IMG/VR virus record: IMGVR_UViG_3300021952_000017
Coordinates: 1 to 35,039 of that record
Reading direction: 5' to 3' (one strand)
Source of the DNA: a virus
Length of the DNA stretch: 35,039 bases
The translations under genes and the position numbers were made by a program. Positions 1 through 35,039 of this stretch are shown piece after piece. Below the pieces are notes generated by a model. That model did no database searches, was not told the origin of the DNA, and worked only from the letters and a program-made list of their open reading frames with translations. Within the stretch, counting starts at the first letter, position 1; each line of letters starts with the position of its first letter.

Positions 1-1
1 C

Positions 2-484
2 GCTGGTACAAATACAATTACGCTTCCTGCGGCTACTGGTACTGTATTAGTAAGTGGCAATCAACCTACATTTAATTATTATCAATCAGTTGCACAAACA
101 TTAACTACTGGTACAACAACAAAAATTACCTTTACATCAAGCAATTTTGATACTACTAGTGGAATGTTTGCTTCTAGTCGTTTTACACCTACAATAGCTG
201 GTTATTATCAAATAAATACAAATGTTACTTTAACTTTAGGAAGCACAACGGGATTAAGAGCTTGTTATATTTATAAAAATGGAACTCAATATGCGGCTGG
301 TTCAACTTCAAATGGATATACTGGCGATTATTCAACTTCTAGCGTTAGTTCTGTAATTTATTGCAATGGCTCTACAGATTACATTGAAGTTTATGCTTAT
401 CAAAATAGCGGTGGAAATTTGGCTACTATTGCAGGTTCTACTGGCTGGACTTCAATTTCAGCTTCTTTAGTAAGGGCGGCATAA
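2..484 (+). CDS. Tail-fibre-like protein with C1q-like C-terminal domain (5' partial)
   Basis: The frame is open from the first full codon of the window and has no start, so the gene is cut by the window edge. The first visible residues (AGTNTITLPAATGTVLVSG) are the low-complexity beta-rich linker common in short phage fibres. About 55 residues in, a domain begins with FTPTIAGYYQIN, followed by a YKNGTQ turn. This resembles the C1q/TNF-like beta-sandwich that caps trimeric fibres and may bind receptor. It ends in TAA overlapping the ATG of the next gene. The missing N-terminus may be the 20 residues open at 34980-35039. Fibre role by resemblance; receptor unknown. Confidence 0.7.
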   Translation, partial: AGTNTITLPAATGTVLVSGNQPTFNYYQSVAQTLTTGTTTKITFTSSNFDTTSGMFASSRFTPTIAGYYQINTNVTLTLGSTTGLRACYIYKNGTQYAAGSTSNGYTGDYSTSSVSSVIYCNGSTDYIEVYAYQNSGGNLATIAGSTGWTSISASLVRAA

Positions 485-642
485 TGTACGATAAATTAAT
501 TAAAATTTACCCTGAATTAGCAAATTTTAATTTTGCTAGTGGCGTTATTGAATTGCGTAACGATTCAGACGGCAAAGGCGATTACATTGCTAAATGGGAA
601 CATCCTGAATTAGCAGAACCTACACAGGAGCAATTAGCATGA
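484..642 (+). CDS. Small tail-fibre-associated protein (XkdW/assembly-like)
   Basis: A 52-residue reading frame starts on the ATG overlapping the stop of the preceding fibre gene (TAATG) and ends in a TGA overlapping the next fibre's ATG (ATGA). The product begins MYDKLIKIYPEL and ends WEHPELAEPTQEQLA. The acidic PTQEQL-type ending is common in small proteins that follow fibre genes, such as tail assembly chaperones and XkdW-type proteins. Tight coupling on both sides supports it as real. The assembly role is inferred from position only. Confidence 0.6.
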   Translation: MYDKLIKIYPELANFNFASGVIELRNDSDGKGDYIAKWEHPELAEPTQEQLA

Positions 643-1529
643 GTTCAAAAATCATAGCTGGAACGACTAGCGGAACAGCTTTAAACTTTTCGGCTGATAC
701 TTCAGGTCAATTAGAACTGCAAACTGGCGGCTCTGTTCCTGTTACTGCGGTAACTATTGATACTGGTGGATTTGTAAATATTGGTACAACTTCAACAACT
801 GGAAAACTTGAAGTTTCTAATGCAAACGAAGCTATTTCAAGATTAACTTCTACTGGTGCAAGTGGCAGACAGTATGAATTAATTTCAACTGGTGGTGCAA
901 CTGGATTAAATACTGGCTCTTTGTATTTCTACGACAGAACATCAGCCGCACCTAGAGCATCCATTAATTCTACTGGTAATTTTTTAGTTAATAATAAATT
1001 GTTGGTAGGAACATCAGGAACAGGCGGTCAATTAGCAGTTCAAGGCAACGCTTCCGTAGCACAAGATATTAGAACAACAGATAGTTCTGATGTTATGTTT
1101 GTTGTAGCAAATACTGGTGGAAGTTCAGGTAGTGCTATTTATGTAATGCCATGTCGTTTTGGTTCTACACAAACTTTTGGCGGTGGTGTTTATTGGACAG
1201 GTTCTGTAATGCAATATACAGGCACTTCCGATGCTCGTTTAAAAGAAAACATTGTTGATTCAACTTCAGGATTAGAAAAACTTGCTAATGTAAAGGTTCG
1301 TAGCTTTGATTGGAAAGAATCAGGTTCTCATGTAGATTTTGGTGTTATTGCTCAAGAACTAGAAGAAGTTGCACCTGAAGCCGTTGCAAAAGGCAAAGAT
1401 AACGAAGATGGCACTATTGATACACCTTATGCAGTAGATACATCAATTCTTGTGCCAGCAATGATTAAAGCTATTCAAGAACTTAACGCTAAAGTAACTG
1501 CTTTAGAAGCACAATTAGGAGCTAAATAA
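639..1529 (+). CDS. Tail fibre protein with peptidase_S74 intramolecular chaperone
   Basis: A 296-residue fibre protein. Residues 1-190 are Gly/Ser/Thr-rich beta sequence without clear domains. From residue 197 the motif SDARLKENI starts a peptidase_S74 (endosialidase-type) intramolecular chaperone domain. In that family the Ser and Lys of SDxRLK form the self-cleavage dyad; here they are Ser197 and Lys202. Further family signatures are FGVIAQELEEVAPEAV and a C-terminal helix ending KAIQELNAKVTALEAQL, which forms the trimeric coiled coil. The domain directs fibre trimerisation and is then released. The start overlaps the preceding stop (ATGA), and the stop overlaps the next ATG (TAATG). Confidence 0.9.
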   Translation: MSSKIIAGTTSGTALNFSADTSGQLELQTGGSVPVTAVTIDTGGFVNIGTTSTTGKLEVSNANEAISRLTSTGASGRQYELISTGGATGLNTGSLYFYDRTSAAPRASINSTGNFLVNNKLLVGTSGTGGQLAVQGNASVAQDIRTTDSSDVMFVVANTGGSSGSAIYVMPCRFGSTQTFGGGVYWTGSVMQYTGTSDARLKENIVDSTSGLEKLANVKVRSFDWKESGSHVDFGVIAQELEEVAPEAVAKGKDNEDGTIDTPYAVDTSILVPAMIKAIQELNAKVTALEAQLGAK

Positions 1530-2017
1530 TGTCTATCATCATTGACGGCACAGGCAGTATTTCAGGCGTTAGTTCTAACGGTGGATTATCTTCCGCACAA
1601 ACTGGTAGCGTTATTCAAGTAGTTAATGCTACTACCAATACAAGCACTACAAATTCCACTAATGCTGCTGCTGATACAACTTTAACTGCAACTATTACAC
1701 CTAAATTTGCAACAAGCAAAATTTTAGTTATTGTTCAGCAAAATGGAGTTTCTAAACAAAATTCAAGCACTTCTGTATTTTTAAGTCTTTTGCGTAATGG
1801 TTCAAGTGTTATTAATCCTTGGGGCAATTATGTTTCTGACAATGGAACTAGCGCAACAAATCCAACAGGAGTAGGCGTTAATTATTTGGATTCTCCAGCT
1901 TCAACTTCCGCTTTGACATACAAAACTCAATTTTGGTCATCAGCAAACACAGCATTAGCACAAGTTCAATATGGTGGAACAACATCATTTATTACCCTTA
2001 TGGAGATTGCAGGATGA
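1529..2017 (+). CDS. Short tail-fibre/virion surface protein
   Basis: A 162-residue protein beginning MSIIIDGTGSISGVSSNGG, a starter typical of short fibres in aquatic phages. Its middle, LTATITPKFATSKILVIVQQNG, followed by FLSLLRNGS, has the alternating beta pattern of a jelly-roll cap and parallels the C1q-like domain of the gene at the left window edge. It overlaps the preceding stop by one base and the next start by four bases. It probably forms or caps a fibre. No catalytic motif is seen. Confidence 0.65.
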   Translation: MSIIIDGTGSISGVSSNGGLSSAQTGSVIQVVNATTNTSTTNSTNAAADTTLTATITPKFATSKILVIVQQNGVSKQNSSTSVFLSLLRNGSSVINPWGNYVSDNGTSATNPTGVGVNYLDSPASTSALTYKTQFWSSANTALAQVQYGGTTSFITLMEIAG

Positions 2018-2241
2018 TTAATATTGCTCAAGCCATACATCAACTTTATCCACAAGTAGTTCGTACTGAAGATAATGTAGCCTATGATGCAGAAGGCAAT
2101 GAAGTAATCTACGATTTGAAAGCAGTAACTGAAAAAGCAGAAGCAAATGCAAAATCACAAGAAGCATCAAAGGCTTCTGCATTAGCTAAATTATCTGCGC
2201 TTGGTCTTACGCAAGACGAAATTAAAGCATTGGTAGGTTAA
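2014..2241 (+). CDS. Small tail-fibre-associated protein, helical C-terminus
   Basis: The ATG overlapping the preceding TGA (ATGA) gives 75 residues, preferred over a longer upstream start that would overlap the fibre gene. The N-terminus (MINIAQAIHQLYPQVV) resembles the 52-residue protein at 484-642 (KLIKIYPEL). The C-terminal half is an Ala/Lys/Glu helix ending LSALGLTQDEIKALVG. Each of these two small genes follows a fibre gene, so they may be a paralogous fibre-chaperone pair. That function is an inference. Confidence 0.6.
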   Translation: MINIAQAIHQLYPQVVRTEDNVAYDAEGNEVIYDLKAVTEKAEANAKSQEASKASALAKLSALGLTQDEIKALVG

Positions 2242-2242
2242 T

Positions 2243-2443
2243 ATGTTTATCGTTACCTGGTTATTTGACAAAATTGGTTATATGCCTAAAGTGTCGGTTG
2301 ACACTACATGGCCTTTTCCAGCTACTCAGCGTGACTACAAACCTCATCCAGATGAAGTAAAAAAACCTGCAAAAAAAGCAGCAAAAAAGACTTCTGTTAA
2401 AATCCCTAAAGCGACTACTCGCACTCCAAAACCTAAAAAATAG
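2243..2443 (+). CDS. Small basic protein of unknown function
   Basis: A 66-residue protein with a hydrophobic N-terminus (MFIVTWLFDKIGYMPK), a WPFPATQRDYKP segment and a strongly basic Lys/Ala/Thr/Pro tail with repeated KKPAKKAAKK. Such tails bind nucleic acid or acidic lipid. It sits one base after the previous stop and abuts the lysis genes. I do not recognise a named family with certainty. It is likely expressed with the late fibre/lysis block. Confidence 0.6.
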   Translation: MFIVTWLFDKIGYMPKVSVDTTWPFPATQRDYKPHPDEVKKPAKKAAKKTSVKIPKATTRTPKPKK

Positions 2444-2451
2444 TGTGCGAT

Positions 2452-2667
2452 ATGGCTGACCTTGAGAAATTTGATATGTTTAAGTTTGGCGGCTTGGTAA
2501 ATCAAGTCGAGAATTTACAACATAAAGTTGACTCTATGGATAAAGACATTAAAGAGTTACTAGAGTTAGCCAACAGGTCTAAAGGCGGTTTCTGGATGGG
2601 TATGACTTTTGCCTCTATTGTTGGCGGCTTTATCACCTACATAAGTAGCTGGCTATTCCACAAATGA
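2452..2667 (+). CDS. XhlA-like holin-associated membrane protein
   Basis: A 71-residue protein: residues 1-45 form an amphipathic coiled coil (heptads around VENLQHKVDSMDKDIKELLELA), followed by one transmembrane helix (MGMTFASIVGGFITYISSWLF) and a short basic end. This is the layout of XhlA/haemolysin-type proteins that work with holins. A GTG at 2443 overlapping the previous stop would add three residues; ATG at 2452 is chosen, but neither has a strong Shine-Dalgarno site. The next gene overlaps by four bases and encodes a two-helix membrane protein, which supports a lysis role. Confidence 0.6.
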   Translation: MADLEKFDMFKFGGLVNQVENLQHKVDSMDKDIKELLELANRSKGGFWMGMTFASIVGGFITYISSWLFHK

Positions 2668-2849
2668 AGCGTATGCGTCAATCGAAGACCATGTGGTTTT
2701 CGCTTGCGTTAGTTGTATTTGGCGCATTAATGGACAACTTTTCTTACTTACAGTCAGTTATTGACCAAAAATACTATGGCATTTTATTGGTTGGCATTGG
2801 CATTATTGTGGCTGTGCTTAGGTTTGTTACTACAGGGCCTGTAAGATGA
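2664..2849 (+). CDS. Holin-like two-helix membrane protein
   Basis: A 61-residue protein with a short basic N-terminus (MKRMRQSK), one transmembrane helix (MWFSLALVVFGALMDNF), a short polar loop and a second helix (YGILLVGIGIIVAVLRFV). This is class II holin topology. Start and stop overlap both neighbours by four bases. It lies between an XhlA-like protein and the spanin/endolysin genes. Holin function follows from topology and context; no direct family match can be run here. Confidence 0.6.
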   Translation: MKRMRQSKTMWFSLALVVFGALMDNFSYLQSVIDQKYYGILLVGIGIIVAVLRFVTTGPVR

Positions 2850-3394
2850 TATATATAAAGTATATATTCCTAGTACCAATTAGCCTTGTTATAACATTGT
2901 TAGCACTTATAACAGCGCCTGTAATGCCTTTATTTGCTAAAGACGCATTGGGATGGCTAAATAATGGCTCTCAATTTGGTGTCGGCCCAAGATTACCTAA
3001 ATGGTTTAGTTGGTTTCAAACCCCTGACAATAGCTTAAATGGTGACGAAACCTTTGAAAGAATTAATGGCATTAGCTATTGGTCTAAAGTTAAATGGTTA
3101 TGGCGTAACCCTGCTTATGCGTTTGCTTTAGAGTATATACATTCGCCATATACAACAGAAGTATTTGGCGACCCAACCATTAAGGACAACGACAATGCAA
3201 AAGCTGGCTACTGTTTCGTTAAAGCTAACGGACTATTTCAATTTACTTGGATTGCCACTATTGGTTTTAGTCGGTGTTTTCGCATTACTCTCGGTTGGAA
3301 TATTATGGGCTTGGTTGACCCTAACATCAAAGTTAAGCCAGATAATTGGGAAGCAACCTTTGCATTTTCGCCACGATTAAGCGGATTTAGATAA
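2846..3394 (+). CDS. Conserved phage membrane protein in lysis cassette
   Basis: A 182-residue protein with an N-terminal hydrophobic helix (residues 5-30) followed by a soluble part containing WFSWFQTPDNSLNGDETF and WLWRNPAYAFAL. The FQTPDN...RNPAY combination recurs in uncharacterised proteins next to lysis genes of Gram-negative phages, as I recall. It overlaps the holin-like gene by four bases and the spanin start by one. Function unknown; an envelope location is likely. Confidence 0.6.
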   Translation: MIYIKYIFLVPISLVITLLALITAPVMPLFAKDALGWLNNGSQFGVGPRLPKWFSWFQTPDNSLNGDETFERINGISYWSKVKWLWRNPAYAFALEYIHSPYTTEVFGDPTIKDNDNAKAGYCFVKANGLFQFTWIATIGFSRCFRITLGWNIMGLVDPNIKVKPDNWEATFAFSPRLSGFR

Positions 3395-3795
3395 TGGACT
3401 ATGTCAAACTTAGTATTGCTGCTGTTTTACTACTTGGGGCTTTTGCTACTGGTTGGAGTGTACGCAATCGTGATTTCAATGAATATAAACAAGAAGTCAG
3501 TAACGCTGTTAAGGCACAAGAAGCCCATGTCGAGTCAATCAAGAAACAACAGGCATTAGTCACAAAAGGAATAGAAAATGAGTACGAAGCTAAAATTAGT
3601 GCTTTGCGCAATTACTATAAGTCTACAAGCGTGTGGAACAACGGCAGTACCGGCAAAATGTCAGGAATTTCCGCAGCCCCCAGCGCAACTGATGTTATCA
3701 CCGCCTACAACATTCTTGCTGGCTCCTGCTCAGAAACAACCCAGCAATTAGTTAGTTTGCAAGAATGGTTAAATCAGCAGATGGTTATTAAATGA
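3394..3795 (+). CDS. Rz-like inner-membrane spanin
   Basis: A 133-residue protein with an N-terminal transmembrane anchor (residues 4-22), a charged coiled coil (residues 28-75) and a C-terminal CSETTQQLVSLQEWLNQQ segment. The C-x-x-T-T-x-Q-L...LQxW signature is typical of Rz-type i-spanins, which fuse inner and outer membranes in the last lysis step. No Rz1-type lipoprotein with a lipobox was found inside or beside it, so the outer-membrane partner is missing or unrecognised. The stop overlaps the HNH gene start (ATGA). Confidence 0.75.
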   Translation: MDYVKLSIAAVLLLGAFATGWSVRNRDFNEYKQEVSNAVKAQEAHVESIKKQQALVTKGIENEYEAKISALRNYYKSTSVWNNGSTGKMSGISAAPSATDVITAYNILAGSCSETTQQLVSLQEWLNQQMVIK

Positions 3796-4298
3796 AAATA
3801 TGTAGTTGCTGCGGCTTTAAAAAGCCATTAATTGAATTTTACAAACAAAAAGATTGTTTAGACGGTCATAGGTCTAAATGCAAGTTATGCACAAAAGAAA
3901 CAAAAAAACAGCGTTATAAAGTTGTAAAAGAAGAATACAAAGAAAGAAATCGTATTTGGAAAGAAGCAAACGATAGGACTGAATATCACGCAAAATATCG
4001 CCAAAAAAACAAAGAAAAAATTAAACAATATTTTGCAAATTCTCGGCATATTTCAGCAAAAAATAGGTCTATTAGAAGGTCTAGGCTTTTGCAAAGAACT
4101 CCGCAATGGCTTACTGCTACAGATTTATTTGAAATTGAATGTATTTACAAATATTGTGGCGCATTGAGAGATGTTGGACTTAAATATGAAGTAGACCATA
4201 TTATTCCTTTGGCTGGCAAAAATGTGTCAGGATTTCATGTTCCTGCTAATTTGCAAGTCATTCCTATGGTTGATAATAGACAAAAAGCAAACAAATGA
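3792..4298 (+). CDS. HNH endonuclease inserted in the lysis cassette
   Basis: A 168-residue protein. Residues 4-33 contain a zinc-finger pattern C4-x2-C7...C30-x2-C33, followed by a basic helical linker rich in Lys/Arg. Residues 133-168 carry the HNH core: VDHIIPLAGKNVSG with D135/H136, then PANLQVIP with N153, and a closing NRQKANK. It is probably a free-standing homing-type nuclease; a packaging-linked role is possible but unlikely here. It is coupled by four-base overlaps to the spanin and endolysin genes, so it has joined the cassette without breaking translation. Confidence 0.85.
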   Translation: MKICSCCGFKKPLIEFYKQKDCLDGHRSKCKLCTKETKKQRYKVVKEEYKERNRIWKEANDRTEYHAKYRQKNKEKIKQYFANSRHISAKNRSIRRSRLLQRTPQWLTATDLFEIECIYKYCGALRDVGLKYEVDHIIPLAGKNVSGFHVPANLQVIPMVDNRQKANK

Positions 4299-4813
4299 CA
4301 GGTAATTTTAAAGATTGTTTGGACTTGGTTTTGAAGTCCGAAGGTGGATATGTAAACAACCCAGCAGACCCAGGTGGAATGACAAATTTAGGGGTTACAA
4401 AGCGTGTTTGGGAAGAATATACTGGACATGAGGTTGACGAAAAAGCCATGCGTGCTTTGACACCTGAAAAAGTAGCACCTTTGTATGAACAGAAATATTG
4501 GAGGCCTTGTTATGGGGAAGTATTACCTAGGGGACTCGACTTTGCTGTATTTTCCTTTGGAGTTAACGCAGGCCCAGGCAGGTCAGTTAAATTGCTTCAA
4601 TCAGTTATTGGATGTGTACCTGACGGAGTTATTGGCCCAAGAACAAGAGAACTTATTTCCGCCAGTAATTCTGCAACTCTTATCACTAAATTCTCAGAAG
4701 CTAGGAGAGAGTATTACAGAGCATTAAAGACCTTCCCTGTCTTTGGCAAGGGTTGGTTAGCCAGAGTAGACAGAGAAGAGTCAGAAGCCTTAAATATGGC
4801 TAAAAACGGGTAG
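4295..4813 (+). CDS. Endolysin, GH108-type N-acetylmuramidase
   Basis: A 172-residue protein. The N-terminus has the glycoside hydrolase 108 signature: catalytic Glu16 in KSEGGYVNNPADPGG, followed by MTNLGVTK. The C-terminal half (VNAGPGRSVKLLQ, then DGVIGPRTREL) matches the peptidoglycan-binding_3 domain that usually accompanies GH108. It cleaves the glycan backbone of peptidoglycan. There is no signal peptide, so it probably depends on the holin-like gene upstream. It is the last gene of the rightward lysis block and overlaps the leftward gene end by 14 bases. A weak hairpin (GGGT/ACCC, 4808-4819) lies at the convergent ends. Confidence 0.9.
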   Translation: MTGNFKDCLDLVLKSEGGYVNNPADPGGMTNLGVTKRVWEEYTGHEVDEKAMRALTPEKVAPLYEQKYWRPCYGEVLPRGLDFAVFSFGVNAGPGRSVKLLQSVIGCVPDGVIGPRTRELISASNSATLITKFSEARREYYRALKTFPVFGKGWLARVDREESEALNMAKNG

Positions 4814-4982
4814 AAACCCAAACAATTAACCCTAATGCTGCAATAACCCCAAAAACCGCCCATAAATGGTCGTATTCGGCTTTTTGCGGCATTTCTATAC
4901 CAGTAGCATATTCAGCGTCTTTAAACGCTTCTGAAGCTGTTTTATAGCTTTTACCGACCATTCCAAAACTTCTTGTACTCAT
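4800..4982 (-). CDS. Small C-terminally anchored membrane protein
   Basis: A 60-residue protein starting MSTRSFGMVGKSYKTASEAFKD, with one transmembrane helix at the C-terminus (WAVFGVIAALGLIVWV). The ATG at 4982 is preferred because an AAGGGGAA octamer lies just upstream. A GTG at 5042 would extend it by 20 residues with no good site. It is the last gene of the leftward early block. It could be a membrane effector or superinfection factor, but nothing in the sequence says which. Confidence 0.6.
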   Translation of the reverse strand: MSTRSFGMVGKSYKTASEAFKDAEYATGIEMPQKAEYDHLWAVFGVIAALGLIVWVSTRF

Positions 4983-4988
4983 AGTTGC

Positions 4989-4996
4989 TTCCCCTT
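4989..4996 (-). promoter_or_regulatory. AAGGGGAA-type ribosome binding site deciding the start at 4982
   Basis: On the minus strand the octamer AAGGGGAA lies six bases before ATG 4982. The same octamer precedes seven other starts (5630, 6672, 7343, 7988, 9304, 10250 and 14050) at similar spacing. It therefore supports the shorter start for this gene. Confidence 0.6.
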
Positions 4997-5038
4997 GTTT
5001 ACAGTTAATAGTAAAACTACCGTTTTTTTCTTGGTAAA

Positions 5039-5182
5039 TCACACCAAGTCCTCCAGCTTAATACCTCGTTTTTCTAATTCTTTAAGCATTTTTCTATAAG
5101 CCCTTTCCAGTATTTCAGTAACCGCCTGATGGCTAATGCCCAATTCTTGCCCAATTTCTCTAAGTGTTTTTGGTTCTGTCAT
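5039..5182 (-). CDS. Mini sigma-region-4-like helix-turn-helix protein
   Basis: A 47-residue reading frame, ATG at 5182, with a strong AGGAGG site eight bases upstream. After MTEPK, the rest reads as a sigma-70 region 4.2 helix-turn-helix: TLREIGQELGISHQAV is the helix-turn-helix and TEILERAYRKMLKELEKRGI the following helix. In sigma factors this module reads the -35 element and touches the beta-flap. No other sigma region is present. It may act as a small DNA-binding regulator, an anti-sigma-like competitor or an RNA-polymerase appropriator. The fold assignment is fairly firm; the role is inferred. Confidence 0.75.
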   Translation of the reverse strand: MTEPKTLREIGQELGISHQAVTEILERAYRKMLKELEKRGIKLEDLV

Positions 5183-5191
5183 GGCGGCCTC

Positions 5192-5428
5192 CTAAAATAA
5201 TTGCATTTGGTCTTTTATTTTTAATGACACAAGGTAATTCTTTAAATCTTTGTCATCCTCATAAAATATTTTAGTGAATAACTGTTTTGTCGGCATACGG
5301 ACTGTGTAGTCCTCAAAAGACCCATACCGCACAAAGTAAGCAAACGCTCTGCAAGCCATTTCGTCTTCTTCGCACTTGTATTTCAATTCGCATTTGTCGC
5401 AAGGACATGGCTCACGGTTACTTTCCAT
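5192..5428 (-). CDS. Small Cys-rich putative zinc-binding protein
   Basis: A 78-residue protein whose N-terminus has C8-x-C10-x2-C13-x5-C19-x6-C26, then AFAYFVRYGSFED. The Cys pattern followed by an aromatic helix suggests a small zinc-binding fold, a type common in early regions of phages of Gram-negative bacteria. The C-terminus is charged and mixed. It overlaps the preceding leftward gene by 11 bases, so it is part of the same operon. Function unknown. Confidence 0.65.
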   Translation of the reverse strand: MESNREPCPCDKCELKYKCEEDEMACRAFAYFVRYGSFEDYTVRMPTKQLFTKIFYEDDKDLKNYLVSLKIKDQMQLF

Positions 5429-5630
5429 AGCGGCTCACATGGTCATATATTGCCTCATGGACTGATTGCTCAAATTTACCTTCTTTGTCTAGCGAGTAAA
5501 TCATTTCTAACACGCTAATGTCGGTGTCGGCTATGCGGTAGTCTGTAATGTCATCCATTGACATGGCTTCACCCCAAACATCAATAAGTGTGTCGCCACA
5601 ATAAACAGAAAGTAGTTGGTGTTCTCTCAT
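5418..5630 (-). CDS. Small acidic protein of unknown function
   Basis: A 70-residue protein, acidic, with alternating strand and helix (LLSVYCGDTLIDVWGE, then a helical second half ending DHVSRYGK). The start is supported by AAGGGGAA at 5636-5643. It is the first gene after a 292-base gap holding a possible structured RNA, so it may have its own promoter. No family recognised. Confidence 0.65.
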   Translation of the reverse strand: MREHQLLSVYCGDTLIDVWGEAMSMDDITDYRIADTDISVLEMIYSLDKEGKFEQSVHEAIYDHVSRYGK

Positions 5631-5794
5631 TTAATTTCCCCTTTAAATAAACAACAATCACAGTTTGTTTGAAATGGCAGGCAATGTCACTAATGACAAA
5701 CCCTAATGTATTCAAAAAACAACAGGGCTGTATTTGGCAGTTGCTGCAAATGGGTCAGAAAGCCGCAAAATTACCCAATTACTGCATCCTACAT

Positions 5795-5918
5795 TGGCGG
5801 CTTAACGCCCTAAATAGGGTGGGCTACTCGTTTCTTTACACTTTCGCCCATAAAAGGTGAGGCGGCAGGACTCCGTGATGTATGGTTGTGCAAAGGGGAA
5901 AAGCACACCTACCGCCTC
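5795..5918. ncRNA. Candidate structured RNA element in the 5631-5922 gap
   Basis: No convincing gene lies in 5631-5922. Its distal part is richer in G+C than its surroundings and holds a chain of helices: GGCG/CGCC (5796-5799 with 5806-5809), CCCT/AGGG (5808-5811 with 5816-5819, competing with the first), TGGGC/GCCCA (5820-5824 with 5846-5850), and an outer GAGGCGG/CCGCCTC (5859-5865 with 5912-5918) enclosing TGTGC/GCACA (5887-5891 with 5903-5907). The inner loop on the plus strand displays AAGGGGAA, the ribosome-binding octamer of the early genes, although no start follows. Strand is undecided: a leftward transcript from the exonuclease gene would also cross it. It could be an ncRNA, a leader or a terminator complex. 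Confidence 0.4.
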
Positions 5919-5922
5919 GTGG

Positions 5923-6672
5923 TTAGTTTAACTTATTTTTAAGTTTGTAAATTTTGAGTAATGACAAAAACATTTCATAGCCATCACGCAAGTCTTGTTC
6001 GCTATACTCATAAATAGCGACCTCATTAGTTTCGCCATTAATGTAGACATTGGCACATCGTGCAGATGGGGCTAAAACCTCTCTATATGCTGCCAACTGT
6101 AGTGTATGCTCTAGGTAGGGTGTTAAATCACCAGGTGCTTTCTCTGTCGTTTTAAAGTCAATTACCACCCCACCAAAGTCATGGCGTGGTTTGCAATATA
6201 AGTCACATTTGCCGCCATAACCTTCTTGAGCATTTACTAATGATTGCTCTGGAATCCACAATTGTGTCCCAAAATGGGATGTTATTGCGTCATCTACTTT
6301 GCGGACATAGTCAGGCATTTCCGGCACAAATTCTTGGTTGTAAAAAGACTCAATCCAATCGTGAATAATAGTGCCACGCTCTGCGGCCTCACGGCTTTTA
6401 CGCTTGGCTAATTCTAATATTCTGTAAATCCAGTCTTTTTCTTCTTCATCTTCGTAGCGTGGGTATTCTACGGCTGCGTATAAGACTTGAGTTTGCTTCC
6501 ATGTATCAAGCCCTGCTTTTGATAACTGGCTATTAATTGTTGATACGCTTGGGACAAGTGTACCTGGGTTTGCTTTTGCATCCCTAAGTGTTGTGCTTCT
6601 TTCTTTGCCGTTTTTACCAACGGTTGTATAGCGTGGTGCGCCTGTAATGGCATCGTACCAATGCTCTGACAT
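5923..6672 (-). CDS. RecB/Cas4-like PD-(D/E)XK exonuclease
   Basis: A 249-residue protein with the RecB-family nuclease motifs in order: GTIIHDWIE (His104), GYGGKCDLYCK (Asp157), GGVVIDFKTTEK (Asp172 and Lys174, the D-x-K core) and QLAAYR (Gln192, Tyr196). This set is shared by Cas4, RecB and phage exonucleases that resect DNA ends. No Cys cluster for an iron-sulphur centre is seen, so it is closer to the non-Cas4 type. With the ERF annealase and SSB-like gene just upstream it probably makes the single strands they anneal. The start is supported by AAGGGGAA at 6677-6684. Confidence 0.85.
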   Translation of the reverse strand: MSEHWYDAITGAPRYTTVGKNGKERSTTLRDAKANPGTLVPSVSTINSQLSKAGLDTWKQTQVLYAAVEYPRYEDEEEKDWIYRILELAKRKSREAAERGTIIHDWIESFYNQEFVPEMPDYVRKVDDAITSHFGTQLWIPEQSLVNAQEGYGGKCDLYCKPRHDFGGVVIDFKTTEKAPGDLTPYLEHTLQLAAYREVLAPSARCANVYINGETNEVAIYEYSEQDLRDGYEMFLSLLKIYKLKNKLN

Positions 6673-6704
6673 TTATTTCCCCTTATATACATTTAAATAC
6701 ACAT

Positions 6705-6902
6705 TTAAGTAAGTAATTCTAATACTGCTTCACGGCTTTGTGGGTCTATACAGCAATCCGCACAAGTTCTAATGACATCCTGAATAACGGCAGCTAAGTC
6801 ATTAACCTCAAATGCTATTAGCTGTCTTTCTTCATCAACGCCAAAAGGCTCTGTAGAAACTCTGGCTTTGTCGCCAATAACATCTTTGATATGACTTAGC
6901 AT
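6705..6902 (-). CDS. Small acidic protein of unknown function
   Basis: A 65-residue protein starting at an ATG with AGGAGG upstream. It is acidic, with a central beta-like stretch (ERQLIAFEVNDLAAVIQDVIR) and a Cys pair CADCC. It lies between the exonuclease and a secreted Cys-rich peptide in the leftward operon. No family recognised. Confidence 0.6.
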   Translation of the reverse strand: MLSHIKDVIGDKARVSTEPFGVDEERQLIAFEVNDLAAVIQDVIRTCADCCIDPQSREAVLELLT

Positions 6903-6911
6903 GGTTGCCTC

Positions 6912-7064
6912 CTAAAAACAGGTTGTATTGCAATTACCGTTGCCATAACAACAAGTTGTACAAGTCGTAAACTTGCCATTAATGTTGTATGTTTGCGTAG
7001 TGCATTGTGCATACACCAAAGTTGCAACCATAGACAACCAAATACCAATAATTAGCTTTTTCAT
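6912..7064 (-). CDS. Secreted cysteine-rich micro-protein
   Basis: A 50-residue reading frame with AGGAG seven bases upstream of ATG 7064. Residues 1-19 (MKKLIIGIWLSMVATLVYA) form a classic signal peptide with an AxA-like site (VYA, then QC). The mature part of about 31 residues has six Cys, including T-T-C-C, and is rich in Thr and Asn. Disulphide bonds in the periplasm are likely. It is too short for standard gene callers. It could be a host-envelope effector, for example superinfection exclusion or lysis timing, but nothing directly shows this. Confidence 0.6.
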   Translation of the reverse strand: MKKLIIGIWLSMVATLVYAQCTTQTYNINGKFTTCTTCCYGNGNCNTTCF

Positions 7065-7073
7065 AAATGCTCC

Positions 7074-7343
7074 TTAAAATGGGACATCGTCATCAATAAT
7101 GGTGTTGCGTGGCAATTCATCAGACCCAGCGGCTTTAAAGCCTACAGGTTGTTTTTCTTTGCCAATAGAAATGCTAAAAAACTTGCCTTTCTTGCCTTCT
7201 TTAACCCACGCTGACAAATAATGCTCTTTTCCGTTAACCATAACTGAGCCTGTATAGTCAGGATGAGTTTCCGTTGTTTTGCGGTCATTTTTAAATAACG
7301 AACCACTGCCTTCTTTTGGTACATAAGGTGTATTAAAAGCCAT
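7074..7343 (-). CDS. SSB-like single-stranded-DNA-binding protein
   Basis: An 89-residue protein. [19 protein letters not shown], then [20 protein letters not shown] and KFFSISIGK, gives the strand order of a small OB-fold protein of the DUF736/phage SSB type. The C-terminus is acidic and ends DDDVPF, close to the DDDIPF tail by which bacterial SSBs recruit partner proteins. It probably coats single-stranded DNA and could also engage host replication partners. It sits directly downstream of the ERF gene, and the start follows AAGGGGAA at 7348-7355. Confidence 0.7.
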
Positions 7344-7354
7344 TTCATTCCCCT

Positions 7355-7792
7355 TTAAATTTCTTTAGGTTTTACAACTGCTGGTTTAGATTGTGGATTG
7401 CTGGCGGCATTACCGTCATCATCCGCTTGCACTACTCCTACTACTGCTGCCAAACTGTACCTTCTCATGTAAGAAATACAGCTTCCTGCTCCTTGTGCAT
7501 CTACTTTTGACATAGGCACAGACATTTCTTGACTAATCCATTCTCCAGACTCATGTGTAAGGATAGTAATCAACGATATTGATTTATCCAAATCAGAATA
7601 AGTGCCAGGGAACTGAGAAACGGCAAGTCCGTTTTCGGATAATAAATTCCTGCAAGAATCCCAAACAGACTCAAGGTCAGCGTAATTAGACTTAAAAAAA
7701 GGATTTTTGCTGTCTTTTTTTGCATAGGTAAGTTTTCCCTGTACGATTGACAATGCTTTAGCTAAATTAGCAATGGTTTCACTTTGTTGCAT
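7355..7792 (-). CDS. erf: ERF-family single-strand annealing recombinase
   Basis: A 145-residue protein starting [17 protein letters not shown] 7792 is chosen over an upstream start because it has GGAGG at the right distance. The ERF superfamily hallmarks are present: [13 protein letters not shown] (residues 32-44), and [20 protein letters not shown] followed by ADDDG (residues 101-127). ERF proteins form rings that anneal complementary strands, as in P22. The gene overlaps the upstream small gene by 14 bases and precedes the SSB-like gene. It is shorter than P22 Erf, whose extra C-terminal domain is absent here. Confidence 0.9.
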
Positions 7793-7988
7793 GATTGCCT
7801 CCAAAAATTGTGCCAAAGTCATTAAATACTGACTGCAATAAGTCGTTGCGTTTGTTGTTTGGTTTGCCACAAGCAGCACGAATAACATCTACATCGTCTT
7901 GTGATAGGTCTGTGCCGTATTCCATGTTGTCAAGCGCTTCTTCTAAACGCTCTTCCATTTCCAGCATCAATTGATTTAATTCAGACAT
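7779..7988 (-). CDS. Small acidic helical protein, first gene of leftward operon
   Basis: A 69-residue protein whose first 40 residues are strongly acidic and helical (LNQLMLEMEERLEEALDNMEYG). The second half is more basic, containing GKPNNKRNDLLQSVF. It is the first gene read leftward from the divergent control region, with AAGGGGAA at 7995-8002. Leading position suggests an early role such as regulation or host takeover, but no family is recognised. Confidence 0.6.
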   Translation of the reverse strand: MSELNQLMLEMEERLEEALDNMEYGTDLSQDDVDVIRAACGKPNNKRNDLLQSVFNDFGTIFGGNHATK

Positions 7989-8114
7989 TTAAGTTTCCCC
8001 TTAAATACATAGCGAAATTGCTATATACAGACTTTAACATAACTTAAACACAATGTGCAAATAGTTTTTAAAGCGTTGTATTTACGCAATTTGTCATGGT
8101 AAGATAGCTTCATT
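7989..8114. promoter_or_regulatory. Divergent early control region with candidate operators
   Basis: These 126 bases separate the leftward early operon from the rightward Cro-like gene. An imperfect palindrome TAGCGAAATTGCTA lies at 8010-8023 and the related half-site GCAATTTG at 8086-8093, facing the other way. Together they look like operator sites for the adjacent helix-turn-helix protein. Rightward, TTGTAT and TAAGAT 18 bases apart could be -35/-10 boxes ending just before ATG 8115. Leftward, TATATA within 8021-8028 may be a -10. The boxes are weak and unproven. Confidence 0.4.
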
Positions 8115-8387
8115 ATGAAATTAAAACTAACCGAACACGCATTATTGCAGTTGCTTGGTGGCACAGGTAAAGTAGCAAAAATGTGCGAAGTTGAACCAGC
8201 AGCGGTATCCCAATGGAAAAAGAATGGCATACCAAGAGAGCAATTATTGTTTCTTGCCGCCAGAATAGAAAAAGAAAGTCATGGCTTAGTAACTCGTCAA
8301 GACCTTTTTCCTAATAACTGGTATTTGGTATGGCCTGAATTGTTGCCAAAAAACAACGCTTTTGGTGAACAAGATGATTCTGAGTAA
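8115..8387 (+). CDS. Cro/YdaS-like helix-turn-helix regulator
   Basis: A 90-residue protein. Residues 9-45 (LLQLLGGTGKVAKMCEVEPAAVSQWKKNGIPREQ) form a Cro-type helix-turn-helix: GTGKVAKMCEV then PAAVSQWKKNGIP matches the YdaS/Cro family. The C-terminal LFPNNWYLVWPEL also occurs in such regulators. It is divergent to the recombination operon and probably sets the early-transcription switch by binding 7989-8114. With no integrase or CI-type repressor visible, it need not mean lysogeny. Confidence 0.75.
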   Translation: MKLKLTEHALLQLLGGTGKVAKMCEVEPAAVSQWKKNGIPREQLLFLAARIEKESHGLVTRQDLFPNNWYLVWPELLPKNNAFGEQDDSE

Positions 8388-8928
8388 TGTCACTATATGC
8401 GCTATAGATTCGGTGCAACCTGATAAAGCCAAAAAAGCTATAGAACGAAGTAAACGACATATTAAATTTGGCGGTGAATTGTTTATTGACCATGCTAGTA
8501 TTAACAACCGCCAAGCCTATAGCAAGTTTGTGCTTCAAGAACTGCATAAATACATCCATACGGACTTTGTTTTAATTGTCCAATGGGATGGCTGGGTTAT
8601 TGACGCAAGCGCCTGGCAGCCTCAATTTTTAAATTATGACTACATTGGCGCAGTATGGCCTTGGCATCCTGAAGGATTAAGGGTTGGTAATGGTGGTTTT
8701 TCACTACGAAGCAAGAGGTTGTTGGAATTAACCAACACTCCTAAGTTTGTTTACAGCGACAAAAACGAAGATGACCTAATATGTCACCTCAACCGTGATT
8801 ATTTGGTTAGTAATGGCATTAAATTTGCGCCAGAAATGTTAGCAAGACAGTTTTCTTATGAAAGAGAAATAACAAACTTGCAAACCTTTGGTTTTCATGG
8901 TGATTTTCACATGAGCAAATACTTGTAG
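8374..8928 (+). CDS. DUF5672-like glycosyltransferase-fold protein
   Basis: A 184-residue protein, ATG 8374 (a TTG at 8362 is possible); it overlaps the regulator by 14 bases. The middle has the DUF5672 signature: LIVQWDGWVIDASAWQPQFL, then YDYIGAVWPWHPEG and VGNGGFSLRSKRLLEL. In this family the acidic/aromatic cluster is expected at the nucleotide-sugar and metal site. It may glycosylate host surface, virion proteins or DNA; the adjacent methyltransferase cluster leaves DNA modification open, but the substrate cannot be read from the sequence. Confidence 0.75.
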   Translation: MILSNVTICAIDSVQPDKAKKAIERSKRHIKFGGELFIDHASINNRQAYSKFVLQELHKYIHTDFVLIVQWDGWVIDASAWQPQFLNYDYIGAVWPWHPEGLRVGNGGFSLRSKRLLELTNTPKFVYSDKNEDDLICHLNRDYLVSNGIKFAPEMLARQFSYEREITNLQTFGFHGDFHMSKYL

Positions 8929-8941
8929 TAGAATTACAACC

Positions 8942-9131
8942 CCTTATGCTGGCGGCTCTAACGACATCGTGGCGGCATAAGGTAGTAGCGTTACCAGAAG
9001 GGTAAGAGGCTGAAATAGCGCAATACAGGTGGCGAAGTTAGTGCCTGTGCCTCGCAAGACTGACGGGTTAAGCGATTCCTCAATGGAAGACTTATGAAGG
9101 CAACCTAGGTAGGCTAGGTTTGCTCAAACCT
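8942..9131 (+). ncRNA. Candidate structured non-coding RNA (gap 8929-9303)
   Basis: The 375 bases 8929-9303 contain no gene. From 8942 they are relatively G+C-rich and form consecutive helices: CCTTATGC/GCATAAGG (8942-8949 with 8975-8982), TTACC/GGTAA (8991-8995 with 9001-9005), and GAGGC plus ACAGG (9006-9010, 9025-9029) pairing with the contiguous CCTGTGCCTC (9044-9053). Two mutually exclusive hairpins follow: AACCTA/TAGGTT (9102-9107 with 9115-9120) and AGGTTT/AAACCT (9116-9121 with 9126-9131). Nested pairing plus a switch-like pair suggests a real RNA. The strand is taken from the rightward genes on both sides. No tRNA T-loop or hammerhead core is visible. Confidence 0.45.
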
Positions 9132-9140
9132 CTTGGAAGT

Positions 9141-9220
9141 GTATTAAAGACCTTATTAATACCTATAGATATATTAAAGAAGTATTTATTAATACTTATA
9201 AGTTGTATTTAAGCAACTTA
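9141..9220. repeat. AT-rich iteron-like repeats and hairpin chain
   Basis: TATTAAAGA occurs at 9142-9150 and 9172-9180, and TTATTAATAC followed by C/T-TATA at 9153-9162 and 9186-9195, so two imperfect 30-33-base units stand in tandem. Inverted repeats overlie them: GTATTA/TAATAC (9141-9146 with 9157-9162), AAGTATT/AATACTT (9180-9186 with 9191-9197) and TAAGTTG/CAACTTA (9199-9205 with 9214-9220). About 600 bases downstream lies the replication gene, so an origin with iterons is possible. A terminator or operator array is the alternative. Confidence 0.45.
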
Positions 9221-9303
9221 GGGTTTTTAGGTAGTGACAACATAAAAAAACAGTAAGAAACTAGAGTCACTCAATAACGAGTAAACATTTAAGGGGAAAT
9301 TAA

Positions 9304-9615
9304 ATGAAAGACTTTATCGGTAGTTGTTTATTAGGCGCATTGATTGGCTGTATGTTTGCATACGGAGTGCCAGCAAAAGCACAAACTTACCCAATGACTA
9401 ACTCACAAGGTTATCAAGTTGGAACAGTACAAATTAATGGCAATACAGCGCAATTTGTAAACCCAATGGGCGTTACAACGCAAACAGCAACTATTTATCC
9501 AAACCAAGTTGTTATCACAACACCAAATGGTTACACACAAAGCGTAGTTGGCAATACTGGTTACACAGTACCGCCTAGCCTACCAACACCACAATCACCG
9601 AGGGTGTTGCAATGA
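9304..9615 (+). CDS. Secreted beta-rich protein of unknown function
   Basis: A 103-residue protein with a signal peptide (residues 1-26, with AKA before QTYP) followed by repeated Gln/Asn/Thr/Val strands (GYQVGTVQINGNTAQFVN, then PNQVVITTPNGYTQSVVG). AAGGGGAA at 9291-9298 sets the start. It probably goes to the periplasm or outer membrane. Its stop overlaps a one-helix membrane protein, suggesting the two work together. An effector on the host envelope is plausible but unproven. Confidence 0.65.
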   Translation: MKDFIGSCLLGALIGCMFAYGVPAKAQTYPMTNSQGYQVGTVQINGNTAQFVNPMGVTTQTATIYPNQVVITTPNGYTQSVVGNTGYTVPPSLPTPQSPRVLQ

Positions 9616-9752
9616 TTGATAAATTAAATAATTTTTTAGATAACATTTTGACAAATGTGTTTGACAAATATATGCCAATTACATTTACATTTTTATTTTT
9701 AATTACTTTTATTATTCCAATAATTGTTTTAATTTGGAGGGGTAATGTTTGA
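9612..9752 (+). CDS. Single-span membrane micro-protein
   Basis: A 46-residue reading frame coupled to the secreted protein by a four-base overlap (ATGA) and overlapping the replication gene start by eight bases. Residues 1-20 are polar (MIDKLNNFLDNILTNVFDKY); residues 21-41 are one transmembrane helix of Phe/Ile/Leu/Thr; the end is WRGNV. It is below usual gene-calling length. Position suggests partnership with the upstream secreted protein. Confidence 0.5.
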   Translation: MIDKLNNFLDNILTNVFDKYMPITFTFLFLITFIIPIIVLIWRGNV

Positions 9753-10116
9753 TGAATTCTGGTCTTTATATCCACGAAAAATTGCTAAAGCAGCTGCAAG
9801 AAAAGCCTGGGCAAAATTGTCCGCAGAACAACAACTTATGGCTGCAAAAGCTATTAACACACATTGCCAATACTGGAAAGCAAAAGAAACCGAATTAGAA
9901 TACATACCCCATGCAAGCACTTGGCTTAACGGTGAACGCTATGAGGATGAATTAGTAATTGAACCCAAGAAAGAAAAGATTGACAAAAAGTGGATGTTTA
10001 GCAATGAAGGTATTGAAGCTAAAGCTAGAGAACTTGGAGTCTTGGGTACTGGTTATGACTCTTACGACAGCCTTAAACGCAAATGTATGAACAAGCTAGG
10101 CATGAGTGTGGTGTAA
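9745..10116 (+). CDS. Replication protein, O-like / helicase-loader type
   Basis: A 123-residue protein starting MFDEFWSLYPRK, with GGAGGGG just upstream. FWSLYPRKIAKAAARKAWAKL, then YIPHASTWLNGERYEDEL, is the conserved module of phage O-like and DnaT-like replisome proteins that recruit host helicase. The usual N-terminal winged-helix initiator part is missing, so the protein is short. No helicase or polymerase gene is in the window, so this is probably the sole phage factor opening replication for host machinery. The C-terminal 45 residues overlap the next gene. Confidence 0.7.
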   Translation: MFDEFWSLYPRKIAKAAARKAWAKLSAEQQLMAAKAINTHCQYWKAKETELEYIPHASTWLNGERYEDELVIEPKKEKIDKKWMFSNEGIEAKARELGVLGTGYDSYDSLKRKCMNKLGMSVV

Positions 10117-10295
10117 GGTTTCTATGCCATTTACGGCATAAAAAAGGGTTGGCTTGGTTTAGAAATTACATTAGTGAAAAGAACTTTAGCCAAGCATTAT
10201 TAAACGACTTCTATGACCAATGGAAGTTAGGTAACAAAGGGGAATGGGGATGTTGGAAAAATACATTGTCGCAGCAACAGGGTTTGGATATTTAA
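10083..10295 (+). CDS. Conserved small protein of the replication module
   Basis: A 70-residue protein whose start lies inside the end of the replication gene in another frame. It reads ARHECGVRFLCHLRHKKGLAWFRNYI, then LLNDFYDQWKLGNKGEWGCW. The C-x-VR...LR-x-KGL...QWxLGNKGEW pattern resembles small proteins often found directly after replication genes in phages of proteobacteria. Overlaps on both sides support translational coupling. Biochemical role unknown. Confidence 0.65.
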   Translation: MYEQARHECGVRFLCHLRHKKGLAWFRNYISEKNFSQALLNDFYDQWKLGNKGEWGCWKNTLSQQQGLDI

Positions 10296-10396
10296 TTGTA
10301 GGAATACTGCAATTTACTAAAGGTTCTATATCTAATGCGTTAATTTGGATTGGCTATGCTGCCGCACAAATTGGTCTATGGATGAACCTTAAATGA
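10250..10396 (+). CDS. Two-helix membrane micro-protein
   Basis: A 48-residue reading frame starting at ATG 10250, five bases after AAGGGGAA (10237-10244), the early-gene Shine-Dalgarno octamer. Two hydrophobic segments (VAATGFGYLIVGILQF and ALIWIGYAAAQIGLWM) flank a polar loop. It overlaps the preceding gene by 46 bases and the methyltransferase start by four. The ribosome site and coupling are the main evidence; function unknown. Confidence 0.55.
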   Translation: MLEKYIVAATGFGYLIVGILQFTKGSISNALIWIGYAAAQIGLWMNLK

Positions 10397-11556
10397 ACTA
10401 TTTAAGCGTTTGTTCTGGAATAGAAGCGGCCACAGTAGCGTGGCATCACATGGGTTGGAAACCAGTAGGTTTTAGCGAAATTGAGAAATTTCCTAGTCAA
10501 TTATTGGCACACCATTACCCAGAAGTCACCAATTTTGGTGATATGACTAAATACAAAGAATGGAATATAAATGACTCAGTTGGACTTTTGGTCGGAGGTA
10601 CTCCCTGCCAATCATTTAGCGTTGCAGGCTTACGCAAAGGACTTGACGACCCAAGAGGTAACCTCGCTCTTACCTATGTTGGAATTCTTGACAGATTTAG
10701 ACCCCAATGGTGTGTATGGGAAAATGTGCCAGGTGTCCTCAGCAGCGGAAGAGGAAGGGACTTTGGTAGTTTCCTCGGGGCGTTGGTCGAACTCGGGTAT
10801 GGGTTTTCGTACAGGGTGCTTGACGCTCAAAACTTCGGAGTCGCCCAAAGACGCAAGCGTGTGTTTGTTGTCGGATACCTTGGAGATTGGCGACCTGCCG
10901 CAAAAGTATTATTTGAGTCCGAAAGCCTGTCAGGGGATATTAAACAGAGCCGCAAAGAGAAACAAGAAATTGCCGGACGCTTTGTACCAAGCGTTGCTAA
11001 CTGTATCCAAACAACTTGTAACGACTACAGTAGAGCAGACGGATTTAATATGATTGCGTACAACATTAGGGAATGTGCGGCAAACAACACATTTAATGCT
11101 ACTCCAACAAATGTAGCAACAACGCTGCAAAAAACACAGCCTTCCGTACAAAGTCATCACACTCAGACATTTGTTGCGGTTGATATGTATAACTTAACAA
11201 CTAATAACAGCACAAGTCAAACCATTAGAAATGGTACAGATATTGACCATGTTGGAGGTGTTATGAAATCTGTTTTTTGCGATACATACAATGGAACAAT
11301 ACAAGGTAATGTGGCGGCAACAATGACTGCTGATATGGCAGGCCCTACTCATAGTGGCCCTAAAGTAATGCAAGATAGTTTAGTTCGAAGACTTACCCCA
11401 GTTGAATGTGAAAGATTGCAGGGTTTTCCAGATAACTACACTAATATTAAAGAAAACTGCCCAGATGGAAATAGATATAGAGCATTAGGTAATTCAATGG
11501 CTGTGCCTGTAATGCGCTGGATTGGCGAAAGGATTAATAATTATGAAAGATTATGA
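10393..11556 (+). CDS. dcm: DNA (cytosine-5) methyltransferase
   Basis: A 387-residue C5-methyltransferase with the ordered motifs: SAM-binding motif I (SVCSGIEAATVA, residues 5-16), catalytic PCQ (Cys72 in GGTPCQSFS), ENV (110-112), QRRKR (152-156), a variable target-recognition region about 195-330, motif IX (RRLTPVECERLQGFPD from 332) and GNS (366-368). It methylates cosine-ring carbon 5 of cytosine in a specific site, probably shielding phage DNA from host restriction. No paired restriction enzyme is proven, though PD-(D/E)XK and HNH nucleases follow. A long second reading frame lies inside it. The start overlaps the upstream stop. Confidence 0.93.
   Translation: MNYLSVCSGIEAATVAWHHMGWKPVGFSEIEKFPSQLLAHHYPEVTNFGDMTKYKEWNINDSVGLLVGGTPCQSFSVAGLRKGLDDPRGNLALTYVGILDRFRPQWCVWENVPGVLSSGRGRDFGSFLGALVELGYGFSYRVLDAQNFGVAQRRKRVFVVGYLGDWRPAAKVLFESESLSGDIKQSRKEKQEIAGRFVPSVANCIQTTCNDYSRADGFNMIAYNIRECAANNTFNATPTNVATTLQKTQPSVQSHHTQTFVAVDMYNLTTNNSTSQTIRNGTDIDHVGGVMKSVFCDTYNGTIQGNVAATMTADMAGPTHSGPKVMQDSLVRRLTPVECERLQGFPDNYTNIKENCPDGNRYRALGNSMAVPVMRWIGERINNYERL
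10571..11053 (+). CDS. Candidate overlapping gene inside the methyltransferase gene
   Basis: A 160-codon ATG-started frame runs inside the methyltransferase gene in another frame, unusually long for AT-rich DNA. The product has a non-random tail: SSGRWSNSGMGFRTGCLT, LKTSESPKDASVCLLSDTL, then YYLSPKACQGILNRAAKR and KLPDAL. From memory, proteins with RWxNSGM...TSE...LS...YYLSPKACxGILRRAxKRGKxLP are found free-standing near phage methyltransferases. That would make this a conserved dual-coding region. The alternative is that conserved methyltransferase codons keep this frame open by chance. No good ribosome site precedes the start. Function unknown. Confidence 0.45.
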   Translation: MTQLDFWSEVLPANHLALQAYAKDLTTQEVTSLLPMLEFLTDLDPNGVYGKMCQVSSAAEEEGTLVVSSGRWSNSGMGFRTGCLTLKTSESPKDASVCLLSDTLEIGDLPQKYYLSPKACQGILNRAAKRNKKLPDALYQALLTVSKQLVTTTVEQTDLI

Positions 11557-11872
11557 CCCAAATGATGCGATTGACTTCATCTTCAAAACAGCGCCACTCT
11601 ACGCAAAAGCTAAAGGGGAGTTGGCGCAACTTGAAACTTTTAAAAGTTCTCTTAAGGCGATTAAAATGGCACAAACAGACGAACAGTCTTTGGGTGCGCA
11701 GGAAAGAGAGGCTTATCGCTCTCAAGAGTACCAAGATTTATGCAAAGCGATTGGTAATGCTACAGAACAGGCGGAAGCGCTTAAATGGCAACTAGAAGCC
11801 GCAAAAATGCGTTTTGAAGCATGGCGCACAGAACAAGCAACAAACCGAAACATTGAAAGAATGACTAAATGA
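11543..11872 (+). CDS. Conserved phage coiled-coil protein
   Basis: A 109-residue protein; ATG 11543, with AAAGGA upstream, is preferred over ATG 11522, which lies deeper in the methyltransferase gene. It is almost wholly helical: APLYAKAKGELAQLETFKSSLKA, QEREAYRSQEYQDLCKAI, and ALKWQLEAAKMRFEAWRTEQA. The QEREAY...W..AA..R.E.WRT pattern recurs in uncharacterised proteins of phage replication/recombination modules, as I recall. It is coupled to neighbours by overlaps. Function unknown. Confidence 0.65.
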   Translation: MKDYDPNDAIDFIFKTAPLYAKAKGELAQLETFKSSLKAIKMAQTDEQSLGAQEREAYRSQEYQDLCKAIGNATEQAEALKWQLEAAKMRFEAWRTEQATNRNIERMTK

Positions 11873-12045
11873 CAGATTACTCTGAAAACTATCTTAAAAT
11901 TCAACGACTTTTAAAGGCATATCACAATGCAACCCTTAAAGGTAACTTTGAAAAAGCCACAAAATTAGCCCATGATTTGGCTGATGAAACAATACAACTT
12001 GAAATTGCAAGCATTAGACAATTAAAAAACCAATGGCTAAGTTAA
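11869..12045 (+). CDS. Small helical protein of unknown function
   Basis: A 58-residue reading frame between a four-base overlap with the preceding stop (ATGA) and a 13-base overlap with the nuclease gene. It is all helical (YLKIQRLLKAYHNATLKG, then EKATKLAHDLADETIQLEIASIRQLK). Position, coupling and amphipathic pattern support it. It might partner the preceding coiled-coil protein. Confidence 0.55.
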   Translation: MTDYSENYLKIQRLLKAYHNATLKGNFEKATKLAHDLADETIQLEIASIRQLKNQWLS

Positions 12046-12410
12046 TGCGTAATATGTTTGCCACTCACACCGATTATGGAGATTTTAAAGGTGTGATTGA
12101 GTCAAACCCAGCATTTTTGCCAAGTAATGTAGATGGCATAGCAGAACGCAATGGGCATTTTTTAATACTTGAGTGGAAACGCCCAGGCGAAAAAATGAGT
12201 GAAGGCCAAAAGCGTATGTTGCAAGCATTAGCAGCCACACCTAAGTTTATGGTTGTCGTTATTATTGGTGATACTGACAATGGCACAAACATTCAAGAGT
12301 ATTGGCAATTTACGCAAGACGGCAAACCATTCAAAGCTGGTATTGGCTTTGGTTCATTTAAAGAGTTTTATAGACTATGGTATGAATTAGCTGATGGCTA
12401 CAAAAAATGA
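12033..12410 (+). CDS. PD-(D/E)XK-fold nuclease
   Basis: A 125-residue protein with a compact nuclease core: Asp34 in SNVDGIAE, then Glu47-x-Lys49 in FLILEWKRPG, then Gln59 in SEGQKRML, followed by a hydrophobic strand KFMVVVIIG. The D...ExK...Q order matches PD-(D/E)XK nucleases such as phage Holliday-junction and end-processing enzymes. ATG 12033 is used; ATG 12048 would lose five residues. It might form a modification-restriction pair with the methyltransferase or act in recombination; the sequence does not decide. Confidence 0.65.
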   Translation: MAKLMRNMFATHTDYGDFKGVIESNPAFLPSNVDGIAERNGHFLILEWKRPGEKMSEGQKRMLQALAATPKFMVVVIIGDTDNGTNIQEYWQFTQDGKPFKAGIGFGSFKEFYRLWYELADGYKK

Positions 12411-12681
12411 AAAGAACGCTTATCACAAGGTTGCAGAACTCGGATGTATTCTCTGTGCCACCATCCTTGGGTTTGAAGGCACTCCGGCAGAACTCCATCA
12501 CATACGCAGGTATGGAACTAAACGGTCTACATCCCCTGTCATCCCATTATGCCCAGAACACCATAGGGGAAATAGTGGGGTTCACGGATTGGGTCACAAG
12601 GGTTTTAGCAATAAATGGGGCATTACCGAGGAGGAGTTGTTGGAGCGAGTCAATCAAAAACTTGGAAAGGGAAATGAGTGA
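12394..12681 (+). CDS. Ref-like HNH nuclease
   Basis: A 95-residue protein: C18-x2-C21 in LGCILC, H35-H36 in AELHHIRRYG, C53-x2-H56-H57 in PLCPEHHRG, and VHGLGHKGF with His64, then NKWGITEEELLE. This matches the catalytic part of Ref (P1 recombination-enhancement, RecA-dependent HNH nuclease) and related phage proteins; its N-terminal extension is missing. In P1, Ref cuts RecA-bound DNA. It overlaps the upstream nuclease by 17 bases, so the two are co-expressed. Confidence 0.8.
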   Translation: MATKNEKNAYHKVAELGCILCATILGFEGTPAELHHIRRYGTKRSTSPVIPLCPEHHRGNSGVHGLGHKGFSNKWGITEEELLERVNQKLGKGNE

Positions 12682-12758
12682 ATGATATTTTGCTTGCTTT
12701 TGGTGTATTAGTAATTTTGCTGCCTATAATAGCCGTATGGATAACACTACAACTCTAG
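12678..12758 (+). CDS. Possible 26-residue membrane peptide
   Basis: A GTG overlapping the preceding TGA (GTGA), with AAAGGGA seven bases upstream, opens a 26-codon frame whose product is almost one continuous hydrophobic helix (ILLAFGVLVILLPIIAVWI). Its end overlaps the leftward SprT-like gene end. Coupling and composition are suggestive, but length makes this uncertain. Confidence 0.3.
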   Translation: MNDILLAFGVLVILLPIIAVWITLQL

Positions 12759-13094
12759 AGGGTCAAACCCCAATTCAGACGAGATTCGGTGCGCTCTATT
12801 ACGAAACTCCTTATCATGGTGTGTCCATTTTGAAGTCTTGTGTCTACTCATGTGGATGCACTCATGGCAAAGAACACGAATTACTGTGTCAAGATGACCG
12901 CAACGAGCCGCAGAAATAGTAATCGTATGCTCGTACTCTTCACCTGTGTCATATAAATAAGTACCCATAGCTGCTGGGTCTTTATCCACTACAAAGTTAA
13001 TTTCTTCAGGCAAAGGCATATTCCACCTATCAAAAGGCTTCATACAGTAAATAGCGCTGTATAGATTCTTAAGAATAGCTGGAGTTAACTTCAT
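12747..13094 (-). CDS. SprT-like zinc metalloprotein
   Basis: A 115-residue protein with the zincin motif H77-E78-C-I-H81 (VLCHECIHMSRH) and a downstream HHDKEFRNRA, where His92 or His93 can supply the third zinc ligand, as in SprT/WLM-type proteases. The strand TYLYDTGEEYEHTITIS before the helix fits the minimal metzincin layout. It may cleave or bind DNA-linked proteins, as SprT-like proteins do; activity is inferred. It overlaps the metallophosphoesterase stop by four bases, downstream in the same leftward unit. Confidence 0.75.
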   Translation of the reverse strand: MKLTPAILKNLYSAIYCMKPFDRWNMPLPEEINFVVDKDPAAMGTYLYDTGEEYEHTITISAARCGHLDTVIRVLCHECIHMSRHKTSKWTHHDKEFRNRAHRISSELGFDPLEL

Positions 13095-14050
13095 ACTCTA
13101 TGTATTTTGCCTCTAAATTCAACTTCATCTTCACCCCAAACCCTAATCATTTCTGGCTGAAGCAATTTGCTGCGCTCAAATGAAAGCATAACAAACCCTG
13201 AATTCCAGTCTTTAGGCGTATCTTCTGTGTAAGCAAATTGTTGACCATGTAAGTCAGCCAATGTGCCAGTTTGAACACCCCAGCGTGTGCCGTTATAGTC
13301 AGAAACAGGCATAACACTTAAGTGATGTGTATGACCTGTAATCATATTTACACCTGAATTAAGGGAATTGGCACGCCCAGCGCTAAATCCACCTTTCCAG
13401 CGGTGTTTAATGCAAGTGTCTTCGTTTACCCAAAATGACCAGCATGGCAGCCACGCAGGAAAATGCTCTTTCAAAGTAGTTCCTACCACGCCTTCAAATG
13501 CAGGTAAGTTTTCAATAATCCGCATTTCCCAGCGTGCGTCATGGTTTCCTAAAGGCCAAAACATTTTTGCGCCCCTAGCTACAGATTCAATTTCACCCAA
13601 ATAATATTGCACCGCTTCTAATTCTTCTTGTACTGTTGGTAGCTTAGACCAGTCTTGGCGTGGATGACGGCTAATAGAAGCCCCATCTAGCGCATCGCCA
13701 TTACAGACAATAGCTGTAGGTTTATATTCTTTAATGCACTCCAAAAGCGCTTTAAATGCGGTTGTAGTTTGGTCAGGCCAAAAGTGAGCGTCAGAGAACA
13801 CAATGACTCGCCCTTTTTCTATATCCATGCCTCTGCGAGTATTGCCAACTGTTTCTTCAGTCTTTTTAAAAGCGCTTACTCTGGTATCGTTAAATGATGG
13901 TAGGGTAATCCCTAATCTAGTTTCTATTGACCTTCTGCGGTTATATACGGCTCTTTCAGTTAATGCGTGTATCTTTGCAAAAGTAAGTGGTGAACCAATC
14001 CTTTGCCATTCAGCTACAAATTCTTCGTCTGTTAACCAATAGCCACGCAT
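13091..14050 (-). CDS. Calcineurin-like metallophosphoesterase with N-terminal HTH
   Basis: A 319-residue protein. Residues 8-48 resemble a helix-turn-helix (LTFAKIHALTERAVYNRRRS). From residue 80 the metallophosphoesterase motifs follow in order: Asp87-x-His89 (FSDAHF), Gly118-Asp119 (CNGDALDG), GNHD (168-171) and GHTH (239-242). These bind two metals and hydrolyse phosphoesters. The HTH plus phosphatase layout occurs in other phages and may target DNA or nucleotide ends. AAGGGGAA at 14055-14062 marks the start. It forms a two-gene leftward unit with the SprT-like gene, facing a 45-base divergent gap. Confidence 0.88.
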   Translation of the reverse strand: MRGYWLTDEEFVAEWQRIGSPLTFAKIHALTERAVYNRRRSIETRLGITLPSFNDTRVSAFKKTEETVGNTRRGMDIEKGRVIVFSDAHFWPDQTTTAFKALLECIKEYKPTAIVCNGDALDGASISRHPRQDWSKLPTVQEELEAVQYYLGEIESVARGAKMFWPLGNHDARWEMRIIENLPAFEGVVGTTLKEHFPAWLPCWSFWVNEDTCIKHRWKGGFSAGRANSLNSGVNMITGHTHHLSVMPVSDYNGTRWGVQTGTLADLHGQQFAYTEDTPKDWNSGFVMLSFERSKLLQPEMIRVWGEDEVEFRGKIHRV

Positions 14051-14095
14051 TTATTTCCCCTTATACTGTAAGTTGCTAAACACTAACATAAAATT

Positions 14096-14383
14096 ATGTC
14101 TTATATTAAAAAAGTTGATAAAAATCAAAAGGATGTTGTTAAAGCGCTACGAGATTATGGCGCTACAGTATTTCTTTTGCATACAGTCGGTGGAGGAATC
14201 CCTGACTTGATGGTGTGTTACGCAGACCAAACCATTTTAATGGAAGTGAAAGATGGGGCAGATAAAAAATTGACCCCACAACAAATAACGCTTTTTGCTA
14301 ACTGGGTCGGTGGCCCACTTCACCGAGTAAATTCTGTGCAAGAGTCTATAGAAGTGCTAAAATTCTACGAAATGGAGAGTTAA
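14096..14383 (+). CDS. VRR-NUC domain nuclease
   Basis: A 95-residue stand-alone VRR-NUC protein: TVGGGIPDLMV (Asp37), ILMEVKDG (Glu50-x-Lys52), LTPQQITLFANW (Gln62), and a closing V-G-G...RV strand. This PD-(D/E)XK subgroup includes FAN1-type structure-specific nucleases and many phage proteins; Holliday-junction or branch processing before packaging is the usual proposal. It starts the rightward block leading to packaging, 45 bases from the divergent phosphoesterase gene. Confidence 0.85.
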   Translation: MSYIKKVDKNQKDVVKALRDYGATVFLLHTVGGGIPDLMVCYADQTILMEVKDGADKKLTPQQITLFANWVGGPLHRVNSVQESIEVLKFYEMES

Positions 14384-14385
14384 TT

Positions 14386-14745
14386 ATGAATGAAAACATG
14401 GCTTTATTTGCCGCAACCTTGTTGCATAGCGCAACTAATACCCATTTCTTTCATTGGTCTACTGACTCTTACAGCAAACACAAGGCTTTAGGCAATTATT
14501 ATGATGAAATCGTTGAGTTAACTGACGATTTGGTTGAGGCATATATGGGATGCTACGAACAGCTTATTTCATTCCCAAGCACATACCACCAGCCTAAAGA
14601 ACCACTTAAGTATATGGAATCATTAAAGAATTTTGTTGATGACGCTCGCAAAGATTTGCCGCAGGAAACACAAATTCAGAATATTATTGACGAAATAGCC
14701 CAGCTAATTGACTCAACTCTTTACAAACTACGCTTTTTAAAATAG
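14386..14745 (+). CDS. Ferritin-like/DUF5856-type helical protein
   Basis: A 119-residue all-helical protein: LLHSATNTHFFHWSTDSYSKHKALGNYYDEIVELTDDLVEAYMG, then a C-terminal helix NIIDEIAQLIDSTLYKLRFLK. His and Asp/Glu in helices 1 and 2 (THFFHWST, HKALGNYYDEI) resemble the Dps/ferritin-like fold of phage DUF5856 proteins. Metal binding is possible; a DNA-protective Dps role is only suggestive. GGAG precedes the start, and the next gene begins eight bases after the stop. Confidence 0.65.
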   Translation: MNENMALFAATLLHSATNTHFFHWSTDSYSKHKALGNYYDEIVELTDDLVEAYMGCYEQLISFPSTYHQPKEPLKYMESLKNFVDDARKDLPQETQIQNIIDEIAQLIDSTLYKLRFLK

Positions 14746-14753
14746 GAGGCACT

Positions 14754-14951
14754 ATGCCATTAGATAAATCAGGTAGCGCTCAAAGCGTAGGTAAAAACAT
14801 TAAAGCCGAAGAAAAAGCTGGAAAACCACGCAAACAAGCAATAGCTATTGCCCTCAATGTTGAGCGTGATAATGCCAAAGGTAAGCGTAAAGCCAAGTTA
14901 GAAGAGGCTTATGGTCGTTTTCTAGGTAAGCGTGACGCTGAGAAGATGTAA
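14754..14951 (+). CDS. Small basic conserved phage protein
   Basis: A 65-residue, Lys/Arg-rich protein starting MPLDKSGSAQSVGKNIKAEE, with AGGAGG upstream. KPRKQAIAIALNVERDNAKG is a recurring helix in short proteins placed just before terminase genes. The first of four adjacent small basic genes, joined by one-base overlaps. DNA binding is likely from charge; role unknown. Confidence 0.7.
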   Translation: MPLDKSGSAQSVGKNIKAEEKAGKPRKQAIAIALNVERDNAKGKRKAKLEEAYGRFLGKRDAEKM

Positions 14952-15217
14952 TGAGTCGCCAAGACCAAATTCGTGCCGCAGTAGAAAAACACGATAAACC
15001 GATTGCCAAAACTACCAAAGGTAAAGGTAGGCACTATCTGTCAGTAGAAGAAGGTGCAGGCATGACAGAAGCTGGTCGCAAAGCATACAACGCAAAAAAC
15101 AACGCTAATTTACAAGCCCCTCAAGCTAGTGGCCCAAGACATGACAGTTTCTGTGCAAGGTCTAAAGGCTGGACAGGTGAGCGTGGTAAAGCGGCTAGAG
15201 CAAGGTGGAAGTGCTAA
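14951..15217 (+). CDS. Small basic DUF6321-like protein
   Basis: An 88-residue basic protein with LSVEEGAGMTEAGRKAYNAK, then RHDSFCARSKGW. The GAGMTxAGRKxYN plus SFCARxKG combination is known from DUF6321-type phage proteins upstream of packaging genes. It is coupled by one-base overlaps to both neighbours. It probably binds nucleic acid or the packaging complex; unproven. Confidence 0.72.
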   Translation: MSRQDQIRAAVEKHDKPIAKTTKGKGRHYLSVEEGAGMTEAGRKAYNAKNNANLQAPQASGPRHDSFCARSKGWTGERGKAARARWKC

Positions 15218-15396
15218 TGAAAAACGGTTTATACGCTAATATCCACGCAAAACAAGAACGCATTAAAAATGGTTCTGGTGAAAAGATGCGTAAACCAGGT
15301 AGTAAAGGCGCACCCACCGCAGAAGCATTTAAAGAGTCTGCTAAGACTGCAAAACCACGCAGAAAACACATTGAAGACGCTATGAAGGATATGTAA
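15217..15396 (+). CDS. Small basic conserved phage protein (MKNGLYANIHAKQ type)
   Basis: A 59-residue basic protein starting MKNGLYANIHAKQERIKNG on the ATG overlapping the previous TAA; an upstream start at 15205 lies inside the previous gene and is not used. GEKMRKPGSKGAPTAEAFKESAKTAK is recurrent among phages near terminase genes. No enzymatic motif. Likely a DNA-associated structural or packaging helper. Confidence 0.7.
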   Translation: MKNGLYANIHAKQERIKNGSGEKMRKPGSKGAPTAEAFKESAKTAKPRRKHIEDAMKDM

Positions 15397-15620
15397 TGGA
15401 ACACATGAATAGAAAATTCCCCAAGGGAAACAACTTGTTGCGTGAACACAAAGAGTCCACCCTTGAAAAACAAGAAGCAAAGCGTAATAAGCCAAAGCCA
15501 CCAGAATTAGAAGTAGATAGCGAATACGACATTCTTGATAAGAAAGCTAACCAAAGAATGAAGCGTAAAGCTATGCTACACGCAGCAATGAACAAGATTC
15601 ACGACCCTGACATAGCGTGA
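15396..15620 (+). CDS. Small charged protein of unknown function
   Basis: A 74-residue protein, highly charged (KESTLEKQEAKRNKPKPPELEVD), with a helical basic end ANQRMKRKAMLHAAMNK. It is the last of the four linked small genes and ends inside a candidate promoter for the packaging block. No family recognised. Confidence 0.6.
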   Translation: MEHMNRKFPKGNNLLREHKESTLEKQEAKRNKPKPPELEVDSEYDILDKKANQRMKRKAMLHAAMNKIHDPDIA

Positions 15621-15626
15621 TACAAT
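15598..15626 (+). promoter_or_regulatory. Candidate sigma-70-type promoter for packaging/virion genes
   Basis: TTCACG (15598-15603) and TACAAT (15621-15626) are separated by 17 bases, and TGA directly precedes the -10 as an extended TGn element. It lies 33 bases upstream of the small terminase start, at one of the few gaps in the rightward block. Similarity to a housekeeping promoter is good but unproven. Confidence 0.45.
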
Positions 15627-15658
15627 AAAGTCCTTATATTTCAACTACTTGGAATAAT

Positions 15659-15991
15659 ATGACTGAAAAACAATCAAAAAATACCAAAGGTGGCTACCGA
15701 GAAGGTTCTGGAAGACCTAAAGGTGTGCCTAATAAGGCTACACAAGAGGCTAGAGAGGCTGTCAAGGCTATCTTGGACAGTAACCTGCCCTTTATTCAAT
15801 CGTGGATTCAAAGTACCGCAGATGGCATATTTGATGACCAGTCTGGTAAATGGATTGTGCCGCCAAACCCAGCCAAAGCGTGTGACATCGTACAAAACAT
15901 GGTTGAATATGCTGTGCCTAAACTTGCTAGAACTGAAGTAGTAGGCGATGAACAAAAACCAGTACGCATGGTGGTGTCTTGGAAGAAATAG
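15659..15991 (+). CDS. terS: Small terminase-like DNA-binding protein
   Basis: A 110-residue protein: GGYREGSGRPKGVPNKATQEAREAV (N-terminal DNA-binding linker and helix), a central helix, then DIVQNMVEYAVPKLARTEV. The GRPKGxPNK start and EYxxPKLARTE end are typical of short phage small-terminase proteins. It recognises phage DNA for packaging together with the large subunit, whose gene overlaps its end by 13 bases. Confidence 0.75.
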   Translation: MTEKQSKNTKGGYREGSGRPKGVPNKATQEAREAVKAILDSNLPFIQSWIQSTADGIFDDQSGKWIVPPNPAKACDIVQNMVEYAVPKLARTEVVGDEQKPVRMVVSWKK

Positions 15992-17325
15992 TCCAAGAGG
16001 TAGAATTAGACTACCAACCTCGTGATGTATTTCTAGATTTCCACGAAAGAAGCCAACGCTGGGCGGTTATTGTTGCTCACCGTAGATGCGGCAAAACTGT
16101 TAGCTGCATTAACGAATTAATCTATAAAGCCCTAATTGAGGGCAAAGAAGATGGTCGCTACGCTTATGTTGCACCATATTACAGCCAAGCTAAGAATATC
16201 GCCTGGGACTATTTGTTACGCTTTAGTAAGCCTGTAATGGCTAAAGCTAATCAATCAGAACTATGGGTGGAACTAATAAATGGCGCAAGGATTAGGTTGT
16301 TTGGTGCTGATAATGCTGACTCTCTACGAGGTTTATACCTTGATGGGATTGTCCTAGATGAGTACGCAGATATGCGCCCTCGTATTTGGGGCGAGATTAT
16401 TCGGCCTTTGTTGGCAGATAGACTCGGGTGGGCAGTTTTCATTGGAACACCTAAAGGCCATAACGCCTTCTGGGACATCTATAACAACGCCATCAAAGAT
16501 GATAACTGGTATGCCAAAACCCTAAGAGCAAGTCAAACAGGGTTGATTAGCCCTGAAGAATTGGCTGATGCCGCCAAGATAATGACGCAAGACCAATACT
16601 TGCAAGAGTTTGAGTGTGACTTTGAGTCTGCAATCCTTGGTGCTTACTATGGTAAAGAAATGCGTCAACTCACCGATGCCAACAGAATTACCAATATTGA
16701 GTATGACCCTATGTTTCCTGTGCATACAGCATGGGACTTGGGTTATTCAGATGACACCGCTATTTGGTGGTTTCAAGTCGTGCATGGCGAGATTCGTATG
16801 CTTGATTACCATTCATCTAATGGTCAGCCAGTAGCGTTTTATGCCGGCATTATTGCTAACCGAGAGCGTGAGCGTGGCTACAACTATGGCACTCATTATT
16901 TGCCCCATGATGCTCGTGCAAAAACATTAGCGTCAAATAAGTCCATAATTGAGCAACTTTCTGACAAAATTCCGCTAAAATATCTAAAAATTGTGCCAAG
17001 TTTGTCACTTCAAGATGGAATACAAGCAACTCGACTAGCATTAACGAGGGCTTGGTTTGACCACAAGTGCGAAGATGGCATTGAATGTTTAAGGCAATAC
17101 CAGCGTGAATACGATGAGGACAAGAAAGTCTTTAGGGATAAACCTAGACATGATTGGACTTCTCATGGTGCTGACGCATTTAGGATGTTGGCTATTGCCT
17201 GGAAAGAAGAAGCAAGGTTGCCCCATAAGGATGACTCCATTAAAGGGCTGTTTGTAGGACAAACTGATGTTAGCTTGAATGATTTGTGGAAGCAACCACA
17301 GTCAACTTCAAGAGGGAGAATTTGA
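15979..17325 (+). CDS. terL: Terminase large subunit
   Basis: A 448-residue packaging motor. ATPase: Walker A AHRRCGKT (33-40), Walker B GIVLDEYAD (123-131, with Asp127-Glu128). Nuclease: Asp253 in TAWDLGYSDDT and the C-terminal HDWTSHGADAFRM with late metal ligands. It starts at a TTG (15979) inside the small terminase gene because no ATG/GTG lies nearer the conserved YQPRDVFLDFHER. It cuts concatemers and pumps DNA into the prohead through the portal. Confidence 0.93.
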   Translation: MEEIVQEVELDYQPRDVFLDFHERSQRWAVIVAHRRCGKTVSCINELIYKALIEGKEDGRYAYVAPYYSQAKNIAWDYLLRFSKPVMAKANQSELWVELINGARIRLFGADNADSLRGLYLDGIVLDEYADMRPRIWGEIIRPLLADRLGWAVFIGTPKGHNAFWDIYNNAIKDDNWYAKTLRASQTGLISPEELADAAKIMTQDQYLQEFECDFESAILGAYYGKEMRQLTDANRITNIEYDPMFPVHTAWDLGYSDDTAIWWFQVVHGEIRMLDYHSSNGQPVAFYAGIIANRERERGYNYGTHYLPHDARAKTLASNKSIIEQLSDKIPLKYLKIVPSLSLQDGIQATRLALTRAWFDHKCEDGIECLRQYQREYDEDKKVFRDKPRHDWTSHGADAFRMLAIAWKEEARLPHKDDSIKGLFVGQTDVSLNDLWKQPQSTSRGRI

Positions 17326-19601
17326 TGGCGAATGATAAGGCAACTGTAAATCACAGTTATGAAGACTGGTACAAAACGATTATGGGCTATGAACGCTCAT
17401 TTAAGCGTTGGGAAGCTAGGGCAGACCGCATTGTAAAGAAATATAAAGATGATAGCCGCTACGACAGAAACCCTAATGCACGCTTCAACATCCTCTGGAG
17501 CAATGTACAGACTATTCAGCCAGCTATCTTTGCAAGATTGCCTAGACCTGATGTTAGCCGTAGGTTTAGGGACAATGACCCAATAGGGCGTGTAGCCTCA
17601 ATGATGCTTGAGCGTGCGCTTGAGTTTGAATTAGAGCATTATGGTGACTACAAGTCTGCAATGAATAACGCAGTATTAGACCGCTTATTGGGTGGTCGTG
17701 GCGTTAGCTGGGTTCGCTATGAGCCGCATATTGTTGGCGAAGCTGCTGGTGAAGCTGAAGGCGCACCTGATGATGGCTATCAAGTTACCGAAGATTCCGA
17801 TGAAGCTGAAACAGAAGGCGGCATCGAGAATGAAAACGAAGAACGCATTGAATATGAGTGCGCACCTGTAGATTATGTGCATTGGAAAGACTTTGGACAT
17901 ACGATTGCTCGTACATGGGAAGAAGTAACTGCTGTTTGGCGCAAGGTTTACATGAGCCGCCCAGCATTGGTTGAGCGTTTTGGCGAAGAATTAGGTTACA
18001 AGATACCTCTTGATACTAAACCTGACGATTTAAAGCAATCTTATAAGTCTGACGATGGTGTTTACGAGGCGGTCATTTATGAAATCTGGGATAAAGAAAC
18101 AGGCAAAGTACTCTGGTTATCTAAGTCCCTCGGAAAGATATTGGATGAGCGTGATGACCCTCTTGGTTTGGAAAACTTTTGGCCTTGTCCTAAACCCTTA
18201 TACAGTACCCTCACAACTGATAGCCTTGAGCCAATTCCTGACTTTGTCATTTACCAAGACCAAGCTAGAGAATTAGATGTTCTGTGCGACAGAATTGATG
18301 GTTTGATTAACGCATTGAAGGTGCGTGGTGTTTATGACGCTTCTGCAGTTGAGTTGCAACGCTTATTCTCTGAGGGCGAAAACAACACAATGATTCCAGT
18401 TTCTAACTGGATGGCATTTGCTGAAAAACAAGGCATGAAAGGCGCTATTGACCTAGTAGATTTAGCCCCATTTGCCAGCGCATTGATGTCTTGCTATCAA
18501 GCAATGGAGCAAGTTAAAGGTCAAATTTACGAATTAATGGGAATTGCTGACATTCAGCGTGGTCAGACTGACCCTAATGAAACCCTTGGCGCACAAATTA
18601 TCAAGTCAAACAATGCGGCAGGTCGTTTAAAGACTATGCAACACGCAGTTGTAGACTTTGCTACTTCATTACTGAGCATTAAAGCCCAGATTATTTGCAA
18701 TCACTTTACTGATGAAACATTGGTGCAAATTTCTGGTGCAATGCAGCTGTCACCACAAGACCAACAGCTAATTCCACAAGCTATTGCTTTATTACGCAAC
18801 CAAGCAGCTAAGAATTTCCGCATTGAAGTCACTTCTGACTCAATGATTTATCAGGATGAGCAGCAAGAAAAAGCTGACCGAGTAGCGTTTTTGAGCGCTG
18901 TAGGCTCATTCTTGCAAACAGCTTTGCCAACTGCACAAGCTGCACCTGAATTAACCCCAATGTTGCTAGAAATGCTCAAATTTGGCGTAACTGCATTTAA
19001 AGCCGGCAAGCAATTAGAGGGTGTTATTGACGAAACTGCTGATGAATTGCGTATGGCTTACGAACAAAACAAAGGTCAGCCAAAACCACCTCCACCAGAA
19101 ATTCAAAAAGTCCAAATGCAGGCTCAATTAGAGCAAGCTAAGATGCAAAACCAAATGCAACTTGAGCAAGCCAAAATGCAAGCGCAAATGGAGTTGGAAA
19201 AGGCTAAACAAGAGTATCAAGCCCAAGAAAATCAGCTTAAATTCCAGCTTGAAGAGCAGCGTAATGCCCAAGAGCGTGAAATGGAAATGCGTGTTGCACA
19301 GATGAAGATGATGACTGAGCGTAATACCCAGGTATTGCTGGCACACATTAACAATGGCGCTAAGATTGAAACTGCTCGTATTTCTGCTGGTGAGTCTGAT
19401 GGCGAACAAGCATATATGACTGAAGAGTCATTGGCTCATGCTATGGAACATCCTATGCAACCGATTGCTAACGCTATTGGTCAAGGAAATGCCCAAATGG
19501 CACAAGCAATTAGCGCTTTGGTTGATACAATTAATGCTCAACATAACAGGCCAAAGACTGTAATTAGAGGTCAAGACGGCAAAATTATCGGAGTCCAATA
19601 A
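17325..19601 (+). CDS. Portal protein, P22-like
   Basis: A 758-residue protein starting MANDKATVNHSYEDWYKTI on the ATG overlapping the large-terminase stop, with GAGGGAGAA upstream. Length and the motifs RFNILWSNVQTIQPAIFARLPRPDV and GQIYELMGIADIQRGQTDPNETLGA identify a P22-type portal. About residues 595-665 form a Gln/Met-rich coiled coil (repeated LEQAKMQ), like the P22 portal barrel tail. It forms the dodecameric DNA channel and docks the terminase. Confidence 0.92.
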   Translation: MANDKATVNHSYEDWYKTIMGYERSFKRWEARADRIVKKYKDDSRYDRNPNARFNILWSNVQTIQPAIFARLPRPDVSRRFRDNDPIGRVASMMLERALEFELEHYGDYKSAMNNAVLDRLLGGRGVSWVRYEPHIVGEAAGEAEGAPDDGYQVTEDSDEAETEGGIENENEERIEYECAPVDYVHWKDFGHTIARTWEEVTAVWRKVYMSRPALVERFGEELGYKIPLDTKPDDLKQSYKSDDGVYEAVIYEIWDKETGKVLWLSKSLGKILDERDDPLGLENFWPCPKPLYSTLTTDSLEPIPDFVIYQDQARELDVLCDRIDGLINALKVRGVYDASAVELQRLFSEGENNTMIPVSNWMAFAEKQGMKGAIDLVDLAPFASALMSCYQAMEQVKGQIYELMGIADIQRGQTDPNETLGAQIIKSNNAAGRLKTMQHAVVDFATSLLSIKAQIICNHFTDETLVQISGAMQLSPQDQQLIPQAIALLRNQAAKNFRIEVTSDSMIYQDEQQEKADRVAFLSAVGSFLQTALPTAQAAPELTPMLLEMLKFGVTAFKAGKQLEGVIDETADELRMAYEQNKGQPKPPPPEIQKVQMQAQLEQAKMQNQMQLEQAKMQAQMELEKAKQEYQAQENQLKFQLEEQRNAQEREMEMRVAQMKMMTERNTQVLLAHINNGAKIETARISAGESDGEQAYMTEESLAHAMEHPMQPIANAIGQGNAQMAQAISALVDTINAQHNRPKTVIRGQDGKIIGVQ

Positions 19602-22120
19602 TGGCTATTACGGTCAAGCATAGTAAGGTATCACTAATACCTGATGGGGATGACTCGTCTTTAATTCGCCCAAGTGATTGGAATGATGACCATGTGCTAG
19701 ATGGCACAATTCCTGTAGCCAATGGTGGTACAGGCGCTTCTACACTTACAGGCTATGTAAAAGGTAATGGCACTAGCGCCATGACTGCTAGCACAACTAT
19801 TCCTAATACCGATGTAACTGGTTTGGGAACAATGTCTACACAAAACGCTAACAATGTCACTATTACTGGTGGCTCAATTAGCGGGGCGACAGTATCAGGG
19901 TATATACCTACTACTGAAAAAGCCCAGCCATTAGGGGTTGCTACATTAGATGCTGGCGGCAAAGTGCCAGTTTCCCAAATTCCTCAGATGGGTGATTTAA
20001 ACTATCAAGGTACTTGGAACGCTTCAACAAATACACCCACACTTACATCCTCAACTGGTACTAAGGGTTATTACTATGTTGTCAGCGTTGCAGGTACAAC
20101 CAACCTTGATGGCATTACCGATTGGCAAGTAGGCGATTGGGCAGTATTTAATGGCTCTACATGGCAAAAGATTGACAACACAGACGCAGTTACAAGCGTT
20201 AATGGATACACCGGCACAGTTGTTTTAACTCAACCTGATATTGCTGGCACAGTCCCTACAAGTCGTACAATCAGCACAGGCACAGGATTAACTGGTGGTG
20301 GCGATTTATCTGCAAACCGTACTATTTCATTTAGCACAGCCGCAGTAGGCACATGGGCAGCAACCCCATCTTCAGCCAATTTAGCCGCAGCAATGACTGA
20401 TGAAACAGGCTCAGGCTCATTGGTATTTGGCACAGCACCTACATTGTCAGCCCCAGTAATTGATGGCGCAAACCCTTACATTCAGTTTAATAACGGTTCT
20501 GCTGTAACTGTAGCTGCTGGAAAGCTATGGTATGACGGTTCAACTGGTAGCTGGAACGCTGGCATGGGTGGTGGCAACATTACCCAGCAAATTGGCGAAG
20601 AACTGTTTTACTATGGAAAAGCTAGCGCAGCAATTACCGATAGTCCATTACAAATTATTTACCAAACAGGCACAGTAGGCGCAAGTGGAGTAATTACTTT
20701 TGCCCCTACCGTTGCAGGCATTACTGATGGCAATTTAATTCTTGGTGTTGCTACTGAAAACCTTGCTTTAAATGCTTTTGGTCGCATTACTACTTTTGGC
20801 GTAGTGCATGGCATTACTACTAACGGCACAGCTTATGGCGAAACATGGGTTGATGGTGACATTATTTGGTACAACCCTGTAACTGGTAACCCAACCAAAA
20901 CAAAGCCTTCTGCACCTGGAATTAAAGTACAAATAGGCACAATTATTAATGCTGCTGGTGGTGGCGCTGGCTCGATTGCAGTAGAAATTAATCATGGTAG
21001 CGTACTCGGTGGTACAGACTCAAATGTCCAATTAACTAGCGTAGCCAATGGCAATATTCTTACTTATGATGGCGGCAATGGTTATTGGAAAAACACTGAT
21101 TTAGCCGCAGGCACAGGCATTTCTGTTAGTAAATCAGCCAATGGCGTATTAACTGTTACAAATACATCCCCATCTAGCGGTGGTACAGTAACTTCTATTA
21201 CTGCTGGCACAGGTTTGTCTGGTGGCACAATCACTACAAGCGGAACAATAGCCCTTGCTAATACCACCGTTAGCGCTGGCTCTTACACCAACTCTTCTAT
21301 TACCGTAGATGCACAAGGTCGTTTGACTTCCGCTTCTTCTGGCACAGCGCCAGTTACTTCTGTTGGCGTTACAGCACCTTTAACAACTACTGGTGGTACT
21401 ACGCCTACATTGGCTATGCCTGCCGCCACAGGAAGCGTAAATGGCTACCTTACAAGCGCAGATTGGACTACATTTAACAGCAAACAACCAGCAGGCACTT
21501 ATGTCAATTCTGTAAGTGGAACAACTGGTCGCATAACTAGCACAGGTGGTACAACTCCTGTAATTGACTTGGCTTCAGGTGTGGCAACTGCTGGCACAAC
21601 TGGTTCTAGCACGCTTATTCCTGTAGTCACAATAGACACTTATGGTCGTGTAACTAGCATTACTACTGCGTCAAACCCACAGGGAACGGTTACAAGCGTT
21701 GCTGCGCTAACTTTAGGCACAACTGGTACTGACTTATCATCTACTGTTGCAAATGGCACTACAACCCCTGTAATTACTTTAAATGTGCCTACTGCTTCTG
21801 CAAGCAATCGTGGTGCGCTAAGTTCAACCGATTGGTCAACATTTAACAGTAAAGCACCAGGTGTTACATTTACTACAAACTATGTACCTTATGGTCAAGG
21901 CACAACAACACTAAACCAGTCTGCAAACTATACCTTTGATGGCACAACGCAAACTGCGCCAATTCAGAGAGCAAGCAACGGAATTATTGTTAATAGTAAA
22001 ACTGTTTCAGCAAGTTATTCAATTGCTTCAGGTGACTCGGCTATGTCTGTAGGCCCTGTAACTGTAGCTTCTGGACAAACAGTAACTGTTGCTAGTGGCA
22101 GTCGTTGGGTAGTCCTATAG
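19601..22120 (+). CDS. Large tail fibre/spike-type protein
   Basis: An 839-residue Gly/Ser/Thr-rich beta protein. The start MAITVKHSKVSLIPDG...SDWNDDHVLDGTIPVANGGTGASTL is a common fibre N-terminus. Internal repeats include LTSADWTTFNSK (coding near 21455-21484) and LSSTDWSTFNSK (21818-21852), and GTVTS plus alternating T/G strands. It ends SVGPVTV...SGSRWVVL, a terminal motif it shares with the fibre gene ending at 34953. It is unusual to find it between portal and scaffold. It likely recognises host or decorates the virion. Confidence 0.8.
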   Translation: MAITVKHSKVSLIPDGDDSSLIRPSDWNDDHVLDGTIPVANGGTGASTLTGYVKGNGTSAMTASTTIPNTDVTGLGTMSTQNANNVTITGGSISGATVSGYIPTTEKAQPLGVATLDAGGKVPVSQIPQMGDLNYQGTWNASTNTPTLTSSTGTKGYYYVVSVAGTTNLDGITDWQVGDWAVFNGSTWQKIDNTDAVTSVNGYTGTVVLTQPDIAGTVPTSRTISTGTGLTGGGDLSANRTISFSTAAVGTWAATPSSANLAAAMTDETGSGSLVFGTAPTLSAPVIDGANPYIQFNNGSAVTVAAGKLWYDGSTGSWNAGMGGGNITQQIGEELFYYGKASAAITDSPLQIIYQTGTVGASGVITFAPTVAGITDGNLILGVATENLALNAFGRITTFGVVHGITTNGTAYGETWVDGDIIWYNPVTGNPTKTKPSAPGIKVQIGTIINAAGGGAGSIAVEINHGSVLGGTDSNVQLTSVANGNILTYDGGNGYWKNTDLAAGTGISVSKSANGVLTVTNTSPSSGGTVTSITAGTGLSGGTITTSGTIALANTTVSAGSYTNSSITVDAQGRLTSASSGTAPVTSVGVTAPLTTTGGTTPTLAMPAATGSVNGYLTSADWTTFNSKQPAGTYVNSVSGTTGRITSTGGTTPVIDLASGVATAGTTGSSTLIPVVTIDTYGRVTSITTASNPQGTVTSVAALTLGTTGTDLSSTVANGTTTPVITLNVPTASASNRGALSSTDWSTFNSKAPGVTFTTNYVPYGQGTTTLNQSANYTFDGTTQTAPIQRASNGIIVNSKTVSASYSIASGDSAMSVGPVTVASGQTVTVASGSRWVVL

Positions 22121-22596
22121 TGTTTCAAACTGCTTTCCAGCCGAGTGCGTTTCAAAATGACGCATTTCAAATTGTCATTACCCCTGTTAATCCAAAGCAG
22201 GGTGGTGACGATGCGTCTTGGACACCAGAAGAAAGAAAGCGTTACAAAGCATTACAGAAAAAGCTAAGACAAGCTGAAGCAAAACGCATTGAAGCATTGA
22301 AGTTAGACGCTGAAAAGCGTAAGCAAATTATTACGGATTTGGTTGACCCCAAACCTGTGGTACAAAAGCAACAAAATAAAGTACAATCCAATCAAGAAGT
22401 TAGCGCTGATATACCGTCACAGCTAGCAGCAATTGACAGATACATCGCTAATCTTGTTAAACAACAGCAAGACCTGCAAACCGCAGTAGCAATGAGAGCC
22501 GCAAAACTCCGCCTAGAGCAGGAGATTGCAATCTTAGAAGCAAAACGGCAAGCAGAATTAGACGATGAAGAGGCCCTATTAGCACTTATTCTGTAA
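22120..22596 (+). CDS. Small virion-associated protein with coiled coil
   Basis: A GTG overlapping the fibre stop (TAGTG) gives 158 residues; a TTG at 22105 would add five. It starts MFQTAFQPSAFQNDAFQIV, a repeat seen in small structural proteins of related phages, then a Lys/Glu/Arg coiled coil (residues 33-75) and another near the C-terminus. It may connect or chaperone the upstream fibre. No enzyme motif seen. Confidence 0.6.
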   Translation: MFQTAFQPSAFQNDAFQIVITPVNPKQGGDDASWTPEERKRYKALQKKLRQAEAKRIEALKLDAEKRKQIITDLVDPKPVVQKQQNKVQSNQEVSADIPSQLAAIDRYIANLVKQQQDLQTAVAMRAAKLRLEQEIAILEAKRQAELDDEEALLALIL

Positions 22597-23489
22597 ACCC
22601 CCACGCAAAATACAAAGAAGCCTACGAGCATTTACACCAAGGTCGTTATGACGCTGGTTTTAGATTGTTTGAATATCGTTGGCATCCTGACATTCTTGCT
22701 AATCAAGTAACACCATACACACAAAAGCCAAAAAACCCTGCGGTATGGCGTGGTGAGTCACTATTAAACAAGTCCATAGTTATTCAAATGGAACAAGGAT
22801 TTGGCGACATACTTATGTTTGCTCGTTTCTTGCCATTTTTAAAGGTTATGGGCGCACAAAAGGTTGTATTACTGACACATGGCTCATTACTTCAGCTTTT
22901 AGGTCAGTTTGAGTGCGTTGATGTGCTGACAAACCAGCCTGAATGTCCTGATGTAGTCGAATGTGACTACTGGATTGGCAATATGAGCCTTCCGTACTAC
23001 ATATCGTGCGCTAATAAATACGCTAAATCGCTATTTCCTGTAACTACAAAAAAGATTGTAGCGTCAGAAGGCTATATGGACGCTAAACCTTCCAATATTG
23101 AGCCAAAAATAGGGGTAAATTGGGGTGCAAGCCGCAACATTCTATTTCACATTAAGTCTATTCCTGACCATTTGATGTATGAATTGGTAGGTGATAACGC
23201 TTATAGCTTATCTCCAGAGCATGATGGCTTTTTTCACCCATTGCCTGACGATGGTTGGAAAACAGACTGGGCAGTCACAGCACGCCACATGAAATCTATG
23301 AAGGGTATTGTGACAGTTGACACCGGCACAGCCCATCTTGCAGGCGCATTGGGTGTAAAAACCATTGTGCTGCTACCCAAAGAAGAATATATCTGCTGGC
23401 GTTGGAAAAATGGCAGGTGGTATGACTCTGTCATCGCCTTGCGCCAAGAAGAATATGACCAAGTACCTGACTTAATAAGGAGGATGTAA
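22578..23489 (+). CDS. GT9-like glycosyltransferase with non-canonical start
   Basis: The C-terminal 270 residues resemble GT9-type (heptosyltransferase-like) proteins: SIVIQMEQGFGDILMFARFL, IGVNWGAS, VDTGTAHLAGALGVKTIVLL, and WRWKNGRWYDSV. A TTG at 22665 is the first usual start, but upstream in frame the sequence HAKYKEAYEHLHQGRYDAGFRLFEYRW is a TPR-like repeat typical of this family. Open frame extends to 22578, where ATT follows GAAGAGG at Shine-Dalgarno distance. I therefore start there. It could glycosylate virion or host surface. Rare ATT initiation is the main doubt. Confidence 0.7.
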   Translation: MSTYSVNPHAKYKEAYEHLHQGRYDAGFRLFEYRWHPDILANQVTPYTQKPKNPAVWRGESLLNKSIVIQMEQGFGDILMFARFLPFLKVMGAQKVVLLTHGSLLQLLGQFECVDVLTNQPECPDVVECDYWIGNMSLPYYISCANKYAKSLFPVTTKKIVASEGYMDAKPSNIEPKIGVNWGASRNILFHIKSIPDHLMYELVGDNAYSLSPEHDGFFHPLPDDGWKTDWAVTARHMKSMKGIVTVDTGTAHLAGALGVKTIVLLPKEEYICWRWKNGRWYDSVIALRQEEYDQVPDLIRRM

Positions 23490-23863
23490 TGCAAATTTGC
23501 CCACAATGCGGTTATAGCGAAAGCAACCATGTTGCAAAAAAACAACAGTCTGATAAAGAGTTTTACCTTGAGTTTTGGGGTTTTACTTTAGGCACTCCAG
23601 AAGCTGAAGAAGCCTGGAAACAAAAAGAAGAAATGACACGCAGAGAAGCGCCAATGGTTATGTCTGACATTGAAGGTTATGTAAGCCAAGTGGATGGCAC
23701 ATGGATTAAAAGCCGCAGCCACCATAGAGCGCACCTAAAAGAACACCGAATGATTGAACTCGGAAACGATGTACCAATGAAGCACGCAGAAGCAAAACTA
23801 AGCAAACAGTCTATGGAAGCAAGAAAGCGTCAAATTGCCGAATTAGCGTATGCAAAACTTTAA
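23489..23863 (+). CDS. Conserved zinc-ribbon protein of the head module
   Basis: A 124-residue protein with N-terminal CPQCG, the start of a zinc ribbon without an obvious second pair, then MSDIEGYVSQVDGTWIKSRSHHRAHLKEHRMIELGND. The central IxSRSxHRxHLKxHxxIELGND motif recurs in proteins near portal and scaffold genes of many phages. Strong AGGAGG precedes the start. Role unknown; maybe assembly-linked. Confidence 0.7.
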   Translation: MQICPQCGYSESNHVAKKQQSDKEFYLEFWGFTLGTPEAEEAWKQKEEMTRREAPMVMSDIEGYVSQVDGTWIKSRSHHRAHLKEHRMIELGNDVPMKHAEAKLSKQSMEARKRQIAELAYAKL

Positions 23864-23887
23864 ACACCTGATAACTTAGGAGAAACC

Positions 23888-24979
23888 ATGTCAGAAGAGC
23901 AATTAGACCGCAGAGAACTATTAATGCAAGCTATGGAAGCTGCAGAAGAAGGTACTTTAGAAGCCCCAGAGGAGAAAGAAATTGTCGAACCTGAAACAGA
24001 CACTATTTCTGAAGAGGCTCATGCCGAGAAGTCAGACAAAGAGGAAGTTAGCGAGGCAGATAGCGAAGAACCTGCCGAAATTTCTGCGGAATCTGAATCT
24101 GAGGTCACGCATGAAGAGGCGCAGGATGCAGCAGAAGAAGTAAAACCTGTACAACGCCCTTCTACATGGAAAAAAGAATATGTAGCCATTTGGGACAAAA
24201 TGGAAAAAGGCGAGCAAATTAGCAAAGAAGATTTTGTTAAGTTTGCAGAATATGCCAACCAGCGTGAGTCTGAATATAAAAAAGGTGTAAGCACTTATAA
24301 GGCTGAAGCTGACCGTGCTAGAGAACTAGAAAACGCTATTGCCCCATTTGCCCAAGAGTTTGAGCAACAAGGTATTACTCCTGCGGCATGGATTAATAAT
24401 CTTGGTCGTGCGCACATGATTTTGAGCAAAGCGCCATACGAACAAAAAATACAAGTGTTTCAACGACTTGCGCAAGATTATGGTATACAATTAAATAACG
24501 AGGGTCAGTTTGCAGAACCACCGCAGGTTGACGCTTATACTCAGCAATTGATGAACCAATTAAACATGGTTAATCAAGAGGTTTCAACCATTAAGAGCCG
24601 ATTCCAACAAGAAGAGAATCAGCGTTTAATGGGTGAGATTGAAAGAGTCAGAAGTGATGTGGAGAAATACCCTCACTTTGATGTGGTAAGGGAAGAAATG
24701 GCTCAACTACTTGAGCTAGGGAAAGCCCAAGACCTAGAAACGGCCTACAAGAAAGCCGTGCGTATGAATGACGAAGTTTGGTCGCTCGAGCAGGAAAGAC
24801 TCCTGAAAGACGCTAAACAGGCTGCAATCAAAGCACAGCAAGTAGCGAAGGCTAAGGCGGCAGCAGTAAGTCCTAAATCCGTTACACCTAGCGGAAAAGT
24901 GTCTGAACCTGGCGATAAAAAGGATAGACGGTCATTATTGTCCGAGCAATTAGGCGAGGCAATGAGCCGTAGGGTTTAA
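23888..24979 (+). CDS. Scaffolding protein
   Basis: A 363-residue, highly acidic and helical protein. Residues 1-95 are Glu/Ala/Ser-rich and probably disordered. The middle has helical segments (EYVAIWDKMEKGEQISKEDF; FAQEFEQQGITPAAW; YTQQLMNQLNMVNQEV). The C-terminal 40 residues are basic (KDRRSLLSEQLGEAMSRR), as in P22-type scaffolds, where that tail binds coat protein. It precedes the capsid gene by 39 bases. Good GGAG at the start. Confidence 0.85.
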   Translation: MSEEQLDRRELLMQAMEAAEEGTLEAPEEKEIVEPETDTISEEAHAEKSDKEEVSEADSEEPAEISAESESEVTHEEAQDAAEEVKPVQRPSTWKKEYVAIWDKMEKGEQISKEDFVKFAEYANQRESEYKKGVSTYKAEADRARELENAIAPFAQEFEQQGITPAAWINNLGRAHMILSKAPYEQKIQVFQRLAQDYGIQLNNEGQFAEPPQVDAYTQQLMNQLNMVNQEVSTIKSRFQQEENQRLMGEIERVRSDVEKYPHFDVVREEMAQLLELGKAQDLETAYKKAVRMNDEVWSLEQERLLKDAKQAAIKAQQVAKAKAAAVSPKSVTPSGKVSEPGDKKDRRSLLSEQLGEAMSRRV

Positions 24980-25018
24980 CTAGCCAATTTTGGCAATTTT
25001 TTACTAAGGATAATAATC

Positions 25019-25993
25019 ATGGCATTTGCTAACTCAGCGATTACCGATATTATCGCTACCACTATTCAAAGTCGTAGCGGTGAATTGGCAGACAACTTAA
25101 CACAAAACAACGCAATTCTTCAGCGCTTGAACCAGAAGGGCAATGTACGCCCATTCTCAGGCGGTAATGTGATTTTGGAAGAAATCATGTACAACGACCC
25201 AAATACTAATAACGCTAATTCTTATAGCGGTTACGAAGTATTGAACATTGCTCCAGACAGCCCAATTTCTGCTGCTCAATTTAAGATTGCTCAGTATGCT
25301 GACTCTGTAACAATGTCTGGCTTAGAAATGTTGCAAAACAGCAGCAAAGAAGCAATCATTGACTTGTTAGATGGTCGTATGCAAGTTTCTGAAGCACGCT
25401 TGTTGAACCGCATTTCTGGTGACTTGTACGGTGATGGCACAGGCAACGGTGGTAAGAACCTTGATGGTCTTGGCGCTGCTGTTTCTGCTACTCCTACTTC
25501 TGGCACATACGGTGGTATTAACCGTGCTAACTGGACATTCTGGCAGAACCAAGTAACTACTGGTGCTACTTCTACAAACATCTTAGCTAAGATGACAGAA
25601 GCTGCTATCAAGCAAATTCGTGGCACAGACAAAGCTGACCTTATCGTTGCTGGCAACACAATGTACCAATATTATGTTGGCGCATTGCAAGCTATTCAGC
25701 GTATCGCTTCTGAAGAGTCTGGCGCTGCTGGTTTCGCTTCCCTCAAGTTCTACGGTGGCGGTACATCTGCTGATGTAGTACTCGGTGGTGGTTATGGCTC
25801 ACAAGAAACAGCTACATATATGTACCTGTTGAACACCAACTACATTTTCTTACGCCCACACAAAGAGCGTAACTTTGTACCTATTGGTGGCGAGCGTCAG
25901 GCTATTAACCAGGATGCGATTGTAAAATTGTATGGCTGGGCCGGCAATCTTACAACTTCAAACAGCTTCCTACAAGGCTTGTTGACAACCTAA
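25019..25993 (+). CDS. Major capsid protein
   Basis: A 324-residue protein directly after the scaffold. MAFANSAITDIIATTIQSRSGELADNLTQNNAILQRLNQ is a typical phage coat N-terminal arm, followed by IISA-type E-loop residues, LFGDGTGNGGKNLDGLGA-like loop (GDLYGDGTGNGG), and a Gly-rich C-terminal part. HK97-type fold inferred. A strong hairpin lies right after the stop, consistent with a highly expressed gene. No cleavage signal or fused protease seen. Confidence 0.88.
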   Translation: MAFANSAITDIIATTIQSRSGELADNLTQNNAILQRLNQKGNVRPFSGGNVILEEIMYNDPNTNNANSYSGYEVLNIAPDSPISAAQFKIAQYADSVTMSGLEMLQNSSKEAIIDLLDGRMQVSEARLLNRISGDLYGDGTGNGGKNLDGLGAAVSATPTSGTYGGINRANWTFWQNQVTTGATSTNILAKMTEAAIKQIRGTDKADLIVAGNTMYQYYVGALQAIQRIASEESGAAGFASLKFYGGGTSADVVLGGGYGSQETATYMYLLNTNYIFLRPHKERNFVPIGGERQAINQDAIVKLYGWAGNLTTSNSFLQGLLTT

Positions 25994-25996
25994 TAG

Positions 25997-26014
25997 ATAG
26001 GGGGAAACCCCTAT
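25997..26014 (+). terminator. Hairpin after the capsid gene (terminator/attenuator)
   Basis: A perfect seven-base stem ATAGGGG/CCCCTAT (25997-26003 with 26008-26014) closes a GAAA tetraloop just after the capsid stop and is followed by TTATTG. The T-tract is short, so partial termination or 3'-end protection of the capsid mRNA is likelier than full stop. Confidence 0.6.
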
Positions 26015-26053
26015 TTATTGATAGTTAACTCATTAATTTAAAGGAAATAAATC

Positions 26054-26338
26054 ATGGCATTTACCGTACTCCCTATCGCTGGCGTAGATTTGGTCAGCAC
26101 ACAAACCGTAGTTTCACCAAACTTACCTTCTTTTGGCCCTTTGGGTGCTGAAACATTTGGTTCTGATGGTCGCCGCTATGTGTTTGCACAAGCTGGTGAG
26201 GCTATTGCAGCTTCAACAGCAACCTGCTCTATTAACACCACTACATTCGTAGCAACTGGTTCTGCTGGCACTTATGTTGGCCCAACCACAGCTATGGTTT
26301 CTGGTGACTATGGCTGGTTCAGCAAGGCTTCAGTCTAA
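26054..26338 (+). CDS. Head decoration-like small protein
   Basis: A 94-residue protein following the capsid gene: MAFTVLPIAGVDLVSTQTV, FGSDGRRYVFAQAGEAI, then Thr/Val strands ending SGDYGWFSKASV. Small beta proteins with the GxRYVFxxA motif occur after capsid genes and are thought to bind the capsid surface. AAAGGA precedes the start, and a terminator follows. Confidence 0.7.
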   Translation: MAFTVLPIAGVDLVSTQTVVSPNLPSFGPLGAETFGSDGRRYVFAQAGEAIAASTATCSINTTTFVATGSAGTYVGPTTAMVSGDYGWFSKASV

Positions 26339-26363
26339 AAAATTGAAGAAATAGTAGTAAGCT

Positions 26364-26403
26364 AGGGATTCCCTCACAAGGGGAGTCCCTTTTTCGTTTT
26401 TTT
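26364..26403 (+). terminator. Rho-independent terminator after capsid/decoration genes
   Basis: AGGGATTCCCT (26364-26374) pairs imperfectly with AGGGGAGTCCCT (26379-26390) around the loop CACA, followed by TTTTTCGTTTTTTT. A G+C-rich stem plus long T tract is a standard intrinsic terminator. It separates capsid expression from the tail genes beginning at 26440. Confidence 0.85.
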
Positions 26404-26439
26404 AACCGTAGTACCTTAACCACTTAAGGAGAATTACAA

Positions 26440-27069
26440 ATGGCAATGCTTCCATCAGATGAAGGAAATGCAGACTCAAGATTAGCAGTCACATTCTATA
26501 AACGGTCAGTAAAGCAAGAAGATGAATCTGTTGCGGCTGGCAGACCGATTTTTAAAGAATTTGATTTCGTACGGATTTGCGTACCAGGCGACAATTTGAC
26601 AGAAATTGACACTTACGCAAACGAATCCCACAAAGCACGCTTTCCACGCCAATGGGCGCACTACCAAAATCAGGTAGGAAATGAAGAAAAAATCATCGGT
26701 ACACCTGTAGAACAATGGACTTTAATTAGCCGCAGCCAAGCAGAAGAGTTAAAAGGCATTAAATTCCGCACAGTTGAAGATATTGCTAATTGCTCTGACC
26801 AGCAACTACAGCGTATTGGCATGATTGCAGGTATGTCACCTCATTCTTTCCGTGAAAAAGCCAAGGCTTTCTTGAATTTAGCTAATGATTCTGCAGAAGT
26901 TGCACAAAGAGAAGCAGAATTGCAAGCATTAAAGGAAGAAAATGCTAAAATAAAGGCAGAAACAGATGCGAAGCTGGCTCAAATGCAAGAGCAAATGTCA
27001 GCGCTACTTGCGGCTGTTGCGGAAAAAACCCCTAAAAAACGCAAAACCAAAGTAGAAGCAGAGGTCTAA
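26440..27069 (+). CDS. Conserved head/tail-joining region protein
   Basis: A 209-residue protein: VAAGRPIFKEFDFVRICVPGD, then RFPRQWAHYQNQ and GTPVEQWTLISRSQAEELKG, a helix-hairpin-like part (TVEDIANCSDQQLQRIGM), and a C-terminal Glu/Lys coiled coil with a basic end (KKRKTK). This arrangement recurs after capsid genes in P22-like environmental phages. Structural or assembly role inferred from position. AAGGAG precedes the start, right after the terminator. Confidence 0.65.
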   Translation: MAMLPSDEGNADSRLAVTFYKRSVKQEDESVAAGRPIFKEFDFVRICVPGDNLTEIDTYANESHKARFPRQWAHYQNQVGNEEKIIGTPVEQWTLISRSQAEELKGIKFRTVEDIANCSDQQLQRIGMIAGMSPHSFREKAKAFLNLANDSAEVAQREAELQALKEENAKIKAETDAKLAQMQEQMSALLAAVAEKTPKKRKTKVEAEV

Positions 27070-27070
27070 T

Positions 27071-27982
27071 ATGTCCCAAACGATGTTGCAACTTGTACAG
27101 CAAACAGCAGCCGAGTTAAATTTGGCTGTCCCTACCTATGTTGCTGGCAATACCTCACAAGATGTCCAGCAAATTCTTGCACTTATGAATGGCTTTGGCT
27201 ATGACATGGTTAAAGAATACGAATGGCAGGCTTTGCAAGTGCAATATCGTTTCTACACACAGGCTATTAACTGCAATGGTACGACTGTAAATGGTTCAAC
27301 CCTACTCAATGTTGAAGCTGGGGTTGACCTTGCTAATGTTTCTCGCCAATGGCAAATTACCGGCAATAACATTAACCAAGACACCAATGTAGTAACTGTA
27401 GATGTAGGTTCAAATGTTATAACAATGAGTCAAATGGCTTCTGGTACAGGCACAGGCGCTATTGTGTTGGCGCAAACTGCTTATTCTTTACCGCCTGACT
27501 TTGAGTCTATTACTAACCGCACCCAATGGGATAAAACAAAACATTGGGAAGCATTAGGCCCTGAAGACCCACAACAATGGCAATGGCTAAAGTCTGGTTA
27601 TATTTCCACAGGCCCTCGTATTCGCTGGCGTATTTTGGATAACCAATTTCAAGTATGGCCGCCAATGAATACCAATGAATATTTAGGCTGGGAATACAAG
27701 TCTAAAGGTTGGGCAAGAGCAGCCGATGGCACAGTAAAGAATAGCTTTACAGTTGACACAGACACAACTGTATATGATGACCGATTAATGGTTTTAGGCA
27801 CAAAACTTAAGTATTTCCAAGTGAAAAACTTTGACACAACTGCCTTGCAACAAGACTATTTCCGCTATTTAAATGTAATTAAAGCCAACGATAAAGGCGC
27901 TCCTAACCTGTCATTTGCTCCATACCCAAGCAAAGTGCTTATTGGTTATGCAAATATCCCTGATACTGGTTATGGAAGCTAA
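27071..27982 (+). CDS. Head-to-tail adaptor, P22 gp4/T7 gp11-like
   Basis: A 303-residue protein. N-terminal helix MLQLVQQTAAELNLAVP, a middle beta part, then YSLPPDFESITNRTQWDKTKHWEALGPEDPQQWQWLKSG, PRIRWRILDNQFQVWPP and LGWEYKSKGW. The LPxDF...TQWD...GP..PQQWQxLKSG and WEYxSKGW signatures mark tail-adaptor proteins of podoviruses. It binds the portal ring and links to the tail nozzle protein encoded two bases downstream. Confidence 0.85.
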   Translation: MSQTMLQLVQQTAAELNLAVPTYVAGNTSQDVQQILALMNGFGYDMVKEYEWQALQVQYRFYTQAINCNGTTVNGSTLLNVEAGVDLANVSRQWQITGNNINQDTNVVTVDVGSNVITMSQMASGTGTGAIVLAQTAYSLPPDFESITNRTQWDKTKHWEALGPEDPQQWQWLKSGYISTGPRIRWRILDNQFQVWPPMNTNEYLGWEYKSKGWARAADGTVKNSFTVDTDTTVYDDRLMVLGTKLKYFQVKNFDTTALQQDYFRYLNVIKANDKGAPNLSFAPYPSKVLIGYANIPDTGYGS

Positions 27983-27984
27983 TT

Positions 27985-29754
27985 ATGGCAACACCACAAC
28001 AAAGAAGAGCAATGACCACCAGCCTTCCTTCTCCTATTGGGGGTTGGAACGCTAGGGATTCTTTAGCTAATATGCAACCGACTGACGCTGTGCAGTTGGT
28101 TAACTTTTTTGCTACCCCAACTGATGTAACTCTCAGAAAAGGTTACACAAAATCTTCTACAGGTATTACTGGTCGAGTCAATTCTTTAATGAATTACACC
28201 GATAATTCAATACCAGCAGGCTACAGACTATTTGCCGCAGCAGGCGACACTATTTATGATGCTAAACCTGCTACTGCAGTACCTTATTTTTATGGTATTT
28301 CTAGCGACAAATTTCAATTTGTAAACATTACCAATGCCGCAGGGCATTTTTTGGTAGCTTGTAATGGAGTTGACCCTGTTTTAATATTTAATGGTAGCTA
28401 TTGGTATAGCCTAGCAACAACAGAAACAGCGCAAACCATTTCTTCAATTACGCATTTAGGTACTACAGCACTTTTAACAACTGCTGCGCCTCATGGTTTA
28501 GTAACTGGCAATAGAGTAGTTATTTCAGGCGCTAGCCCTGCTGCATACAATGGTGATTACAGAATTACAGTTATAAACACCACCCAATTTGAATACACCA
28601 TGGCTTCATCGCCAGCTTCAAATGCAACTACTGTAGGTACATATACTGTTTCAGGCATTACTGGTGTTGACTCAAGCACATTCATTAATGTGAACTTGTT
28701 TAAAAATCGCCTCTATTTCACACAAAAAGACACATTAGCTTGCTGGTATTTACCAGTAGACTCCATTTCAGGCGCTGCTTCACCACTTTATTTTGGTGGA
28801 ATTGCTCGTAATGGCGGCTATTTGCAAGCAATGGGTACATGGACTATTGACGCTGGTCAAGGTGTTGACGATTACGCAGTTTTCGTCACCTCAATGGGCG
28901 AAGTTATTGTCTATAACGGTACAGACCCTGACATTGCTGACGCTTGGGCTTTAAAAGGTGTTTGGCAATTAGGTCAAACCTTTAGTCGTAGATGCTTTTT
29001 CAAATGGGCTGGCGATTTATTGCTATTAACCCAAGACGGTTTAGTGCCTTTGGCTTCTGCTTTGCAATCTAGCCGCTTAGACCCACGAATTAACCTTACA
29101 GACAAGATTTACTACGCTGTAAGCCAAGCCGCAACCCAGTTTTATGCTTTAGATGGCTGGCAAATACAGTATTTTGCTAGTGAAAATATGCTTATTTTGT
29201 CTATTCCTACAAGCGTGGGAATGGAACAATATGTAATGAATACCATTACAAAGTCTTGGTCAAGATTTACTGGAATACAGGCTTATTGCTGGGAAGTTTC
29301 TGGTGATAATGATATGCACTTTGGTGGCGATGGTTTTGTAGGCAAGTTTTATGACACCAATTCTGATGCTGGAACAAACATTTACGCTACTGCGCAACAA
29401 GCATATAGCTATTTTAACAGCCCAGGACAGTTAAAACGTTTTACCTTAGTGCGCCCTATTCTACAGACAGATAATGGCATACCGACTGTTTTATGCGGTA
29501 TTAGCGTAGATTTTGACACTACCCCATTAATTAACCAAATTAGCTTTAACCCCCTAATCAACAATATTGGTCGCTGGGATGTAGCGACTTGGGATGGCGC
29601 TAACTGGGGTGGTGGTCTTGTGACTACAAAGATTTGGCAAGGTGTAAACGGAATAGGTTTTGCCGGCTCTGTAAACATGAATGTGGCTTCTCAAGGCATT
29701 GAATTGCATTGGGCTTCTACAGACTATGTCATGGAAGCTGGTGGCGTACTGTAA
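27985..29754 (+). CDS. Tail nozzle/stabilisation protein (P22 gp10-like)
   Basis: A 589-residue protein beginning LPSPIGGWNARDSLANMQPTDAVQLVNFF, the typical N-terminus of podoviral tail nozzle proteins, followed by many beta strands (FKNRLYFTQKDTLACWYLP; YAVFVTSMGEVIVYNGTDP; RRCFFKWAGDLLLLTQDGLVPL) expected of the propeller fold. It closes the DNA channel under the adaptor. The preceding and next genes are coupled by short spacing and a one-base overlap. Confidence 0.85.
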   Translation: MATPQQRRAMTTSLPSPIGGWNARDSLANMQPTDAVQLVNFFATPTDVTLRKGYTKSSTGITGRVNSLMNYTDNSIPAGYRLFAAAGDTIYDAKPATAVPYFYGISSDKFQFVNITNAAGHFLVACNGVDPVLIFNGSYWYSLATTETAQTISSITHLGTTALLTTAAPHGLVTGNRVVISGASPAAYNGDYRITVINTTQFEYTMASSPASNATTVGTYTVSGITGVDSSTFINVNLFKNRLYFTQKDTLACWYLPVDSISGAASPLYFGGIARNGGYLQAMGTWTIDAGQGVDDYAVFVTSMGEVIVYNGTDPDIADAWALKGVWQLGQTFSRRCFFKWAGDLLLLTQDGLVPLASALQSSRLDPRINLTDKIYYAVSQAATQFYALDGWQIQYFASENMLILSIPTSVGMEQYVMNTITKSWSRFTGIQAYCWEVSGDNDMHFGGDGFVGKFYDTNSDAGTNIYATAQQAYSYFNSPGQLKRFTLVRPILQTDNGIPTVLCGISVDFDTTPLINQISFNPLINNIGRWDVATWDGANWGGGLVTTKIWQGVNGIGFAGSVNMNVASQGIELHWASTDYVMEAGGVL

Positions 29755-30158
29755 TGCGTAGGGTTACGACTGAAAACCAAGAATTATTGAGAGATTGGCT
29801 GTGCAGAGTAGGAGATTTTGAGTACCCAGACAACACTATGTGTATTGGGCAAGAGAAAGATGGGCAATTAATAGCGGTAGTTGGCTATAACAATTTTGAC
29901 CCAAATGCTTGCCAAATTCATGTAGCTAGTACGGATGTTCAATGGTTAACAAGAGATTTATTGTTTGCAATATTTGATTACCCCTTCAACAAGTTAAAAC
30001 TTAAGGTTATACTAGCACCTATAGGACAGAATAATTCTAAGTCCTTGAATTTGTGCCGAAAACTTGGCTTTAGACTTGTAGCCGATATACCGTATTGCCA
30101 TAAGGATGGCAATTTGATATTGATGGCGATGGAGTATGACCGTTGCAAATGGTTATAA
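29754..30158 (+). CDS. GNAT-fold acetyltransferase-like protein
   Basis: Starting at the ATG overlapping the nozzle stop (TAATG) gives 134 residues. The pattern LIAVVGYNNFDP (strand), then KLKVILAPIGQNNSKSLNLCRKLGFRLVADIP, fits a GNAT fold: N-x-x-S-x-x-x-x-R-x-L-G-F is the acetyl-CoA-facing helix and strand. Similar proteins sit between nozzle and ejection genes in many podoviruses. Substrate unknown; maybe host protein modification or virion assembly. The upstream start at 29709 is inside the nozzle gene and rejected. Confidence 0.72.
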   Translation: MRRVTTENQELLRDWLCRVGDFEYPDNTMCIGQEKDGQLIAVVGYNNFDPNACQIHVASTDVQWLTRDLLFAIFDYPFNKLKLKVILAPIGQNNSKSLNLCRKLGFRLVADIPYCHKDGNLILMAMEYDRCKWL

Positions 30159-30171
30159 CAAGGAGAAAGAC

Positions 30172-31383
30172 ATGGGCGGTGTTGTTAGTGCAGTAGGAAA
30201 TGTAGTAGGAAGCATATTTGGTGGCGGCTCAAGTCAGCCATCTGCTCCTGCTGCTCCTGACTATAGGGGTGCAGCGCAAGAAACTGCACAAGGCAACTTA
30301 GAAGCTGCTCGTGCAGCCGCAGCCGCCAATCGTGTAAATCAATACACTCCTTACGGAAGCCTTGAATATACTCAATCAGGCACAGACCAGTATGGAAACC
30401 CAACTTGGTCAGCAAGAACTAATTTGTCGCCAACTGGTCAAGCATTGCTTGATATGCAAAACCAAACAAGTTTAGGTTTAGGTAGCGCAATTAATGCACA
30501 GTTAGGTCAAGTACAAAATGTAATGAGTCAAGGTTTTAACCCTAACATTCCACAAACACAAACATCATTAGGTGCAGACTATCGTACAAACCCTGATTAT
30601 GCTGGTGGTATGCAAGGTTGGGACAAAGCTACTGGCTTGCTAATGCAACGCTTACAGCCTCAAATTGAGCGCCAAAATGCTGCATTAGATGCAAAACTAG
30701 CCAACCAAGGTATTGTGCCTGGCACAAAGGCTTATGAAACAGCTAAACAACTGCAAGCACAACAAACCAATGACTTGTTAAATCAAGCACAGTTGTCTGG
30801 TCAGCAAGTTGGTCAAAACCTATTTCAGCAAGGATTGCAAGGCTCTCAGTTTGCTAACCAAGCTGCGCTTAATCAAGGTAACTTTGCTAATACTGCGCAA
30901 CAACAAGCATTTAACCAAGCGCTTACACGCTATAACTTGCCCCTTAATACATTAGGTGCATTGCGTACTGGTGCGCAAGTTCAAAATCCTTCTTTCGTTA
31001 ATGTGCCGCAACAAGCTACAACAGCAGGCCCAGATATGTTAGGCGCTACTTCTGCTACAGGTAATTACAATCTTGGCACATATAATGCACAACAAGCAGC
31101 ACAGTCTAATTTGACTGGTGGATTAATGAACCTTGGCGGTATGTTGGGCGCAGCAACAATTATGTCTGACATTCGCACTAAAGAGCATATTAAACAAGTT
31201 GGTTTCTTGCCTAATGGTTTATCTGTTTACGAATATGAATACAAACCAGAATGGAAAAATGAAGCTGGTCACGGCAAGTTTGTTGGTGTTATGGCGCAAG
31301 AAGTTGAAGCGTTTATGCCAGAAGCTGTCATTACAAGACCTGATGGCTACAAGATGGTTAATTATGGGGTTTTAAATGGATAA
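30172..31383 (+). CDS. Virion protein with C-terminal S74-like domain
   Basis: AAGGAG seven bases before ATG 30172 gives a 403-residue protein. A Gly-rich hydrophobic start (GGVVSAVGNVVGSIFGGG) is followed by ANRVNQYTPYGSLEY, a long Gln/Ala/Asn-rich helical region (about residues 160-290), and a C-terminal domain SDIRTKEHI...KFVGVMAQEVEAFMPEAV. That end matches peptidase_S74, with Ser332/Lys337 in SDxRxK but Thr instead of the usual Leu. It probably combines an ejection-type or needle region with a self-folding cap. Confidence 0.75.
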   Translation: MGGVVSAVGNVVGSIFGGGSSQPSAPAAPDYRGAAQETAQGNLEAARAAAAANRVNQYTPYGSLEYTQSGTDQYGNPTWSARTNLSPTGQALLDMQNQTSLGLGSAINAQLGQVQNVMSQGFNPNIPQTQTSLGADYRTNPDYAGGMQGWDKATGLLMQRLQPQIERQNAALDAKLANQGIVPGTKAYETAKQLQAQQTNDLLNQAQLSGQQVGQNLFQQGLQGSQFANQAALNQGNFANTAQQQAFNQALTRYNLPLNTLGALRTGAQVQNPSFVNVPQQATTAGPDMLGATSATGNYNLGTYNAQQAAQSNLTGGLMNLGGMLGAATIMSDIRTKEHIKQVGFLPNGLSVYEYEYKPEWKNEAGHGKFVGVMAQEVEAFMPEAVITRPDGYKMVNYGVLNG

Positions 31384-31735
31384 TTCATACTATGTAACCA
31401 TGCCTAGTGGCTTTGATGAGCAACAAGGTATTAACCCTGTATTCCAAAATATTGGCGCACAACAACAGTTTTTTAACCAGCAACTTGGTCAGGGCAATCA
31501 AATGTCCCAGTCAAGAAGCGCAGGCCCTAGTTTGGCAGGTTTAAACCCATTAGCAATGGCAGCTATGTTGCGTGGTAAATCTGGTGGCGTTGAATTGCCA
31601 ACTACTTCTGCCGCACCAATGACAGGTGTTGCAGGTATGGGTGGTTCTATGGGTACTGGTTTAACACAAGACGCATTTAACTCAGGAATTGGTTTTAACC
31701 CATACGCCCAATATGGCGGTTATGGTTTGAAATAA
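31376..31735 (+). CDS. Small Gln/Gly/Met-rich virion protein
   Basis: A 119-residue low-complexity protein (QQQFFNQQLGQGNQMSQ; GMGGSMGTG) with an Ala/Met helix (LNPLAMAAMLRGK). It overlaps the S74-domain gene by eight bases and precedes ejection-type genes. Such composition is common in small internal virion proteins. No family recognised. Confidence 0.6.
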   Translation: MDNSYYVTMPSGFDEQQGINPVFQNIGAQQQFFNQQLGQGNQMSQSRSAGPSLAGLNPLAMAAMLRGKSGGVELPTTSAAPMTGVAGMGGSMGTGLTQDAFNSGIGFNPYAQYGGYGLK

Positions 31736-31744
31736 GGAATAATT

Positions 31745-32782
31745 ATGGCAACTTTAGACGAATTAAACCTTGCACAAGCTGGCACTTTGCCGCCTGAGTT
31801 ATATCAGCAACAGCAAGCGTTAAACCGCCAGCAACAAATGGCTTCTTTGTTAATGCAACAAGGTATGCAACCTGCACAAGGTCAAATGATTAGCGGTCGC
31901 TATGTAGCACCTTCTTGGACTCAGCAACTTGCCCCATTAGCAGGTATGTTGACTGGTGCTTATCTTGCAAAACAAGGTGATACAAAGGCTTCTCAATTAG
32001 CAGAGCAACTTCGTGCTGGTCGTGAAGCTGAAAAACAAGCAGCTATTCAAGCAATTCAAAAAGGCGATGTAACTGGGGCTTTAGCTTTGCCAAATATTTA
32101 TGGCGGTGCTACACCATTCCAAGGTGCTTTGGTTAAGGCTGCTATTCCAGAAACTCCTGCGGCTGTGCGTGAATTTGAATATGCACAGAAAAACCCTGAA
32201 TTTGCTGGCTACCAAGTTGGTCTTAAGCGTGCTGGCGCACCTACAACTATGGTTTCAATGGGTAAATCTATTGCTGGCGAAATCGGCCCAATGATGAAAG
32301 AAGCCCAAGGCATTACTCAGGCTGCTGTTAAAACTGAAGATTCTGCAAACCGCATTTTGCAAGCTATTGATAGTAATAAGTTATTTACTGGTACTGGCGC
32401 TAATGTGCGTTTAGGCGCTGCTCAAGTTGCAAACACTCTTGGTTTTGGTGGAAACACATTAGAAGAGAAGATTGGTAATACTCGTCAAGCTATGCAAGGT
32501 CTTGCACAATTAACATTGCAAGGTCGTCAGCAAATGCGTGGTCAAGGCGCTATTACTGAAAACGAAAGCAAATTGGCTGAAAGAGCAGTTTCAGGAGATA
32601 TTAGCTTTACTCCAGGTGAAATTAAGCAATTGGCTGATGCCGCAAAACGAGCCTCAGACTACACTTATAAAAACTATGAGTCCAAGCTACAAAGCATGGC
32701 TAAAAACCCTGATACTGCTGGTTTAGTGCCTTACTATGAAGTGCCAAGAATGACTAATGATGGTGGCTGGAGAATTAAATAA
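31745..32782 (+). CDS. Internal virion (DNA ejection-type) protein A
   Basis: A 345-residue protein with a Gln-rich start, a hydrophobic segment (PLAGMLTGAYLAKQ) and long amphipathic helices (AQGITQAAVKTEDSANRILQAID; ENESKLAERAVSG). Composition, size and position before the fibre genes match P22 gp7/gp20/gp16-type ejection proteins that leave the virion with DNA. Direct homology is not visible by eye. AAGGAAT precedes the start. Confidence 0.6.
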   Translation: MATLDELNLAQAGTLPPELYQQQQALNRQQQMASLLMQQGMQPAQGQMISGRYVAPSWTQQLAPLAGMLTGAYLAKQGDTKASQLAEQLRAGREAEKQAAIQAIQKGDVTGALALPNIYGGATPFQGALVKAAIPETPAAVREFEYAQKNPEFAGYQVGLKRAGAPTTMVSMGKSIAGEIGPMMKEAQGITQAAVKTEDSANRILQAIDSNKLFTGTGANVRLGAAQVANTLGFGGNTLEEKIGNTRQAMQGLAQLTLQGRQQMRGQGAITENESKLAERAVSGDISFTPGEIKQLADAAKRASDYTYKNYESKLQSMAKNPDTAGLVPYYEVPRMTNDGGWRIK

Positions 32783-34449
32783 TGGCTGAAAAAGAATATA
32801 CAGTCGTTGCTCCTGATGGTAAAGAAATAACGCTTATTGGCCCTGTTGGCGCAACACAAGAACAGGTCATTGAGCAAGCAAAAAAACTTTACACAGCAGG
32901 GCAAACTCCTGCGCCTGCGCAACAAACCAGAAAAGTGCCTGAAATTCCACAATGGCAGTCCGCTATTGTAGGTGCTGGCAAAGGTATTGTTGACCCTGCG
33001 CTTGCAGTTGCTCAATATTCTGGCGGCAAACCTGCTGAAGTTGCACAAGCTATTCAGCAGCGCATGAAACCATTTCAAGAAGCTAACCCAATGACATTTG
33101 GTGCTGGTCAAATTGGCGGTGGAATGTTAACTGGTGGCGCTTTAATGAAAGGCGCTGGCATGATTCCTAGTTTTGCTAGGGCAAACCCTTACATTCAAGG
33201 CGCTGCGGTTGGCGGTACTAGTGGTGCATTAACTCCTACAGAAACTGGTGTTTCTGGTATGGAAGCAATGCAAGAAATTCCACAAAAAGTAGGCATAGGC
33301 GCATTAGGTGGCGCAGGCGGCACAGCAATTGGTCGTGGCGTAGCTAATGTAGTAGCGCCAAAACTTGATGAAGCTGCACAAAAACTCATTAATGAAGGTG
33401 TTAATTTGACACCTGGTCAAATGCTTGGTGGCGCATTACGCAAAATAGAAGACAAATTGACCAGCGCACCTTTGCTTGGCGATTTAATTGACTATTCACG
33501 CACCAAAGGCATTGAAGAATTCAATAAAGCTGTTTATAAGCGTGCTTTAGAGCCTATTGGTGGCAAAGTACCAAGTGAAACAGGTCGTGCCGGTGTAGAG
33601 GCTGTTAAGACTCAAATTAGCGATGCTTACAACACATTGCTACCTAAGATGACTTTTATCCCTGACCAGCCATTGTTTGACAGTATTTCTCGTTTAGACA
33701 AGGTTGTTATTGGTTTGCCAAAGCCTGAAACAAAGGTTATTAGTGAAAATGTTAAAAACATTATTCAAAAACACACCCCTCCAAATGGCTTAATTAGTGG
33801 TGAGTCTTACAAAGCTATTGAGTCTGATTTAGGTGAATTAGCGTCAAATTATGCTGGTGCAAAAGGCACAGACGCTATGGTTGGTAAGGCTTACAAACAA
33901 GCATTGGCTGATGTAAGAGCAACTTTAGCAAGAAGCAACCCACAATATGCTGAAGAATTAGGCAGTATTAACAAAGCATTTGCTAATTTTTCTCGTATTC
34001 GCAAAGCTGGCTCAATGGCTAATACCCAAGAAATGATTACACCTAGCCAATTGGCTAATGCTGTAAGGGCTGCTGATGAATCTGCTGGTAAAGGCGCAAC
34101 CGCAACAGGTAAAGCCCTAATGCAAGACTTAACAGACGCTGGCGTGCAAGTATTGCCTAGCAAAATACCTGATTCAGGTACTGCTGGCAGAAGCGCATTG
34201 GTAAATGCTTTGGCTGGTTTAGGTGGTGGCGCTGCTGGTACAGGAGCATACCAATCCTTTCCAACAGTTACTGCTATTGGCGCTGGTTTAGCTGGAACTG
34301 CCGCAGCACCTTACTTACCAGGTGTGCGTAATGTAGTCACAACAGCAGTAGGAAAGCGCCCAGAAAGCGCAAGAAAATTGGCAGAGGCAATTCGTGAATT
34401 AGCACCTTATTTGGCTGCTCCTGCGGCTCAAAAATCAGTTGGAGAATAA
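32782..34449 (+). CDS. Internal virion (DNA ejection-type) protein B
   Basis: A 555-residue protein starting MAEKEYTVVAPDGKEITLIGP with GATQEQVIEQAKKLY (a small alpha/beta start), then Gly/Ala-rich membrane-active stretches (GGGMLTGGALMKGAGM; GALGGAGGTAIGRGV) and an Ala-rich helical end. Position after another ejection-type protein and the glycine-alanine segments suggest it forms or lines the trans-envelope channel. The assignment is by type, not by a confirmed family. Confidence 0.6.
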   Translation: MAEKEYTVVAPDGKEITLIGPVGATQEQVIEQAKKLYTAGQTPAPAQQTRKVPEIPQWQSAIVGAGKGIVDPALAVAQYSGGKPAEVAQAIQQRMKPFQEANPMTFGAGQIGGGMLTGGALMKGAGMIPSFARANPYIQGAAVGGTSGALTPTETGVSGMEAMQEIPQKVGIGALGGAGGTAIGRGVANVVAPKLDEAAQKLINEGVNLTPGQMLGGALRKIEDKLTSAPLLGDLIDYSRTKGIEEFNKAVYKRALEPIGGKVPSETGRAGVEAVKTQISDAYNTLLPKMTFIPDQPLFDSISRLDKVVIGLPKPETKVISENVKNIIQKHTPPNGLISGESYKAIESDLGELASNYAGAKGTDAMVGKAYKQALADVRATLARSNPQYAEELGSINKAFANFSRIRKAGSMANTQEMITPSQLANAVRAADESAGKGATATGKALMQDLTDAGVQVLPSKIPDSGTAGRSALVNALAGLGGGAAGTGAYQSFPTVTAIGAGLAGTAAAPYLPGVRNVVTTAVGKRPESARKLAEAIRELAPYLAAPAAQKSVGE

Positions 34450-34452
34450 AAA

Positions 34453-34953
34453 ATGAGTAGAAACGGAAGCGGTACATATACCCTGCCTGCTGGTAATCCA
34501 GTAGTTACAGGCACAACCATATCGTCTACATGGGCTAATAACACCCTACAAGACATTGCTACAGCTATTTCTGGCTCTATTGCTGCTGATGGTCAAACTC
34601 CTATTACTGGCGCTTTAATCGGTATTGATGGCACAGTACAGTTTGGCGGTACAGGTCAAATTACCCTACCAGCCGGCACAACCGCACAAAGAACTGGCAC
34701 ACCTTATGCTGGTATGATTCGTTACAACACTACTTATGGTCAGTTTGAAGGCTATCAAGACGGTCAATGGACACAAGTAGGCGGTGGCGCTACTGGCGGT
34801 GGTGGTGATACAGTATTTGTAGAAAATTCCACTAATGTAGGACATGATTACACTTTGACTTTAGGTAAAAACGCCTCTTCTGTAGGCCCAATTACCATTG
34901 CTGGTGGAATTTCTGTCACAATTCCTAGCGGACAACGCTGGGTTATCTTGTAA
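34453..34953 (+). CDS. Tail fibre adaptor/short fibre protein
   Basis: A 166-residue protein: MSRNGSGTYTLPAGNPVVTG, TTISSTWANNTLQDIATA, then FGGTGQITLPAGTTAQRTGTP, GMIRYNTTYGQFEGYQDGQW and a C-terminal SVGPITI...PSGQRWVIL. The SRNGSGTYxLPAGNPVVTGTTISSxWANNT start is a common attachment module of fibres. The final SGxRWVxL matches the end of the 839-residue fibre at 19601-22120. GGAG precedes the start. Confidence 0.82.
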   Translation: MSRNGSGTYTLPAGNPVVTGTTISSTWANNTLQDIATAISGSIAADGQTPITGALIGIDGTVQFGGTGQITLPAGTTAQRTGTPYAGMIRYNTTYGQFEGYQDGQWTQVGGGATGGGGDTVFVENSTNVGHDYTLTLGKNASSVGPITIAGGISVTIPSGQRWVIL

Positions 34954-34979
34954 AATAGACGAAATTAAAAGGAAACAAT

Positions 34980-35039
34980 ATGTCCTCAATGATTCTTAGT
35001 GGCGATACTAGCGGAGCGATTACCGTAACCGTTCCTGCT
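34980..35039 (+). CDS. N-terminal start of a tail-fibre-like protein (3' partial)
   Basis: AAAAGGAAACAAT precedes ATG 34980, and 20 codons (MSSMILSGDTSGAITVTVPA) run off the right edge. SGDTSGAITVTVPA is a frequent fibre start, usually continued by a V-AGTNTITLPAATG stretch; that continuation is what the left edge of the window encodes from base 2. The two partial genes are probably one, split by the contig ends. Confidence 0.75.
   Translation, partial: MSSMILSGDTSGAITVTVPA

Follow-up and report, generated by a model that had tools for sequence, protein, structure and literature searches.

Structured RNAs that lie close to a phage promoter and form part of an early transcript include the put RNAs of phage HK022. 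These RNAs are found downstream of PL and PR, occur in two copies per phage, are about 70 nt long with two stem-loops, and act on RNA polymerase without a dedicated protein (PMC9378689). A further hallmark of the put type is read-through by RNA polymerase through the beta' zinc-binding domain. GOLLD, ROOL, and OLE are large, ornate, conserved RNAs of bacteria and phages whose function was long unknown (PMC12286853). A further catalogued RNA, Betaproteobacteria-1 (Rfam RF02932), is typed in Rfam as an sRNA gene, ends at 120 nt, and is drawn with three stems, P1, P2, and P3. No paper naming it was found in the literature searched, most subscription papers lying outside that literature. The RNA analyzed here is a phage-borne, functionally unexplained member of this family. 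Like put, it is a promoter-proximal structured phage RNA placed in an early transcript.

Identification of the RNA

The window (the whole stretch of viral DNA that was analyzed, 35,039 nt) contains a gap without genes of 375 bases at 8929-9303, between ORFs at 8362-8928 and 9304-9615, just as an earlier note on this DNA had described. That note proposed a non-coding RNA of several helices in the gap and stated that it matched no RNA its reader could recognize. A cmscan search did recognize it: RF02932 matched with an E value of 3e-15 and a score far beyond the curated gathering score of 49.4 bits. The whole model was aligned, with its consensus stems formed and no broken pair marked, and these stems show compensatory changes across relatives. 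RF02932 was the sole Rfam family that cmscan reported for the window, and the RNA occurs as a single copy in the 35-kb virus record. There was no sequence match to GOLLD, ROOL, or OLE, which are much larger than Betaproteobacteria-1 RNA. ARAGORN found no tRNA or tmRNA in the window.

A comparison of approximately 150 viral relatives, together with the copies that 59 of 398 genomes in one host family contain, shows that the conserved RNA is about 198 nt long rather than 120, and reaches approximately position 9139. Single-sequence folding was unremarkable (z = 0.33 for 8936-9180 and -0.38 for 8936-9072); ordinary folding does not single out the region because the fold is pseudoknotted. Mimicry of 16S rRNA (helices 22-24) was considered and rejected, as the resemblance consisted only of a shared 10-mer or stretch of 10-16 nt (GGTGGCGAAG), and most members scored like shuffles. 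The features discussed below are collected in Table 1.

Table 1 Coordinates of the RNA, its structural elements, and neighboring features. Positions are those of the window unless a relative is named.
Feature	Position	Strand	Details
Promoter	8906-8934	+	-35 TTCACA (8906-8911), 17-nt spacer, -10 TAGAAT (8929-8934)
RF02932-covered part	8942-9068	+	88.2 bits, model 1-120
Full conserved RNA	8942-9139	+	Rfam match plus 3' domain; predicted 5' end ~8941, R2 end 9139
P1 stem-loop	8942-8949 with 8975-8982 (8942-8982)	+	stem of 5-12 pairs, differing in sequence, in nearly all relatives
PK1 pseudoknot	8970-8972 (P1 loop) with 8994-8996 (P2 loop)	+	three window pairs 100% paired; CG/UA and AU/GC exchanges
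P2	8988-8993 with 9016-9021	+	four covarying pairs, 94-98% canonical vs 58-80% shuffled
P5	9006-9010 (GAGGC) with 9049-9053 (GCCTC)	+	90% paired, two-sided changes in all five pairs
P4	9025-9029 (ACAGG) with 9044-9048 (CCTGT)	+	92% paired, two-sided changes in three pairs
P3	9037-9042 with 9059-9064	+	99.7% paired
Helix A	9069-9072 with 9091-9094	+	85% paired, four of four pairs change on both sides; own score 10.1 vs 7.4 shuffled
R1, first twin-motif copy (CCTCAATGGAAG)	9078-9089	+	R1/R2 within-genome likeness
Hairpin C	9100-9108 with 9114-9123, loop GUAGG	+	82-89% paired, covarying
R2, second twin-motif copy (CCTCTTGGAAG)	9129-9139	+	R1/R2 likeness, in chromosomal copies too
Cro/YdaS-like regulator, upstream	8115-8387	+	phrog_35; Pfam YdaS_toxin / P22_Cro
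DUF5672 gene, upstream	8362-8928		cargo between Cro-like gene and RNA
Small secreted-type ORF, downstream	9304-9615		signal-like N-terminus
Replication initiation protein, downstream	9745-10116	+	phrog_270, E 8e-20
H1-H2 example in relative L136	7023-7135	-
H1-H2 example in relative L075	3485-3617	-
H1-H2 example in relative L096	9660-9797	+
Defence neighbor of chromosomal copy L193	205 nt away		HmaB/HmaC
Defence neighbor of chromosomal copy L235			QatB/QueC-like pair
Defence neighbor of chromosomal copy L231			JetA (Wadjet)
Defence neighbor of chromosomal copy L234			PDC-M09B
Defence neighbor of chromosomal copy L230			PDC-S37-like protein

A covarying pseudoknotted core

An alignment of 58 diverse relatives (A1) was built with MAFFT without structure, and hence was not fitted to a fold model. 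For the structure composed of P2, P5, P4, P3, PK1, helix A, and hairpin C, 90.2% of the cells in this alignment were paired compared to 73.7% after shuffling, with 369 two-sided changes against 121.5 and a covariation score of 0.435 against 0.162. Sliding the structure by 1-3 columns reduced the score to 0.07-0.11. The shuffles leave the relatedness of the sequences in place; the slid control also keeps relatedness and still fails. Strong covariation supports a core of interlocking pseudoknots (PK1, P2, P5, P4, and P3), in which P5 crosses P2, P4 lies inside P5, and P3 crosses both P4 and P5. The second pair of P3 is A-U, C-G, or U-A in 31, 30, and 27 of 90 sequences, respectively, and is canonical in 100% compared to 45% when shuffled. 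A U.G pair in P3, present in 81 of the 90, identifies the plus strand as coding and excludes the opposite strand. The three stems drawn by Rfam, P1, P2, and P3, are all present and covarying in the window RNA and its relatives, and PK1, P4, and P5 are added to them here.

All helices named in the earlier note exist at their positions, and its nested GAGGC and ACAGG junction corresponds to P5 and P4, both of which covary. Its proposal of a multi-helix non-coding RNA is upheld by covariation across the relatives, in which no conserved coding frame was detected.

A 3' domain with a twin motif

Downstream of the 120 nt described by Rfam, the relatives carry a further 75-nt 3' domain that begins with helix A, the loop of which contains R1, and continues with UGAAGG, hairpin C, and R2. 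It was observed in 120 of 121 unique relatives (0.3 expected), which had been retrieved by core-only patterns ending at CGGGU. R1 and R2 are direct repeats, alike inside one phage and differing between phages: their similarity was 7.13 within a genome compared to 4.22 (sd 0.13) between genomes (n=89), and in chromosomal copies, described below, it was 6.66 compared to 5.64 for shuffles. No complement to R1/R2 was found inside the RNA, in 400 nt upstream, in approximately 400-500 nt downstream, or in the phage loci, and no further R1/R2 copies were found across the phage loci.

The earlier note had described two hairpins in this domain as mutually exclusive, in the manner of a switch or attenuator. 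The first, AACCTA/TAGGTT (9102-9107/9115-9120), is part of the conserved hairpin C. The second, AGGTTT/AAACCT (9116-9121/9126-9131), does share bases 9116-9120 with it, but is unconserved, with 29.9% of cells paired in the 58 aligned relatives versus 31.8% when shuffled. The second hairpin is therefore a chance pairing, not one half of an exclusive pair under selection. A three-strand alternative, in which a strand X would pair with either R1 or R2, fails as well (9.05 versus 8.77 and 9.49 versus 9.41 for real versus shuffled partners). A riboswitch or attenuator controlling the downstream gene would suit a structured RNA sited in a 5' region. That explanation is largely refuted by the unconserved alternative hairpin and is highly improbable, as the downstream genes differ with no fixed link to one kind of gene, and the RNA is followed neither by a terminator nor by a platform for sequestering a ribosome site.

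A replication-initiation transcript was also weighed, either an activating transcript or an origin primer, in which case R1/R2 and the AT-rich sequence following R2 would be parts of an origin. Replication genes adjoin the RNA in many loci, and the 82 nt after R2 are 72% AT versus 59% for the loci as a whole; AT-rich spacers, however, are common in intergenic DNA. The distance between R1 and R2 changes with hairpin C, and both repeats are embedded in RNA structure that covaries, for which reasons R1/R2 were also set aside as DNA iterons. Stand-alone chromosomal copies, moreover, are not at origins, and we consider a role in replication initiation very unlikely.

Phage gene context and promoter

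Approximately 180 viral loci, many of them unique, were retrieved from IMG/VR with two core patterns. When 18 viral records were searched with the Rfam model, all 18 contained exactly one copy (80-104 bits). Using the window RNA as a blastn query, no match was found in INPHARED phages or PLSDB; with other family members as query, two of the named phages searched, and these alone, were found to carry the RNA. In both, Acidovorax phage AP1 and MW202545, it lies in a rightward early region behind helicase/primase genes. A pattern scan of genome contigs returned eight matches, none of which was this RNA.

The phage gene order consists of divergent leftward genes (exonuclease, Erf-type annealing protein, and single-strand binding protein), a Cro/YdaS-like gene, variable cargo, the RNA, a small gene, and a replication initiator. 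In 94 of 163 loci the Cro/YdaS-like cluster was among the four genes upstream, and in 78 of 163 the replication-initiation cluster lay downstream. The cargo slot holds DUF5672 in the window, where the earlier note had seen a glycosyltransferase, and a PAPS-reductase-like protein, methyltransferases, or others in relatives. Of the secreted or membrane pair that the note placed downstream, the first member does have a signal-like N-terminus, and the second is instead the replication initiation protein. In two pairs of loci, L008/L017 and L024/L034 (IMGVR_UViG_3300032241_000056, _000348), contigs end inside the RNA from both ends with about 100 bp shared; the assembler probably stopped at sequence common to many phages of one sample.

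The sigma70-like promoter ahead of the RNA matches 10 of 12 consensus positions and is the best such site within 5000-24900; its position predicts the 5' end given in Table 1. Among 59 unique phages, the window included, that make up group 1, a promoter ended 3-10 nt ahead of P1 in 31, compared to 0-1 of 59 at ten other offsets. Very probably, the RNA is expressed early in infection from its own promoter, starting at the base of P1, as part of the rightward early operon. Terminators after the RNA in phages were no more frequent than chance (3 found versus 3-6), so that a free RNA would need processing.

Downstream genes are co-directional with the RNA in 126 of 127 phage loci, which a cis-acting leader would also fit. 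By analogy with HK022, the main rival explanation is a put-like antiterminator, whereby the nascent RNA would stay on RNA polymerase and allow read-through of the long early operon. The RNA's start at a promoter, its constant placement ahead of co-directional genes, and its position after a Cro-like gene, which resembles that of nutR/putR, all point this way. No known N- or Q-like protein was present among the window ORFs scanned, and put itself needs no such dedicated protein (PMC9378689). However, the window RNA differs from put in its length, in its interlocked pseudoknots in place of two stem-loops, in being present once rather than twice per phage, and in standing alone in chromosomes. 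Additionally, no intrinsic-terminator-like site was found on the plus strand of the window between the RNA and 26389, which would leave such an antiterminator little to suppress unless termination is Rho-dependent. Put-like action in cis is, in our assessment, unlikely.

A second RNA upstream in relatives

In about half of the relatives, though not in the window, the RNA is preceded by a promoter, two hairpins, of which the first (H1) is short and the second (H2) long, and finally a U run. The U run stops 5-20 nt before P1 in 57 of 110 unique loci, compared to 5-8 in shuffles. A bulge in H2 can pair with 4-8 bases located immediately before H2, inside or close to the loop of H1; this held for 44 of 44 cases, with 6-8 bases pairing in 40 of them (score 17.0 versus 11.5 when shuffled). 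The H2 terminator hairpin reaches up to 27 bp. Terminators with such long hairpins were largely confined to this site, with 36 there, 2 slightly further upstream, and 2 elsewhere in 871 kb. A strong terminator upstream of the RNA would be out of the reach of a put-like antiterminator, which is a further point against that explanation. In L136 a second H1-H2 copy lies behind another promoter approximately 3.8 kb upstream. There is no entry for the H1-H2 RNA in Rfam 15.

Chromosomal copies and their neighbors

The order and the family around Methylophilaceae genomes G019 and G276 were searched with the Rfam model. In the order, the RNA was reported in 6 of 399 genomes, 4 of them above the cut-off; two of the six, the weak matches L188 and L189, were judged by sequence inspection to be chance. 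In the host family, 59 of 398 genomes carried it (57 scoring beyond the cut-off); a single genome held as many as 4 copies, often separated by 3-40 kb. Of the 27 chromosomal copies examined, most are not part of a phage gene order and retain the 3' domain. Two have lost it, one of them apparently between R1 and R2, and two (L228 and L241) are in a phage-like arrangement. One subtype (L230, L238-L240) has no clear R1.

A promoter motif, AATCAT-N15-GTATAC, precedes 16 of the 27 chromosomal copies (0.02 expected), and the gene that follows shares the strand of the RNA in 13 cases and lies on the opposite one in 14. The conserved promoter motif together with the lack of orientation bias indicates that the chromosomal copies are not leaders, and favors action in trans over that of a cis leader. 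The same lack of orientation speaks against both the antiterminator and the riboswitch. The common denominator of the phage and chromosomal data would be a transcribed, stand-alone structured RNA.

Several chromosomal copies lie beside defence genes (Table 1). At a threshold of 1e-10, PADLOC families numbered 37 in 79 neighbors compared to 4 in 79 controls (proteins from the same genomes), a count in which several families land on one long protein and some matches may be generic or wrong; at L229, for example, a "DrmD" match is accompanied by an ORF the size of a transposase and could instead be an IstB-like protein of the IS21 type. The G+C content of the chromosomal RNA regions was 57.9% versus 62.8% for controls. 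The link to defence is an association and, as the controls were not chosen as islands, it could mean only that the RNA lies in islands.

Such a setting raises the possibility of a selfish or island-marking RNA gene, carried by islands and phages, that marks a recombination hot spot where cargo is exchanged. The varying cargo next to the phage RNA, the low-GC islands, and the clustering of copies would all agree with this. At L229, the R1-to-R2 stretch of the second copy (~13377-13495) has seemingly been lost, as if the direct repeats had recombined, and this apparent deletion likewise agrees with a hot spot. The conserved promoter and the compensatory changes throughout the RNA, however, show selection on the RNA itself, and the downstream phage genes, being those of replication, are stable. 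Island marking therefore appears rather improbable.

Discussion

The reading that we favor, tentatively and at somewhat less than even chances, is that the RNA stands alone and works in trans through a host partner, while R1/R2 engage a second partner that changes rapidly. According to this proposal, the rigid core would bind a conserved host partner, either a protein or a ribonucleoprotein, and the second partner would be recognized by a motif present twice, as R1 and R2; these would vary together from phage to phage because both recognize it. Phage and chromosomal copies may use, or compete for, the same partner. Since related multicopy RNAs are found in host chromosomes, some of them beside defence systems, the likely setting would be phage-host or phage-phage competition. 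A more specific scenario, an arms-race RNA, strikes us as doubtful: here, an early phage RNA would oppose multicopy relatives in host defence islands, competing for one partner through the common pseudoknotted core, with R1/R2 setting specificity and half of the phages gating the RNA by means of an uncatalogued pseudoknotted terminator RNA.

The extension of the fold, the promoter, the twin motif, the chromosomal distribution, and the H1-H2 RNA are neither in Rfam nor in the literature searched, which included few subscription papers. Relatives occur in Acidovorax phage AP1 as well as in the order and family searched. Direct repeats that co-vary with no internal partner are unusual, and point to a fast-evolving partner outside the RNA. 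With these results RF02932, a catalogued family without known function, gains a longer fold, a promoter, a strand, a place in phage early operons, and proximity to chromosomal defence genes, and an orphan motif becomes a testable RNA gene.

Follow-up and report, generated by a model that had tools for sequence, protein, structure and literature searches.

A conserved gene nested within C5-cytosine methyltransferase genes of phages and a putative accessory role for its product

The window, that is the whole stretch of DNA analysed here, is an IMG/VR virus record of 35,039 bases. Among ten window proteins scanned, matches to phage genes were obtained for terminase large subunit, portal, tail fibre, exonuclease and replication-initiation proteins. 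The first-pass annotation had described an open reading frame (ORF) of 160 codons lying inside a cytosine methyltransferase (MTase) gene. The ORF was located exactly at the place given there, in the +1 frame of the MTase and entirely within it, spanning the codons of the ENV and QRRKR motifs. The features of the locus are the following:

10393..11556, + strand: C5-cytosine DNA methyltransferase (MTase), 387 aa, host gene of the overlap (PF00145, TIGR00675)
10555..10563, + strand: Shine-Dalgarno-like AAAGAATGG, within MTase codons 55-57 (25 of 39 representatives have AAGGAG here)
10568..10570, + strand: TAA stop, in frame, immediately 5' of the ATG of the nested gene (sequence)
10571..11053, + strand: nested (overlapping) gene, 160 aa, ATG start, +1 frame of the MTase (ORF list, open frame, synonymous constraint)
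10577..10591, + strand: QLDFW, sliding-clamp-motif-like N-terminal peptide, residues 3-7 of the nested protein (enriched in relatives versus a synonymous-resampling null)
10835..11014, + strand: C-terminal module, residues 89-148 of the nested protein (kept in distant phages; AlphaFold2 pLDDT 84-96 at residues 111-150)

Judged from its sequence, the window MTase is an ordinary full C5 enzyme. It matched PF00145 with an E value of 7.6e-60 over residues 1-382 (positions 1-323 of the 324 of the profile) and TIGR00675 with 1.2e-59. A motif-IX-like stretch, LTPVECERLQGFPDN, is present in the MTase's own frame, and none was seen in the nested protein (P0001).

Relatives were drawn in two ways, either by the nested ORF itself, which biases the set towards the ORF, or by the MTase protein alone. 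All 80 ORF-selected IMG/VR loci (the best 80 of more relatives) had the ORF in the same frame relative to the MTase, with open frames of 149-176 codons. In 52 distinct MTase-selected genes the longest run in the +1 frame had a median of 160 codons (51 genes with at least 149, one with 120), and the median for the +2 frame of the same genes was 40. When the synonymous codons of the window MTase were permuted with its residues fixed, the longest +1 run was on average 57 codons versus the 160 observed, a length reached in none of 500 permutations. The within-gene synonymous permutation of 42 representatives of both sets gave p values of 0.01 or less in 36 of the 42 for the +1 frame and in one for the +2 frame. 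Over 149 overlap codons no stop was found in 39 representatives (the 42 minus three cut at the 5' end) versus 6.6 expected per gene after synonymous resampling, the probability of a stop-free stretch being approximately 0.0004 per gene.

As a measure of synonymous constraint in 26 MTase-selected representatives, the codon identity seen in pairs with the same residue was related to that expected from the pooled codon usage. The ratio was 1.17 for MTase residues 1-58, then 1.67, 1.98, 1.86, 2.02, 2.09 and 1.75 in six bins across residues 59-204, and 1.35, 1.30 and 1.15 for residues 205-219, 220-300 and 301-387, respectively. Constraint on the MTase thus sets in at the start of the ORF and fades beneath its variable last residues. 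At MTase residues 171-190, conservation of the first, second and third codon positions was.762,.885 and.890, the third position matching the second and exceeding the first. Normal synonymous variation had been named beforehand as the outcome that speaks against double coding, and what was found is the opposite, a constraint matching the ORF. An RNA or DNA element is an improbable source of the constraint, given that stops are avoided and that the pattern of conservation tracks codon positions in the overlap frame.

For comparison, 47 loci were fetched by PF00145, which comprised 11 with the module, 5 without a full MTase and 31 full MTases without the module. In these 31 other bacterial C5 MTases, from which the module is absent, the +1 run within the 160-codon stretch had a median of 52 and a maximum of 92 codons. 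Within a class sample, 22 of 94 genomes contained PF00145; the module was seen in 2 of 185, including the seed genome itself. Taking into account that the module is absent from the control MTases and that their +1 runs are short, the module is not a by-product of coding for a C5 MTase. The idea that the ORF is a shadow, open and conserved in appearance merely through MTase codons and base composition, was rejected and retains next to no likelihood: long second frames do arise by chance, as in the +2 runs of 134-159 codons in three of the 31 control MTases (L531, L538 and L510), but the constraint is confined to the ORF, resampling, permutation and the open frames of MTase-selected relatives all stand against it, the control +1 runs do not exceed 92 codons, and over the module the overlap frame is more conserved than the MTase frame (see below). 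The earlier proposal that the region codes twice is therefore strongly supported. These comparisons indicate that selection at the protein level is acting in the nested frame and that 10571-11053 is almost certainly a genuine overlapping gene.

All 39 representatives had a start codon at gene offset 175 or 178, with 24.5 expected and a maximum of 35 in 1000 resamplings; ATG at offset 178 alone (24 observed, mean 15.9, maximum 24) was at the edge of the null. Just upstream are the MTase codons for K-E, 10 bases before offset 178 and 7 before offset 175. In the 39 representatives they read AAG GAG in 25, and K-E or K-D was encoded by AAA GAA in 11 and by AAA GAT in 3; over the rest of these genes AAG was used in 211 of 700 cases and GAG in 200 of 767. 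AAGGAG accompanied all 14 non-ATG starts versus 11 of 25 ATG starts (Fisher p 3.5e-4, a statistic that ignores relatedness), and in the window the ATG start is paired with the weaker AAAGAATGG. A stop stands immediately before the start, at offset 178 or the equivalent, in 24 of the 42 representatives. In Streptococcus phage MM1 the nested gene (ORF14) starts elsewhere in its MTase and has its own AAAGGAG ahead of the ATG. Independent initiation would be the simplest reading of the start region.

The C-terminal module has the approximate pattern LS..LE...PQKYYLSPKACQGILRRAEKRGK.LP..L..AL. It was found in the +1 frame of the MTases of phages P7, RCS47, CobraSix, MA11, NatCom_38182, Lelie and 234P10 (in P7 and RCS47 this is the +1 frame of dam/dmt) and also in Thibault; Streptococcus phage MM1 and the archaeal virus Drs3 carry its first half only. 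Matches by tblastn alone, with the frame unassigned, reach phages of Roseobacter, Caulobacter and Pseudanabaena. All 160 module-selected loci (the best 80 GTDB contigs and the best 80 IMG/VR records, each the best of more relatives, with best matches over-represented) were nested in the same relative frame, as were 80 of 80 Firmicutes-type loci (again the best 80) and 24 of 24 loci of the L219 type; some contigs are shared between sets, and these counts refer to loci, not to independent events. Besides Proteobacteria, bins of Opitutae, Akkermansiaceae, Phycisphaerae, Nitrospirota and Chloroflexi are named in the GTDB contig titles. Going by these sequences, the overlap is recurrent in phages of several bacterial phyla and in one archaeal virus.

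In 55 non-redundant modules (of 208), a set chosen largely through the module itself, identity was 58% in the overlap frame, 44% in the MTase frame and 35% in the third frame. Stops were present in the third frame of all 55 and in the overlap frame of one. In this set, larger than the MTase-anchored one described next, conservation by overlap codon position was.77/.83/.56, the third position being least conserved. To counter the bias towards the module, 80 loci were picked by MTase N-terminal patterns (the best 80 of more). Of these, 77 were nested in the same relative frame, which together with the 160 module-selected loci strongly supports the earlier suggestion of a recurrent overlapping gene in MTase loci. 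The other three were L403 (see below) and L394 and L395, which had no tblastn match to the module and weak profile matches (E 5.3e-3 and 4.7e-5); in L350, L365, L391 and L406, also MTase-selected, the modules diverge beyond the first residues. Anchoring by the MTase frame only placed 72 of the 80 loci, 33 of them non-redundant. Over the module these 33 were 58% identical in the overlap frame versus 38% in the MTase frame, with conservation by overlap codon position of.75/.78/.61 and the third position again lowest. The single overlap-frame stop in this set was that of L403.

Free-standing relatives near phage MTases, which the first-pass annotation had mentioned, were not borne out. The loci counted above are nested (160/160, 80/80, 24/24 and 77/80), L403 is fused in frame, and no homologue of the nested protein away from an MTase was found among the classified GTDB and IMG/VR loci or in the 11 phage records opened. 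The profile of PHROG 13478 (58 aa), a lead at E 0.085, gave no match in three phage records or 14 control genomes, a tool result that is no proof of absence.

Two kinds of fusion were observed. At L403 the module lies in frame at the C-terminus of the MTase, and the overlap frame contains stops at the usual place of the nested gene. The module match is modest here (profile E 0.0026; tblastn 4e-6 versus another phage record), the arrangement is present in a second contig too, and the C-terminal end reads QLTLFDYLSK. One lineage seems to have resolved the overlap by moving the module to the C-terminus of the MTase. At L183, L213 and L219, where an assembly error is possible, a single open frame covers both the module and MTase motif IX, and in the two of these loci looked at (L183 and L219) the N-terminal half of the MTase is in the other frame. 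Both kinds of fusion would point to a nested protein that works with the MTase. Of the two roles suggested earlier, that of a co-factor is made plausible by these natural fusions, and nothing was found that speaks for counter-defence.

The AlphaFold2 model of the nested protein, built with 55 sequences, had a mean pLDDT of 54.8, with residues 1-92 mostly below 50 and ten-residue blocks from 111 to 150 at 84-96. Helices are predicted at residues 117-129 and 136-158, in or beside the C-terminal module. According to this model the protein would consist of an N-terminal motif, a poorly ordered middle part and a two-helix C-terminal domain. The N-termini of relatives often begin with M.QL[TD][LMF][FW], though the start position in the MTase gene varies between groups. 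In a test that could anchor 444 of 506 records, and for a motif defined post hoc, after the sequences had been seen, the strict QL[TD][LMF][FW]-like form was present in 37 of 79 non-redundant N-termini and missing from 42, versus 2.3 expected with the MTase residues fixed (maximum 8 in 300 runs). We take this motif to resemble the sliding-clamp-binding pentapeptide, the consensus of which is presumably of the QLxLF type. A short motif of this type near a terminus, in a part of low pLDDT, is a feature of clamp-binding proteins that is present here.

Database searches returned little for the nested protein. P0001 had no match in Pfam or NCBIfam at E values up to 1 and none in PADLOC up to 0.1, and 55 aligned members gave stray Pfam matches only, the best with E 0.0037 in one member. 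The best E values against PDB by sequence were 0.1 (P0001) and 0.16 (alignment A4), and fold searches gave no match at E values up to 0.001 in PDB or among viral models. A sigma-factor fold, suggested by the VIA second look (best Z 5.7 over 45 residues), was not trusted, such Z values being common for helical pieces.

A family match was obtained with PHROG 16143 (E 1.8e-10, profile positions 64-133 of 139), of which MM1 ORF14 is a full-length member (E 5.3e-82). Like the window ORF, MM1 ORF14 is nested in the +1 frame of a C5 MTase and has its own Shine-Dalgarno-like site and a QMTLF near the start; unlike it, ORF14 ends within the module. It is annotated as 'C5 methyltransferase beta subunit' in DQ113772 (phage MM1 1998) and as 'putative methyltransferase' in AJ302074, labels given despite the lack of an MTase domain of its own, and the broad family of overlapping genes is unrecognised there. 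PHROG 16143 is called DNA methyltransferase, a label that looks wrong, MM1 ORF14 being a nested protein with no visible MTase domain.

The top Foldseek match among viral models (E 9.3e-3) was gp104 of Mycobacterium phage Thibault, an annotated but unnamed protein of 81 aa (82 codons with the stop). As in the window, gp104 carries the module and lies over an open MTase frame. In contrast to the window, an HNH endonuclease gene interrupts the Thibault MTase, and gp104 differs in its N-terminal part. In this locus (L158, 1317-3118) gp104 is annotated between the MTase pieces, and the MTase frame beneath it is still open. The second Foldseek match (E 0.07, 33% identity) was the BFVD model A0A8S5LZA8, a 'cytosine specific methyltransferase' of 521 aa; its length is near that of the L403 frame, and it may be another in-frame fusion. 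The other matched phage and plasmid records listed have methyltransferase, hypothetical protein or nothing annotated under the match, and the 'hypothetical proteins' of CobraSix, MA11, NatCom_38182 and Lelie proved to be the MTase itself when the records were opened.

In the literature covered, in part as excerpts, no account of this overlapping gene was found; most subscription journals lie outside that search, so that prior publication is possible. The m5C MTase of a pneumococcal phage is reported to be active, and the parts of that report covered do not mention a second protein (PMC6755750). In tymoviruses, according to the portion of the source covered, p69 is overprinted on the methyltransferase domain of the replicase (PMC8227390). 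As with the window ORF, an enzyme gene there encodes another protein in an alternative frame, but enzyme and virus are unrelated, and recurrence over bacterial phyla and an archaeal virus is a feature of the gene described here.

We propose that translation of the nested protein starts separately within the MTase message, at the Shine-Dalgarno-like site and start codon in MTase codons 55-60, and that this protein would serve as an accessory subunit of the MTase that encloses its gene. The two-helix C-terminal module would bind the MTase (or DNA), and the QLDFW/QLTLF-like peptide in the poorly ordered N-terminal part would dock on the host sliding clamp. An MTase tethered in this way could reach newly replicated phage DNA and methylate it before restriction. 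We consider an accessory MTase protein with a clamp-like tether, taken as a whole, about as probable as its negation, the accessory role being the firmer half.

The small gene of M.EcoHK31I lies in another frame of the large gene. This enzyme is, like the one envisaged here, a C5 MTase working with a second polypeptide, and in the part of the report covered motif IX is assigned to the small one (PMC3404938). A split MTase of this type, in which the nested protein is required for catalysis and not for targeting, is an unlikely alternative. The designation 'beta subunit' in DQ113772 and the open frame shared by the module and motif IX at L183, L213 and L219 are in its favour. However, PF00145 spans residues 1-382 of the window enzyme, and the distribution of motif IX is the reverse of that described for M.EcoHK31I in the part covered (PMC3404938): LTPVECERLQGFPDN is in the MTase, and the nested protein has none. 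Because motif IX was not found in it, the nested gene was not filed as a member of the M.EcoHK31I type. The nested protein may nevertheless work similarly to the small subunit of M.EcoHK31I.

It is similarly improbable that the nested protein has a task separate from the MTase, such as one in counter-defence or transcription, and is nested for compactness only. RNA polymerase sigma-factor chains headed the second-look structural ranking, but at a Z value commonly seen with helical pieces; the lack of a PADLOC match and of any copy away from an MTase among the classified loci, where the exceptions are MTase fusions, argues against separate action. Programmed frameshifting from the MTase, yielding the N-terminal half of the MTase with a module tail, is very unlikely. 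The relation is always +1 where classified and the module frame runs into motif IX at three loci, as frameshifting would have it, but the 5' edge of the ORF has a conserved start codon and Shine-Dalgarno-like site, whose strengths co-vary, and the stop directly before the start in 24 of 42 representatives also stands against it.

If the accessory reading with its clamp-like tether is extended to the relatives, a large subfamily of phage C5 MTases might be a system of two proteins, both encoded by one stretch of DNA in different frames. The hidden member would hold the MTase at the host replication clamp, whereby phage DNA would be methylated on emerging from the fork, and this role would have been rebuilt at least once by placing the module and QLTLF at the C-terminus of the MTase. 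We put this wider picture forward tentatively and regard it as rather doubtful. If the link to the clamp is true, it would account for the coupling of methylation to replication in a phage. A conserved overlapping gene, rarely annotated, appears to have been overlooked in the MTase genes of phages of many hosts, including dmt/dam of P1-like phages, and in the cloning or mutation of orphan phage MTases a second protein may have been carried along, or lost, without being noticed. The family also lends itself well to studying the origin, persistence and resolution of an overlap, one lineage having apparently moved the module.

Two minor observations were made in the course of this work. The Dmt of Escherichia phage RCS47 (L154, CDS 1874-5161) is much longer than that of P7; the insertion, located in the PC/Q motif, begins with C and ends with HN before the next C, and may be an intein to judge from the pattern. 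In the window, ORFs of 122 and 103 codons (25291-25659 and 23234-23545, both on the - strand) are antisense to longer ORFs of the + strand.
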